Assembly: GCA_905250025.1 (NCBI GenBank)
Contig: CAJNOJ010000251.1
Location: 1-64,000 of the forward strand
Origin: Adineta ricciae
Lineage: Eukaryota; Rotifera; Eurotatoria; Adinetida; Adinetidae
Reading direction: 5' to 3'
DNA: 64,000 nt
Below, piece after piece: positions 1-64,000 of this stretch (positions within the stretch are counted from its first letter, which is position 1; each line of letters begins with the position of its first letter). The notes beneath the pieces are model-generated. The model ran no database searches, was not told the DNA's origin, and worked only from the letters and a program-made list of their open reading frames with translations. Position numbers and translations under genes: made by a program.

Positions 1-673
1 GAAGAGAATTATTTCTGTTTATGTTGATGTTTTTAATGATATTCTTCTCTTTCATTTGTTTATTTTATCAATTATTCCATTCAAAAATCTGGTCTTGTTC
101 AAGTTTATTACGAACATCAGCGATGCTTTTCGAAAAGAGTTTATTAAAATTTGATGTCAAGAATTTTTATACATCAAATGAAATTCTTGGACGAATAAGT
201 TTTACTTTATTCATCGTTTTTGTTGTATTTATCTGTATGAATATGTTCATTTCAATCATCGTCGATAGTTTTCGTCTCATTCAACATCAAGTTAATTTTA
301 TTTCGAATGAAAATGATGAAATCTTCATTTATATGAAGAAAAAACTTTCCTATTGGATGGGTTTTCGTCGACGAGAAGAACGTGTACATAAGAAACTCCA
401 ATATTCCAATTCAATCGAATATTTTCCAGTTGTAATCGATCGATTAATGGATACGATTACTCGAGTAAGAATTCGATTTCATTAACAAATCCTCGACAAT
501 GAATATTTATATCTTTTAGATCTCTTCAGATTATTGAAGAAAATTCATTTCATCGCGCAAAACGAACATGTAATAAGTTTGTTGATTTACTTTCGAAAAA
601 CCAGCCGGATCAATGTATAAGAATAAAAACGTGTCTATGTCGGAAAATCGAAATGATAATAATGAAGATTTGA
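1..673 (+). CDS. Polycystin-2-like cation channel, C-terminal part (partial)
   Basis: Only the 3' end of the gene lies in the window and the frame is open at base 1. Two hydrophobic segments are visible; the second (residues about 60-82 from Met 21) contains GRISFTLFIVFVVFICMNMF, which closely resembles the last membrane segment (S6) of PKD2-family channels, followed by the usual IIVDSF stretch and a basic cytoplasmic tail. Exon 1 ends at 464 before gtaaga. The best in-phase acceptor is at 528-529, giving a second exon 530-673 and a short Lys/Arg-rich end; the nearer acceptor at 518-519 would stop at once. PKD2 proteins are membrane cation channels, often of cilia. The family call is firm; the last 48 codons are less sure. 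Confidence 0.75.
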
Positions 674-686
674 GTGATTAACATAT

Positions 687-1000
687 AAAACAAATGATTT
701 TTTAAATCACCTAAATGTCGAGCATGACGAATATTTCTCATTGTTAATAAACCAAATCAATTCATCAGAAGCGAAGGACATAGTCAATACCAGAACATAT
801 GTTCGATAGAAACCCTTTTGCTCACGAGATATTCGAATAATATTATCTGATGGATCGAAATCAATCATGATTTCATAGAAAATAATCTCATAAATCATGT
901 TGATGAGAGAAAGTAGAGTGAATAAATTTCATGACGAAGAATCGGACGAACGAAGATGTAAAGATTGAATATGAAGAGAAATTATGAAAACGATTTTGAG
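687..1000 (-). pseudogene. Remnant of a rhodopsin-like GPCR
   Basis: On the minus strand near 720-760 one frame reads FGLLTMRNIRHARH, nearly the same as the third cytoplasmic loop entry (FGLLTVRNIHKTK) of the intact receptor at 4098-5117. Upstream a different frame stays open back to 898 with membrane-like, aromatic-rich residues. The two parts are in different frames and no full seven-helix reading exists, so this is a receptor fragment. It lies in the same orientation as the damaged receptor at 2247-3266 and may be an older copy. Boundaries are approximate. Confidence 0.35.
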
Positions 1001-1207
1001 TGAGATTTGATTGAGTCCATTAACGATAATTTCTGTGGTGTTTATAACATTGTATTTAGAAAATAGAGATGAGTAGACGTGTTGTTGCACTCAATGACAG
1101 ATTTTCACAGTTCACATCGAATCTTTGTTATTTAGCAAAAGTTCTTCTATCGAATTGATTTTCATACTGATTATTTATTCTTGAAATCAAAATCTAGAAA
1201 ATGTTCT

Positions 1208-1573
1208 TTACGCACACGTTGATGTGATCGAAGGCATTTGTGAATGTGGTGTGAAACTATTCATTTGCTGTTGTTGTTGTAAAGGGAATGCAGCCGTAGC
1301 AGCTGCCTGAGCTTCATTTCTTGCTTTACGAATTCGTATGTGTACACATCGAAGGATTATCAATACGATTGTAATAACCAATGAAATTGGAAGAAGAATA
1401 TACATCAGTAATGTATAATTGAATACAACACCACCAGATGATGGTTTTTTAGTTGTCAAAGTTCTTCTTGATGTCGTCGAAATATTCATTGAACCAATTG
1501 TTTGTCCGGATACAAATAGAATTGCATGTTGTAATAGAAAACGAAAGAGCATTGGTTTGGTAATTGTCGTCAT
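1208..1573 (-). CDS. Small single-pass membrane protein, unknown function
   Basis: A 121-residue uninterrupted frame from an ATG. Residues 1-24 look like a signal peptide, followed by a Thr/Ser-rich short ectodomain with potential N-glycosylation sites, one strong transmembrane helix (about residues 52-75), a basic stop-transfer stretch (RCVHIRIRKAR) and an Ala- then Gln-rich cytoplasmic tail. This ordered layout (signal, ectodomain, helix, basic anchor, tail) argues for a real type I membrane protein. I do not recognise a family. It could also be the last exon of a longer gene, but the signal peptide at the ATG favours a complete small gene. Confidence 0.5.
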   Translation of the reverse strand: MTTITKPMLFRFLLQHAILFVSGQTIGSMNISTTSRRTLTTKKPSSGGVVFNYTLLMYILLPISLVITIVLIILRCVHIRIRKARNEAQAAATAAFPLQQQQQMNSFTPHSQMPSITSTCA

Positions 1574-2246
1574 AACAAGAAATGCGTATTGTTTGAACTA
1601 AACAACTTTTCTTTTCTTTTCTTTTTTTAAAATGAACTCCATCACACAGAATATCAACTTGCAAATGTTTGATACTCAAAAACACACGTGATGACTCATC
1701 GGACGTTTTCTTATCATTCTTTTTTTCTCTTCTAACACGATCTATACGTATCATTTCTAATCATTGTCGAAACGGCATGATACACTTTTTTGGCTTTCCC
1801 TTCTACCACTGTGTCTCTCAATAGGAAGCTTTTTATTGCTAAATTCGGCATTAGTTGGTTACATTGCAGAACGACGTGTTATTCGAATTAAATGATAATG
1901 ATCATTAAGATGTGTAATGAAGCTATTTACCCATGGCCATTGACGCTCATGGACCAGCGACCTTTATGGATGGCAAACAAAAGCAGAGATATATTTTAAA
2001 ATGATGATGGTGATGTAACAGTTTCATGTTATTACAATCGAGTGAAGCCAGGTGTTTTCAGATGGAACAAACTAGATAAAAGAAAGTTTTGAATAGAAAT
2101 TCTCTTTGCTACGACGATTTTTGCATCGAGGATTATTTTATGAATTGTTTAGTTTAAGTTAAAAAAGAACTCTAAGGAGAAGGTTTGTGTCAGGCTAAGA
2201 TTATTGGTTATAACAATCGGCAAATTAAAAGTTTTTTTTCTATGCG
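1574..2246. other. Intergenic, no gene seen
   Basis: Short overlapping frames only; pyrimidine-rich tracts around 1610-1630. Nothing assignable. It holds the likely promoter of the minus-strand small membrane protein and the 3' flank of the damaged receptor gene. Confidence 0.4.
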
Positions 2247-3266
2247 TCAGTGGATTTGATGATCTACAGCGTCGTGATCGGTTGCTCTTGCTGCTGGGAG
2301 ACGACGAAGTATCTTTCTTTGAAATAAATGAATCAATTCTCGACGAAAGATTTCCGAGGAGACGAGAAAATTCGTCAATGTCAAGGAAAATCCCAGATAA
2401 ACTAAAAGATACGTCATGTTGCTCACAAATATCTCAGTCGCACGACAAAATGAAGATCTAACCACTTGTAATGTCATTGAACGATATATAAGAAAACAAG
2501 GATTTGGCAGATTAAGAATTAGATATAGGACGATTTGATTAGCCAACATTCGATGTAATTGAACATCTTTCTTCGATATTCTACCCCTTCGATTTCCACC
2601 AATTCTCATCTTTGTTTTATGAATATTTCGCACTGTTAATAAACCGAAGATCAACATCAAGAGTAACGGAAGAATACCACTATCGATGGCGATGTAAATG
2701 CTAAAGAAAATTCCATAACCACTTGATCTATAGCTACAACTACCTGTATTGGTCTCATAAAATACGAGAACTTGAATGTAGATTAGAGACCAGAAGAGAA
2801 CATTGGCGATAATCAGTCGGAGAGCAGTTTTCGGTGAACTCCATCGACGTCGTAGAGCATTTCGTGAACTGGCAAAATAACGATCAATCGATGCCAAGAT
2901 GATATAATAACGAGGAACAGCCACGAAAATATAAAAGAGATAAAAGCGAATTTTGCAATACCAAAGATTATAATTGAGAGTGCGAATGTCATATCCATAG
3001 TGCAACATACGAGTGAATAAGGCAAAATTATAAGTGAAAAACTGCGAAAGACTAGCAGCGAAGAAAAACATTGCACATGGAGTGTTTCAGTAAGTTGGTT
3101 GAGTAAAAATAATACACATGAGAATCGAACCAATATTTCCAACAAACCAAATGACGCTGCTACCATATTGAGTAATAGTTTTGTTTAAATTATTGACCAT
3201 GTCAATAAGTTCAATTTGATCATCGATAGCAAGAGTAACAGTACTGTTTGTAATTATATTCGACAT
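2247..3266 (-). pseudogene. Rhodopsin-like GPCR copy with one in-frame stop
   Basis: From ATG at 3266 to the stop at 2247 this is 340 codons, exactly the length of the intact receptor at 4098-5117, to which it is an inverted paralogue. The reading is complete apart from TGA at 3087-3089 (codon 60, just after helix 1), where the intact copy has CGA (Arg). A TM3-end motif DRYFASS, a Gly/Arg/Lys-rich third loop and an NPCFL stretch are present. The middle 653 bp are almost identical to the partner, whereas the first about 40 codons and the last about 80 codons are clearly diverged. The stop makes it a probable recent pseudogene; a sequencing error or read-through of that codon is the alternative. 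Confidence 0.8.
2490..3142 (-). repeat. Near-identical inverted tract (partner 4201-4853)
   Basis: 653 bp in inverted orientation to 4201-4853 with no length difference and only about half a dozen substitutions noticed by eye. Identity drops abruptly on both sides although both flanks are still homologous coding sequence of the same two receptors. This is the pattern of a gene-conversion tract between inverted paralogues. Confidence 0.75.
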
Positions 3267-4097
3267 AATTTAAAAGATCCTGAAGAAGATAGAACATATT
3301 TTAATGCGTGTGTAGGTAAATGATACCCAAGATGACATACTTATGACTTACTGAATACACACAACGTTTAATTGAATGTTAAGAGAGTTGTCACAGACAA
3401 ATCTACACAATATAATAACGGATGAAATATTCTTTTCTCACTATTAACTTAATATGAGAGACTTTCTCAGAACATTAAGCTCGTCTTTTATCCGTGATCT
3501 ATTATCCTCAGCTCAACATTGCGTATCTCATCTAACGCTGCTTCGTCTTCTATCGACCTCTAAATGAGTTTCTTTGCAGTTCGAATTAATGACATCATTT
3601 CCGGTTGCAAAATTTGTGTGATCAATTGTTCCATTTAGACACGATTTCATGCAGATATGTATACTTTACATTTAATGAGCATTACACGACATTGCGAACG
3701 TACCAATGAGCTCATAACGAGCGTATAGAAGACATAAGATAGTTTATTTCTATTCTAAATGGATTTTACCATAATTATGCATAAATAATCCATTTAATGG
3801 AATGAAAAAAAAATGAAGTGAACAGATGAATTCTTTTGTATCCTCAGTCCACGTGAGAATTTCTATTATATCATTAAGGGAAAATGTTCCGTCAGACGTC
3901 AGTATTATATCTCCTTCGAAATTATCACTTAAACCATTTCGTCGTTATTTGTATCTGTTAACCGATCCAATAGATTCCAACTCTTATGTCTATGATTTCT
4001 GTGAGATTTTCTCGACAAAATACATTTCACTACAGCAGTCGTATAACTTCATTAAGTTTCGTCAAATTTATTTTCTAGACGAATATAAAACATCGCA
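3267..4097. promoter_or_regulatory. Head-to-head intergenic region between two receptors
   Basis: 830 bp separating the ATGs of two divergently oriented receptor paralogues, so it should contain both promoters. AT-rich. A weak 91-codon frame at 3826-4101 has no recognisable features. I cannot point to a defined promoter element or a symmetric repeat between the two halves. Confidence 0.4.
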
Positions 4098-5117
4098 ATG
4101 AATAACACCAACGTCCTCTCCAATGGTGATCACCTCGTTTCACTTATCAATTTTCTCAACAAAACCATCTCAGAAATTGGTTTTGCCTTTATTCTCTTGC
4201 TTGGAAATATTGGTTCGATTCTCATGTGTATTATTTTTACTCAACCAACTTACCGAAACACTCCATGTGCAATGTTTTTCTTCGCTGCTAGTCTTTCGCA
4301 GTTTTTCACTTATAATTTTGCCTTATTCACTCGTATGTTGCACTATGGATATGACATTCGCACTCTCAATTATAATCTTTGGTATTGCAAAATTCGCTTT
4401 TATCTCTTTTATATTTTCGTGGCTGTTCCTCGTTATTATATCATCTTGGCATCGATTGATCGTTATTTTGCCAGTTCACGAAATGCTCTACGACGTCGAT
4501 GGAGTTCACCGAAAACTGCTCTCCGACTGATTATCGCCAATGTTCTCTTCTGGTCTCTAATCTACATTCAAGTTCTCGTATTTTATGAGACCAATACAGG
4601 TAGTTGTAGCTATAGATCAAGTGGTTATGGAATTTTCTTTAGCATTTACATCGCCATCGACAGTGGTATTCTCCCGTTACTCTTGATGTTGATCTTCGGT
4701 TTATTAACAGTGCGAAATATTCATAAAACGAAGATGAGAATTGGTGGAAATCAAAGGGGCAGAATATCGAAGAAAGATGTTCAATTACATCGAATGTTGG
4801 CTAATCAAATCGTCTTATATCTAATTCTCAATCTGCCAAATCCTTGTTTTCTTGTATATTATTCATTTGCTTTGAATATGTCGAAATCAGCAGTTCAAAT
4901 TGCAGCAGAATCATGGGCGAGTAACATGACGTATCTTTTAGTTTATCTGGGATTTTCTTTAACATTCGTGAATTTCATGATTTCATCGGATATATTTCGA
5001 CAAGAATTTTTCTGTTTATTTCAAAGAAAAATACTCCGTCGTCGGATCGTTATGAATAGAACTGTTGGCCAATCAACGGTGTTGCAAACGGCTGCTCAAA
5101 ATGACACTAATGTTTAG
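4098..5117 (+). CDS. Rhodopsin-like (class A) GPCR, orphan
   Basis: A 339-residue single-exon receptor. Seven hydrophobic segments can be laid out; helix 1 carries GNIGS (Asn of the GN motif, about residue 37), the end of helix 3 reads DRYFASS (DRY motif), helix 7 has a divergent end and the C-tail is basic then polar. Asn-rich N-terminus with glycosylation sites (NNT, NKT). It is a plasma-membrane receptor of unknown ligand; bdelloids carry very many single-exon receptors like this, loosely similar to peptide receptors. Intact, unlike its inverted twin at 2247-3266. Start chosen because it gives the N-glycosylated N-terminus and full length equal to the twin. Confidence 0.85.
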   Translation: MNNTNVLSNGDHLVSLINFLNKTISEIGFAFILLLGNIGSILMCIIFTQPTYRNTPCAMFFFAASLSQFFTYNFALFTRMLHYGYDIRTLNYNLWYCKIRFYLFYIFVAVPRYYIILASIDRYFASSRNALRRRWSSPKTALRLIIANVLFWSLIYIQVLVFYETNTGSCSYRSSGYGIFFSIYIAIDSGILPLLLMLIFGLLTVRNIHKTKMRIGGNQRGRISKKDVQLHRMLANQIVLYLILNLPNPCFLVYYSFALNMSKSAVQIAAESWASNMTYLLVYLGFSLTFVNFMISSDIFRQEFFCLFQRKILRRRIVMNRTVGQSTVLQTAAQNDTNV

Positions 5118-5987
5118 AACTGTTCGACACGCTCATAAGTAGATGTTTAGCTTTAACTCTTCGCGTTGAATAATCACTGAATGAAAATGGAAACCTGGAG
5201 GTGTTTCATATTCTCACTCGCTTATGGCTTTATTTGTTGTCAGTATGAAAAAGAATAATCAATAAGCTTTTTTCATCTATTTGTTCACAAAAGAATATTT
5301 TCTGTCTATTATTTCGATGTTGTAATTTCTTGGACAAATTCTTATTCAATCGGATGATTCCGAGTGTTTGGTAAATATTGCCAAACATCTTCCGTTGCTT
5401 ATTAAACTATTCTAGAAAGTGGATTTAATGACATTTCTATGACTTCAATTAATCAGAAATGTTTTTGAAACTGAACTCAGTTTGTTTAGGTGGAGTTTGT
5501 ATAGTTGACGCTAAACAGAAACGAAACTAAATATGAATATCAGCCATTGTTTATGATCATCTTGTAAGAAATATTCTCTTATATACAACATGGATGTCAA
5601 CTTAAATGTTGATTAGAATTTGATTCTTTTTCATTTGATTGAGATTCATTTCGTCTAAAACTTCGTTTTGTTTTAACGATCAGATTGTTTTCTTTTCTTA
5701 TTGGAAATCATTTAACTCTTCCTTTCTCAACCTTCTAAAAATGCAATACTTTGTCAATAAAAATCAAAGAGACGAACGACAGTTAAAAGAAGCCAAACAA
5801 CAGGGAAGGTTTTCATTGGGCAAAATCTATACCGTTTGGTTTTATTATTAAAAATAGTCGAGTATCCATAAATTCATTCTTATGTGTTGTTATTTACTTT
5901 TCATCGAGTTCAGAGAATAAAATCAACCACAATATATTTATATAGAACTCTTATCGCTTTCCCTTTCTTCACTTGAAACGAATGTGA
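5118..5987. other. Intergenic, no gene seen
   Basis: AT-rich stretch with one 70-codon frame (5639-5851) starting at TTG and lacking recognisable content. It should include the 3' UTR of the receptor and the promoter of the kelch gene. Confidence 0.4.
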
Positions 5988-7467
5988 ATGAAAATGCACG
6001 TAGTGCTGTTCATTTCTCTTCTTATCTCAACAATCAATGGTCTTATCATCAGTCAAATTCGTCGATCTTCTCTCTTTATCACCAATTCTTCTTGTGCTTT
6101 GGTTTTGAACGTCACTTTACCAGTTGGTTCATCGATTCAAACTTGTATTTGGAAATGTAATCATGAAGATCAATGTCAAACAGGTGTTTATTATCATGAA
6201 AATCGAACTTGTTTGCTATTTAGCGAAGATTGTCAATCAGGTAAAATAACATCATCCGGAAATGTTCAAACGAGTGTTATTTGTCATCGAAGAAATCAAG
6301 GTTAGTTTTAGAGTATTGTGATGATATTTTCATCATTGGTATACTTTCTCTTTAGGATCGAATAATCAATGTTCTCGTCGAAGTAAGTAAACTGAAAATG
6401 ATCTCATAAGTGCGAAAGCGTCTGATTTATATCGATAAACATTACAGATCAACAAAGTAAATGTGACATTCAGCGTATATACCATTATTAGACGTCATTT
6501 CAATCATTTCACTATAGAGAAAATTATGATAAAACATCTGCAAACAGCTTGAACTTTTAATTAACTTCAATTTGTTTTTTTTTTACGTGAAATTGTTTGT
6601 CTTATTTGGAAATTTTATTTAGACTGGACAATGACTGGAAATATGAATATTAGGCGACATAGGCATACAGCATCGATGTTATCAAATGGAAGGATATTAG
6701 TCACTGGTGGGCTGAATGTTAACACTAATCTGAACAGTGCTGAACTATATGATCCGTCAGCTGGTAATTGGACAATGACTGGAAATATGAATGTTGCCCG
6801 GTATGCTCATACAACAACTGTGCTACCGAATGGGAAAGTATTAGTGACTGGTGGGCTTAATGCCGGTCCTCTCAAAAGTGCTGAACTATATGATCCGTTA
6901 ACCGGTAACTGGACAACGACTGGAAATATGAATGTTGCACGACAAGATCACACAACATCAGTGTTATCAAATGGAAAAGTATTAGTTAGCGGTGGATGGG
7001 GTGCTGGGGGTGCTCAGAACAGTGCTGAGTTGTATGATCCATCAAGCGGTACCTGGACAATGATTGCAAATATGAGCATTGGACGTCAATTTGCCACAGC
7101 ATCGATTCTAGCAAATCGAACAGTAATTGTCCTTGGTGGATGGACTGGTGCTACTTATTTGAATAGTGCTGAATTATACGACCCATTAATAGGTAATTGG
7201 ACGCTGACTGGAAGTATGAATGATGTCCGAAAAGATCATACAGCCTCAATATTATCAAACGGCAAAGTATTAATTACCGGTGGATTAAGTAACAATTATC
7301 TCAAGAGTGTTGAATTATATGACCTATCAACTGGAAATTGGACAACAACTGCAAATATGAATATTGAACGTTCTCAACACACTGCATCGATACTTGCCAA
7401 TGGAAAAATATTAGTTGCCGGTGGTTACAATGGTAGCAGTTCTATCAACACCGCTGAATTATATTAA
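5988..7467 (+). CDS. Secreted kelch-repeat protein with Cys-rich N-terminal domain
   Basis: Proposed exons 5988-6300, 6356-6382, 6448-6456 and 6623-7467, all introns in phase 1; total 1194 nt, 397 residues. Residues 1-20 are a signal peptide. A Cys-rich domain (about 40-100; seven Cys, PAN/apple-like spacing) follows. The last exon encodes six kelch blades of about 47 residues, each with the pattern N-W-T-x-T-x-N-M ... H-T-x-S-x-L-x-N-G-x-V-L-V-x-G-G ... S-A-E-L-Y-D-P, so a six-bladed propeller is expected. The last blade stops right after AELY. The protein is probably secreted and adhesive or a receptor ectodomain; no transmembrane segment follows. Exons 2 (27 nt) and 3 (9 nt) are microexons inferred from splice sites and phase; their use needs transcript evidence. 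Confidence 0.75.
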
Positions 7468-8022
7468 GATATTTGAAGGAAAAAGTTTTTTTTTTCTGAA
7501 CTAAAATGCATAAATTTATATAACAAAAGTAAAGTTCTTTAAAACCGATGAATTCATGTTATTTTCAAGTGTGATTATAGCATGAATGATAAAGACATGT
7601 GATATACATGTCATTTCATACTGTTCAATTATCCAGAATCTGATCAAGGTTGAAAGACCGAAGGATCAGCATAAGTAGAAAATGAAATGATTCATAATTG
7701 TGAGAGATTATACCTATGGAAACATATCAGAAACTGAAATAGTTATAACGGTTATCTGATTCACCCAGATGTTTCTGAATGGCAAATCGAATCGCATTAC
7801 TTGTTGTTCTAATGATTCCGAATACAATTCATCTTGGTCGTAGCTCATTCACTTTCTACCATGGTCAATCAATTCTTCGACATAGAGTAGAATCTTTTGT
7901 TTAGATTTCACTCTGCTGGGTTTTTCACTTCGAAAAACAGGATAAAAGAGGAAGGAGAATGTATTGATACTGTTCTGCTTGAGTATTGTCAATAAATTTA
8001 TTAAAAAATAAACTAAAAATAT
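7468..8022. other. Intergenic between convergent genes
   Basis: AT-rich, contains the 3' ends of the kelch gene (+) and of the isocitrate dehydrogenase gene (-). No further gene or repeat seen. Confidence 0.4.
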
Positions 8023-9582
8023 TTAATCGATATTTTTATAAAGAAATGCATTTTGTCGTTTCTGCATTTGATAATCAAAACCAATCGTCGGTGTCATTTG
8101 CGCAATTTCGTTCAAAACACTTTGAACGAATTCTGTTGTCGTCGCTGATCCTCCGATATCCGGCGTTTTCAATTTCCGTTCTTGAATTGTCGTTAAAACC
8201 GCTTTCTTTATAACCGAACAATGCTCATCCAGACTACAACGAACTGTTCTTATCACTAACTGAATAAAAAGTGTCTTTACCCTAAGAATTTCAGCATATT
8301 TGCTGCAGCGAAGAGCATCCCCGAAGGATTTGCGATGTTTTTTCCTGCAATACCAATTCCTGTATTTCGCGTTCCTTGTTCGAAAATCGCATAACGATCG
8401 CCATAGTTTGATCCAGCAACAAAACCTGAGCCTCCGACAAGTCCCGCACAGACATTTGCTACAATATTTCCATATAAATTCGGCATAACCATCACATCGA
8501 ATTGAGTCGGACGATTGACCAACTGCATACAAGTATTGTCAACAATCATGGTGTCAAATTTGATATCGGAATATTCCGCTGCGACTTCGCGACAGCAATC
8601 GATGAACAATCCATCGCTTAGTTTCCTTTACAACGAGAATACAATAGACAGAACGTATATGAAGAAAGATTTACATGATGTTTGCTTTGTGAATTGCCGT
8701 GACCTTCTTTCGATCATGATGTTTGGCGAGTTCGAAAGCAAAACGGGCTATTTTCACAGACTTTGCTCGAGTTATAACTATCAAAATCAAAAACAACTTA
8801 CATAATGAATATGCGAATTTTCAAATTACTTTTTAAACTTTCAACAACACCGGGTACAGACTAAGATGAAAAATAAAAACTGACTGAGTGATGCATCAAG
8901 CGATTAGACATACTTCATGTTCAAGTGAACTATATTCTCCTTCAGTATTCTCGCGTACCACAAGAATATCAATGTCAGAATGACGCGTAGGTACCACCGG
9001 GCTTGTTTTACATCGAATAACATTCGCATAAAGATCCAAACGAGTTCTGCAATAACAAATCTGAGAAAAAAATGTTTTCTCTTAAAAAAAATCTTACCGA
9101 AGAAGAACATTGAGCGATCTAGATAAATTTTGTGATGAAATATTTCCTAAAATGTCTCATTCTACATCATTTTATTCACGAATACGAATACCTTTAAGTG
9201 CCACTCCGTTCCGTCGAACAGCAGTAATTGCTTGTTCGAATAACTCATCACTTGCGACATTGCTCGACAGTGGAATATCTTCGAAATCAATCGGTGCTCG
9301 GACACATCTACTTAAAATTGTCAAACGTTCGATAACATTTTCATTCAATTAACCTTATCGCTGCTTTGACATGTTCCATCAGTTCAGGTCCGACCCCATC
9401 ACCGTGAATCAATGTTATGGTGTATTTACCTCCATACGCTGTTCGCCATGGTGTGCTCAGCTAAAATGAAATCAAAAGGATAGAGAGTCGAAGATCAGAG
9501 AGGAAATATTTACATTGGTTGATAAACATCGATGAAGGGAAAGGAAAACATTCCGGGTACTAATTCTAAGGATTGATTTCAT
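8023..9582 (-). CDS. IDH3G: Isocitrate dehydrogenase [NAD] regulatory subunit (gamma/beta type), mitochondrial
   Basis: Nine exons on the minus strand: 9514-9582, 9354-9460, 9192-9307, 9098-9146, 8914-9046, 8830-8860, 8675-8777, 8281-8625, 8023-8233; 1164 nt in frame, 387 residues (human IDH3G 393). Exon 1 is a classical mitochondrial presequence (basic, amphipathic, [18 protein letters not shown]). Family landmarks in order: [78 protein letters not shown]-like [27 protein letters not shown] is the heteromeric TCA-cycle enzyme converting isocitrate to 2-oxoglutarate; gamma and beta subunits are mainly regulatory. Most introns are under 60 bp; one (before 8625) has an AAG acceptor. Gamma over beta is a similarity judgement. 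Confidence 0.9.
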
Positions 9583-9709
9583 GGTTTTGTTATTCGAATG
9601 AGAAATTAATTAAGTTTTTCTCAAAATAGAACAAGCTGTCAACACTATTAATCTATTTGATAACAAATCAGAGTTATAGAAAAGTACCGCGATAGATGAC
9701 GCTAGTTAG

Positions 9710-10536
9710 TTACATTGTATTATTGAAAAAAGGAAAAATATTTTGAAAAAGAAATTCTTTATTGAGTTCGTGTGTCACATCTTGATGTTTGACGTGTGAA
9801 ACAAGTTCGCAATCCGATTAAATTTTCGGTGAATTGTCTCGAATTATTCCATGTTTCAATTTCTAAGGAATTTTTCATATAACCCATAAATAAACCGGAT
9901 TGTCTTGGCATAACAACTTCATCTAGGTCTGAATAAGTCATGACAAATGAATTTAATTTGAGGATATTTTCACGATAGATTCCATTCGGAGTACCTCGTT
10001 CATTATTGATATCAGGAAGATAATGACAATTCGAATAGTATCGATCTAATTGCTCAGGATCGCGCCAGTAATTCGCTGGACTAATCGCGTTTTGTATTGC
10101 CGTTTCATACGCGTATTTTGTTAGTAAATCTCGAAGTTCGATTGGTAATTGCAGAAGATAAGGAACACCGAAAACACCTTGATGAATACCACTTAGAGTT
10201 ATGAGATTATAGACAGGCAACGAACAACGTTCAACAGCACCACGAGCGATGATACTACCTTGAGAATAACCGAGAAGATTGAAACCTTCACGAAGTCGTG
10301 GATTCGAATTGATTGATTCACAAAATTTTTCAACTTGAACATCTAATGGAAGAAGATATGAATCGACTTTTCCATTTCCGATTTCGATTGAAACAACATA
10401 GATATCGGGATAAAGAGAACGAACCCATCGAGCGATATCGTCCATGGCAGAAGCTGTTGAGGTGATACTGTGCATTAAGACAACTGGACGATAAGTTAAA
10501 CAGAATACAAATGGAATTTGGATGAGAAAAAGACAA
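9710..10536 (-). pseudogene. Palmitoyl-protein thioesterase (PPT) family, frame-shifted near its end
   Basis: The frame 10536 to 9759 reads a lysosomal thioesterase: RPVVLMHSITSTASAMDD, YVVSIEIGNG, GYSQGS (nucleophile Ser), ITLSGIHQGVFGVPY, SDLDEVVMPRQSGLF. Upstream of Met at 10475 the frame is open and hydrophobic (signal-like LFLIQIPFVFCLTY) to an acceptor cttcttttag, so an unseen first exon or ATG lies further up. At about 9808-9813, after IGL, the frame changes: the expected C-terminus with the His region (SHVKHQDVTHELNKE... then FPF) continues in another frame to a stop at 9710-9712, with about six expected residues missing at the junction. A small deletion therefore removes the catalytic-His part from the main frame. 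PPTs remove palmitate from proteins in lysosomes. Assembly error is possible. Confidence 0.7.
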
Positions 10537-11299
10537 CTAAAAGAAGATTACCAACCATTCTTATTTCTCTTTTATGAGAAAAATATCGATTTTTTTACTT
10601 GGATTTTAAGTCAATCGATTAGCAAATAACATATGATATGTACTCTCACAATTATTAATGGAAAATAGGACAACATTTTAGTTTTTAAGCAGATTTTCAT
10701 CTGAATATTTTCTGTATTCATTTTATGTCTCAAAAAATTATTGTTTATCTGAGCGAATTTTTCCGATTTCTGTGAACGTTAAATATGCAAATGTTTTGGA
10801 AGCTTTCTCTTCATACCCTCAGCTTCTTTGATTGTTTAAACGATCTTTATCACCAATCAGTTCTACAGAAACATTCTAATTGTTTCCTTTGAAATGTTTT
10901 CCAATTTCATTCTACAATCGCTCTTAGAAACTGAAATCGGGATCGAGAGCAACAATTCATGATCAACAAAGATGAAACCAAGAGTTCTGAGCTGATGAAA
11001 TCGATTCTTCATTTCCTCGAAATAANNNNNNNNNNNNNNNNNNNNNNNNNNNNNNTTTTTTTTCACCTTTTACCCAAATAAAGTTTTATCCAATGTAAAT
11101 TTTCGTTTGTTCACATGACTCGAATTTTCTTCTCTCTATTTTCCTCGTAATTTACAAAATGATTTTACATCAATTCAAAGTTGACTGTTTCAAAGTTTCC
11201 ATCGTTTTGAAAAATATATGTGAAATATGTAATTAGTCACATATTCAGGAATTTATTTTCCTTGTAGAATGCTCAACACGCTTTCTCACACTTTAGCTC
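10537..11299. other. Intergenic with assembly gap
   Basis: No gene seen on either strand apart from a possible short first exon of the thioesterase that I could not place. A run of 30 Ns lies inside it. Confidence 0.4.
11026..11055. other. Assembly gap (30 N)
   Basis: Thirty consecutive Ns followed by a T tract; scaffold gap of unknown true length. Confidence 0.99.
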
Positions 11300-12184
11300 A
11301 TAGATATGTGTCAGTGTTGGTTTGTCGGTGGTGGATTAGTTGGATTGTCAACGTCTCTTTTTCTACGATGATGTGGAGGGTGTACTGTACTAGTTATCCA
11401 ATTACGAGAGTGCAGTGGAAAACAATATACTCTGTCTGCTAACTATTTGGTATAGCGACAGATGGTCATGATAGTCCCATTTGTCGATTATTAGGTATTA
11501 ATCGCAGTAGAAGTGGCCATATTCGTTCTGTACGAAGTGTTCTGTTTCGTGTTCAACTTGAAGAATATCTGCAGTCAGGAGTCAGACAGTTCAAAATAAA
11601 ACAGCCAGATTTTGATCTTTTCGGATGACAAAATACGTGACAAAAAAAACATTAAAAACAATGACTTTTAAAACAACTGGTAGATCACATTTAGGAATCA
11701 AAATTCTTGCAACAAGTGATCGAGAAAGTAGTGCATCGGTTGCAGATAGCTTTTCATCTGGTCAGGTATTTCTTGCTGGTGATGCTGCTGATAAAGACAA
11801 AAATGTTCCAATCATTGTCGATCAGGCGATGGAATTCGGTCAATTATATTCAGTTCTTGGTGTCAGTGATGAACTTTCATCTACTTAAAAATCTGATCAA
11901 TGGAATGGTCAACTTGAAACACGAACTCCGCGTATATGGGTAACAAAAAATAACAAACAAATTCCTACATTTGATCTATTTCAAGCTAGTTGAGAATTGT
12001 TTAAAGGAGATAAACATTGGTGCACAGTTGCAACATTACAATGCGTGCAAATCGATGTCGATATGATACCGTCGGACTTGAAAATGTTTCGTAAAGCGTG
12101 CGGCACAAGAGTAACAGGTGTATCGTTAATTCGCCCCGGTGATTTTATAGTGAATTTGATAATTGAAGAAAAACAAAATATTTA
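11300..12184 (+). pseudogene. FAD-dependent monooxygenase (PheA/TfdB-like), decayed
   Basis: Recognisable pieces in order: a dinucleotide-binding start (VGGGLVGLSTSLFL near 11317), the middle with weak similarity, the second FAD motif FLAGDAADK (near 11765; family usually GDAAH), and a C-terminal piece VTGVSLIRPGDFIV near 12110-12150. The pieces lie in different frames with stops between them, and the stretch between the first and second motif is much shorter than the usual 250 or more residues. Intact relatives are aromatic-ring hydroxylases using FAD and NAD(P)H, common in bacteria and fungi and often found as acquired genes in bdelloids. The copy looks dead. Confidence 0.6.
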
Positions 12185-13682
12185 ATTTAATATGAGAAGA
12201 GAGAGACAGCAGTTAGATTAATTAATCAACAGTATTTCGACACTAATGAGATTGCAATTGATCAATCAATGATCCTGATCTTCCTGTAAGACATTATCAA
12301 AAAAGGTATTCAGGAAATTCTTTAGTAGAAAAAACACCAATGAAATGATTAACATCTTCTAAAAATAATTTTATTTCTCATATCAATGAAACTAATTTCC
12401 TTATATCATCAATATAAAGATGTGGATGAAGACTTTGAAAATTCAAGAAAATTCTTCATTCGCATTCTCTACGGTTGATACACAAAAAAGAATCTGATTG
12501 TTAATGTCTTTATTTAGAAATCAAAAAACAGAAATCTAAGGTTCAACTATATAACTAAGACACTTTGTTGTTTTTAGAGTCACAATAGATCGAAAGTAGA
12601 AGTCAAGAAATAATATCATCCGACGTCATTTTTATGATTTATGTAATTTATTGAATAATTATATAAAATCATCTACAAAATACATCTAATTTTCATTGTA
12701 TAGGTACATCGAATTCAAAAGGCACTTTCACATGTATTGTATAAGCAGAAAAACTGACAAGAAATCTTTTCTTTTCAAGCACAAATTCCAAAGCTTTCCC
12801 GCCAACATCGTTTTATCGAGCGTAATCAATGTATAAAAGTGAACGCGTATCTATGAATATATCCAAGTAAATTAAAGATTATCACAGTCAACATTGAAAA
12901 TGGTTAGAAGATAATCACGTGTTGATTTTTATTTATTTCACTTTCGAAAAAACTATTTTTTTTAATGAGGTATCAACAGATATGGAAAAAGACGTTGATG
13001 ATACTGATAGAGTTTATTCTTGATGATTTAAACAAGGCAAAACTCCGAGTTCATATGAGAAATATTTATTTTGATTTGTTTAAAATCTGAGAATTGTCTT
13101 TAAACATATCGATAATAGTTGCTTTTCTTTCGAGTACACAAGAAGTACCCGTATGTTATGTAAAAGATGCTAAAGAAATGCAATGAAAATGCCCTGCGGA
13201 AGAACAGAATACAAAACTAATTGTTACAGACATGAGCAATAAAATACTTCATGGCATTAGTCGCAACTGTTAATGCTAAATTAGATGTCTTAAAAACAGT
13301 TAATTTTGTTTTTTTATTGGAGATATTCTATCAAATGTTTTTCTCGATTTTCGAAAATAAAATGGTATAACGAAGAAGATACGGCCTGGATCATGATGAA
13401 ACATAAAAAAGCAAAAGAAAATCTGGAGTTTTTGTTCAAGAAAAAGAACAGATCGACTTTTAGAGAATGAGAAAATAATTAAGACAGTAGTATAGCTGCG
13501 AGACATGATAATATTTTTAGCTAAAGAAAGTAATGTGTTACAAAGAATAAAACATCCGATGAGAAAAAGAAAGTAATTATTTCGAGTGAAAGTGCATATA
13601 CGAATAAATGGATTAAAAAAAGTATCTAAATGAAATTGTCTTACCGTTAATCTTTTATTTATTCTATTAAAACCTCTAGAAA
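12185..13682. other. Gene-poor AT-rich stretch
   Basis: Many short frames, none with recognisable content. The minus-strand frame 13300-13728 (142 codons) is Phe/Ile-rich and overlaps the receptor pseudogene start; I regard it as chance. No tandem repeat or transposon end recognised. Confidence 0.4.
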
Positions 13683-14683
13683 ATGATCGTTGGATTGTCA
13701 AATCATTCGACAAATAGATGGAGTTCAATAGTTTTATATGAAAATGATTTTCTTCTTTCGATTATATGTTTCGGTATATTTCTTCATTGTTTATTGTGGA
13801 TTCAATTTTTTCTTCATCGAATTAAATTTGATTTGACTTTTATATTTCCTGTGTGTTATATTTCAACAGATATGTTTATGTTTATTGGATATCTTATTCA
13901 ATATGTTATTCGTAGTACAATGTCAATAGGAACATCGAATGTTTTATGTTATTTCGAAGGATATTTTACATTGTATTTCAATATGCTTGAGTCATTCTTT
14001 TTAACTTCTCTTAATATTTCTCGTTATTGTCAAATTGTTTATAACAAAAAGATTTATTCAGTTCATCGTCATTTGATATTATTTATTTGTTTCATCATTC
14101 CTTCCTTAATACTGATTAATATAGTTGTTCAAAACCAAATGAATTGGTGCATTGTTATTGGAATTAGCAGGATCAAGTTGTTCTTTAATTTATACATCAA
14201 TTTCGATTCGAATATGGAACATGAGTGTTTTGTTTGTTTTACCAATTGGAATTACTTTTCTAACATCGATTAAATGTTTGATGTTTCTTAAACGAACTCA
14301 ATCACAGCAAATTATAATTCAGTGAAATCATTATCGTCGATTAATCTATCGTTATGTTTGTTTCTATACGATTTGGTTGATTCTATGGACACCGTTGATC
14401 ATATTGAATTTTTTGTGTATCGAGACAATTGATGGAAAAATTAATTTCGTTGCGATGACTGGAAATACATTCGAATCGTGTTTAGATGGTGTTATTCTTA
14501 TTTTTTTGGACAAACGTTTTGAAATGGCATGGAGAAAATCGTTTTGATGCAATTCGACAGAAGTTTGCTGGGCAGAAAAAGAACAAAGTCACTCCGACAT
14601 GTCAACAAATCTTAGTTAGACAGAACGAAGTTCATTTACGGAAAGAGGAAGTTGTACGAGCGACACGAGTCATTTTAGTTTGA
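13683..14683 (+). pseudogene. Rhodopsin-like GPCR pseudogene
   Basis: From ATG 13683 a receptor can be followed through helices 1 to 5 (SLNISRY at the end of helix 3 in place of DRY, then helix 4). Around 14160-14220 the frame changes; a second frame then gives VLPIGITFLTSIKCLMFLKR, a stop, and YVCFYTIWLILWTPLIILNFL with helix 7 and a basic tail to 14683. So at least two frame changes and one stop interrupt it. It is not a close copy of the pair at 2.2-5.1 kb. Length of the whole, about 330 codons, fits a single-exon receptor. Confidence 0.65.
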
Positions 14684-17149
14684 TAAAGAAAAGTCAATAT
14701 TCACACTCTTATCCTCAAATTCTAAGAAAAACTCAGATGTCAAAAGATTAAATTATATTCCGCGGATATTCTGACGCTTTCACTATCAAGATTAAAGATT
14801 ATTCGGTGTGATGATTTCGCTGATGAAAATCCAGATTGATTTATTAAGTTTTGTTCATTTGTACTATGAGAAAAAAGGATGTTTTCACTTGAGATCGTTG
14901 AAGTGAAAATGAGTTGAGAATAGTTGCCATTTTGATACAGCTCAATGTTTCATATAATTTTCTCATCAACAGCACTTGATTCCTCATTTCATTGACAAAT
15001 TCGTTAATTTTGAACAGAAATCTTCATAAGAAATGTGCTAATGTTACAAGATATTTCTTTCGAACACATCTTCAAATCGAATATCATTCAACGAAGAAGC
15101 ATTTATTCGATCAATTGATGTCCGTTCAACATAATTCATCGAACTTTTTTTGTGATTTGAAGTTTCGCGTATTTCTTTTTCTATGTAGATCTATTTTAAA
15201 TACAATTCCTTTCACGTTTGATCAAATCAGAGCTGAGAAATTCACTAATTTTTTAGTCTGAAGTGAAGAAAATCGAATAGAAAAACCATTCGATTTGCAA
15301 AAACAGTCAATGGACTATTAAAGATTTTTTGGCTTAAAGAGAATTGAATCAAAACAACATGTCGACAACGATGTATCATATCTTTTTATATCACTTGAAC
15401 TTCGAGAAACATGCAGAAGCGACAGCTTATAATAATAGTCAAGTTCTCTGTTACACGAAAGAGAAAAAAATCTCAATTTGTTTGATGAAACAATGAAATT
15501 TTAAACAATCGATTTGTTAACACGAAAGATTTATTTAAAATATGAATAGATACGTTGAAGAAGAACAATGAACTATTCGAAGATATTCATATTTGACTAA
15601 TAATGAACAACATACTATTGAAAAAGAACGCGTTTATCGAATACCCGTCCGCTTTTTCGGGTGTTAATCGTTCGTACCAGTAGAAGTGATAGTAATCGTA
15701 CACTGTTGTAAAATCATTTGCTGAAGTTTGATTTTTATTATCCTATATAAATTGTTTCATCATAAAACACTCAGTCATATCTTTTTATGTACGATACCTT
15801 AGAATTAAAGATTTGATTTTAGAGTGTGGCGTAAATCTTACTACTCGTTAATTTAGATAGGCGAAGAATCGTAGTGAGAGACAATTATAAAACGAATCTT
15901 ACATTAGAATTTCTCTTCGACAATACCGTTGGTCAAGTTTTTCAGAAATATTAATAATAAATCGATTAATTAAAATTGATCTCAGATTTCCATTCCTCAT
16001 CTTCAATTATTTTTTGTTCTCCTCTTATTTAGACCGATCAGGAGAGTATGAACATCTAATCGAATCACCAGACAATTTATATTTCCCAAATTTCTTTCTA
16101 TGAGAAAGAGAACAAAAGACAACAGATATGAAATCAGGAATATAATGAAAAGAAAATGTGAATTCAAACGATGCTCGTCGAATAACGTTCAATTAAATTC
16201 GGTCGACATTTCAAATGAAGTATATCCAGATTAAAAAGAGGTCATCCCAAGATACCAACGATTCGAATAAAAAAGTAAACCATTTAGAACATCAGAAGCT
16301 GTTTCAATCAAATTTTTTTTCAGTCTCGTCATCGCGTATCGTTCGATTTGATGCATCGAGGTGATCAAAAAGAATCAACATAAAAGTCCATCCAATTACA
16401 TTCAATATGAAGCCAACAACGATTTCAGTTACTGTAAAATAGAAATCATAATGACTTCGAAAAATACATTTGATATCGTTTCATAGTTTTCACTGAACTT
16501 CCTTAGTTTTTTAAGTCAATCAAATGCAATCTTACAGGCGGGTTTGAAAGGCGATTCGCCAACATCTTTATTTTATCAAACACCTTTAAAGAGAACTTTT
16601 CTTCATTCCTCTACTACATGTTATGATTTGAATAATTATAAAATCTACCTATTAAAAAGAAAGATACTGATAGCGGTCTACTCTTATGCAAACATCTTTC
16701 GTGGTGTTCTCGATCTCATGAAAGTTGTTCATATACTGAGATTTGAATCTTCCATAACCACTATGCAAGCAATAAGTTAAACAGAAAGTTGAAATCAATT
16801 CCGAGCTCGTTGCCAGACACTCCTCCCATCGTCCTCTATTGCTTCAGCTGGAAAGAATTGGAGAAAAAATATTATTTCTAGTGAATTTCTTTATTTTATT
16901 AAAATAGTATAGAAGTATGGATTTCATATGAGAATGATGCGATTGTTAAGTGAAACATAGATAAATGAAGACGCAGTTTCATCGTATCTTCATTAAGATT
17001 CGAGTCCAAGAAACGGCTGTAATTTCATTCGCAGACATTTTGAGTGCAAATTTTACGATTTCAACATTGAATAACCTCAAATCGAATAAACGTTTTCTTA
17101 TTTCATTTTATAGAAAAAAATAAATGCACAATCAGAATGTTTCTTTCGT
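14684..17149. other. Gene-poor AT-rich stretch
   Basis: About 2.5 kb without a supportable gene. Frames at 14992-15261 and 16544-16780 have no recognisable domains. One short imperfect hairpin-like element sits at about 15643-15668 (cccg ... cgggt arms). Otherwise I see nothing. Confidence 0.4.
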
Positions 17150-17900
17150 ATGTTACTGTTCTTTGCTACTTCTACTTGGAAATGTTCAGATAATCACGTG
17201 GTCAATATTGGTTTCTGCAAGAATTTAGGTGGTTGTCGGCAGAACGAACGATTTTCATCTATGACCAGGAAGAAAGTGAGACTATTACTCTTGATCATGA
17301 ATGGGAAGAAAGATTATAGAAGGTTACTGGTGCTCCTACAGATCCAACTACAAGAATGGAATTTAATTTTAATACATGGCAAAATATGACATTTGGTGAT
17401 TTTAGATTAATTTGTGGCTTTTAAAAATATCTCTATCAAAGTGCTTCTCAGCAATATAAAGTTAATGATTCAAAGGAAATACNGAGACTATTACTCTTGA
17501 TCATGAATGGGAAGAAAGATTATAGAAGGTTACTGGTGCTCCTACAGATCCAACTACAAGAATGGAATTTAATTTTAATACATGGCAAAATATGACATTT
17601 GGTGATTTTAGATTAATTTGTGGCTTTTAAAAATATCTCTATCAAAGTGCTTCTCAGCAATATAAAGTTAATGATTCAAAGGAAATACCAGTACTTGCTG
17701 CAACAGAAGAATGGACGGGATCGAGACATGAACAGTTAGTTTCATATTATCGACAACATCTTTCATGTGACCATAGGCTCATATTATCAATAGTAATCAT
17801 GAAGGGAGTCAAGGAACTAATAGTAAAGATCTGTTTATTGGACAAATGTAACTTTATTCCTTATTATTCTTAGTTTTATCGCTCAAAAAAGTCGATAATC
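17150..17900 (+). pseudogene. Decayed coding remnant of unknown family
   Basis: In one frame around 17255-17420 and again in the duplicated copy the sequence reads like protein (SETITLDHEWEER, then GAPTDPTTRMEFNFNTWQNM, then FGDFRLICGF) with stops between segments, continuing after 17690 with KEIPVLAATEEWTGSRHEQL. The composition is protein-like rather than random, but I do not recognise the family. Part of it is duplicated by the N-join described at 17278-17688. Confidence 0.3.
17278..17688 (+). repeat. 205-bp direct repeat flanking a single N
   Basis: Bases 17278-17482 and 17484-17688 appear identical, separated by one N at 17483. This is what an unmerged overlap between two contig ends looks like, rather than a biological tandem duplication. 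Confidence 0.9.
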
Positions 17901-18406
17901 TTGAGGGCTTCGATGACGCCAGTGAATCAATGTAAGAAAGAAACTAACATTTACCTTCACCCTCATCGATTATTCAATCAGTAAAAGATTTAATAAAATT
18001 TCAAATCTGGTATTCCCGAACAACAAATTCATATGTATCAACTACCCGAATGTTCACTTGAAATTATTTAAAGTAGTAATCAGTACAGGATGAACATTTG
18101 TTCCAATTCTTTTCTCAAACCACTGTGAAATCCTATATAAATATTATCCTTATCAAGAGATCACATGAAATATCAATGTTACTGCAACTTTTACTTAAAT
18201 GATGTCTTTTGTATATCTTGAACGATTTAGTTCTCTTAGTGATTGTTATTCTGAGAATTGTGGTTGTAATAGTGATACATGATTGTCCTGGTTATAATCA
18301 TTGATTTTGCTGAAGTTTATCATGTTGATAAAATCAATGATCTTGACAATCTCTCCAATCAAATTTGTTGTCATTTCGTTTTCAAATATTATATTCAGAA
18401 TATTCT
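17901..18406. other. No gene seen
   Basis: AT-rich, short frames only; contains the 3' flank of the minus-strand LamG fragment. Confidence 0.35.
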
Positions 18407-19055
18407 TCATTTTGATTGAATTGTTAATTTTTGAACATTACTCGCATTTAATTCACGCGTATACACGCGAAATTCATCGATAAAACCATTATATGAAGTT
18501 CCATTAACGTCACATGCGTCACAATTTTGTGAACAATTGCCAACAGTGATTGTATATGATGGATCGATTAGAAAAGAACTTGAAGAGTATGTTTGATTAA
18601 ATAATGTTCCATTAATATAAAGTTTAATTCCATTATTTATCGAATATGTCTGTGTAAGATGTGTCCATGAATTTGAAATCACCGAAGGACCAATGATTGT
18701 TTGATTTTGTGGATATTCGAAGATAATATGACCTTGATCGTTCAATGAGATCATATTCCAACATGAAAAGTTGTTTGAAACATGAACGATACTTGTCGAA
18801 TTAGTTGAAGATGGATTAATCCATAGTGCAATAGAAGAAAATGCATTATCGATATTAGGAGGAATGAAAGTTTCGATTTGAAAATATGAAAAAGATTGAT
18901 AAAATTGAAGAGCATCATTAATTAAGGTAACATTATATAGTGTTCCAATGATCCTATTTGGACCAGAATCAAGAAATGAATTATTATTAAAAGCAAAATA
19001 GAAGACAAGAGTAGCATCATCAAGTATTTCATTGGAAGATTTTGGTCGACTACTG
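18407..19055 (-). pseudogene. LamG (concanavalin-like) domain protein, C-terminal fragment
   Basis: A frame open from the N at 19056 down to a stop at 18407, about 215 residues. It contains a LamG/jellyroll fold pattern: LVFYFAFNNNSFLDSG, IALWINPSS, SWTHLTQTY, IKLYINGTL, YNGFIDEFRVYTREL. It begins with residues that match the end of the other LamG copy (22683-22841). It is cut exactly at the assembly N, so its 5' part is missing in this location rather than shown to be lost in the genome. Extracellular adhesion-type protein in rotifers. Confidence 0.65.
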
Positions 19056-19056
19056 N
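19056..19056. other. Single-N assembly join
   Basis: One N; a minus-strand LamG frame ends on its left and an unrelated plus-strand FG-GAP frame begins on its right, indicating a contig join. Confidence 0.9.
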
Positions 19057-19265
19057 CAGTGGTTCTTAATTATAAAAATCAATTGGATCTTCGGTTTGGT
19101 ATTGGTGAAAGCGTGTTCTCATCGCCATTGATATTTTCAATCGGAAGTCCTGGCTCACCCTTTGGATTAATCACGGGCGATTTCAATGGTGACAATAGAT
19201 TAGATTTTATTGTACTAAATTCGTACTTTACTCGAGTAGCCATTTTGATCCAGGCTTGTGCGTAG
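19057..19265 (+). pseudogene. FG-GAP/VCBS repeat protein fragment
   Basis: The plus-strand frame after the N reads SPFGLITGDFNGDNRLDFIVLN, a canonical FG-GAP/VCBS blade with its Ca-binding DFNGDNRLD loop, and stops at 19265. Bdelloid genomes encode long secreted proteins of many such blades; this is the last partial one. Cut on its 5' side by the N. Whether the rest exists elsewhere cannot be told. Confidence 0.6.
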
Positions 19266-19849
19266 TTTGTCTAAATTAAAAAAAACAACGACATTGCTTT
19301 TTCTTTGATTGCTTGTGTTCGTTTGTATAGTGTTACTGGTCTTGCTTACATTCTAAATATATCACTTCATCTTGTACTGCCCTCTTGTTGGATAATTATA
19401 GAAATTATGAGGATCGGCGACTTTTCTCCAAATGAAAAAAGTACTATAGTGACGAACAGATGTAATCATGGTTGTGACAAAAATTTTGATTTGTATCAAT
19501 TAAAATGAGATGGTGTGTTTTTTTTCAACAAAAATCGCATCATTTCTGAACTGTTTCTTGGATTGTAATTCTTAAATAAAAAAGGATCCTCTACAAAAAA
19601 AATACTCGAAAAACTTTGTCTGAAATTGTCGATCATGCTATCAAAGGAATAGTTGAAGTCCAGAAAAGAAAAACGTAGAGAACTTCTCTCTTTGGTTAAA
19701 CAGACACAAAATAAGACAGCCTTTTTTTCTCTTCTGTCATATTAGTTTAGGCAACTGATTCCAATGGTGAATTCTTTTTCTTGCACAAAAGTTATACGAA
19801 ATATCTTTGTTCACTAAAATCTCTACTTTAAGCAAAGATCATATTAAAA
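19266..19849. other. No gene seen
   Basis: Short frames, T-rich runs, nothing recognisable before the ART-TPR relic. Confidence 0.35.
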
Positions 19850-20968
19850 CAATTCACTACAGGCCAACAATGCATGGATTTCATTGAAATAATCAAAGAC
19901 TGTAAGGCGTATGTAATTACATCAGGATTTCTTGGGCAACAAACTGTATCTCGTATACATAACCTCCCTCAAGTAACAAAACGCTACGTCTATCAGTTTT
20001 GTTTCGTGTGGTAAAAACTCGGATCAATTTGATCCATCGCATATGTATACAAAGATCATTAAGTTCGCCGACAAATACATTCAAGATTATGTGACATACT
20101 ATCGTGAAGTTTTAGCAAAGAATCCCGCAGAACAGGAGAACATTGAACAGCTGAATCATTAATGTCGTAAGAAAACACTATAGTCTGGTGGTATATCTGT
20201 GAATGTTTCTTATACCGAATGTTCAATCGTAGTATCCGACTGTTGGATGGTGACATTATGACACGAGTGGGCTTCTTTATCAACAACCTTCAGCAACACA
20301 TTAAGGAACAGCACAAACAAAAGGTAGATTGAAGTCATTTAACAACTTTCTGTCTACCAGTACTGATCGCAAAGTGTCACTTCGCTTTGCTCAACAAACT
20401 GAAAGTATTCTAGACTTGGCTGGAAACAGCACACTCTACGAAGTGAATTTGCGACTGATAGGTTTGATGCTATCAAATATGGGTCAAAATGACAAAACTG
20501 AAAAGATTTATTGAATGTTCATTGATGAAACCATAAAAAAAGATTGCAAAATTAACAATTTATAATCAACTGGGCTTGGTCAAAACTAATCAAGAAGAAT
20601 ATGAAGAAGCACTTCAAAACTATGAAAACTCATCTGCGATCTTAGCAGAAGTTCTTCTTCCTGACAATCCTAAGTTAGCTTCGTTTTACAGTAACATTGG
20701 TTTAGTGCACGTCGACATAGGTGATCAGGAAAATGTATTTTCAGCTCATGAATTTCAATAACAATCACTTCCTGCTAATCATCCTGATTTAGCTCTATCC
20801 TATTCGAGTATTGGTATTCTTTGTGTAAACATGCACAATTATTCCGACGCCTGGTCATTTTTCGAATGTGTCGTAAAAATTGCACAACAGTCATTACCTT
20901 TCAGCCATCCGAATTTGGAACGCATGACATATAACCTGGAACGTTCAAAAAAGAAATTACACGACTAA
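19850..20968 (+). pseudogene. Fossil of a rotifer ART-TPR family gene
   Basis: Pieces of the family occur in the expected order on the plus strand: the N-terminal Rossmann-like domain (YVITSGFLGQQTVSRIHNLPQV near 19910-19985 in part), the linker and helical region (GFFINNLQQHIKEQ near 20270), an ADP-ribosyltransferase-like segment (about 20340-20500) and two or three TPR units (20580-20960; NPKLASFYSNIGLVHVDIGD, HPDLALSYSSIGIL). It is interrupted by several breaks and clearly dead. The intact relative in this window is the first gene of the operon at 45041. Confidence 0.6.
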
Positions 20969-21384
20969 ATAGACGCATTCACTGTTTCTTTTCTTATAAT
21001 TGAAAAAGTAAATTCTGCAAAGCGTAACAAATTCGAATTAAGGACTAACCATTCCGTTTATCCAAAAATAAGGACATTTTGAGTTTTCACTTAAAACAAG
21101 CATACTTGATACTGTTAAAATCAACGTTAATTAGCATTTTTTCTATTTCGCCCATATAGTACGAAGAAGAAGACTAATTTCTGACGTATTCGAAGAGGTT
21201 TCTACTCTGTGTTCAAGATATTCTACATATCGTTGAAGTGTGTCCTGGAAAAGAAAACAAGATAGAAAATAAAACAGGATTCTTTTTTGAGTTGAGCTGT
21301 ATCTAGGAGACTAGTGACACCGCTTTTTAGTTCTTGAAGAAAACAATTTTAAAAAAGTCACAGTGAAACAGGGTGTTCTCAATC
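20969..21384. other. Intergenic, no gene seen
   Basis: Short AT-rich gap carrying the presumed promoter of the receptor that starts at 21385. Confidence 0.4.
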
Positions 21385-22341
21385 ATGTCCACGAGTAATA
21401 TCACAGAAGTGATAGGCAAAAAATTATCAATAGAAATTCTCATTGTTTCTTATTTTTCGCTGATTTTGGTGATTATCGGCACATCACTCAACTCATTAAC
21501 CTTTATCATTCTTTGTCGAGCAAGATTTCGAAATACGAAAGTAAGGCCAGTTCTTCATTATATGCGCACCATTGCCGTTTTTGACATTCTCATGTTATAC
21601 GGATGGAACTTTGACAATTATGTTTATCCAATTTATGGTTTTTTCCTTCAAAGAACTTCTATCGGTACGTGCAAATTCCTTTCGTTCCTCAACTATTTTG
21701 CATCCCAATCATCAGCTTGGTTTCGCATATTTATCTGTCTTGATCGATACTTAACATTAAGTCAACTTCACCGAACATGGTTCAGCTATTCCAAACATGT
21801 CTTCATCGTTATTACAAGCATTTTGACATTTTTCTTTCTTCTCAATCTACATATTATCATCTTCGCTTGCTACTATAATCCAAATGGTACAGTGAACATT
21901 AACTCATCACTATTTACACTCTATCCCACTTGGAATTACGTTAAGCTGGCGTTTTATAATCTCTTGCCATTGACATTGATGATTGCACTGAACAGTGGTG
22001 TCATCTATCATCTCCGAATGCTGCAACGCACAACGACTTTACAAAATTCACGTATTCAACATCGGTCAATCACTATTACATTAGTCAGTACTACAGTTCT
22101 CTTTTTCGCCATGACGACACCGGCAGCTATTGGATTTACATTTTTTTCGGACAGTAACCGAACCATTCTTCGATCTACAGATTGCATATCGTATGGATAC
22201 CATATATTGTCATTCCCATTGTATATGATTACATTTGATGAATTTCGCCAAGAATTCTTTTCAATGATTACATATAAGAGAAATAATCAGAGAGTTGCAG
22301 TAGTACAAATGACTACGAAGCAAGTGAATAACACAAAATAG
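21385..22341 (+). CDS. Rhodopsin-like GPCR, orphan
   Basis: A single-exon receptor of 318 residues from ATG 21385 (an in-frame GTG at 21373 is not a likely start). Seven hydrophobic segments; helix 1 contains SLNSLTF, helix 3 ends with LDRYLTLS (DRY), the third loop is basic (MLQRTTTLQNSRIQHRS), helix 7 is followed by FDEFRQEFFSMI, a typical amphipathic helix-8 start. N-terminus with glycosylation sites. Intact reading frame. Related to but not a close copy of the receptors at 4.1 and 43.0 kb. Ligand unknown; the family is inferred as rotifer-expanded class A receptors. Confidence 0.85.
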   Translation: MSTSNITEVIGKKLSIEILIVSYFSLILVIIGTSLNSLTFIILCRARFRNTKVRPVLHYMRTIAVFDILMLYGWNFDNYVYPIYGFFLQRTSIGTCKFLSFLNYFASQSSAWFRIFICLDRYLTLSQLHRTWFSYSKHVFIVITSILTFFFLLNLHIIIFACYYNPNGTVNINSSLFTLYPTWNYVKLAFYNLLPLTLMIALNSGVIYHLRMLQRTTTLQNSRIQHRSITITLVSTTVLFFAMTTPAAIGFTFFSDSNRTILRSTDCISYGYHILSFPLYMITFDEFRQEFFSMITYKRNNQRVAVVQMTTKQVNNTK

Positions 22342-22494
22342 CGCTCTAATCGCGAAAGAATACATCATGACACTGATGAATGCTTGTTGTACTTGCTATA
22401 ATTTACCGCTGTAGGTCTATGATTGTTTAAGTATCGTATGTTTATTGATCAATAAACTTTTGAGAGTGAGGATATTTAGAGATCAGAATCTATA

Positions 22495-22682
22495 CAAAAC
22501 GGCGATGCGTCGTCCGTCACCCGTCGTCGCTTAATTCATCAAAATCCATCATATTCGCTCCAATATCATACTACGTTCCTTTCCGTATCCATCACGATAC
22601 GCATGTTTTTTCGTTGATCAGGGTGAGTGTATCGTGACGTTCGGCTGACGATACCCGTCGTAACGGCATTATGACATCTATG
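22495..22682. other. GC-richer block with a 9-bp perfect inverted repeat
   Basis: This block is richer in CpG and GC than its surroundings. It contains tcacgatac (22592-22600) and gtatcgtga (22629-22637) as perfect arms, and a repeated acccgtcgt word. Its right edge coincides with the point where the LamG gene copy loses homology. It could be part of a mobile element or of an unrelated contig; I do not recognise it. Confidence 0.4.
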
Positions 22683-23640
22683 ATAAAAATTGAAGAGCAT
22701 CATTAATTAAGATAACATTATATGGTGTTCCAATGATTCTATTTGGACCAGAGTCAAGAAATGAATTATTATTAAAAGCAAAATAGAAGACAAGAGTAGC
22801 ATCACCAAGTATTTCACTGGAAGATTTTGGTCGACTACTGTATGATAATTGATCAATATATCCATGATATGCTTGAGAATTATCAAGATTTTTTTGTATA
22901 TTACCGATAGTTAATGAAATATTCGTCATTGGATTCAAACCACCCGAAGGGATAACACTGCTATCAAGTTGACCATTGATAAAAATTGACTGTTGAAGTT
23001 CTCCTGTAACATTATATACAAAACAATATGATACTAAATATTAAAGAGTAACGATGGTTTTCCACTACAATCATATTCATAAAAACCCAAATAATTGTGA
23101 TTATTTCGTACTAACATATGTAGACAATTTCCTGTACTTTGACGTAAACATTGACCTACTAAACCAAGATCTACTTAGTTCGGTAAAAGGGATCCAATCA
23201 TATAAATCCACTTTTCAAAAGTAAAACCATTTGATGTTGTATCAAGATATGGAGAAGACACTGTCAAATATTGGGTACCGTTGAAAACCAAAGCGGCACC
23301 TGGACCATAAATTCCAGGTGAAATACATGAAACAACACCTTTTTGTGTCATATAAACAAAATTTGATTCATCATTGATACTTCGATCAAATGTCCATAAT
23401 AAATCAGTAAGATTTCTCGGTGGATATTGTAACAAATAGAATGAAGTATTTAATTCGTCATTTAACTGATTACGGAAAAAGTTTAGACTGTTATTGAATA
23501 GTTGACATGTTCTATTGTTTTGATCACATGAACCATAAATAAGAGTAGATGAAAAATTCGGTACATTTAAATAAACATTTTGTACCAGACCGACTTGAAT
23601 AGCTTGAATACAATTGAAAAGTAATAGAAGAATCAATAGA
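22683..23640 (-). pseudogene. Secreted LamG-type protein, 5' part, broken
   Basis: Minus strand. The frame 23636 to 23175 begins at a TTG with a hydrophobic signal-like stretch (ILLLLFNCIQAIQVG); an upstream ATG exists only in another frame, suggesting a frameshift in the signal peptide. It encodes a Cys/Asn-rich ectodomain (SFYLLQYPPRNLTDLLW, GPGAALVFNGTQYL), then TAA at 23175-23177, after which homology-like coding resumes (LVGQCLRQSTGNCLHML), a probable intron of about 45 bp, and GELQQSIFINGQL to SSRPKSSSEILGDATLVFYF. It loses its frame at 22683, where the GC-richer block begins. The 3' half matches the fragment at 18.9-19.05 kb. Extracellular, probably adhesive. Confidence 0.6.
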
Positions 23641-24788
23641 ATGATGAAATCAGAGTCGATTTCTTACACATTTGTTCTTTCTAACTTCTTTTTATTCGAC
23701 AGATTTAATATTTAAAAGAAGACAAAGAATCATCACGAAAGTAATTAAAGTATACGTTTATGTAATGTGCATAAACAATTAAAACAAATAAAATCTTCAT
23801 AGACGTCAAAAGAGATCGACCTATTTGATCGGGAAACTCAGGTTTCATTAAATAAATGAGAACGAGTTTTATTTTCCGATGAAAAATATGCCGATTGTTT
23901 CATCAAAGAAAATGTTCTTCTGTTCAGAAACAAAGGTCGTTTCAGAGAAGGACGTGGAGTGAAGATAACGGAGTAACTATTGATTTTGCTACTTCCAATG
24001 CGATCAGATCGACCCTAAAAGCAAACACAACAAGTAGATAAAACAAATAACCCTTTCCACATGAGTAACAACTATAATAGCCGCTGATTGTTTACGAACG
24101 GAGAAACGATTTTCGCTAAGAATCAGATAAACTTGTGATAATAATATGTCTCTAGGATTATACATCGATGATAATATAACAAATACAAAACATATTGAAG
24201 TAGAGAAGTATATGTAAAAGGAAAGATCAATTGTATCACGTCCTATTGAAATATTTGTTGATAAAAGTCAAAATATTTTCATTTCAATTCATCAGAAATT
24301 TGACAAAATTACACTTGAAAAATCTTCCTAATTGATTCGAATGTTCTTCTCAGGAAAAGAAAAGATTGGACAATAGTTGATATCAAATCCAATAGAAAAA
24401 GAAACCGAAAATGGCAGAAATGTTCATTACACCGTCCAAAAACTATCAACTGTTCTCCGAGTTTTCAATACGTTTTTTGTTGTTACGAAAAAGCCTTGTT
24501 TCCACTCTAATTAATCAGAGATCTCTGTAGTTATTAACAATAGAGCATCACTTTCGCTTATTCGAGTATTTATGCAGAACGAGTAACGTGGTAAAAAATG
24601 ATGATACAGAGTGTTAGAGACCTATGACATCAGTTCATCACTCAAAACAATTTTACCTTTCTCAACGGAAAGAAATTTTCTCTTCAAACACATCACGTTG
24701 TTGATTTTATTGACTTTGACTCCGAATTTATCTTTTTATCTCGAACAATTTAGATAAGTGTTTCACAAAACATCTCGTTTCATCCACA
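23641..24788. other. Intergenic, no gene seen
   Basis: 1.15 kb, AT-rich, no frame of note. A pyrimidine-rich acceptor-like site (aacaatttag, about 24744-24753) lies some 35 bp before the ATG of the next gene and could be a leader splice site. Confidence 0.4.
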
Positions 24789-26788
24789 ATGGCAATGGCA
24801 AATAAAAAAAAACTATGTTTCGTTTGTAACAAAGACAAAATCATTTATTCTTGTTCAGGTTGTTCCGAAAAGTTTTGTTTATTACATTTAAATGAACATC
24901 TGCAGAGTTTAAACGAAGATTTCAACACGATTATCAATGATTATGATCAATTTAGAGATCAAATCAATAAAAAACAACCATTTTCTTCCTCAATGAAACA
25001 AATTAATCAATGGGAAAAGAATTCGATCGAATTAATTCAACAAACAGCTCAACGATATCGAAACGTTTTAATCGAAAAAGGAAGAAAAGATCTCGATAAA
25101 TTAAAGAGAAAATTTCATGCAATAACAGAAAAAATGAAAAAAGTTCAAAAAGAAAATGAATTTAATGAAATGGATTTGAATTATTTCAAAGATCAATTAA
25201 TGGAAATGAAAAAACATTCGGAAAATCAAATGGAAATGAATTCAAATGAAAATTCACAAATATTCATCGAAAAACTCTCGAAAAGAGTTACTCAAAGTAT
25301 GTGAACGATTTCAATGAGAAAAGAATTCTGAAGATTTCGAAGGAAATGAAAATCGATTTGAAGAAAAATTCTCATTGGAATAAATTTGAAAAGACTTGAC
25401 GGGTGTGGGAAAATCTAAAAATTCTGCGTAGATTTAAATAATTTCAAATGATTAGATGAGTTTATTTTGAGAGAATTCGTTGTTTTGTGAGATTTGATCA
25501 ATTTGGCATTGAATTGAATTTTGATGAAATGATGAAAGATGAAGAAGAAATTTGAGTTTTTAGAGAAAAAGAAAATTAACGAAGAAAAGTTTCATTTTGA
25601 TTTTATCGAAACGAAAATTGTTGAAATCGAGTGAAGTTTGACGATTTTTATTTAACGAAATCGTCAATTTGTTTCTCATTTTAATCAAATCAACAAATGA
25701 AAATCTTTTCCTTTCCTTTCAAAATCTATTCGAATTCATTTTTATTTGAATATTCTTTTCAACGGTTAAAATTAAATCAATTTCGATTTTGAAAAGACTT
25801 TTCAGATGTTTCTTTGCAAAAGTCTTTGTAGGAAAAAGTGTTAATCTCGATGAAAAAAGAATTCGTTTTTCTTTGTTTAGAATTAATTTTGGGGAAATGG
25901 ACACAAAATGGATCAACGATTTGTGGAGGAAATGGAGAAGGAGAAGAATTAAATCAACTATCAAATCCTGGTGGAATATTTATCGACAAACATCGAAATA
26001 TTTTTATTGCGGATTCGGGGAATGATCGAATTGTTCGATGGAAAAGGAACGAAAATCAAGGAACAATTGTGGCTGGTGGAAATGGAAGAGGAAAAGGAAA
26101 CAGTTTGAATCAATTGGATTGGCCAACGGATGTGATTTTTGATGAACAAAATAATTCAATCATCATTGCTGATAAAGGAAATCGAAGAGTAATGCGATGG
26201 TTTTTGAACACAAATCAACCGGAGATTCTCATTCACAATATTAGCTGTTGTCGGTTAACAATGGATGAATTTGGATTTGTTTATGTTTCTGATTTGGAGA
26301 AACATGAAGTGAGAAGATGGAAAATGGGAGAAAAGGGTGAAGGAACATTAGTTGCTGGTGGAAATGGAAGAGGAGATCAACTCAATCAGTTCAACGTTCC
26401 AACTTTTGTGTTTGTCGATGACGAACAATCGATTTATGTTTCAGATCGGGAAAATCATCGTGTGATGAAATGGAGAAAAGATGCGCAGGAAGGAATTGTT
26501 GTTGCTGGTGGAAATGGAAGAGGAGAGAATCTGAATCAATTGAATCATCCTCAAGGAATCCTTGTTGATCATGAGGGTCGAATTTATGTTGCAGATAGTG
26601 ACAATCATCGAATAGTACGATGGTGTGAAGGAGATGAAGAAGGTGAAATAATTGTTGGTGGTAATGGTCAAGGAAATGAACCAAATCAATTGTTTTGTCC
26701 TCTCGGTTTATCATTTGATGGTGAAGGAAATCTTTATGTTTTTGATTGGGGAAATGATCGAATTCAACGATTTGATTTTATCATTTGA
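24789..26788 (+). CDS. B-box zinc finger / coiled-coil / NHL-repeat protein, copy 1
   Basis: Two exons, 24789-25296 and 25881-26788, phase-1 intron of 584 bp; 1416 nt, 471 residues. Residues 9-45 form a B-box-type zinc finger (CFVCNKDKIIYSCSGC, then C and H ligands). Residues 50-165 are a Lys/Glu-rich coiled coil. Exon 2 encodes NHL blades, each with the pattern GG-N-G-x-G ... N-Q-L ... P-x-G-I-x-V-D ... I-Y-V-A-D ... H-R-I-x-R-W, six by eye. The layout is that of TRIM-NHL proteins without the RING; members act as scaffolds or RNA-binding regulators, but no RING means no predicted ligase activity. Followed 730 bp later by a paralogue of identical length. Confidence 0.85.
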
Positions 26789-27520
26789 AAAAAGAAAAGT
26801 TTTATTTTTAAATTTCGAAATCGAAATAAAATGCAATTCGAAATGAAAAACAAAGTTTAAAGAAAAGTTTTCGAGAAAATCATTTGGAAATAAAATTCAA
26901 CACAAAAGAGAAAATGAATTTTGGCGAAAAAGAATTTTGATGAAAAATTATAATGAAGATAAAGAAAAGAATCTTTCAAAGGCAAAAAGTTGAATCGAAA
27001 ATGATTTTCATCGAGAAATATTCATTAATTTATCGATCTAAAGAGAAATTCTTTGATATAACGATGCGTTTTTTGGAAATAACACGATGATCGTTGACTC
27101 AAAAGAGATTCTGAAGTTCATAAATGAAGAATTTCTTCGTTTTGAAAAAAGATTTTCTAGAAAATTTACGATGAATTCTTATTCAAAAGAGAAGAAATCT
27201 TTTCTCAAAATAACTTTTTCATGGGTTTATGAAGAAAACTCCAAAGTGAACAAGAAATTATTTTCTTTTCGTTTCGTATTTTGTGAAATGCAAAAGAAAA
27301 CGAAGAAATACCTTTGGATCGATTTGGAACAGATGTCACTATAAAAGACACGCAGGTTTATTTTTCATAATCTTATCTCATTTGTTCGTGAATCGTGATC
27401 GATTCGAAGGAAAAAACCGATGACTAATTCATTGAAAAATTTCCCACAAATGTTGACATTTTTCTTCATTTTGACTTCAAATTTATCTTTAGAAATTCAC
27501 ATTTCACTCTGATCGACAAA
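26789..27520. other. Spacer between tandem B-box/NHL genes
   Basis: Purine-rich, low-complexity A/G tracts. An 85-codon frame (27087-27344) has no recognisable content. Nothing else seen. Confidence 0.4.
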
Positions 27521-29024
27521 ATGACAACGAATAAAACACAATGTTTTCTTTGTAAAAAACACAAATTCACCTATTCTTGTCGAGGTTGTTCAAATGAATT
27601 CTGTTTGGACGATTTAAACAAACATCGACAAGATTTGACTGAAGAATTCAACACGATTATCAACAATTTTGATCAATTTAGACAAAATCTTCAACAAACA
27701 AAAGAAAATCCACAAAATTCTTCTCTCTTCATTCAAATTGATCAATGGGAAAAGAATTCGATCGACATTATTCGACAAACAGCTCAACAATGTCGACAAA
27801 CATTTCTCAAAGAAAATGAAGAATTTCTCATCGATATTGAAGAGAAATTCAATAAACTGATTAGAGAAATCAAAGAAATTCAAGAAGAAAATGAAATGAA
27901 CGAAATGAATTTGAAAGATCTAAAAGAAAAATTAAGAAAAATCGGCAAGGAATTCAACGATTCATCAGAAATCTTTCTTAAACAAGGTTCGCAAACATTT
28001 ATCAAAAGAATCTCAGTGAAATCAACAAGAAGTAAGTCGAAATCTATGTTTTTCTCATACACAATGTTGTTGAACTACGGAGTCAATACGAAAGATCAAC
28101 TGAATTTTTGTCTTTGCAGAATCAAAGTTGAAGAAATGGAATCAAAATGGATCGACAATTTGTGGAGGAAATGGAAGCGGGGAAGAATTAAATCAACTTT
28201 CAGATCCTGGTGGAATATTTATCGACAAACATCGAAATATTTTCATAGCGGATTGGAGGAATCATCGAATTGTTCGATGGAAAAGAAACGAAAATCAAGG
28301 AACAATTGTGGCTGGTGGAAATGGAAAAGGAAATAGATTGAATCAATTGAATGATCCAACGGATGTGATTTTTGATGAACAAAATAATTCAATCATCGTT
28401 GCTGATCAAGGAAATCGAAGAGTAATGCGACGGTTTTTGAACACAAATCAGTCGGAGATTCTCATTCACAATATCGACTGTTGTGGGTTAACAATGGATA
28501 AATTTGGATTTGTTTATGTTTCTGATCGTGAGAAACATGAAGTGAGAAGATGGAAAATGGGAGAAAAGGGTAAAGGAACATTAGTGGCTGGTGGAAATGG
28601 AGAAGGAGATCAACTCAATCAGTTCAACGTTCCAACTTTTGTGTTTGTCGATGACGAACAATCGATTTATGTTTCAGATCTTTGGAATCATCGTGTGATG
28701 AAATGGAGAAAAGATGCGCAGGAAGGAATTGTTGTTGCTGGTGGAAATGGAAGAGGAGAGAATCTGAATCAATTGGATGGTCCTCGAGGAATCATTGTTG
28801 ATCATGAGGGTCGAATTTATGTTGCAGATAGTGACAATCATCGAATAATGCGATGGAGTGAAGGAGATGAAGAAGGTGAAATAATTGTTGGTGGAAATGG
28901 TCAAGGGAATGAATCCAATCAATTGTCTTATCCTCTCGGTTTATCATTTGATGGTGAAGGAAATCTTTATGTTGTTGATAACGATAATCATCGAATTCAA
29001 CGATTTGACTTATTTCACCTTTGA
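27521..29024 (+). CDS. B-box zinc finger / coiled-coil / NHL-repeat protein, copy 2
   Basis: Exons 27521-28031 and 28120-29024; phase-1 intron of only 88 bp; 1416 nt, 471 residues, the same length as copy 1. B-box CFLCKKHKFTYSCRGC at residues 8-23, coiled coil to about 165, then six NHL blades. Exon 1 is only about half identical to copy 1 at protein level, but exon 2 is close to identical over long blocks (for example LNQFNVPTFVFVDDEQSIYV in both). Same likely role as copy 1. The contrast between exons suggests that exon 2 has been homogenised. Confidence 0.85.
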
Positions 29025-29528
29025 AATTTATTTTTTCAGTAGTAATTCCGATTATAGTGTAAAAATCAAGAAACAAGCATTCCATTAAGATAATGTTATT
29101 AAAAATCTTTGATCGAAAAACCTTTCTCACAAAAAGATCGAACATCACATTCAATAAATTTGATTTATATTCAAAGTGAAAAAACCGTGAAATGACGCTT
29201 CAAAGAACATAAAGTGATTTGCAATCGAAGTGAATTTCTTCAATTTTCCAATCATTAACGAAAGATGACTTGATGGCGATGGCTTGATATCGATTCGTAT
29301 AGACTAACAACTGTTGTTTCGGTCAATTCTTCTACGTTTTTGAATAAGTCAAAGGATCGATAGACAACATCTCTCTCGGTGACATTCTATTTAGGAAAGA
29401 AAACCTATTTTGTAGTGGTTTTTATTGTAGCTTTCAAAACTGTTTGCTACTTTTTCGATTCTAAGGAAAATAATTTTTCTTATTAAAAACAAATATTGCC
29501 GAAACTTTTAGCACTACGCTATCTCAAG
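29025..29528. other. Intergenic, no gene seen
   Basis: AT-rich; no supportable frame. Confidence 0.4.
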
Positions 29529-30651
29529 ATGGATTGTGAAAGAACAAAACGCCACGTCGTTTTATTTCGTCGTCGACTCATTTTCACTGACTCGATGGGG
29601 AAATCCACATGTCTCTCATTATGCGATGTTCTTATGCCGTGTGCTTACATTTATTCTTTACTTATCTTCGACTATGAAATCAATAGTCTGGAAAAGGAAT
29701 TTCTTCATATTTACTGTCCACAAGCATTTCAATGTATGAAAACTGAACAAATTGTCGATTGTGTTGAAGATCGACAAGCGTTTTCTTATGAATCTCGTTC
29801 AAATGAAAGCCTATCAAAATATTTCCACAATGACTCATCAATCGATGATTTATTTCCATATAGTTTCAAACCAAATGATGTTTCATCTTTGATTTTCTTA
29901 CATCAGATTCGTTTCGATGATGGAACCATCTTAGTTTTCGGTTGTCATCATTATTTCTCTGATGGACATGGTTTTAGTTTACTTAGACAACGTTTTTCTT
30001 TATGGTTGAAAGGTAAAAGACCCACTTTACTTGATCATGATCGATCGAAGTTAAACCATCTGGCGAATTCATCTACAATTCAGTTTGAACATAAAGAAAT
30101 GAGTGTTATCGAATCGATTCATTCGTTCGATTTCCTTTCTTCAACACAAACCGTGATCAAACATTCCGCCAAAGAGAATTTATTCACTAAACTTGGTATT
30201 ACCAATGAAAAATTATCGACAAATGATGTTCTTGTCGGCTGGTTAACACAAATCATCAGTCGAATTCGTCAATTGCCATCCGAAACAACCGTTAAAGTCG
30301 GTATGGCATTGAACACTCGAATGTTCTTACCAGATATCAATGAAAACTACTTTGGTAACGCCAGTTTTTACGTTTGTTTTTCTTTTTCAATGATCGATCT
30401 TCTTCATCGAACCGTTACTCACGATTTATTTCGGATGAGAAGCACATGGTGGTGTTGATCTATCCATCAGTAATTGGTCGAAATTTCCTTTGTATCAATG
30501 CGATTTTGGTAAAGGAACTCCACGTGCATTTCGTATTCCTTCGATTCTATATTCGATGGTCTTATTTTTAATTGAACTAATAGGAAAGCTTTTATTCATT
30601 CATGGAAAAAGAGTTCCATCAGTGATACGAACATTTTTATCAAGTGTATAA
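29529..30651 (+). pseudogene. BAHD-like acyltransferase, internally deleted
   Basis: From ATG 29529 the protein has the BAHD/transferase-family active-site motif HHYFSDGHG (HxxxDG) at about residue 156, then NYFGNA, the usual structural motif, near residue 280. About 45 codons later, after a frame change near 30440, the second family motif DFGKG (DFGWG position) appears in GVDLSISNWSKFPLYQCDFGKG. In the family NYFGNA and DFGWG are normally about 80-100 residues apart, so an internal piece is missing and the C-terminus is replaced. Its last 50 bases overlap the 3' end of the phosphatase on the other strand. BAHD enzymes move acyl groups from CoA to alcohols or amines; they are plant and fungal in flavour and may be acquired here. 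Confidence 0.65.
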
Positions 30652-32409
30652 TTTCCGAAACAAACGTAATCGAAATTCGCCATTGTACTTGCATTGATTT
30701 GACTTGCGAGAAAATTTTCAATCGAACATAAACCATCTTGTCTTTCTCGTGAACAAAACCCTCCTCGAATCGAATTCAATGGTAAAATACCTTTATTTAA
30801 CTTCATTCGCACAAACGAAGATGATTGACATCTGATCTTTTCCGTAACCATTCGAGCGCTGAACGGTGTCATCCGAGATACTCGATAATGTTGATCGTTC
30901 GGTGGGGGAAATGTTTGAGATAAATCTTCACGAAAATAATCAATGGAAAGTGCCGTTAGAACACTCGCTATGTTGTTGTCATGTGACATGTCGAGATAAA
31001 ATGGTTGATTTAGAGGAAATGTTGTTTGAGATGAGTCGAGAGTGGAGTTTACGGATGAATGGCTGATGTTAATTAATCGATGTTGAAATCGAGCGAGTAA
31101 TTCTTCGACATAACCAATCCCTTGAGCTCGACCAGTTTCGTTTCCGAATGCATAAACATTGTAAAAAGCTAAATTCAACGCTTGTTCAAACCCTCGCCAT
31201 TCGTTTAATGTGAACAACGAACAAAAATCGCTGGAATTCAATGCCGAATATTCGTATGCACATAATGATTGCATTGCAAATGCGTCGATATGATCAAAAA
31301 CAAACGTCGAATTTGTATTATTGTTGAAACGAATCGTTGCAGTGAGAAGAGCAGGAGCGAGATAAGAATACATCTCATCCTGATTGAAAGTAAATGCTGT
31401 TGGAATGAAGAGATTTTGACAAGCTAAAGCACCGTACAGTGTGTTGTTGCTTCCATTTTGATAACCTAAGGAGAGAATGGAGTATTGATCAGTTGAATTC
31501 GATGATCCGAAGTAGCCTGTCGCCCAAGCGATTGTGCTCTGATAATTTCGATTGACTCCACTTGTTCGTAGAAGAGATTTCGAGAAAGCATTGTTTAAGA
31601 TGTGGCCATATTCATTTCGAAAGTCAATTCCTGAGATCATCTCAGCATTGTAACCGTTCGGTACGAGTAATTCTTCACCGAGTTGTAAAGACCAAGTGTT
31701 AAGAAATGCAAGTGAACCAAAGAAATTCTTGGTATTTTGATTAATTTTCTCGGCAAATCTTTTGATATTTCCTCCATCGAATGGATCCGAAGTTGGATAA
31801 CGAGCACCGTGTCGATGCAAAACATGAACTTGTTCAATTTGACATCCAGTCGGTAAGTCTGTTTCGGTTACACCGAATATCGTTGGAGGATTATCCACAT
31901 ACGGACGAATGTTCGCCCAATATTCAGAAATCTTCGATATATCTCCAGTGACTTCATCGAACGATATTTCACCTAAATTGATGATCAATGATGCAAAGCG
32001 AAGATGAGCTAAAGCAAGAATCTGCAATTGGCATCTTTTTCTACACGATCGATTAAACACCAGTTGATATCTGACGAACAATGTTGAAATTGTGCTTTGT
32101 GTCACATTCAGAACAAGAACCGTCGTGGAAATATCTTTTGGAAGAGCATTTTGCATCTGAAGTTCGTTTTCTAAACATATTTTTCTTTTCAAATTCAACC
32201 TCTACCTGCTTCTGCACACTGAATGCATCAAATAAATCTCGTCCTGACGATGATACAAATCTCAATTCAACATTTTGTACTTGACTTTTCGTTGGTAACG
32301 CTTCGGAAATCTCTCGAGCCGGAAGATACGTGGGAATGAGCGAAATGACGATTGTACATCCCAGTGCAAGCAGTACGAGAGCGTATGCGCTCGTTACCTT
32401 GATAAACAT
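30600..32409 (-). CDS. Histidine acid phosphatase (phytase-like), membrane-anchored
   Basis: The main frame contains the histidine phosphatase signature RHGARYP (about 31795-31813) and the second catalytic motif SHDNNI (HD), with an even Cys set and many N-glycosylation sites, ending at 30600. Size and motifs fit the fungal phytase/multiple inositol polyphosphate phosphatase branch. An upstream exon begins at ATG 32409 with a short cytoplasmic stretch and one strong helix (SAYALVLLALGCTIVISLI), so a signal anchor. The two frames must be joined by an intron between about 32220 and 31973; donor gtgtgc at 32219 with acceptor at 32009 or 31973 keeps phase, but this is tentative. Predicted to act outside the cell or in the secretory path on phytate or other phosphomonoesters. 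Confidence 0.8.
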
Positions 32410-32515
32410 AATGTGAAAAGGATCGACTCACTCACCGTATTGATTTTTGGCCAATGATAGATAAAGAGAAAAGTGGCGCAATAAGAAAAATGTTTGTATT
32501 CTTTCGTTGACTATT

Positions 32516-33148
32516 ATGTTTCGACGTTTATTTGGCGATTCGAAACCAAGAGAGAACCGTGACGATGTACGTCGAACAATCGAACAGTTGAAACAAAGTG
32601 AAGATTTATTGAATAAAAAGATCGAGAAATTCGACGAAGAAATACTCGATATTCAAAACAAAGCTCGACAATGTCTAAACAAACCAAATCCCGATCGTCC
32701 AGGAGCGATTCGTTTAATCAAACGACGCAAACAATTAGAAGTTCAACGTGATAAACTCTATCAAATGAAAGAAAATCTCGAATTAGTTAACGAACAAGTT
32801 CAAACTTCGCATTTCAATCGACAAGTGACGGAAAGTTTGAATATCGGTCAACAACATTTGAAACGTTCGCAAAAGGCGATGCCAACGAAGAAAATCGAAG
32901 AAATTCTCGATAATATCACCGAACAAATGGACGTTTCCAATGAAATTAATCAGTTATTATCCATTCCCATCGCAACAACGGATACACTGACAAATGACAT
33001 CGATCTTGACAAAGAATTAAATCTTTTAGAGAACGAAAGTCTTCATCTCCCTTCCGCACATTCCGAAACGATTCAATTACCTGAAACACGTGAAAAATCA
33101 TCGGTTGACAAACAATTAGATGAATTACAACGACTTGTTACAGGATAG
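32516..33148 (+). CDS. ESCRT-III Snf7/CHMP4-like protein, divergent paralogue
   Basis: A single-exon 210-residue protein from ATG 32516 (an in-frame TTG lies 9 bp upstream). Basic N-terminus (MFRRLFGDSKPRENRDD) with the amphipathic start typical of Snf7, long coiled-coil helices, then an acidic C-terminal half with DIDLDKELNLLENE and a terminal amphipathic helix (VDKQLDELQRLV). The order matches Snf7/CHMP4, which polymerises on membranes for budding and scission, with the C-terminal helix binding Alix. It lies tail to tail with a more canonical CHMP4 gene 80 bp away. Confidence 0.8.
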   Translation: MFRRLFGDSKPRENRDDVRRTIEQLKQSEDLLNKKIEKFDEEILDIQNKARQCLNKPNPDRPGAIRLIKRRKQLEVQRDKLYQMKENLELVNEQVQTSHFNRQVTESLNIGQQHLKRSQKAMPTKKIEEILDNITEQMDVSNEINQLLSIPIATTDTLTNDIDLDKELNLLENESLHLPSAHSETIQLPETREKSSVDKQLDELQRLVTG

Positions 33149-33228
33149 AAATGAGTTTATTTAGCTGATATAGAGAATGACACGAAACGACATAAAATTT
33201 GAGAAAAGTTTTGATCTTTCGCGGTCTC

Positions 33229-33950
33229 TTACGAAGCCCATTTTTCTAATTCAGCCAATTGATCATTCTTTGCCTTACTCGGTGCTGCTGGTTGTGCATA
33301 AGTTGGAAGAGGATGTGCCGGAACTGATGGTAAGTTCACTTTTGTCATTTGTTCGGCAAGTGCTTCCTGCTCAAGTTGAGCCAATTCATCTTCTAATTCC
33401 CGTTCATCGATATCAGCACCAAATCCAACTGGACTGGAAATCGCATTGGCAATTTCATTCGACAATTCATGTTGCTCTGCTAATTCATCCATGATATCTT
33501 GAACGCTGTCGACATCTAATTCTTTGTGCACGTTTTTCAAGGCACTTGTCGCACTTTGAAGTGCGGTAAATGCTTGACCGTTCATTGCGGCATTCTACAA
33601 AAGAAGTTGTTGACGAAAAAAAAATCATCTACTGGATTTACTTGTAAAGCTTCGCGTTGATATTCGAGGGTTGTCAACGTTCCGTCGATTTGTTGTAACG
33701 TCTTTTCCAATCGTTTCTTTCGTTTTAAAGCATTTAATGCATTCCGTTTATTTGTTCGTGCATCACGACGAGCAATTCCTGTTTCTTCATTGATTCTCGC
33801 TTCTAAATGTTCGACTTTCTTGTTTAGAACATCTTCAACATCGCGTAGCTGTTGAATTGCTTCTTGCGGAGTTTGCGCAGTCTTAACTTTTCCACCTTTG
33901 GATGAACCACCGAACATACGAGATAAAGCGCTGCCTTTATTGCTGCTCAT
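33229..33950 (-). CDS. CHMP4B: ESCRT-III protein CHMP4 (Snf7/Vps32)
   Basis: Exons 33642-33950 and 33229-33594 (phase-0 intron, 47 bp); 675 nt, 224 residues, the same length as vertebrate CHMP4B. N-terminus MSSNKGSALSRMFGG, then TPQEAIQQLRDVEDVLNKK and RRDARTNKRNALNALKRKKR, all close to animal CHMP4. The C-terminus ends in an Alix-binding type helix (AKNDQLAELEKWAS). It forms the filament of the ESCRT-III machine in endosome sorting, cytokinesis and membrane repair. High confidence. Confidence 0.93.
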
Positions 33951-34100
33951 GTTTCGATTTATGAATAACCGATCGCAAACATATACAACAATTAATCACT
34001 GTCATGAGTAAGCGTTCTTTTTCTCCATTGGATATTGCTCTTTTTCAAATAATGAGAACAGTTATAGATGTCGCACGATGACGATGGGAGAATCTTTTAT

Positions 34101-36218
34101 TTATAGTGAAAAAAATGTGAAAATGATGCAGATTAAGAGGAGGGATAGTGTGATTTGGATCGATGTGGAGATCGAGCGACAATCGACGTTGGCACAATCG
34201 TCGAATTTCACTTCGAAACGATTGTCTTCTTCAACACCTTTGATACCTAAATAAACATATTCAACATCTTCTTCGTCTTCCGGTTTATCGATCACCAAGG
34301 AGATTTCTTCTCCTTCATCGACTGCTCGATCGTATTTCGGAAGGAATTTCGATGACGAAGTGGAAGGCAAGGATGAAAATGTTGATGTTGACGTTGTTGT
34401 GACGTAATTACCGAAATCGATTGGATCTTTGGGATTTTTACTTGTAAATGAAAAGAATACCTTCACTTTTCCATTGAATAACTTCACGATGATCTTGATT
34501 TTGTTTCCGACAATGATAATTTTGATTTTCAAAAATTTGTATTTATCTTTTCCACATTCGCCCGTCACGGTCGTATTTTCTGCGATAGGTGCTGGCTCGG
34601 AGCAAGTCTTCGCAGTGAATTGATTTAGTTTCTGATCGAGTGCCGCGTAATTTGTAATTGGGAAATAATTTTCACTCGCTGGTTCAGTACAAATGGCGTT
34701 TAATTCTACCAGATCGAGTTTATTTCCAACACCAACACTAACGATGTGAATGCCATTGGCTTTCAAAACTTTTGCTGCCGCAATCGTTGCCTTTCGATCA
34801 GCACTTTCTCCATCGGTTATGACGAAAATCACAGGTGCTGCACCATCTTCGGGCAATCGTAAACCATTTTTATACGAAAAAACCCTGGCTGCTTGTTTCA
34901 ATGCACCGGCAGTGTCTGTTCCTTTACCGAAGTAAGTCGCCTTATCAATTTTCTTCAATTTCTGGCTTAGTTTATAATCGGTAGTTAACCAAGTTAAAAT
35001 TTCGATTTCGCCCGAATAATTGATTACACCAACGTGAGTCTTGTTTTCTCCAACGTTGGCTCGTTGAAGCAAATCTTTGGTGAATTTCAATTGCAATTCA
35101 TAATTCTTTGATCCCACACTTCCACTAGCATCCAAAACAAATCCTAAGTCCATTTTCAACTCCTGACTGCATGTGTCTAAACAGCATCGAACATGCGGGG
35201 GACTATTTGGGCATTGCGGACCGATTCCACCACTACATCCGCAATATTCACCAGCATCTTCCAAACCTTGAATACAATCAGGTGAACAAGTACCAGTATG
35301 AGTGGAATTGAATTGACAAGCACCACCTTGACCGGGATATAAATCACCACCGCAGCCCAAATGACGAAGGAATTTCGAATAAAGTTTTGTTGCCGTGGCA
35401 AGATTTTCGATGCTGCCGGTTAGTCGATACCTATTTGGAGGAGAAAGAAGAACATCGAGATTGATTTGTTTAGGAAACTTACCAAAGCGTGGAGAAGCCG
35501 TAAAATGTACCATCAGCATGTTCTGTCAATGGCGGACCTGAAAGGAAACAGAACTTTTTCGATAAATCATTCAATAGGACCGTTTACCGTTGAGTAAATC
35601 TGGTTTTTTCCACAGTGCAGCAGCGATTTCAATAGCATTATCAACAAACGCAGCTAATTGTGGATTAGCCATAATTGTTTGATATTTGGGAAGTGTTGTT
35701 TGTACTCGTTGGTACATAGTTCGACCTCGAAGACCAAAGAAACCTCGTCGACGAAAGAGAGATCCATCACCAGCTTGTGTATTTCCATATTTTCCATCAT
35801 CATCGGTAAATTCCGATGAGTGACCTTGTGCTTCGTCTTTTTGAAAATTATCGGTCATCGTTGCCGCGATGGCTAAGAAAGCCGCTTTTGCTTGACAATT
35901 AGTACAAATTCCGGCAGAATTGATTGCATAACTCAATATTTTTTGAAGAAATATCGCCCGTTCCGTTTTATACAATGGAACAAAATCACTTTCAGTAAGA
36001 CAAACACTTGGTGATGGTTTCGTAGCGAGTTTTACACAACATCCACCTCCCTCGCATCCACCTGCAGCCAATAAACTCCCTTGACAGTTTTTATGCGACT
36101 GACATTCACCGCTAATCGATTCATTGTAACTTCCAACACATCGTTGAGCCTGAGTTGTCGAGAGAAAAACCAGTCCGAAGATGAGAAGAAACTTCTTCAT
36201 CGTGAAGATATGAAACAA
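34101..36218 (-). CDS. Chitinase-like (GH19-type) / von Willebrand A fusion protein
   Basis: Exons 35588-36218, 35483-35537 and 34101-35430; 2016 nt, 671 residues (653 or so if the second Met at 36200, which gives a cleaner signal peptide, is used). After the signal peptide and a Cys-rich knob, residues 75-230 resemble the GH19/lysozyme fold (GDGSLFRRRGFFGLRGRTMYQRV, compare the family's GRGxxQLxGRxNY). The usual catalytic HET region appears replaced (AIAATMTDNF). A Cys-rich linker leads to a vWA domain (about 320-500) with an intact MIDAS: DASGSVG, the Thr of GTDTAG, and ITDGES. A Ser/Thr linker and a hydrophobic C-terminus (membrane or GPI anchor) follow. Probably a surface or secreted binder of chitin-like glycans; role unproven. 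Confidence 0.8.
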
Positions 36219-36605
36219 GATGTTGCAAAGATATCACTTTTATACAGCGGAGTTTTATTGTTTGTGCAAAGGTTGTTTCAATATTGATCCAGCCTACATC
36301 GTTATTATTAACGCCACCCACAACTACTCAACTTACCAATGACAGTCATTTAACGAATTTTTACGGTTCGAAAAGATTTCTCAGATCAGCAAATATTGAC
36401 AGTCTTTGAAGATCATTGTATTCGATTCGAGACGAGCATTATACTGACCGATTTGTATCTTGGAAAAAAGACTTTTATCAAAGTATTTTGCACATGATAC
36501 TAAAAAGTACATATTAAACAAAGATAACCTTCGACCAGGTTGGTAACTTAGTCGATTGTTATCTCAGCATGACATGAATGAAACAAACGCCTTTGTTTTT
36601 ATCTT
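36219..36605. other. Spacer between vWA and F-box genes
   Basis: Shared promoter/3' flank; repeated with high identity in the second copy (40446-40833). No gene seen. Confidence 0.4.
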
Positions 36606-38291
36606 TTAACGAATCCATAAACGAATATGTGATGTTTGATTCGCATCTCGATCGACTGAACATGTAGAAGGTAAATGTCGATGGAACCAATGGAGAAATC
36701 CATCGTCAAACGGATCATCTTTGCATTGGAAAGTCAACGAGTGAAGATTCGGAAGAGATTTTGCTAAATAAATCACATCCGTTCGACTTTCGACGGGTAT
36801 TAGAAGTGATTTGCATTGAGATCCAAGAGAAGAATGACGTAAAGTTGAGCATTGTTGTTTTGTAAAATAGTTTTTGTAAACATTTTTGGTTAAAAAATCT
36901 AATCGACGAACCGATTGACTTGTTAATTTCGATACAATTTCCATATCAGAACATTTACCGAAACAGATCGATTGAAGTCGAGATGATCGATCGAGTAACA
37001 CTTGGAATGGAATGTAAATCGATCGTTCAACAAATGTAATTTCCAACGATATCAATCGATCAAACCATGGAAGTGACAACCAAAACTGATTTCCTAATGG
37101 AAGATTCAACTTTAAATGATCAACATTTCTAAAATCATCAAGTTTCTCGTTAAGATTGATCACTGTAAGATTATTCACACAATGAAATGATTGATAATTG
37201 ATATTCTGAGGAGAAGTTGACTTTGACCAATATTTGTTTGTTAAAAGATATTCATCGAATGTGTACGGAATTGTGTATAAAGTAGCTAATTGACTGATTC
37301 CGAAGTTGAACCAATCACATTGAACGAACCATTGTTTATCTTCAATCCAGAATTGTGTTTGAAAAGATTTGATCAATTCTTCTAATTGTTCTTCGATATG
37401 TTTTGGATGAGGAAATTTCATTTCCATTTTTAATTGAAAATCTTCTAATTTTGGTAAACAATTACGAATAATCTTTTTCCAATCATTTCCAGTTAAATAT
37501 AAACGAAAGGTTTGAATGACCATTCGTTTTAAAAATGGGAAATTTTGAAATAAAATGTACATGAAATCAAATGATTTTCGAAAGGAAATTTTGAGTAAAG
37601 TGATGGTTGATGGTTTCTCCAAATGAATTCGATCGGTTTCCAATCGTTGAATTAAACTTACATTCAATTGTCGAAGCGATGGCGTACATTGAAATAAATG
37701 CGTCAATACATTCAGATCAACTTGAAAATTCTCCAACGAAAGATTTTCCAAAGTCGAATTTCTCGTTTCATTTATCAATTTCAAATCGTATGGAAATCGA
37801 TGATCGATTCGACACGAAATTAACTTTTTCAGATTCCAAATATTTTCAATTAAATCAACAAACATCTTCTGATCTTTAAAATCACATTTGAACAAACATA
37901 ATCGTCGTAAATTTGTTAACCGTCGACATTCGAACAGAAGTTCATTGACCAACGAAAGGCAATTCACCGAATCAATGCATAACGATTGTAAACGAACAAA
38001 TTCAAATCGATACGAATAGAATCGATTGAATAAATTCGGTGTTTGATCATCATTTGACAAAAATAACGATTTAACACGATGACTAATCGATGGAAAATGT
38101 TCTTTACAAATCAAATCAAACTCACGTTTGGAGATCGATCGAAAATCGAAATGATAAACTCGAGAATGAATGGCCAATAGTCGATTCAATCGACAATTCA
38201 AACCATAGAAAGCACAATATAGTTGAACATCATGAAGATATTGAAAAATTTCAAGTAAAACTTCATTTGGCAGCCATTCGAATTGTAACAT
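36606..38291 (-). CDS. F-box protein with leucine-rich-like repeats
   Basis: A single exon of 561 residues from ATG 38291. Residues 4-45 are an F-box (LPNEVLLEIFQYL, then a CAF...LNCRLNRLL helix). The rest is an array of irregular 25-30-residue units rich in Leu, Cys and Asn (LTNLRRLCLFKCDF, LQSICFGKCSD, LPNLHSLTFQCKDD), resembling degenerate LRRs. F-box proteins are substrate receptors of SCF ubiquitin ligases. Bdelloids carry large families of this type. A truncated second copy is at 40834-41594. Confidence 0.8.
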   Translation of the reverse strand: MLQFEWLPNEVLLEIFQYLHDVQLYCAFYGLNCRLNRLLAIHSRVYHFDFRSISKREFDLICKEHFPSISHRVKSLFLSNDDQTPNLFNRFYSYRFEFVRLQSLCIDSVNCLSLVNELLFECRRLTNLRRLCLFKCDFKDQKMFVDLIENIWNLKKLISCRIDHRFPYDLKLINETRNSTLENLSLENFQVDLNVLTHLFQCTPSLRQLNVSLIQRLETDRIHLEKPSTITLLKISFRKSFDFMYILFQNFPFLKRMVIQTFRLYLTGNDWKKIIRNCLPKLEDFQLKMEMKFPHPKHIEEQLEELIKSFQTQFWIEDKQWFVQCDWFNFGISQLATLYTIPYTFDEYLLTNKYWSKSTSPQNINYQSFHCVNNLTVINLNEKLDDFRNVDHLKLNLPLGNQFWLSLPWFDRLISLEITFVERSIYIPFQVLLDRSSRLQSICFGKCSDMEIVSKLTSQSVRRLDFLTKNVYKNYFTKQQCSTLRHSSLGSQCKSLLIPVESRTDVIYLAKSLPNLHSLTFQCKDDPFDDGFLHWFHRHLPSTCSVDRDANQTSHIRLWIR

Positions 38292-38467
38292 TTCGTTCGA
38301 ATGTGAAAAGAAAAGAAAATTCGTTTTTCTTAGGTGACGTCGATTTTATTCATATGTAAAAAAGAAACTGTTTTGTTTTTCTTCGTCAACGATCGATTAG
38401 ATAAAGGTTAAAAGGGAATGAATAAACATGCTAATATGACTAAAAGGAGAGAAAAATGAGGTTTGAT

Positions 38468-41400
38468 TTATAATTTGTTGGTGGCGTTAAGATCATTAAA
38501 TGCTTCTTCAACACGTTTCTTCATTGAATTTTCAGCTTCGCGTAACCAAACACGAGGATCATAGAATTTCTTGTTTGGTTTGTCTTCGGCATCGAGAAGA
38601 CCTTGAAGACGATTTTCGTTTTTCTTGTAGAATTTCAAAATACCTTCCCAATAAGCATATTGAGTATCGGTATCGATATTCATTTTGACAACACCGTNTT
38701 CCATTGAATAACTTCACGATGATCTTGATTTTGTTTCCGACAATGATAATTTTGATTTTCAAAAATTTGTATTTATCTTTTCCACATTCGCCCGTCACGG
38801 TCGTATTTTCTGCGATAGGTGCTGGCTCGGAGCAAGTCTTCGCAGTGAATTGATTTAGTTTCTGATCGAGTGCCGCGTAATTTGTAATTGGGAAATAATT
38901 TTCATTCGCTGGTTCAGTACAAATGGCGTTTAATTCTACCAGATCGAGTTTATTTCCAACACCAACACTGACGATGTGAATGCCATTGTCTTTCAAAACT
39001 TTCGCCGCCGCAATCGTTGCCTTTCGATCAGCACTTTCTCCATCGGTTATGACAAAAATCACAGGTGCTGCACCATCTTCGGGCAATCGTAAACCATTTT
39101 TATACGAAAAAACCCTGGCCGCTTGTTTCAATGCGCCGGCAGTGTCTGTTCCTTTGCCGAAGTAAGTCGCTTTATCAATTTTCTTCAATTTCTGATTTAG
39201 TTTATAATCGGTAGTTAACCAAGTTAATATTTCGATTTCGCCCGAATAATTGATTACACCAACATGAGTCTTGTTTTCTCCAACGTTGGCTCGTTGAAGC
39301 AAATCTTTGGTAAATTTCAATTGCAATTGATAATTCGCTAGTCCTACACTTCCACTGGCATCCAAAACAAATCCTAAGTCCATTTTCAACTCCTGACTGC
39401 ATGTGTCTAAACAGCATCGAACATGTGGAGGACTATTTGGACATTGTGGACCGATTCCACCACTACATCCACAATATTCACCAGCATCTTCCAAACCTTG
39501 AATACAATCAGGTGAACATGTACCAAAATGAGTGGAATTGAATTGACAAGCAGCACCTTGACCGGGATATAAATCACCACCGCAGCCCAAATGACGGAGG
39601 AATTTCGAATAATGTTTTGTTGCCGTAGCAAGATTTTCGATGCTGCCGGTTAGTCGATACCTATTCGGAGAGGAAAGAAGAACATCGAGATTGATTCGTT
39701 TAGGAAACTTACCAAAGCGTGGAGAAGCCGTAAAATGTACCATCAGCATGTTCTGTCAATGGTGGACCTGAAAGGAAAGAGAGTTTTTTCGATAAATCAT
39801 TCAATAGAATCGTTTACCGTTGAGTAAATCTGGTTTTTTCCACAATGTAGCAGCGATTTCAATAGCATTATCAACAAACGCAGCTAATTGTGGATTAGTC
39901 ATTGTTTGATATTTGGGAAGTGTTGTTTGTACTCGTTGATACATAGTTCGACCTCGAAGACCAAAGAAACCTCGTCGACGAAAGAGAGATCCATCACCAG
40001 CTTGTGTATTCCCATATTTTCCATCATCATCGGTAAATTCCGATGAGTGACCTTGTGCTTCGTCTTTTTGAAAATTATCGGTCATCGTTGCCGCGATGGC
40101 TAAGAAAGCCGCTTTTGCTTGACAATTAGTACAAATGCCAGCAGAATTGATTCCATAACTCAATATTTTTTGAAGAAATATCGCCCGTTCTGTTTTATAC
40201 AATGGAACAAAATTATTTTCAGTAAGACAAACACTTGCTGATGGTTTCGTAGCGAGTTTGACACAACATCCACCTCCCTCGCATCCACCTGCAGCCAATA
40301 AACTCCCTTGACAATTTTTATACAACTGACATTCACCATTAATCGATTCATTGTAACTTCCAACACATCGTTGAGCCTCAGTTGTCGAGAGAAAAACCAG
40401 TCCGAAGATGAGAAGAAACTTCTTCATCGTGAAGATATGAAACAAGATGTTGCAAAGATATCTCTTTTATATACTGGAGTTTTATTGTTTGTGCAAAGGT
40501 TGTTTCAATATTGATCCAGCCTACATCGTTATTATTAACGCCACCCACAACTACTCGACTTACCGATGACAGTCATTTAACCAATTTTTATGATTCGAAA
40601 AGATTTCTCAGATTAGCAAATATTGACAGTCTTTGAAGATCATTGTATTCGATTTGAGACGAGCATTACACTGACAGATTGGATTTTGGAAAAAAAAGGC
40701 TTTTATCAAAGTATTTTGCACATGATACTAAAAAGTACATGTTAAACAAAGATAACCTTCGACCAGGTTGGTAACTTAGTCGATTGTTATCTCAACATGA
40801 CATGAATGAAACAAATGCCTTTGTTTTTATCTTTTAACGAATCCATAAACGAATATGTGATGTTTGATTCGCATCTCGATCGATTGAACATGTAGAAGGT
40901 AAATGTCGATGAAACCAATGGAGAAATCCGTCGTCAAACGGATCATCTTTGCATTGGAAAGTCAACGAGTGAAGATTCGGAAGAGATTTCACTAGATAAA
41001 TCACATCCGTTCGACTTTCGACGGGAATTAGAAGTGATTTGCATTGAGATCCAAGTGAGGAATGACGTAAAGTTGAGCATTGTTGTTTTGTAAAATATTT
41101 TTTGTAAACATTTTTAGTTAAAAAATCTAATCGACGAACCGATTGACTTGTTAATTTCGATACAAATTCCATATCAGAACATTTACTGAAACAGATCGAT
41201 TGAAGTCGAGATGATCGATCGAGTAAAATTTGGAATGAAATGTAAATCGATCGTTCAATAAATGTAATTTCTAACGATATTAATCGATCAAACGATGGAA
41301 ATGACAACCAAAACTGATTTCCTAATGGAAGATTCAACTTTAAATGAGTAACATTTCTAAAATCATCAAGTTTCTCATTAAGATTTATGACTGTAAGATG

Positions 41401-42203
41401 ATTTACACAATGAAATGATTGATAATTGATATTCTGAGGAGAAGTTGACTTTGACCAATATTTGTTTGTTAAAAGATATTCATCGAATGTGTACGGAATT
41501 GTGTATAAAGTAGCTAATTGACTGATTCCGAAGTTGAACCAATCACATTGAACGAACCATTGTTTATCTTCAATCCAGAATTGTGTTTGAAAAGNNNCAG
41601 ATCTTCATCGGAGCCATACGAGTTAAATATTTCTTACAAGCAGCAATGTTATTCTCTTTGGTTTCTTCGGAGAAATCGAGCATATGAGAGCTGAACAACG
41701 GTTCACCATGTTCTTTGAAATAAGCTTCATCGGCTTCGAGCATACCAACAAACCTAAAATATCAATCAAAATACATTACTTTTCATACTGAAAATTCTTT
41801 ACCATGGTTCTAATTTCTTCGCACAATGATCACTATGTAAAACGACGGGTACACCATAATGTTTCGCAACAGTACGAGCATGATGTGCAGCAGCAATTGC
41901 GCCTAGGATACTCGCAGCTTGTCCATCATTGTTTAAACCTTTACCAGCAAAGAATTGCGCACCACCTTGAGAAATTTGAATGATAACTGGCGATTTAGCA
42001 TCGCGAGCGGCTTCAAGAACAGCGTTGATTGCTGACGATGACGTGACATTAATAGCTGGAATAGCAAATTGATGCTCTCGAGCATAAGTAAATAATTTCA
42101 ACACATTATCACCGGTCAAAACACCTGTAAATAAATCTAAAAAGTTCTTTTCTTTACAGAGAGGTTTTACTTTACCTGTTGGAACTATATCAAGTACACC
42201 CAT
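38468..42203 (-). CDS. Class II fructose-bisphosphate aldolase, interrupted in the assembly
   Basis: 5' exons 42176-42203, 41803-42124 and 41753 down to the NNN at 41597 give the N-terminal half (FAIPAINVTSSSAINAVLEAARDAKSP, then VVLHSDHCAKK with the Zn-binding His, LFSSHMLDFSEE). The C-terminal end lies at 38697-38468 (VVKMNIDTDTQYAYWEGIL, NKKFYDPRVWLREAE). The middle, including the GCTGGEEDG region, is absent; in its place is a 2.9-kb copy of the neighbouring genes bounded by N (38698) and NNN (41595-41597). The gene is therefore probably intact in the animal and broken only in the assembly. Class II (metal-dependent) aldolase is the fungal/bacterial type, splitting fructose-1,6-bisphosphate in glycolysis. 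Confidence 0.85.
38698..38698. other. Single-N assembly join
   Basis: One N between the aldolase C-terminal exon (left) and the truncated vWA gene copy (right). Confidence 0.9.
38699..40445 (-). CDS. Chitinase-like/vWA fusion protein, second copy (3'-truncated by N)
   Basis: Exons 39818-40445, 39713-39767 and 38699-39660 repeat the structure of the gene at 34101-36218. The exon-1 region has one codon fewer (MTNPQL for IMANPQL), with scattered substitutions (for example SVGLANYQLQL for SVGSKNYELQL). MIDAS residues are conserved. It ends at the N at 38698 within the region after the vWA domain, so the linker and membrane tail are not shown. Function as for copy 1. The frame is intact, so both copies look alive. 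Confidence 0.8.
40834..41594 (-). CDS. F-box/LRR-like protein, second copy (5'-truncated by N)
   Basis: Frame open from the NNN at 41595 down to the stop at 40834, matching about the last 250 residues of the F-box protein at 36606-38291 with few changes (LVKSLPNLHSL for LAKSLPNLHSL). The F-box itself is not included. No internal stop seen, so truncation is by the assembly join rather than by decay. Confidence 0.75.
41595..41597. other. NNN assembly join
   Basis: Three Ns between the truncated F-box copy and exon 3 of the aldolase. Confidence 0.95.
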
Positions 42204-43040
42204 GTTAAGATGATCTCGTCGAAAACAAGCAAGTCAATAGAAATCTGTAAAGAGAAAAACTATAGCCGAAGTTAGTTGCATGCGACGCCGAGGCGATATG
42301 TACCGAATAGGCGAAAGGAAAAAAAAATTGTTGTTTGCAGATCGAGAAAAAAGGAAAAAAGACGCGCTTTTCTGCCTAGACGATAAGAACGAAAGAAGAA
42401 AAAGCTAAAAGCGCCCGATGAGATGGGGCAATACTTTTCTTTTCTCTCTTTTTCCTTCATTCTCTCGACTTGTAATACACAGATATGAAAGGAGAATGCC
42501 TAGTGCAAAGATTCCTTGTACGAAGAGTACAATTGACTATTTTTGAAATAATTCAGTAGAAATTAATGATTTGTCGATGTAAAAAAAGAAGAATTTACTC
42601 CCAACTGAACTAAAATCATTTGACTTTTCAAATAAAAATATACTCAATTGAAAATCTCTTTGAGCAAATTTTTCACTCAATGCAATTTTCTTCGCGAATG
42701 ATATGTGGAACACAAATTGGATGAAAAAATCAGTTCTCGATCGAGAAAATGGACGCGTTGACTGTGAAGTACACACATAGAATCGTGTGATTATGTCAAG
42801 AATATCCGACATGGCCTCAATACGAGAATTCGGGAAAAAGTCTAATCCAATTCAGATATTACTCAATAATACTTATTGAACATCTTTCTGAAGAACTCCT
42901 TTAATCTAAAAATACATTTTCAGATTAATTAAAGATATTCATCAGATCTTTGACGTCATAATTCCATCCTTTTTTTTGTGTATTTTGGGTATTTCATATC
43001 AGCTCGATGAGATTTATTCATAAACTTTTCAGTTACAGAG
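42204..43040. other. Intergenic between divergent aldolase and receptor
   Basis: Contains the aldolase 5' region and the upstream region of the receptor. Just before the receptor ATG is cttttcagttacagag, two acceptor-like sites that could receive a spliced leader. No gene seen. Confidence 0.4.
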
Positions 43041-44012
43041 ATGTCAACATTATCTGAAGATTTGAGTACTCTAACGACCACGTTGAGTTTAGTCCTTGGT
43101 GTTACTTCGATTCTATTAGGAACCATTGGTGGATTTCTAAATATTATTGCGTTCTCTCGACCAAATTTACGTAAAACTTCATGTGGAATTTATTTCTTAG
43201 TTGCATCAATTGCGAGTATTGCTTTAGTTCTTACCGGTCAGATTTCTCGTCTGGCGACATTATCTTCAACTTCGAAATTGTTAACAACATTTTGGTTTTG
43301 TAAATTACGAATTTATCTCACAAATGTCTTTGGATTGTTAGCCCGTGGATTGATCGTTCTTGCTTCATTTGATCGATTTCTCTTCTGTTCATTGAATGTT
43401 CATACACGAGCTTGGTGTCATTCGAAAATCGCCATTCGAATCGTCATTATTCTCACAATCATCTCTTTGATTTTACCAGTTCATATTTTGATTTACTATG
43501 AACTTCGTTTATCATCTCGTTCATGTCGTTCAGATGTTTCTTGGGTTGGTACATACGATCTTTCCTATCAATATATCTTTGTTGTTATCTTACCGAGTTA
43601 TTTTATGTTTCTCTTTTCGTTTTTATTGATTCGAAATCTTCATAATCAACGAACTCGTCTCGCTCGAAAATTTCAAACACGTGATAAACAGTTAATCTTT
43701 ATATTATTATCACAAATTGTATTCTATACAATCATTCATATTCCATTACCAATCAACATGACATACAATCGATTGACATTGAATTTAGAGAAATCTCGTG
43801 ATCGAATTGCCATTGAGAATTTCCTTTCGTTTTTAATCAATTCAGAATTGATTTATATTTATTTTTCAACGACATTTTTTCTTCATACGATCGTTTCACC
43901 AACATTTCGAAAAGAATTTGTCCAAATCTGGAGAAAATCAAATTCAATTATCCCAAATGTCGTAACAGCAGCAAAAGCTCGACAAAGAGTTCAGATCACG
44001 ACCATCTGCTGA
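43041..44012 (+). CDS. Rhodopsin-like GPCR, orphan
   Basis: A single-exon receptor of 323 residues. Seven helices can be drawn; helix 1 has GGFLNIIAF, helix 3 ends in FDRFLFCS (DRF in place of DRY), the third loop is basic (NLHNQRTRLARKFQTRDKQ), helix 6 has IPLPINM, and the C-terminus is basic. The middle (conserved NPxxY) is not recognisable in helix 7, as in its relatives here. Intact. Overall layout is like the receptor at 4098-5117 (similar FGLL/RNLHN loop entry), so same subfamily. Ligand unknown. Confidence 0.85.
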   Translation: MSTLSEDLSTLTTTLSLVLGVTSILLGTIGGFLNIIAFSRPNLRKTSCGIYFLVASIASIALVLTGQISRLATLSSTSKLLTTFWFCKLRIYLTNVFGLLARGLIVLASFDRFLFCSLNVHTRAWCHSKIAIRIVIILTIISLILPVHILIYYELRLSSRSCRSDVSWVGTYDLSYQYIFVVILPSYFMFLFSFLLIRNLHNQRTRLARKFQTRDKQLIFILLSQIVFYTIIHIPLPINMTYNRLTLNLEKSRDRIAIENFLSFLINSELIYIYFSTTFFLHTIVSPTFRKEFVQIWRKSNSIIPNVVTAAKARQRVQITTIC

Positions 44013-45025
44013 TTAAACATTAATTTGTTTTGAACTACTCATTTTCAATCTTCGTACATCTGTAGTTAAAAAACAAACCTACACATTTTGTTGTGCAAAT
44101 ATATTTATCTATAAATGTTACTTTAAAGATGCTTCATATACCGTCTGATTGCACATATTTTTATGTTTTATTCATATTCGATTAGCATAAAATTGTTTAG
44201 AAAACATGAATTCAATGAATTTTTAATAGAAGAAAAGCGCGAATTAAGCAAAACAGTTTTGTTTAGATAACGAAATGTTTTCCCCTAAAAAGTCACTTCA
44301 GCATTTGATGTAGATCAGTGGTGATAGACTGTATATTAATATGATCTATGTATATAAGAATATTGCTGGACTGTACATACTGATTTTGATAAAAGTTTTT
44401 ATTTTTCAATTGTTGCACAGATCGCATCGAATCAACTATTTTTGTTTTGATAATTCGAATTCATTAATATCATAATATACAATTCTCAGTATAATACATT
44501 TATTACGACTAACAATAGGAATCCATATTATATCTTTGTTTTCCTAATATAATATTTAGATTTCACAGTTTATTAGACAACTAACTGACATAATAGTTGA
44601 ATATTTATTTGAAAAAAGGAAGTATAAATATACTTTCATACTATGAATGAATGGCATAACTAACGAATATATATTTCTAAAAACGATCGTCTTTCACCTA
44701 CAAGAAAATGGTTATACGAAAAAAATATATTTGTATGAGATTTTTTGACTAAATTACATAAATGATTTTCGTTTGTTTTCTACTAAAAATCACTTCGTTA
44801 TTATCGTCGAAAAGCACGCGAGAAGAACAAACTTTGTCTACTCGCGATAAGAGAAAGTTTCTCATCGTCATGTCACTTTATTTCTTACCTTTCTAGGTTT
44901 CTTTTTTATGCAAGTTATATCGTACATAAGAGTTGTTTTTTTTAATTTTTCTTCTTCTCTTTTCTTCCTACCTGAAAAGAAAAAACGGAGTAACCGACTC
45001 ATTTGTCTATTTATCACTTTATCGT
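44013..45025. other. Intergenic, no gene seen
   Basis: 1 kb, strongly AT-rich; expected to hold the promoter of the operon at 45041. No recognisable element. Confidence 0.4.
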
Positions 45026-45032
45026 TATACAG
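45026..45032 (+). promoter_or_regulatory. Possible spliced-leader acceptor before operon gene 1
   Basis: A tatacag acceptor-like site eight bases before ATG 45041. Consistent with trans-splicing of the first cistron; weak by itself. Confidence 0.35.
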
Positions 45033-45040
45033 TAAAATAA

Positions 45041-47392
45041 ATGGGGATTGAAACTTCAAAATATGGCTCCGGTCATTCAAAAGAAATCACATCAACAGCA
45101 TCTGCAAGTGCTGCATCATCACCTATCGATAGTTTCTATCCGTATGAAACTTTCACACTCGTCTGGTTGGATCGAGATGCTGATTCAAACCCAAATAAAA
45201 AGATCCGAGCTGATTTACGTGATCGTTTTTCATTCTGTCTGACTTTTACTGACAACACACTGTTTGAACAATGGTTAAAAGCTCAATCAGAACGTACGAA
45301 AATCTTTCTTGTTGTATCTGGTCAATACGGTGAAACAGTGATCCCCAAAATTTGTAATCTACCATCGATTATTACTATTTATGTCTTCTGCAAACATATC
45401 GAAAAACATGAAGGGTGGTCCAAACCTCTTCCGAAAGTTCGCGCGGTCGTGTCGAGAAAAGCCGAACTTCTGCAATCGATTCGTAAGGATGAAGAACTTT
45501 ATAATAATCTTGAAGACTTCCGAACAACTCAAATAGTTAAAGATCACACTCAAGACAACGCACCATACCTTGCATTTGAACTTCTTCTAGAAATTCTCAC
45601 ATCACCAGTATATCTCGAGCCAGCAAGATTTCCTGCGGAATTTTTCAAAAAACTTCGCCAAGATTATTCGGAGGATAAAGACGCTTCCATACTTTTAACT
45701 GAATTTGAAGAAAAGTATGAGGAAAAGTACGCGATGGAATTATTGACGGCAAATACACCATTTAGTCGCTTTATCAGCAAAGCGTTACGTGAACAAGACA
45801 TTTCCTTACTTTTCGATCTTCGCTATTTCCTCGAGCATTTATCGGATCAAATCAAAGATAATCGGGAACGATTGGGATGTGGTTATCGAATACAATACAT
45901 GATGCCACAAACAATTGAAAATCTTCAAGCAAATATCGGCAAACATTTAGTCTATAACGGATTTTTACGTGTTTCTGCTGACCGACCTGACCTGATCGAA
46001 TATAATGATCATAAAATGGACATTCAAACAGTTTTAATTGACGTTACTGTGGATAGTGTCGCTGATTTTGCGTCTATTGCGTGTTTAAACAAATTTTCTG
46101 GTTTGAACAATAACTCAGACATTATCTTCACATGTGGTGCCATATTTAAAATCGTCGTGGTCAAAAATATTGAACGAACAACGTGGATTCTCAATTTAGA
46201 ATTGGCCAGTGAAATCGATTTAAAAGCATTACATAAAAAAAAGAGCGAATTAAGTCGAAACAAGGATCTACTTATCATTAATAATCTTCTCGGACAATCA
46301 GATCAGTCAACAATATTTTGTCAAAAACTTCAACAAAATCTTCCGGGAAATCATCCTTTATTATCCAAAGTAAAACAAATTGCTTGTAAGTCTGACACCA
46401 TTCCAACTTCCCCCAAACCGCAATCAAGTATGTCAACATTCTCAACCATAAAATATCCCAATTGTCTTCATTTTCTTTTAGTTGTATTGAAAAATACGCA
46501 ATTTATCCTCTTGGGTTTATCGAAAAACATGACTCCAATTGCTACTGCCATGTTCAAAGCGTTACATTCATTAATGAACGAGACTGTCGTATCATATGAC
46601 AATCCTTCAGAGATTCCTCATAGTACAATGAATGACAAAATATGGATGGTATTTACGACTAATCAAATGAATCTTTCGACAGTGAAAAAAGCGAGTCCTT
46701 CGGCGAAATTTTTCGTTTTGGAAACAGATGAGGCGAAAGTGAATAATTATGAGCGATTCGGTTCGGACGAAGATTTGATGTTTCAAATGAGTGACGAACT
46801 TTACCGTTGTTTTCACTTGGAAGCAGATGAAGATTGGAGAGAAGGTGAGGAACAACTGTCAAAACAAAAACAAGCAATCGCAAAAAAGATTCATGAAAAA
46901 TTAAAAGAAGTTTATCAACAATTTCCTGAACCAAATCTTAATGAGAAATCGAAACTTTCGACAAAGTTTGTGGTATTATGGTTACAAGGTCAACAAGAGA
47001 ACAAGAATTATACGAAAAAAATCAACAAACTTTTTGAAAATATTCTTTCGTTTACTTTCTACAATAATCCGGAAGATTGTTGGGGGGAAATACTCACAGT
47101 GGAACAGGACACACACCTATTCATCGTTATTGACGAGAGTTATTCTGACAACGATATAGTCGGAATCATAGCTGATCAACACGAGAAGAAAATCTACCGT
47201 TCAACTCCAATTCAACCGGATGCAAAAGGCAAAATACATGACAAAACTTCATTTTTACTAATATATGATCTAATTGAACGTTATAGTGAACTCGGTAGTG
47301 AATTTCAATCGAGAAAGGATCCTAGAAACGCGAAAGATATGTTTACTCGTGCGCAACAGTTGTGCAAATGTCTTATCGAACTTGATAAATAA
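45041..47392 (+). CDS. ART-like multidomain protein, operon gene 1
   Basis: A 783-residue uninterrupted exon. MGIETS at the start fits an N-myristoylation signal. Residues 35-150 form the N-terminal Rossmann-like domain of the rotifer ART-TPR family (LVWLDRDAD, TKIFLVVSGQYGETVIPKI, ITIYVFCKHIEKHEGWSK). Residues 180-410 follow the family's helical linker and ADP-ribosyltransferase-like fold (KHLVYNGFLRVSADR, IIFTCGAIFKIVVV), but the canonical family motif residues are not recognisable, so enzymatic activity is doubtful. Residues 470-783 appear to contain another copy or two of the N-terminal type domain (KFVVLWLQGQQENK, THLFIVIDESYSD) and end in a TPR-like helix pair. Role unknown; sensor or scaffold is a guess. 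First gene of a probable trans-spliced operon. Confidence 0.7.
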   Translation: MGIETSKYGSGHSKEITSTASASAASSPIDSFYPYETFTLVWLDRDADSNPNKKIRADLRDRFSFCLTFTDNTLFEQWLKAQSERTKIFLVVSGQYGETVIPKICNLPSIITIYVFCKHIEKHEGWSKPLPKVRAVVSRKAELLQSIRKDEELYNNLEDFRTTQIVKDHTQDNAPYLAFELLLEILTSPVYLEPARFPAEFFKKLRQDYSEDKDASILLTEFEEKYEEKYAMELLTANTPFSRFISKALREQDISLLFDLRYFLEHLSDQIKDNRERLGCGYRIQYMMPQTIENLQANIGKHLVYNGFLRVSADRPDLIEYNDHKMDIQTVLIDVTVDSVADFASIACLNKFSGLNNNSDIIFTCGAIFKIVVVKNIERTTWILNLELASEIDLKALHKKKSELSRNKDLLIINNLLGQSDQSTIFCQKLQQNLPGNHPLLSKVKQIACKSDTIPTSPKPQSSMSTFSTIKYPNCLHFLLVVLKNTQFILLGLSKNMTPIATAMFKALHSLMNETVVSYDNPSEIPHSTMNDKIWMVFTTNQMNLSTVKKASPSAKFFVLETDEAKVNNYERFGSDEDLMFQMSDELYRCFHLEADEDWREGEEQLSKQKQAIAKKIHEKLKEVYQQFPEPNLNEKSKLSTKFVVLWLQGQQENKNYTKKINKLFENILSFTFYNNPEDCWGEILTVEQDTHLFIVIDESYSDNDIVGIIADQHEKKIYRSTPIQPDAKGKIHDKTSFLLIYDLIERYSELGSEFQSRKDPRNAKDMFTRAQQLCKCLIELDK

Positions 47393-47410
47393 ACCAGAAC
47401 AATTCTTTTT

Positions 47411-47432
47411 TTTTCTTCTTCTTTTCTTTTAG
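47411..47432 (+). promoter_or_regulatory. Pyrimidine-rich splice acceptor abutting ATG (operon gene 2)
   Basis: A C/T tract ending in ttttag directly followed by ATG at 47433, only 40 bp after the stop of gene 1. Predicted spliced-leader trans-splice site. Confidence 0.6.
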
Positions 47433-47996
47433 ATGGCAAAACACATTCATCATATAAAATTTTCCGAAGTTCCTTACCTCGACTGTCAACCATGGATTAT
47501 CATCCTTCATCAATTAGACGAATCCGGTACCATCATTCGCCTCCCAACCGCAGATGCATTAACATTTCTTCGCCCATTTAATGACATCATTCACTGTCAG
47601 AACCATATTAAATCACACGAACGAAACCCATTTGCATTATTCGGACATGAAGACAATATCCGAACATGGTTTTACAATAATAATATTATTCCAGATAATC
47701 TTGAAGATATTATTGTCTTTGGTGTTGATAAAAAAGATTTAAGAAGTTTCAAACAATGGTTGAGACGATACAGTCGGAATATTCAAACTGTTCTTCCGAC
47801 TGATCAATTGGAAAGAGAATTGATTATGTTTGGAATGAGACACATTGAGAATGTACTGGATGACTTTCAAGATCCAAATACAAAAAATTTATTGAAACAA
47901 GATTTGCAAAAACTTCATGCAGCTTTAGATGATTGTTTAATGAGAATTAATCAAATATTAGATAACGAAATTGCGATGAGTGTTGAAGCGAAATGA
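47433..47996 (+). CDS. Small Rossmann-like domain protein, operon gene 2
   Basis: A 187-residue protein, no signal peptide or membrane helix. Landmarks: a hydrophobic strand (WIIILHQLD), LRPFNDIIHCQNHI, an Ile-rich strand (LEDIIVFGVDKKD), a Trp-containing helix (SFKQWLRRYSRNIQTVL) and a charged C-terminal helical region. These line up in order with the N-terminal domain of operon gene 1 (VWLD, FLVVSG, IYVFC, HEGWSKPLPKVRAVV). I infer a stand-alone version of that domain. No family known to me. Paralogous to genes 3 and 4. Confidence 0.7.
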   Translation: MAKHIHHIKFSEVPYLDCQPWIIILHQLDESGTIIRLPTADALTFLRPFNDIIHCQNHIKSHERNPFALFGHEDNIRTWFYNNNIIPDNLEDIIVFGVDKKDLRSFKQWLRRYSRNIQTVLPTDQLERELIMFGMRHIENVLDDFQDPNTKNLLKQDLQKLHAALDDCLMRINQILDNEIAMSVEAK

Positions 47997-48051
47997 GTTT
48001 TTTGTCTCAAATTAAATGTTTGATTTAATACATATCTAATTAATTCTTTCT

Positions 48052-48064
48052 TGTCGTATTTTAG
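48052..48064 (+). promoter_or_regulatory. Splice acceptor abutting ATG (operon gene 3)
   Basis: tgtcgtattttag directly followed by ATG at 48065, 68 bp after the stop of gene 2. Confidence 0.6.
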
Positions 48065-48628
48065 ATGGAAGATTTAAATAAAATTAATTTCAATCCGATC
48101 TATCAGAACAAATCACGAGGTATTTCTTTACTCTTCGAAAATTCCGGACAAAATAGAGTGATTCGTTTACCCAATGCACAGATTATGCCATTTCTACGTT
48201 ATTTCAACAACACTTTCAACGCACAGAGTCACATAAGTCTAAATTCTCAACGATCCTACGATTTATTTGCTGATGGTGAGGATATGTTATCATGGCCATT
48301 TATGCAAAACAATGCATTTTCCCCGCGAAACTTACAAAGAATAATCATCTTTTGTCAAGATGATGCTGAAAAGAGATTTTACAGAAAATGGGCAAATCGT
48401 TTTCCTCAAATTGTTCGGATATTGCATATAAATGAACTTGATGAAAATGTTCTACGACTTGGTATTTATCACATTCAAAACTTGAGATTTCACGTGTCCG
48501 AAGACAGTATTTTAAATCGTTATCAACAAGATTACCTTGCACTCTGTCGAGCTTTGGGAGATACATTCAATGCACGAATAACTATCGCAAATGACGAAAT
48601 TTCTACTGGGGTACAGGCAGAAAATTAG
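48065..48628 (+). CDS. Small Rossmann-like domain protein, operon gene 3
   Basis: 187 residues, the same length as gene 2 and aligned end to end with it and with gene 4: FLRYFNNTFNAQSHI, NLQRIIIFCQDDAEK, FYRKWANRFPQIVRIL, ending in a long helical tail. The IIIFC strand and the Trp helix are closer to operon gene 1 (IYVFCKHIEKHEGWSK) than those of gene 2. Soluble, presumably cytosolic. Function unknown. Confidence 0.7.
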   Translation: MEDLNKINFNPIYQNKSRGISLLFENSGQNRVIRLPNAQIMPFLRYFNNTFNAQSHISLNSQRSYDLFADGEDMLSWPFMQNNAFSPRNLQRIIIFCQDDAEKRFYRKWANRFPQIVRILHINELDENVLRLGIYHIQNLRFHVSEDSILNRYQQDYLALCRALGDTFNARITIANDEISTGVQAEN

Positions 48629-48682
48629 ATACTTTTGGAAAAAAAACTCTTTTTTTTTCTTTGAATGAAAGCCGAGTTTCTC

Positions 48683-48695
48683 TTTTTTATTTTAG
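48683..48695 (+). promoter_or_regulatory. Splice acceptor abutting ATG (operon gene 4)
   Basis: A T-rich tract ending tttag immediately before ATG 48696, 67 bp after the stop of gene 3. Confidence 0.6.
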
Positions 48696-49268
48696 ATGGC
48701 TGCCCTAAATAACACATACTACGATCCAATCTACTCCCAAAGACGTTTAGCAATGGCGATGCTACTCAATAATGCTGAAGAGCCCGACATTACCGCTCAT
48801 TTATCTCATATACATCTCATGACATTTCTACGGCATTTTCCTAATCCGGATCTTGCAAGACAAGAAATGAGTAATTCTCCTCAAACGAGTTTTAGATTAT
48901 ATATATCTCCAAACTATATGTTACAATGCTCTTTTGCTGATCACAATACAATTTCACCTGCAAATCTCAACAGAATCGTTATGTTTTATTCAGATCTCGT
49001 TGGTGAACATTCTGCTTCACGATGGAGAATACGTTTTCCGCAAATTATTAGGCCATGGTCGAAAAACATTCTCGAACTACATATTTTACTGAAAGGATGT
49101 CGACTTATTGAAGAATTGTGTCCCGAAGTCGAGGAAAATGCTATTCAGAATCGCATGGAAGACGATCGTACACGCATTTTTGAAGCTCTAAATATGGCAT
49201 CTGGTGCTTTAATCGAAAATGCCAATGCGCAAATTGCAATGGGTGTTCAACCCGACGAAGTCAATTAA
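48696..49268 (+). CDS. Small Rossmann-like domain protein, operon gene 4
   Basis: 190 residues; third paralogue: TFLRHFPNPDLARQEM, NLNRIVMFYSDLVGE, SRWRIRFPQIIRPW, then a helical C-terminus ending in a polar tail (AQIAMGVQPDEVN, compare IAMSVEAK and ISTGVQAEN in genes 2 and 3). Last gene of the operon; its stop lies 50 bp from the stop of the convergent tubulin gene. Function unknown. Confidence 0.7.
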   Translation: MAALNNTYYDPIYSQRRLAMAMLLNNAEEPDITAHLSHIHLMTFLRHFPNPDLARQEMSNSPQTSFRLYISPNYMLQCSFADHNTISPANLNRIVMFYSDLVGEHSASRWRIRFPQIIRPWSKNILELHILLKGCRLIEELCPEVEENAIQNRMEDDRTRIFEALNMASGALIENANAQIAMGVQPDEVN

Positions 49269-49317
49269 TACATCTCAAACTAGTTTCAGATTTATTTTCT
49301 CGCAAATAAAAAGTCTT

Positions 49318-50709
49318 TCACTCAATACTTTGATATTCATCAATTAAATCGTTTAGATTGTTTTCTGCTTCGGTGAATTCCTAAAAATACAATTGATGAG
49401 AGATTTTTCATGAAGAAATTGTGTAACTGACCATTTCATCCAATCCGGAACGACATAAACCAAATATATAAAGTTTCCGACGAAACATCGCTGTGAATTT
49501 CTCCAAAAATCTCTGAAATATCTCTTTCATACCCATATGATTACCAATCATTGTTAACGATCTTTCAAATTCTTTTAATGGAACTCGACAGAAAGTTGTT
49601 TTGCTATCTGGGAAATATTCATCGATTTTTTGTAATGAGATTTGTCCACGAAAGATCGATGTCATCGCGTGACATTGACCTTGTTGAAAATTACAAGGCA
49701 TCATCAGATTGGTGTTATCAAACATTTGTTTTCTTAGTTCGGATAATGACAGAGAGAGCATCGGAGTCAAACTGGAGGTGAGAAAATGCAGACGAATATA
49801 TGGACTTGAATATGTTGTGAATTTTCTCATATCCCCGTTGATTTGATCAGGAAATCGAAAACATGTGGTGATACCAGATATGACATTCGCGATGATTTGA
49901 TTGAGATCTTCGAAGGTTGAAGAGAGTCGTCGTTTCAACAAAGTTTCATTGTCGAATAAACAACTCGAATCACAATTCTCGATTAGATGATGTAAACCAA
50001 GAACGATATTGTACGGTTCAATCACCCGTTCGGGAATTTCCGATGAACTTAAACAACTAAATGTCATTATAAGTCCTAGAACCAAAATTTTTATCTTATC
50101 AAAATGAAATTCTTTCATTCTTACGATCAGGATATTCATCTCGAAGTTGATTGAGGATAAACGATCCAAAACCTGATCCAGTTCCACCGATCAACGAATG
50201 AGTCATTTGAAATCCTTGAAGATTATCACAAAGCTCAACTTGTTGACGAATTTTATTCGAGACAAGATCAGCCAGTTCAACATTTTGAAGACAATATCCC
50301 ACACCCCAATTTGATGCACAACTATATTCACCTGCAATTATCATCTGATCTGAAGGAAACTGTTTCCCAACTGATGAATTTCGTATGGAATTCATCATAT
50401 CTGGATCAAAATCAGCGAGAATTGCACGAGGACGATATTTTCCGTCTGTGTATTTTCAGAGATACAAAACTCTTTCAATCAATCAGCATACCTGATGTTT
50501 GATCGAAATACGTATGGATACGGTCACGACAAAGATCTGATTGATCGAAATAGATTCCTGTTGAATCGATACAATGTTCATCGAAAATACAATTCCAAAA
50601 CTGAAAAAAGAACTGAGAAAACGAAATGAATGAAGTTTGAATGTTGTGATACTTTCGAACCAATTCGATTTCCACATTCACCGAGTTGAATATGAATTAT
50701 TTCATGCAT
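49318..50709 (-). CDS. Highly divergent beta-tubulin-like protein
   Basis: Exons 50653-50709, 50492-50600, 50125-50445, 49432-50075, 49318-49380; 1194 nt, 397 residues (beta-tubulin about 445). Order of landmarks is that of beta-tubulin: IIHIQLGECGNRIG, RPRAILADFDPDMM, LQGFQMTHSLIGGTGSGFGS (GTP-binding GGGTGSG changed to IGGTGSG), DEYPDR, VIEPYNIVLGLHHLIEN, FRFPDQINGDMRK, FTAMFRRK, EFTEAENNLNDLIDEYQ. The autoregulatory MREI start is MHEI. About 20 residues usual before the TAVCDIPP-like segment (here TTFCRVPL) are missing, and there is no acidic tail. The frame is open throughout, so it may be a functional specialised tubulin, but the divergence is extreme. Confidence 0.8.
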
Positions 50710-50823
50710 TTTTAAAATAACGTAGTCAACATGCAATTCATCAACAAACAAACAAATGACATTGGCTCAATAAAATCACCAATTAGAATTTATTAATCTT
50801 TTTTTTTCGAAAAAAAGGCAAGT

Positions 50824-51423
50824 TTATGATGAATGTTTTCCCGGTGACCAATCATAATTTTTCAAATGTTTTTCTCCCGCTTGAATTGCTCCTGGTTCCA
50901 TCGTTGTACCCATCGAATCATTCCATCGATTAAGATAACCAAATAAACTAATCACGCCAAGAATTTCCACGATTTCACCATCATTCCAATATCGACGAAG
51001 ATTTTCTATAATCGAACTGTTCACTGCATTCGGTACCGAGGAAGCGGCAACCGCAAAATCAAGAGCAGCTCGTTCAGCATCTGTAAACGCTGCATGCGTT
51101 GCATAGTGACAAATATTCGCAAGTTTTTCCTCTTCCGCACCATATCGTTCCGCTGCTAAGATCGTATGTGCTCGACAATATTGACAACCGGCTTTTGCAC
51201 TTGAAACATAACCAATCAGTCGTTTCAGAGCACTTGTGACACGACCTTCATTTGCCATAACTGCTTTATTCAACTGAATAAATGCCTTGGCGATCATCGG
51301 TCGATGTTGCATCGTCAAAACACTATTAGGACAAAATCCTAATGTTTCATTGAAAAACTTCGCTAATTCTGCAACTTCATTATTGGCATCGGCGGGTAAT
51401 GGACAAACCAATGGCAATGACAT
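50824..51423 (-). CDS. AhpD/carboxymuconolactone decarboxylase-family protein
   Basis: A single-exon protein of 199 residues. It has the AhpD-like CxxC with following His (GCQYCRAHT, about residues 87-95) in an all-helical context, with upstream LNKAVM and downstream ALDFAVAASSVPNAV, as in bacterial peroxidase-related (uncharacterised peroxidase) proteins. Such proteins reduce peroxides through the two Cys. Intron-free and bacterial in type, so horizontal origin is plausible. No signal peptide. Confidence 0.85.
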   Translation of the reverse strand: MSLPLVCPLPADANNEVAELAKFFNETLGFCPNSVLTMQHRPMIAKAFIQLNKAVMANEGRVTSALKRLIGYVSSAKAGCQYCRAHTILAAERYGAEEEKLANICHYATHAAFTDAERAALDFAVAASSVPNAVNSSIIENLRRYWNDGEIVEILGVISLFGYLNRWNDSMGTTMEPGAIQAGEKHLKNYDWSPGKHSS

Positions 51424-51779
51424 TTCTACCCTTATCGCTATAGGTAAAGTAAATGTTAAGCAAGTTTATATAGGAGATATATGAGGTAATATGCGTTATC
51501 ATATCAGACAAATGATAAAACCAATGTGTATTCATTTCTTCTCAATAAAAAAAAGAATACTTTACAAGAGAATAAATCAAGTAACGCGAAATTTCTGTTG
51601 ATCACTTCGATTTTGTAGATGGATGTTCTATAATTTAATATTGCAAAAGTCACAGAATGTATAAAAAGATGTCGATCTCCTTCAATAATAAACCTAAAAA
51701 ATGTGTTTTCTCAATCTCCGTCTCGTTGATTTTGTTGTTTCTGTCATATAAATCAATTCAAAGTCATAATTTTTATTTT
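51424..51779. other. Intergenic, no gene seen
   Basis: AT-rich upstream region of the minus-strand AhpD-like gene. Nothing recognisable. Confidence 0.35.
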
Positions 51780-52383
51780 CGTGAATAAGACATGGCACTC
51801 AATATCGAATACGCTGAAACACTTCATAATCATGTCGTCATGTGGGTGGATGAACATATTGTTATACTTGAGAATAATGAAAGAACGATTTCGTCGTGTT
51901 ACGTATTATTTGCATACGTTTGTTGATATCAATTCAACAAAGGAATTTATTGAAGAATCACAACAAGCCAACAAAATAGTTTTTCTCATTATTTCTGGTG
52001 TTTTAGCTGATCAGCTTGTCCCTCAAGTCTACAATTATTCAAATCTTAGACAAATCTTTATATTTACATCACAAATGGGGAACCATGTCGGATGGACTAT
52101 TGATTATATCGAAAAATTCTTCTGTATAATTTTGATGAAGATCTGCTCATTCGGTTGACGAATGAAATTGCGAATTGTTAGTTTGAGGAAGCAAAAACAA
52201 AGCAGGAAAAACAAGGTAACACCGGACAAGCAGCGAGTTTACTGGACTGGGCTTCTGTGGCTGTACAAAGACACGGATACTTTGAATCAAGAATTTTGTC
52301 GAGAGCAGCGCAACAACATCAAAGAAAAACGTGACAAACGTTCGATTGATCATCAAATGATTTTTGAAAAACGATTTGAATAA
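51780..52383 (+). pseudogene. Fossil of a rotifer ART-TPR family gene, 5' part
   Basis: Pieces of the N-terminal Rossmann-like domain are readable (VVMWVDEHIVILENNER; KIVFLIISGVLADQLVPQV; LRQIFIFTS), then after a break the conserved helical linker (TNEIANCLFEEAKTK, QAASLLDWASVAVQRHG, ESRILSRAAQQHQ). The rest of the gene, including the transferase region, is absent. A few breaks; clearly dead. Confidence 0.65.
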
Positions 52384-52480
52384 ATTTCCTTGTCTAATAA
52401 AATATTTCATAGAGTTAGTGAACTCTATTGACCAAATATGCTAATGGACAATAAGATAGAAGAAAAAGAAGAAAAGAAAT

Positions 52481-53796
52481 ATGTCTATTCATTCGCGAGA
52501 AATGTTGATAAATCTTGCAGGTGATGTAATGATCGGTCGATTGATCGATCAACTTCTTCCAACATCTGTTCATAATCCCGAAGAAGCGAAAATTGTACAA
52601 CAATTTCGATTATCTCGAACTGTTCGGTATCCTTATTTAGCTAAAGAGAGATATAATTATTCGACAATTTGGGGAAATACTTTGTCATTATGGAAAGAGG
52701 TAGACTTTATCTTCATGAATACAGTTCAACTTTATACTTCTTTGTTAATAAGGGAAATTTGAATATTATCAATTTGGAAACATCAGTCACAACACATGAC
52801 AAACTTTGGCCAAATAAAGTTTTTAAGTACGATTTGATTATTCATTTGAAAAAAAAACACGTTTTTTTTCTTTGTTAGTTATCGCACACATCCCGAGAAT
52901 CTAAATTGTTTAACTTCAGCACATATTCACCATGTTTCATTAGCGAATAATCATACATTAGATTTTGATGTCAAAGGTCTCGAACAAACATGTGAAAGTC
53001 TCGATCAATTCGATCTATCCTATGTTGGTAAGTGAATTTCTTTCCAATTTTTGTAGATTAATTTCTTCATTCAGGTGCGGGTAAAACACGTTCACATGCT
53101 CTCGGTCCGATTTATCTCGATATCTCTCCGTCGTCCAAACCAGTATCTGTTGAAGCGTCAACATCTCGTTCATCATCGTCCATTCGAGTTGGTTTAATTT
53201 CAGCATCTGATCATCCATCAGATTGGTCACGTGTTTCTTCATTTCATTTCTTTGATTATCATGATCGTTCGGTTTTATCTTCGTTGATCATCACTGCTCG
53301 TTCCAATGCTGATTTCGTCATTTGTTCGATTCATTGGGGTCCAAATTATCAATGGCGACCGGAGAGAAAGATTCGTGAACTTGCTCATTGGATGATCAAT
53401 GAAGGTGTTGATGTCATTCATGGACATTCCAGTCATCATATTCAAGGAATCGAACTTTTTCCACGACAAAATCGAAATCCTGCATTGATTATTTACGGTT
53501 GTGGTGATTTTCTTGATGATTACGCAATCGATGAACAATATCGAAATGATTTAAGTGCACTTTTTCGGTTAAATTTGTCAATTTCCACGTCCGAGTCAGA
53601 TCAAAGCAAATTCGTCAGTATTCATTCGCTTTCAATTTATCCAACACGATGCTCAAATTTTCAAGTCAATCGATTAGATCATGACGATGCCGATTGGAAG
53701 TGGATTAAAGACAAACTTACGGAATTAAGTGATTTACACGATAAAACCTGGATTGTTGGCGAGAATCATAATCTTGTACTAAGAATTTCTTCTTAA
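52481..53796 (+). CDS. CapA-family (poly-gamma-glutamate biosynthesis-like) protein
   Basis: Exons 52481-52699, 52753-52826, 52879-53027, 53075-53796; 1164 nt, 387 residues. Landmarks of the CapA/PgsA metallophosphatase-like fold in order: NLAGDVMIGR, INLETSVT, HHVSLANNHTLDFD, ICSIHWGPNYQWRP, GVDVIHGHSSHHIQG, NPALIIYGCGDF. The Asp, Asn and His positions of the metal site are all present. Bacterial relatives help make or anchor capsule polyglutamate; similar genes occur in fungi and as acquired genes in rotifers. No signal peptide seen. Three short introns (one with an AAG acceptor) mean that, if acquired, the gene has been domesticated. Biochemical role in an animal is unknown. Confidence 0.85.
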
Positions 53797-53988
53797 AACG
53801 ACATTTTTATGGTTTTATACGCTCTTCATTGTATAGATTTATAACCAACATCATTTGGTGATAATTAAATAACGATTGCGAAGGTTATTATCGAGTTTTT
53901 ATTGAGAATTAGTCGATAAACTTGTCGGACGACAGATTTTTGTGAATAAACAATAAGAAAATTCACTTTTGATTTGAACTCATTCGAT

Positions 53989-55823
53989 ATGAATGAAGAC
54001 TCGATCACAGCTGAGCCAGCGACAATACCAAAACAAAATATCATATGGACAAAACGATTATCGTAAGTCAAGATGTGTTCCGCTTCGAATAAAACTCATC
54101 TTTTCAGTGCTAAACATCGTTTTCTCAAATCAAAATGTCGTCGAAACTCGGATAGTAATATCTTTCGGTAAATTTCTTCATCTCTTCGAAAAATCTCTCT
54201 ATAAACTTCCTCTTTTCTCCAGTGAAGTCTTAAGAAATCGTGCGGATAGTATCATAACAGTCAAATCTCCCAATCATCTCTATCGTTTAGCAGAAACGAA
54301 TCGAAATGATGCAGAAAGTACGATAATTACGATAAACATCAGTGGCGCTCGTTATCAAACATATCTATCAACTGTCGAACGTTTTCCTGACACACTTCTC
54401 GGAAATAAATACAAACGAATGTATTATTGGAATGCTGAGGAAAATGAATATTTCTTCGATCGTCATCGGACATGTTTCGAATCGGTACTTTATTATTATC
54501 AATCGAACGGACGTCTTCGCCGACCAGATTATGTTCCATTGGATACATTTCTTGAGGAGATTTCATTTTTTCAATTGGGAGCACAAGCGATCGCTCAAAC
54601 AAATCGGTTGGAGAACATTGCGATCGTTCGACCAGTTTCTTTACCGAAATGGTTCTGGCGACAATGCATTTGGTTCTATTTAGAATATCCTCAACATTCG
54701 CTTTTTGCACGTATTCTTCACGGTATTTCAATGTGTTTGACTGTCATATCGTGTTTGTCTTTAGCAACAGAAACTCTACCGGAATTCGATGAAAAATGGG
54801 ATAATATTTGTCGAATTCGAGCGAATGTGTCACTTTCATCGTCGTATGTGCCAAGATGTTCAGCACTTTTTATTTCACCGTTTTTCATTATCGAAACAAT
54901 TTGTGTTTCTTATTTTACCATTGAATTTCTTCTGAGATTTATCAGCACACCATCCTATTATCGATTTATTACTTCATTACTCAATTGGACGGATTTAGCT
55001 GCGATTGTACCTTATTACGTCTTTTTATGTGTTCAATTAACTGATCGAAAGATCGATCTGAATGCGAGTACATTTATAATTCTTCGTTTATTGCGACTAT
55101 TTCGATTTTTACGTGTTTTTAAAATCTATTTGATCTTTCATCGACTTAAATCATTACGAGTATTGAGTGCGACTTTGAAAGAATCATTTATGGATTTTAC
55201 GATTATGATCGTCGCATTAACATTAGTTGCATTCCTGTTCGGTGCAGCGACTTATTTCGCGGAAAAGGATACCGATAGGGAATCATTCGATTCAATTTTC
55301 AGTGCAACTTATTGGGCAATATTAACAATAACATCTGTTGGGTAAGTTAACGAGATCATTTTTTGTTGTATTCACATGTTAAAACAAAGAAGAGTAAATA
55401 AATGTTGTTAACACAACACTTATGTATTTCACAGCAACTGATTGAGATTTCGATCAAATGATTAAATTTGTTACTCTGGGAGAGTGAAAGACATAAAGAT
55501 TTACAGGTGAAATGTATTGAAACGAAATTTTGTTGTTTTCTTCAAATAGATATGGCGATATGTATCCAATCACTCCGATCGGTCGTATTCTTTCATGTTT
55601 ATGTGCATTATTTGGTGCTGCGACAATGGGTATGCTTATCTCTGTTCTTGTCGATCGTTATCAACGTGTATACAAACGAAAGAAATTCTTACCACAAGAT
55701 GAAGCATCATTTATTGAAACGATTGAAGATCAAAATCATCAAACTGAAGATATTATTTTGACAAGAGCATCATTAAAACATCCACAGCGTGAAAAACGCA
55801 CTGTCTCATCGACGAATATGTAA
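53989..55823 (+). CDS. Voltage-gated potassium channel, Shaker (Kv1)-like
   Basis: Exons 53989-54062, 54108-54167, 54223-55341, 55550-55823; all introns phase 2; 1527 nt, 508 residues. T1 domain (INISGARYQTYLSTVERFPDTLLG; YYYQSNGRLRRPDYVPLD) as in Shaker, six membrane segments, S4 with regularly spaced Arg/Lys (ILRLLRLFRFLRVFK), pore TSVGYGDMYP whose Gly-Tyr lies across the last intron, and a cytoplasmic tail. I reject the longer open frame starting at 53993, because reading it ignores two good introns and gives a non-family N-terminus; the start ATG is at 53989. Tetrameric plasma-membrane K+ channel for repolarisation. Stop codon directly abuts that of the next gene on the other strand. Confidence 0.92.
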
Positions 55824-56750
55824 TTAGAAAGCAAACAGAGTGGAAAGAAACTTTTCTTGATTATAATCAATTATAATCTTAACATTTGGATCATTACAGA
55901 TCTTTGATCCCCATTCTTTCGTCTCCTCATCCATGTATAATTTCACATCTTTCCATTCGCCAATTGAAAGATCGATTGCACAACACGCAGCTAATGGATC
56001 ATGAAAAGCTTTTTCTTGTTTACGTTGAAAATAAACTGACATGATATGATAAATCTCTTGTAATGATTGACTATGATTTTTAACCCATGCTAATCGTTCA
56101 TGTGTTTCCAACGTGTAAACGACACCGTGACAAACGTTTTTCGAAACGAAATATTTCTCTTTAATTCCGGCATAATCCAAAACGATTTTTGCTGCTCTGT
56201 AATCCGAACCAAGATTAAATGTTGGACATGTTGTTCTTCCTTGAAATTTTCTCAAACGTTTTTCTTTTGGAACGACATTATCACCGGCAAAACCACCTTG
56301 TGCAACTAAACGACCTAATTTCAACTGACCTGTTTTGATCGCTTTTGCCACATTTTTCAACGGTCCACCACATACTAAGATCGTTTGTTCATCACAATAT
56401 TTAAGAAGAACTTCACTTCCATCTAAAGCATCACGAGATTCCTCAATTGTTTCATTTTTGTAAATCCTCAAATGAAATTTCGAAAGAGCTGCTTTAGCAT
56501 TTATATCAAACACTCCGACTGGAATGTCATGACGATTAAAACGCTTTAAAGCATATCGAATGAAACCAATTTGATCAGGTGTACCAGGAACGATTGTTAC
56601 AGCTTTCAAATGTACTAATGGATGACCAAGGAGAAATATCAATGTGACAAAATCATCAGGATCACCCGTTTCCATATCCAAGACCATCTGTAAACGTCCA
56701 TTGACTAAAAATTGTTCCGTATCAGAACGTGGCTCAACGTACATCGCCAT
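55824..56750 (-). CDS. Inosine-uridine-type nucleoside hydrolase family protein
   Basis: Single exon, 308 residues. The N-terminal metal site is DMETGDPDD (family DTDPGxDD) at about residues 25-33, followed by VHLKAVTIVPGTPDQ, LVCGGPLKNVAKAI (family TGPLTNVA), LVAQGGFAGDN, FNLGSDYRAAKIVL (family NFxxDPEAA) and FHDPLAACCAI with the catalytic-site His and Asp. These enzymes cleave N-glycosidic bonds of ribonucleosides with Ca2+. Changes in the first motif (Met-Glu-Thr between the Asps) suggest altered specificity or activity. Animals have few such genes; acquisition from microbes is possible. Confidence 0.85.
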   Translation of the reverse strand: MAMYVEPRSDTEQFLVNGRLQMVLDMETGDPDDFVTLIFLLGHPLVHLKAVTIVPGTPDQIGFIRYALKRFNRHDIPVGVFDINAKAALSKFHLRIYKNETIEESRDALDGSEVLLKYCDEQTILVCGGPLKNVAKAIKTGQLKLGRLVAQGGFAGDNVVPKEKRLRKFQGRTTCPTFNLGSDYRAAKIVLDYAGIKEKYFVSKNVCHGVVYTLETHERLAWVKNHSQSLQEIYHIMSVYFQRKQEKAFHDPLAACCAIDLSIGEWKDVKLYMDEETKEWGSKICNDPNVKIIIDYNQEKFLSTLFAF

Positions 56751-56921
56751 TTGAAAATTTCTTCATGCTTTCGAAATCACTTACTATTAAATAATAGTGA
56801 AGGATGACTCATCTACCTTCAAGTATACACATTACATCACGAAAAGCAACTATTATGCATACTTACGTGTATTTTAATTTTTTTATTCGTCAGTTTAGAT
56901 TGAGGATAAACAAGTGTGTCG

Positions 56922-58304
56922 ATGTAAGAAAAGGTTTTCTCTTATCGTTGTGTGACAATCATATCTAATTCTGTAGGGATCCACGATTTAATAATGAAAC
57001 ATTGGGTTTTTTACAATTTCTCGCGCAAAATAAACCATCCGATGGTGTTCCAACTGTTGAATCTATGCGTCATTTTTTGGACAATATTCATGGCAAAATT
57101 AATGAGAAATTAAACGGAACATTCAAAGGAAATCTCGAAGAAAGATCGATAAAAACCAAATCAACGGGTAAAGAAATTTCTTTTTCTCAAATTTTCTCAC
57201 TCAGGATGTTTAGATATACAAATTAGTATTTATACACCAATCGATGCGAAAAAAGATATATTAGGTATCTTTTTCCATGGAGGAGGTATGTATGTTGAGA
57301 TAAATGAAATTTGTAATCGTTTTCAACGGTTCTATAGGTTGGGTTTTGGGTAATCGACAATCACATCAAGTTGGTGTTAATTCCATGGCTGAGTAAATAG
57401 AAATCTCAACTGATTTTTAGTGATATTTTTTTATTTTAGTGCAACAAAAACAATTTGGATATCAGTTGAATATCGTCTTGGACCAGAATATAAATATCCC
57501 ATTTGGCTCGATGATTGTTGTGATGTAACTCAATACATCATCGAAAATAAAACTTCATTCTGTATGTCATGATCAAGAAAAATTCTTTGAATAGAGGTTA
57601 TTTGTGTCGTTTAGGTGTTGATGCAACAGCAAAGGTTGGTGTAGCTGGAGATAGTGCAGGAGGAATGATCGCTGCATCTATCGCTCGTACAATAAAAAAT
57701 CTCGATTTTCAAGTAAAATATCTTTTCAAGTTCATGAATAATGTGCTGGTTTTGTTCTAATAGATTATTATGTATGGTGTATTAGATATGATTCAGGAAA
57801 CCGAGTCTTACAAAGAATTTAATAAAGAAATGTATTTTCTTACAGTAGATCTCATGAATTGGTAAGAAATGATTTGAAATGAATTGTATTGAGGAACATT
57901 CTCTAGGTTCATATCAAATGCATTTGAATCTTCACAAGATTTAAAAGATCCACGTATATCTGGGTTGTTTAACACATCATTGGAAGATGTTCCACCGTGT
58001 TTATTCATTGTTTCTGAGCTCGACGTTCTTCGCGATGGAAATTTAGGCATAAAAATCATTCTTCTTTGATAACAAAATTGCTCATCGAGAGATTTGATTT
58101 AGAATATCAAAAATTATTGGAAAAAGTCGGTGTTCGAACAAAAAAGTTAGTTGTTCAAGGGGTTCTTCATGGATTTTTCGCTCTACCTGGTACAATTTCT
58201 CGAAGTTCTTGTCATCATATCAATTTTCTTGTCATTTAGGCCTCTATCCAAAGTCTTGTGCCCAAGCCACCGAAGCAATACGTGATTTCCTGAGAACAGT
58301 TTGA
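56922..58304 (+). CDS. Esterase/lipase of the HSL/arylacetamide deacetylase type
   Basis: Proposed exons: AT at 56922-56923, 56977-57167, 57205-57285, 57338-57392, 57440-57561, 57615-57712, 57764-57861, 57907-58046, 58103-58189, 58240-58304; 939 nt, 312 residues. The start codon itself is split, AT ending the first exon and G opening the next (then GATCCACGA...). Family motifs: oxyanion FFHGGG (across an intron), EYRLGPEYKYP, nucleophile GDSAGG, acid in IVSELDVLRDG, His in VLHGFFALPG. All three catalytic residues are present. One intron (58047-58102) starts with GC instead of GT. Hydrolyses ester bonds of small lipids or xenobiotics; no signal peptide or anchor visible. Confidence 0.85.
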
Positions 58305-58397
58305 ATATGTTTTTCAGTTTTACTCATAAAACGATTTCGAAATACAAAAAGGAGAAGAGAGAGAGAAGAATACCTAACATCGACAGGATTCATCAGT

Positions 58398-60482
58398 TCA
58401 GTCATGATCATCTGCAGGAGATTGCTTTTGTTTATTAATAAATTCAATTGGAACTTCTCGTATGAATTGCTGTGGAAATTGTTCTTTGATAAATCGGTGG
58501 AGACGTCCTTTGTTCTTCTGATAAAAGTCCAAAAATGCTCGGTCTTTCTCCTTCGTATTCATTTGAACATAACTTTCACTTAACATTGTCTCGGCAAATG
58601 CCTGTTCGTAAAATTCCAAGGTTTTTTCAATTTCAATTGCTGTTGGTCGTCGTTTTGGATCATCTTCGAGACATTTGGAAATGATTTCATCGTAAAATAT
58701 CGGACTTTGTTTGGTAAGAATAAGTCGCGATGGTGTTCGATTCAATCGAAAGTCGTGCATCGTCTCCGTAAATATTTGATTTAACGTCAAACCATACGTA
58801 TAAATATCTAATTTTTCATTACATTTCGCTCGACCATCCGCAGCATCTCGGAAGAATTCCGGTGGCATAAATTGTAAACAACCTAATTGAGTTTGTCGAC
58901 CTTCTGGATCGAGAACACGTGCAATACCCATATCACCTATTTTCGCAACATAATCATCGGTAACAAGGATATTATCCGGACGAATATCACGATGAATCAT
59001 TCCATGTTGATGAATTCGTCGCATACCTGATGCAACTTGTCGACACATGGCTAATTTACGTCGTAAGGATAATTTATTCGGTTCATTGTCAAGAAGGGTT
59101 TGAAAACTTCCTCGACCCATCAATTCCATGAGAATCATAAATTGTGTTGTCGAACCACGTATTCGATTCGATGGTAATTCACGTGTAGCATAACCGTACG
59201 TACGGAGAATGTACGGACCGGATAATTCTCGATAAGCAGCTAATTCGAGAAGAAAACTTCGTTGAAGCGATTGAGATGTTGATGATGAACCGGAAACTTC
59301 GATGATTTTACAAGCCACTTGACGATTTTTTGGTCGCCATAGAGCTTTGCATACGTAACCTAAACGATTCCTATGAAAATATATTCTTCTCAATAATTTC
59401 ACTTACCAAATCCTCCTCTTCCTAAGACTTCACCAAATTCGATCTCATCCGGATCGATCTTTGGCATAACATTATTCGATGTTAAAATCAACGGATGTGT
59501 TTTCTCATGTGATTTCGTACAAATATGTTTTTGAATTGCACAAGTTTCACATAAATTATAATTCGCACACGTATCACATTTAAACCGTAAACCAGTCAAT
59601 GTCCTTTGAGCACAAACTCCATTACAAGTAATTCCTTTATGAACTTCATTTCGAAGTGTGCTCATTCGTTTTAAATTGCTTAACGTCACTTCACTTTTGA
59701 CATCATTAACATGAATACCGAGAAATTCATTTGGTAATTTAAAATGAATCATTGCGTGACCACTTGAATGTGAACCTGTTTCGCGACGTTTTTCAAAACA
59801 ACGTCCACATAGATCATAATTTACTGATGAAGGACATTCGAGACAATGGTAACGATCAAGATGACGAATCGGTTTCATTTTACAACTTGCACATTCAGTT
59901 TGATGAATATCTTCACCTGTAGAGATTTCATCGGTTTGAGGTTTGTTCATCAATTTACTAAGAATTCTCATTAACATTAAATCATCAACAAGATTTCCAG
60001 GCAATTTTTTAGCCGAGATATCTGAAGTAAATGAAATGAAAGGTAATGAATGAGAAAACTTGAAGAAATTTACCTGGTGAACGTTTATATTTAACCATTT
60101 CACATTGCTCTTTCGTACCTATTCAAACAAATCGATAGTTAATCATCTCTTCGTCTTCCGTGGATCAAATTTCTCAAATACTCATTTTCAATCCAAAGAG
60201 TTTTTACCTGTAGCAAGGACAGTTCCATACCGTTCAATTCCATCGATAACAATTGTATATGTTATATTGACTTCTACATCACGTGATGGTGCTAATTGTA
60301 TCGATTCTTTGGGAATAACTTCGATTTTTCTAGTATCAAACCATTGAACAGTACAGTAAAGTGCATGTTCACGTTGTTCGTCTAAAAACAAATCCGATTA
60401 CGATTCGTGGTCACCTTTGACCGATATTTCTTTTCGTTTTACCTATTTTTTCGATCAATGCTTCACGTATATGTTGAAACAT
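58398..60482 (-). CDS. Protein kinase with two ZZ-type zinc fingers
   Basis: Exons 60443-60482, 60208-60381, 60074-60118, 59407-60021, 58398-59359; 1836 nt, 611 residues. N-terminus (1-90) resembles a small beta domain. Two Cys-rich ZZ-type fingers at about 115-165 (CASCKMKPIRHLDRYHCLEC ... DLCGRCF) and 195-240 (CNGVCAQRTL ... FKCDTCANYNLC). Kinase domain from about 283: GRGGFGYV glycine loop, VACKII lysine, HRDIRPDNIL catalytic loop, GDMG in place of DFG, MPPEFF in place of APE, then a C-terminal helical tail. Most catalytic residues (Lys, HRD Asp, Asn, DMG Asp) are present, so activity is likely. ZZ fingers bind peptide tails or ubiquitin; the combination suggests a signalling adaptor kinase of unknown pathway. 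Confidence 0.85.
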
Positions 60483-60779
60483 GAGTTATAACTGAATATA
60501 GAAGTTGTCAAGAGTATAAAAGTCTCGATGTTAAATACAAATGAATAGAGAAGAACGCAAAGAAAAAACATATAAAGCAAAGAAAGAAAAGAAAATGTGT
60601 TTCTTCGGTGATTTTGTGAGAACATGACGTCAACGAATATGACTATGATTCTTTGGGAGTATTTGACGTATATACTAAAGATAACGTATCTCACTGCCAA
60701 TGAGTCATGATTTCCTTTTAATGAATAAAATTTATTCTGTAGAAAGAAAAAAGATATGATATAGCAATACAAAGATGTT

Positions 60780-61282
60780 TTAATGTTGTTTCCATGGAAA
60801 AAGTTCGCCCTTTTTATCACGATATTGAATTTGTTCCATTGCATTTGTACAAAGAATGTTTCCTGTATCACCATCGAACAAAATTAATTGTGGTATACCT
60901 GAAACTTTGAAAACTTTCATTAATTTGTCACGTTTTCTCTGTTGACGAAAATCAAATCTTAACCAAGGCATTTCTTTGTAATATTCTTCATATTGTCGTT
61001 CATCTTGATCTGAACTGATATAAATAATTTCGAAATTCTTCTCTTTTGCATGTGTTCGATAGAATTCTACTAATTTCGGTGTAAATGCTCGACATGGTGG
61101 ACACCTAAATAAACAAAAAAAATCATCGAAATTCTTGAAAAAACATTTTCAAGATATACCAACCAATGTGCACTAAAATAAAGTCCAACGATTTTGCCTC
61201 GATATTTCGGATCATTGAAATTAACTTCACGATTTATTTTGTTATAAACATTTTTATCGAAGAATTTTGCTAAACTCGTCAT
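60780..61282 (-). CDS. Nucleoredoxin/tryparedoxin-like protein, copy 4 of array
   Basis: Exons 61164-61282 (119 nt) and 60780-61104; 444 nt, 147 residues. Thioredoxin fold with active site WCPPC, followed by the nucleoredoxin signature FTPKLVEFYRTH, EIIYISSDQDE, YKEMPWLRFDF, GIPQLILFDGDTG and a terminal FPWKQH. The intron splits the Trp codon just before CPPC. Cytosolic disulfide reductase of the nucleoredoxin family; no signal peptide. Fourth of four tandem genes with the same structure. Confidence 0.88.
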
Positions 61283-61649
61283 GATTTTGTGAACAAAAAA
61301 TAGTACTCTACTTTGTGTCGCTTTAATATACTTTTTCTCTTCAACCTTGATGACAGGTGAAATAGAACGAGAAAGATATTGCTGGGTCTTGTTTGAATCA
61401 AAGATACGTATTTGTCCTTCTTGATCATGCATATACCATTCGTTTGCTTTTTACGTATTGATCGAGGTGAAACAAACGATTTGATAAAGAATATTCGTGA
61501 TGATTTCGTTTCTTTGCAGAATATACGAGAAAATTTGGAAGAATATCATCAATTTCTTATAGAAATACAAAAAGGACGAAGAGTTTTTTGTTTATATTTG
61601 AAGAATTAAAAAGAAAAAGAAGAAAAAGAAAACGATCGAAAGATGAAAA

Positions 61650-62150
61650 CTATTCTTGTTTCCATGGAAAATATTTTCCTTCAGGATCATCTTCTAAGAC
61701 TTGATCAATTGCATCTGGACAAATAATATTTCCAGTATCACCATCAATTAAAAGTAATGTTGGAATACCCGTCACTTTGAATTTCTTTGCTAATCTCTCT
61801 TTTTTTCTTCGTTCTTGATAATCCAATTTTAACCATGGCATTTTCTTATAATATTCATCAAATGATCGTTCATCATGATCTGAACTAACGAAAATAATTT
61901 CGAAATTTTTTTCTTTACCATATTTTTTATAAAAATCCACTAATGCCGGAGTAAATCCACAACATGGTGCACACCTAATAAAACAAATATTCTCGAAATT
62001 TTAAATTGATTTTCTTCATATAAATACATACCAAAGTGCTGTAAAATAAAGACCAAAAACTTTGCCACGATATTTCTTCTCATGAAAATCAACTAATTCA
62101 TTTAATCGATTATAAACATGTCCTTCAAGGTATCTCGCGACACCGGCCAT
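61650..62150 (-). CDS. Nucleoredoxin-like protein, copy 3 of array
   Basis: Exons 62032-62150 (119 nt) and 61650-61974; 444 nt, 147 residues. Active site WCAPC, then FTPALVDFYKKY, EIIFVSSDHDERSFDEYY, MPWLKLDYQ, GIPTLLLIDGDTG, FPWKQE. Same intron position as its neighbours. The CAPC variant differs from the CPPC of copies 1 and 4, which should shift redox potential. Confidence 0.88.
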
Positions 62151-62464
62151 GATCTTGTTGATGTAAAAATGAAATATGATAATGATTTTCCTCTTTCGTT
62201 ATGTCCTCGGTCTTTTTTTCTCGTCTCCTGCCTTGATCAGAGATGAAAAAGAAACGAACGAAAGAATCATGATTTACTCGAAGATATGCGATTTGTCCTT
62301 CTTCATTCGTCTTCTCCCCTTTCATTCAGGTGAATGATATTATTGAGAATAATTATATTTTATTTATCACTTTCTCTGACAAAGTAAAAATGTTTTCTTT
62401 CTATTCGATTGATTTCTAAACTTTTTGTTTTTTCTTACAAAAAAAAAATGATTTTTTTTTTCAA

Positions 62465-62963
62465 TTATTCATCTGAATGCCATGGAAAATCTTTTCCTTT
62501 TGGATCTTCTTCACTAATTTTCTCTGTTGCATCCGTACAGATCACTTCTCCTGAATCTCCATCGATTAAAATCAACGTTGGAATTCCATCGACTTCCAAA
62601 TTTTCTTCTAATTTTTCCCTTTTATTCTTTTGTTTGAAATCAAACGTCAACCAAGGCATTTCTTTATAATATTCTTTAAACGATTCTTCATCTTCATCCG
62701 AACTGATAAAAATGATCTCAAACTTCTTCTTCTCTGCATATGTATTATAAAATTTCACTAATTTCGGTGTAAATTCCCCACACGGACCACACCTAAAACG
62801 AAACATCGAATCACAATGACCTTTTTTTCAAAAACGAAACATACCAATGAGCACTGAAATACAATCCAAAAACCATTCCTTCATATTCTTCATCATTCAA
62901 ATCTACTTTTTTATTTGTTTTATTATAAACATGTCCATTTAGAAGCTTATGTATTGCCGCCAT
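62465..62963 (-). CDS. Nucleoredoxin-like protein, copy 2 of array
   Basis: Exons 62845-62963 (119 nt) and 62465-62792; 447 nt, 148 residues. Active site WCGPC, as in classical thioredoxins; then FTPKLVKFYNTY, EIIFISSDEDEESFKEYY, MPWLTFDF, GIPTLILIDGDSG, FPWHSDE. Same intron position. Confidence 0.88.
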
Positions 62964-63159
62964 AATGTTCCTTGTACCTATTCAAAGTATATTTTCAATG
63001 AATGATATTGTTTGATGATTATATATCAAATAGATCCGCCTTTTCATAATAAAAAACAAATCAATATTTTTCTTGTTTGTTAAGGTTTGTTTTCTTTCTA
63101 TTGTTTACCCTTGACGTCAGACGTAATTGCCAAATTTATTTTGAAAAAAAAAGAAAATA

Positions 63160-63727
63160 TTAGGTTACAGAACATTTTTTATCCTCATCTTCTTTGTCTT
63201 TATCTTTATCTTTATTTTCGTCTTCATCTTTGTCTTTGGCTTTTTCTTTCCATGGAAAGTTTTTTCCTTCTTTATCACGACTTTGAATTTGTTCTCGTGC
63301 ATCCGTGCAAATCACATCTCCGGTATCTCCATCGACTAAAATCAATTTCGGAATACCGCTAATCTCGAATTTATTTTCAATTTCATCTTTTTTGTCTTGT
63401 TCATTGAAATCCAATGTTAACCATGGCATTTCTTTGTAATATTCATCAAACGATTCCTGATCGTTGTCCGAACTTAAAAATATAATTTCGAATTTTTTCT
63501 CTTCAGCATATTTTTTATAAAAGTCGATCAATTTCGGTGTGAATAGACGACATGGTGGACACCTAAACAATGAAAAATGAATGAGTTTAGAGATGAAGAA
63601 AGACATACCAATGAGCGCTGAAATAAAATCCCAAAACTTTGCCTTTATATTTCTCATTATTGAGATCAATTTCTTCTTTTTCTTTGTTTAGAATATGTCC
63701 GTCGAATAGTTTTGCAACACCAGCCAT
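63160..63727 (-). CDS. Nucleoredoxin-like protein with charged tail, copy 1 of array
   Basis: Exons 63609-63727 (119 nt) and 63160-63562; 522 nt, 173 residues. Active site WCPPC, then FTPKLIDFYKKY, EIIFLSSDNDQESFDEYY, MPWLTLDF, GIPKLILVDGDTG, NFPWKEK. Unlike the other three it continues for about 25 residues of repeated Lys-Asp (KDKDEDENKDKDKDKEDEDK) before CSVT. The tail is probably disordered and could mediate binding or localisation; the final CSVT resembles a CaaX-like end, which is speculative. Confidence 0.88.
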
Positions 63728-64000
63728 GAAAATTTTATTTTGATATATTTATCGTAATGAAAGGATAAACGATGTTTTTTCTTCTCTACTTGTTCGTGAT
63801 TTTGATCACAAAAATATTTATCATTCATACTCGATTGCTTTTTCTCTCGTCAATCGAATCATTATAAATATCTTATTGATAAGAAGAATATAATGAATCA
63901 TCTATACGTTTTAACTCGCCTTGAGCATTCATAGAAAATGTTTTTGTACACTCAAAGCAGAACATTAATAAGAAATTCTCTTTGTGCTATGAAAGATATT
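63728..64000. other. Upstream flank of the nucleoredoxin array
   Basis: AT-rich, presumed promoter of copy 1; no gene seen to the window end. Confidence 0.4.

Follow-up and report, generated by a model that had tools for sequence, protein, structure and literature searches.

The window analysed here, a 64 kb stretch of DNA from the bdelloid rotifer Adineta ricciae, holds four same-strand ORFs of 783, 187, 187 and 190 aa, all on the + strand, referred to below as genes 1 to 4. Their spacing of 40, 68 and 67 bp on one strand, given in a preliminary description of this DNA, was measured again with the same values. The features are as follows:

45026-45032, + strand: TATACAG, a weak acceptor-like sequence, 8 nt 5′ of the gene 1 ATG
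45041-47392, + strand: gene 1, a single ORF of 783 aa without a recognised family
Within gene 1, about residues 36-150, + strand: alpha/beta N-terminal domain in a low-confidence model
Within gene 1, middle region, + strand: motifs resembling those of ADP-ribosyltransferases (ART), by eye
47388-47393, + strand: AATAAA, a possible poly(A) signal, overlapping the gene 1 stop codon
47393-47432, + strand: gap 1-2, 40 bp, a pyrimidine tract leading to TTTTAG at its end, no GT
47433-47996, + strand: gene 2, 187 aa
47997-48064, + strand: gap 2-3, 68 bp, with ATTAAA at 48011, five GTs and TTTTAG at its end
48065-48628, + strand: gene 3, 187 aa
48629-48695, + strand: gap 3-4, 67 bp, with AATGAA at 48664 and TTTTAG at its end; AATAAA and ATTAAA are both absent from these 67 bp
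48696-49268, + strand: gene 4, 190 aa
49305-49310, + strand: AATAAA, possibly the end of the unit, 36 nt 3′ of the gene 4 stop

In all three downstream genes TTTTAG lies directly 5′ of the ATG, which confirms the abutting acceptors described earlier, with the correction that gene 4 also has TTTTAG and not the previously given "tttag". For gene 1, the position of the acceptor-like site stands as described, but its pyrimidine tract is weak by eye. Among the 12 nt preceding the YAG, pyrimidines number 12 in gene 2, 9 in gene 3 and 11 in gene 4. The 9-mer TTTTAGATG, which joins TTTTAG to ATG, has three sites on the + strand of the window and none on the - strand, and all three are the starts of genes 2, 3 and 4. 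Since 60 first-order Markov simulations give a mean of 0.8 sites per strand, the number of sites is unremarkable; what is remarkable is that all of them coincide with starts of long ORFs. From the rate of TTTTAG on both strands (62 occurrences in 128,000 positions), the chance of finding it before three given starts was calculated by hand as about 1e-10, and before any 3 of 31 ORFs as about 5e-7, with starts taken as independent; both figures overstate the case, because tandem duplicates do not have independent starts. A YAG directly before the ATG was found in 4 of the 31 ATG-initiated ORFs of at least 150 aa, namely in genes 2, 3 and 4 and, as CAG, in one ORF at 32156 on the - strand.

Genes 2, 3 and 4 are paralogous (BLASTP E 4e-24 for 2 v 3, 5e-29 for 3 v 4 and 2e-8 for 2 v 4) and have Met1 in common in a multiple alignment. 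Pairs among them show pS of 0.70-0.76 and dN of 0.66-0.98, with silent sites near saturation, and by their sequences they are old tandem duplicates of one another. The 6 bases upstream of the ATG are identical in all three pairs (6/6), while the 34 bases preceding TTTTAG give only 10-15 matches per pair. Because this motif is identical next to diverged bases and near-saturated silent sites, the acceptor looks to be under selection for retention. Alternatively, the duplicates could be transcribed independently, TTTTAG being a mere relic of the duplicated unit. Tandem duplication does imply a common origin of the motif instead of three independent events, but its complete identity despite the state of the silent sites, together with a 40 bp gap that would barely accommodate a 3′ end and a promoter, makes this very unlikely.

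Seven local introns read by hand measure 46-53 nt, and the cis acceptors of hand-read introns in the window (TTTTTAG, TTCTAG and TTAG) resemble the TTTTAG of genes 2-4. Such a likeness would suit separate genes with their own promoters, each beginning with a short non-coding exon, located within the gene or gap just upstream, that is cis-spliced to the TTTTAG|ATG junction. In gap 2-3, GTs precede the acceptor by 47, 61 and 68 nt, the first of which would give an intron of the usual local length. On the other hand, the 40 bp of gap 1-2 contain no GT, and three promoters would be required within coding sequence or tiny gaps. Within 700 nt upstream, donors matching strong patterns were found at 588 nt for gene 2 and at 420 nt for gene 4, with none for gene 3, so that no acceptor has such a donor closer than 420 nt, although, of the 7 local donors read by hand, these patterns recover only 4, and weak donors would escape them. 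Overall, cis-splicing of separate genes is considered unlikely. The short introns nearby could also suggest one intron-bearing gene, in which the gaps would be introns and the product a fusion. In-frame coding GTs are present at junction 2-3 (two, the nearest at 47982, 83 nt from the acceptor) and at junction 3-4 (three, the nearest at 48611, 85 nt from the acceptor, GGG|GTACAG), and fusion isoforms are possible at these two places. However, a stop closes each ORF ahead of the gap, none of the 10 GTs located 31-250 nt before acceptor 2 would permit an in-frame fusion at junction 1-2, and the Met1 common to the three paralogues fits separate starts, leaving a single fused gene the least probable of the explanations considered.

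Spliced-leader (SL) trans-splicing in bdelloids was reportedly described by Pouchkina-Stantcheva and Tunnacliffe in 2005, and it is the mechanism that would resolve the four-gene unit. In the cited part of another source, a 23-nt SL is given for more than 50% of transcripts in two bdelloid species (PMC1925144). The best explanation of the sequence layout is probably a tetracistronic metazoan SL operon resolved by SL trans-splicing, because of the short spacing, the acceptor|ATG junction kept in three old paralogues, the lack of GT in gap 1-2 and of any strong-pattern donor within 420 nt, and the published bdelloid trans-splicing. A single promoter upstream of gene 1 would produce one pre-mRNA for the four genes; in each gap, the upstream message would be cleaved and polyadenylated, and the spliceosome would add the 23-nt leader at TTTTAG|ATG. 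The 5′ UTR of each downstream mRNA would then consist of the leader only, and a leader ending in GAG would place G at -3 of the ATG, replacing the genomic T. Genes 2-4 could have arisen by old tandem duplication of an acceptor-carrying unit, each copy being a working cistron from birth. Of the four-gene SL operon put forward in the preliminary description, the spacing, the TTTTAG|ATG junctions and the absence of nearby strong-pattern donors hold, and the operon itself is rated as probable. Its odds were lowered, and those of cis-splicing and fusion raised, because the donor patterns recover only part of the local donors and a GT in gap 2-3 lies at a normal intron distance. Counting against the operon are also the missing AATAAA/ATTAAA in gap 3-4, the weak gene 1 acceptor and the possible donor GTs at junctions 2-3 and 3-4. 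The SL exon was not found in the window with up to 3 mismatches allowed. Co-transcription, leader addition and a common function of the four genes are what we infer, and the four products may act together, as the preliminary description suggests.

In regard to known systems, C. elegans SL1/SL2 operons likewise form same-strand clusters with an acceptor preceding each downstream gene and gaps near 100 bp. For rotifers, by contrast, the cited part of a review lists one 23-nt leader consensus, ending in GAG, and no SL2-type leader (PMC3795323). According to the passages cited on gap lengths, cut-offs are 84 bp in Ciona and 60 bp in Oikopleura, with a C. elegans median of about 100 bp (PMC7986045); all three gaps in our locus are below the Ciona cut-off and the C. 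elegans median, and two exceed the Oikopleura value. Tunicate operons (Ciona, Oikopleura), as presented there, use a single SL shared with monocistronic genes and have short gaps, as in this case, but those of Ciona are mostly dicistronic and nearly gapless, while here there are four cistrons, three of them paralogous. In the chaetognath Paraspadella gotoi, which also belongs to Gnathifera, the cited sections report that nearly half of the genes are trans-spliced and 18% lie in operons, without an operon-specific leader, and that operon genes are enriched for nitrogen and protein metabolism and not grouped by shared complexes (PMC12460157). Unlike these, the four-gene unit encodes lineage-specific proteins without a known family. 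Rotifer operons are entered as "ND" in a table from 2008 (PMC2481426, table cited), while the quoted statement of the 2025 paper places rotifers among the lineages with both trans-splicing and operonic transcription (PMC12460157). No description of a bdelloid operon was found in the literature sections examined, the primary rotifer paper lying outside their scope.

SL operons are known in metazoans and SL trans-splicing is known in bdelloids; the four-gene unit is a probable further SL operon, and it stands out by having tandem duplicates as downstream cistrons, every one of which retains an acceptor. Four cistrons with three acceptor-bearing paralogues present a simple, testable case which, if true, shows a route for operons to gain cistrons via duplication. 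In such tandem growth, the pyrimidine tract, TTTTAG, ATG and ORF would form a self-sufficient unit, since the leader provides cap, UTR and start context, and duplicates arising inside the transcription unit would be expressed at once. This reading, in which genes 2-4 would in addition be stand-alone forms of the gene 1 alpha/beta N-terminal domain and the operon would encode one domain family, partly free-standing and partly fused, whose members form a single complex, is unlikely as a whole.

Visual inspection and a similar order of strands and helices in two low-confidence models raised the suspicion of a likeness between that domain and genes 2-4. Homology, which may still exist at this divergence, was without statistical support in any comparison: hhalign gave Prob 0.2 and E 0.38 in a different register, BLASTP of gene 3 gave E 0.91, and gene 2 gave E 0.14-0.18. 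The best domain in the profile comparison scored -0.0 bits (the ten top of 500 shuffles, 1.6 to 6.9), and 50 of 200 column shuffles scored equal or higher. Candidate internal repeats of gene 1 (N, C1, C2) likewise lacked support, with a best E of 0.56.

The earlier naming of gene 1 as ART-like was not supported: it rests on motifs read by eye, neither Pfam nor the PDB sequences gave a match to an ART, and the fold model is of low confidence. By eye, YR, then FLRVS, then DIIF occur near the places expected for R, S and ExE, so candidates for R and S of the triad are present, but the glutamate pair is missing at its expected place. The ART family in Pfam, which we take to be PF01129 (arginine ADP-ribosyltransferase), was not matched by whole gene 1 (E up to 1) or by pieces (E up to 10), in searches where HMMER filters discard most matches above about 0.1. 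A PDB sequence search with gene 1 returned two weak matches (E 0.04 and 1), neither named ART. The AF2 model of gene 1 has block means of 31-43 pLDDT over residues 281-390, too poor to judge an ART fold, and no ART appears by title among the best 50 of 668 fold matches (E up to 10). Several response regulators among these 50 (best E 0.0025, query TM-score 0.11, rmsd 25) were left unused. DUF5343 (E 0.016 for whole gene 1, 0.0057 for its C-terminal part) falls below the Pfam cut-off, and other sub-threshold matches, including DUF2884 at E 0.023 for gene 2, were not adopted. In the cited parts of the literature on bdelloids or Adineta, ADP-ribosylation is mentioned at GO level only.

Confirmed relatives were not found for gene 1 or gene 2 in viral contigs, for genes 2-4 in prokaryote genomes or for gene 1 in phages. 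A profile of genes 2-4 had no match in PDB sequences at E up to 10, the fold search with both models gave nothing at E up to 0.001, and Rfam gave no match at the gathering threshold. At the two ends of the unit, the AATAAA at 47388-47393 lies in AT-rich DNA, where it may occur by chance, and a - strand gene, tubulin-like by eye, converges on the AATAAA at 49305-49310.

The four open reading frames (ORFs) have the positions assigned to them in the preliminary description:

45041-47392, + strand: gene 1, 783 aa
47433-47996, + strand: gene 2, 187 aa
48065-48628, + strand: gene 3, 187 aa
48696-49268, + strand: gene 4, 190 aa

They are separated by gaps of 40 bp (1-2), 68 bp (2-3) and 67 bp (3-4), and in genes 2, 3 and 4 alike a TTTTAG acceptor directly adjoins the start ATG. 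The + strand of the window carries the motif TTTTAGATG at three places, each the start of one of these genes, and the - strand has no copy. Simulations (n=60) gave a mean of 0.8 per strand, so that the number by itself is ordinary and the coincidence with ORF starts is the significant point. On the + strand, the only ATGs preceded by YAG with at least 9/12 pyrimidines are likewise the starts of genes 2, 3 and 4, while three such sites on the - strand open ORFs of 81, 18 and 47 aa (2.5 per strand expected). Among the 31 ATG-initiated ORFs of at least 150 aa in the window, YAG adjoins the start in four, three of them genes 2-4.

As far as the sequence can tell, genes 1-4 are best read as a tetracistronic spliced leader (SL) operon, a reading we regard as likely. 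SL operons are an already known kind of arrangement, of which these genes would be one further case. In the portions of the literature consulted, an identical 23-nt leader was reported on more than half of transcripts in two bdelloid species, with no leader seen in one monogonont (PMC1925144). The last three bases of the leader in rotifers are GAG (PMC3795323), so its addition at an acceptor-abutting ATG would put G at position -3, where the genome has T. Operons have been delimited by gap cut-offs of 84 bp for Ciona and 60 bp for Oikopleura, and the C. elegans median is ~100 bp (PMC7986045), and a flatworm study set a limit of 300 bp (PMC12582326). Operons contain 18% of genes in a chaetognath, and rotifers are counted among lineages having trans-splicing and operonic transcription (PMC12460157); rotifer operons were entered as ND in a 2008 table (PMC2481426), and no bdelloid operon was described in the excerpts searched.

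Alternatively, the acceptors could serve cis-splicing from donors in the preceding gene or gap. Seven hand-read introns in two neighbouring genes measure 46-53 nt. Strong 5' splice site patterns, which fit 4/7 of their donors and thus miss weak ones, were found within 700 nt upstream at 588 nt for gene 2, nowhere for gene 3 and at 420 nt for gene 4. Gap 1-2 contains no GT, and none of the ten GTs lying 31-250 nt before the acceptor would permit in-frame fusion, making cis-splicing into gene 2 unlikely. It is less so for genes 3 and 4, where it may occur: over the same distance, in-frame fusion is possible from 2/5 coding-sequence GTs at junction 2-3, whose gap holds three further GTs (one 47 nt before the acceptor), and from 3/8 at junction 3-4, including GGG/GTACAG at 85 nt. 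Leader trans-splicing, requiring no donor within a gene, fits all three genes equally. Poly(A)-like motifs, weak evidence here because the DNA is AT-rich, were found as follows, with neither AATAAA nor ATTAAA in gap 3-4:

AATAAA, + strand, overlapping the stop of gene 1
ATTAAA, + strand, 3' of the gene 2 stop
AATAAA, + strand, 3' of gene 4

Genes 2-4 are paralogous by BLASTP (E 4e-24 for 2 v 3, 5e-29 for 3 v 4, 2e-8 for 2 v 4). Their multiple alignment has 28 invariant columns, Met1 among them, and the pairwise alignments start at residues 1 (3 v 4), 4-5 (2 v 3) and 22-23 (2 v 4). By the Nei-Gojobori method, over 184 (2 v 3), 184 (2 v 4) and 187 (3 v 4) codons, pS was 0.763, 0.698 and 0.706 and dN 0.73, 0.98 and 0.66, respectively; dS was 2.0 (2 v 4) and 2.1 (3 v 4), and past the reach of correction for 2 v 3. 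On these values, rough since dS is near saturation, the genes duplicated long ago and their products appear to be under constraint. Despite this divergence, none of the three pairs differs in the six bases 5' of the ATG, whereas the adjoining 34 bases upstream agree at 15, 10 and 13 positions. The simplest reading is selection for a 3' splice site precisely at the start codon. Being of common ancestry, the three TTTTAG sites are not three independent chance events. Duplicates that each retain the acceptor would make a good case for gene gain by operons.

No relative of genes 2-4 was found in Pfam (above cut-off), among PDB sequences or, as a confirmed match, in prokaryote genomes, nor one of gene 2 in viral contigs; the gene 2 model (pLDDT 58) matched no fold at E up to 0.001. 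Genes 2-4 were suspected to be stand-alone copies of the gene 1 N-terminal domain, and tests gave this no support.

The proposed likeness of gene 1 to an arginine ADP-ribosyltransferase (ART) was not supported, with no Pfam match above cut-off for the whole protein or its pieces and no ART among PDB sequences. The assignment stands on ART motifs, of which R and S candidates are present by eye and the glutamate pair is absent; owing to this absence, gene 1 would probably lack activity if it is an ART relative. A low-confidence model of its N-terminal domain (block pLDDT 49-71, residues 31-140) alternates strands and helices, in which it looks like a receiver domain; fold matches of the gene 1 model were too weak for use. 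A 61-residue stretch of this domain matches a downstream ORF by BLASTP (E 1e-6), and tblastn against the window gave a match at 51877-52098 (E 2e-4). The relative lies at 51792-52380 (+), ~2.5 kb downstream of the operon, and its similarity shifts between reading frames by eye, which suggests a decayed copy, though introns may also account for it.

Other features of the window include:

about 49330-50720, - strand: gene resembling tubulin by eye, interrupted by four introns (46-52 nt, read by hand) and convergent toward the operon end
about 52481-53796, + strand: short-intron gene whose part at 53062-53796 matches the PGA_cap domain of bacterial capsule synthesis (E 4.9e-28); it may have been acquired horizontally long ago
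34101-38345 and 38559-41604, - strand: two tandem blocks, near-identical by eye, each with an F-box-like ORF (by eye), a middle ORF (no Pfam match in the first block) and a VWA-domain ORF (E 1.8e-33 in the first); the second includes N bases
2247-3086, - strand, and 4089-5117, + strand: inverted GPCR-like ORFs, near-identical by eye, only the second with a 7tm_1 match
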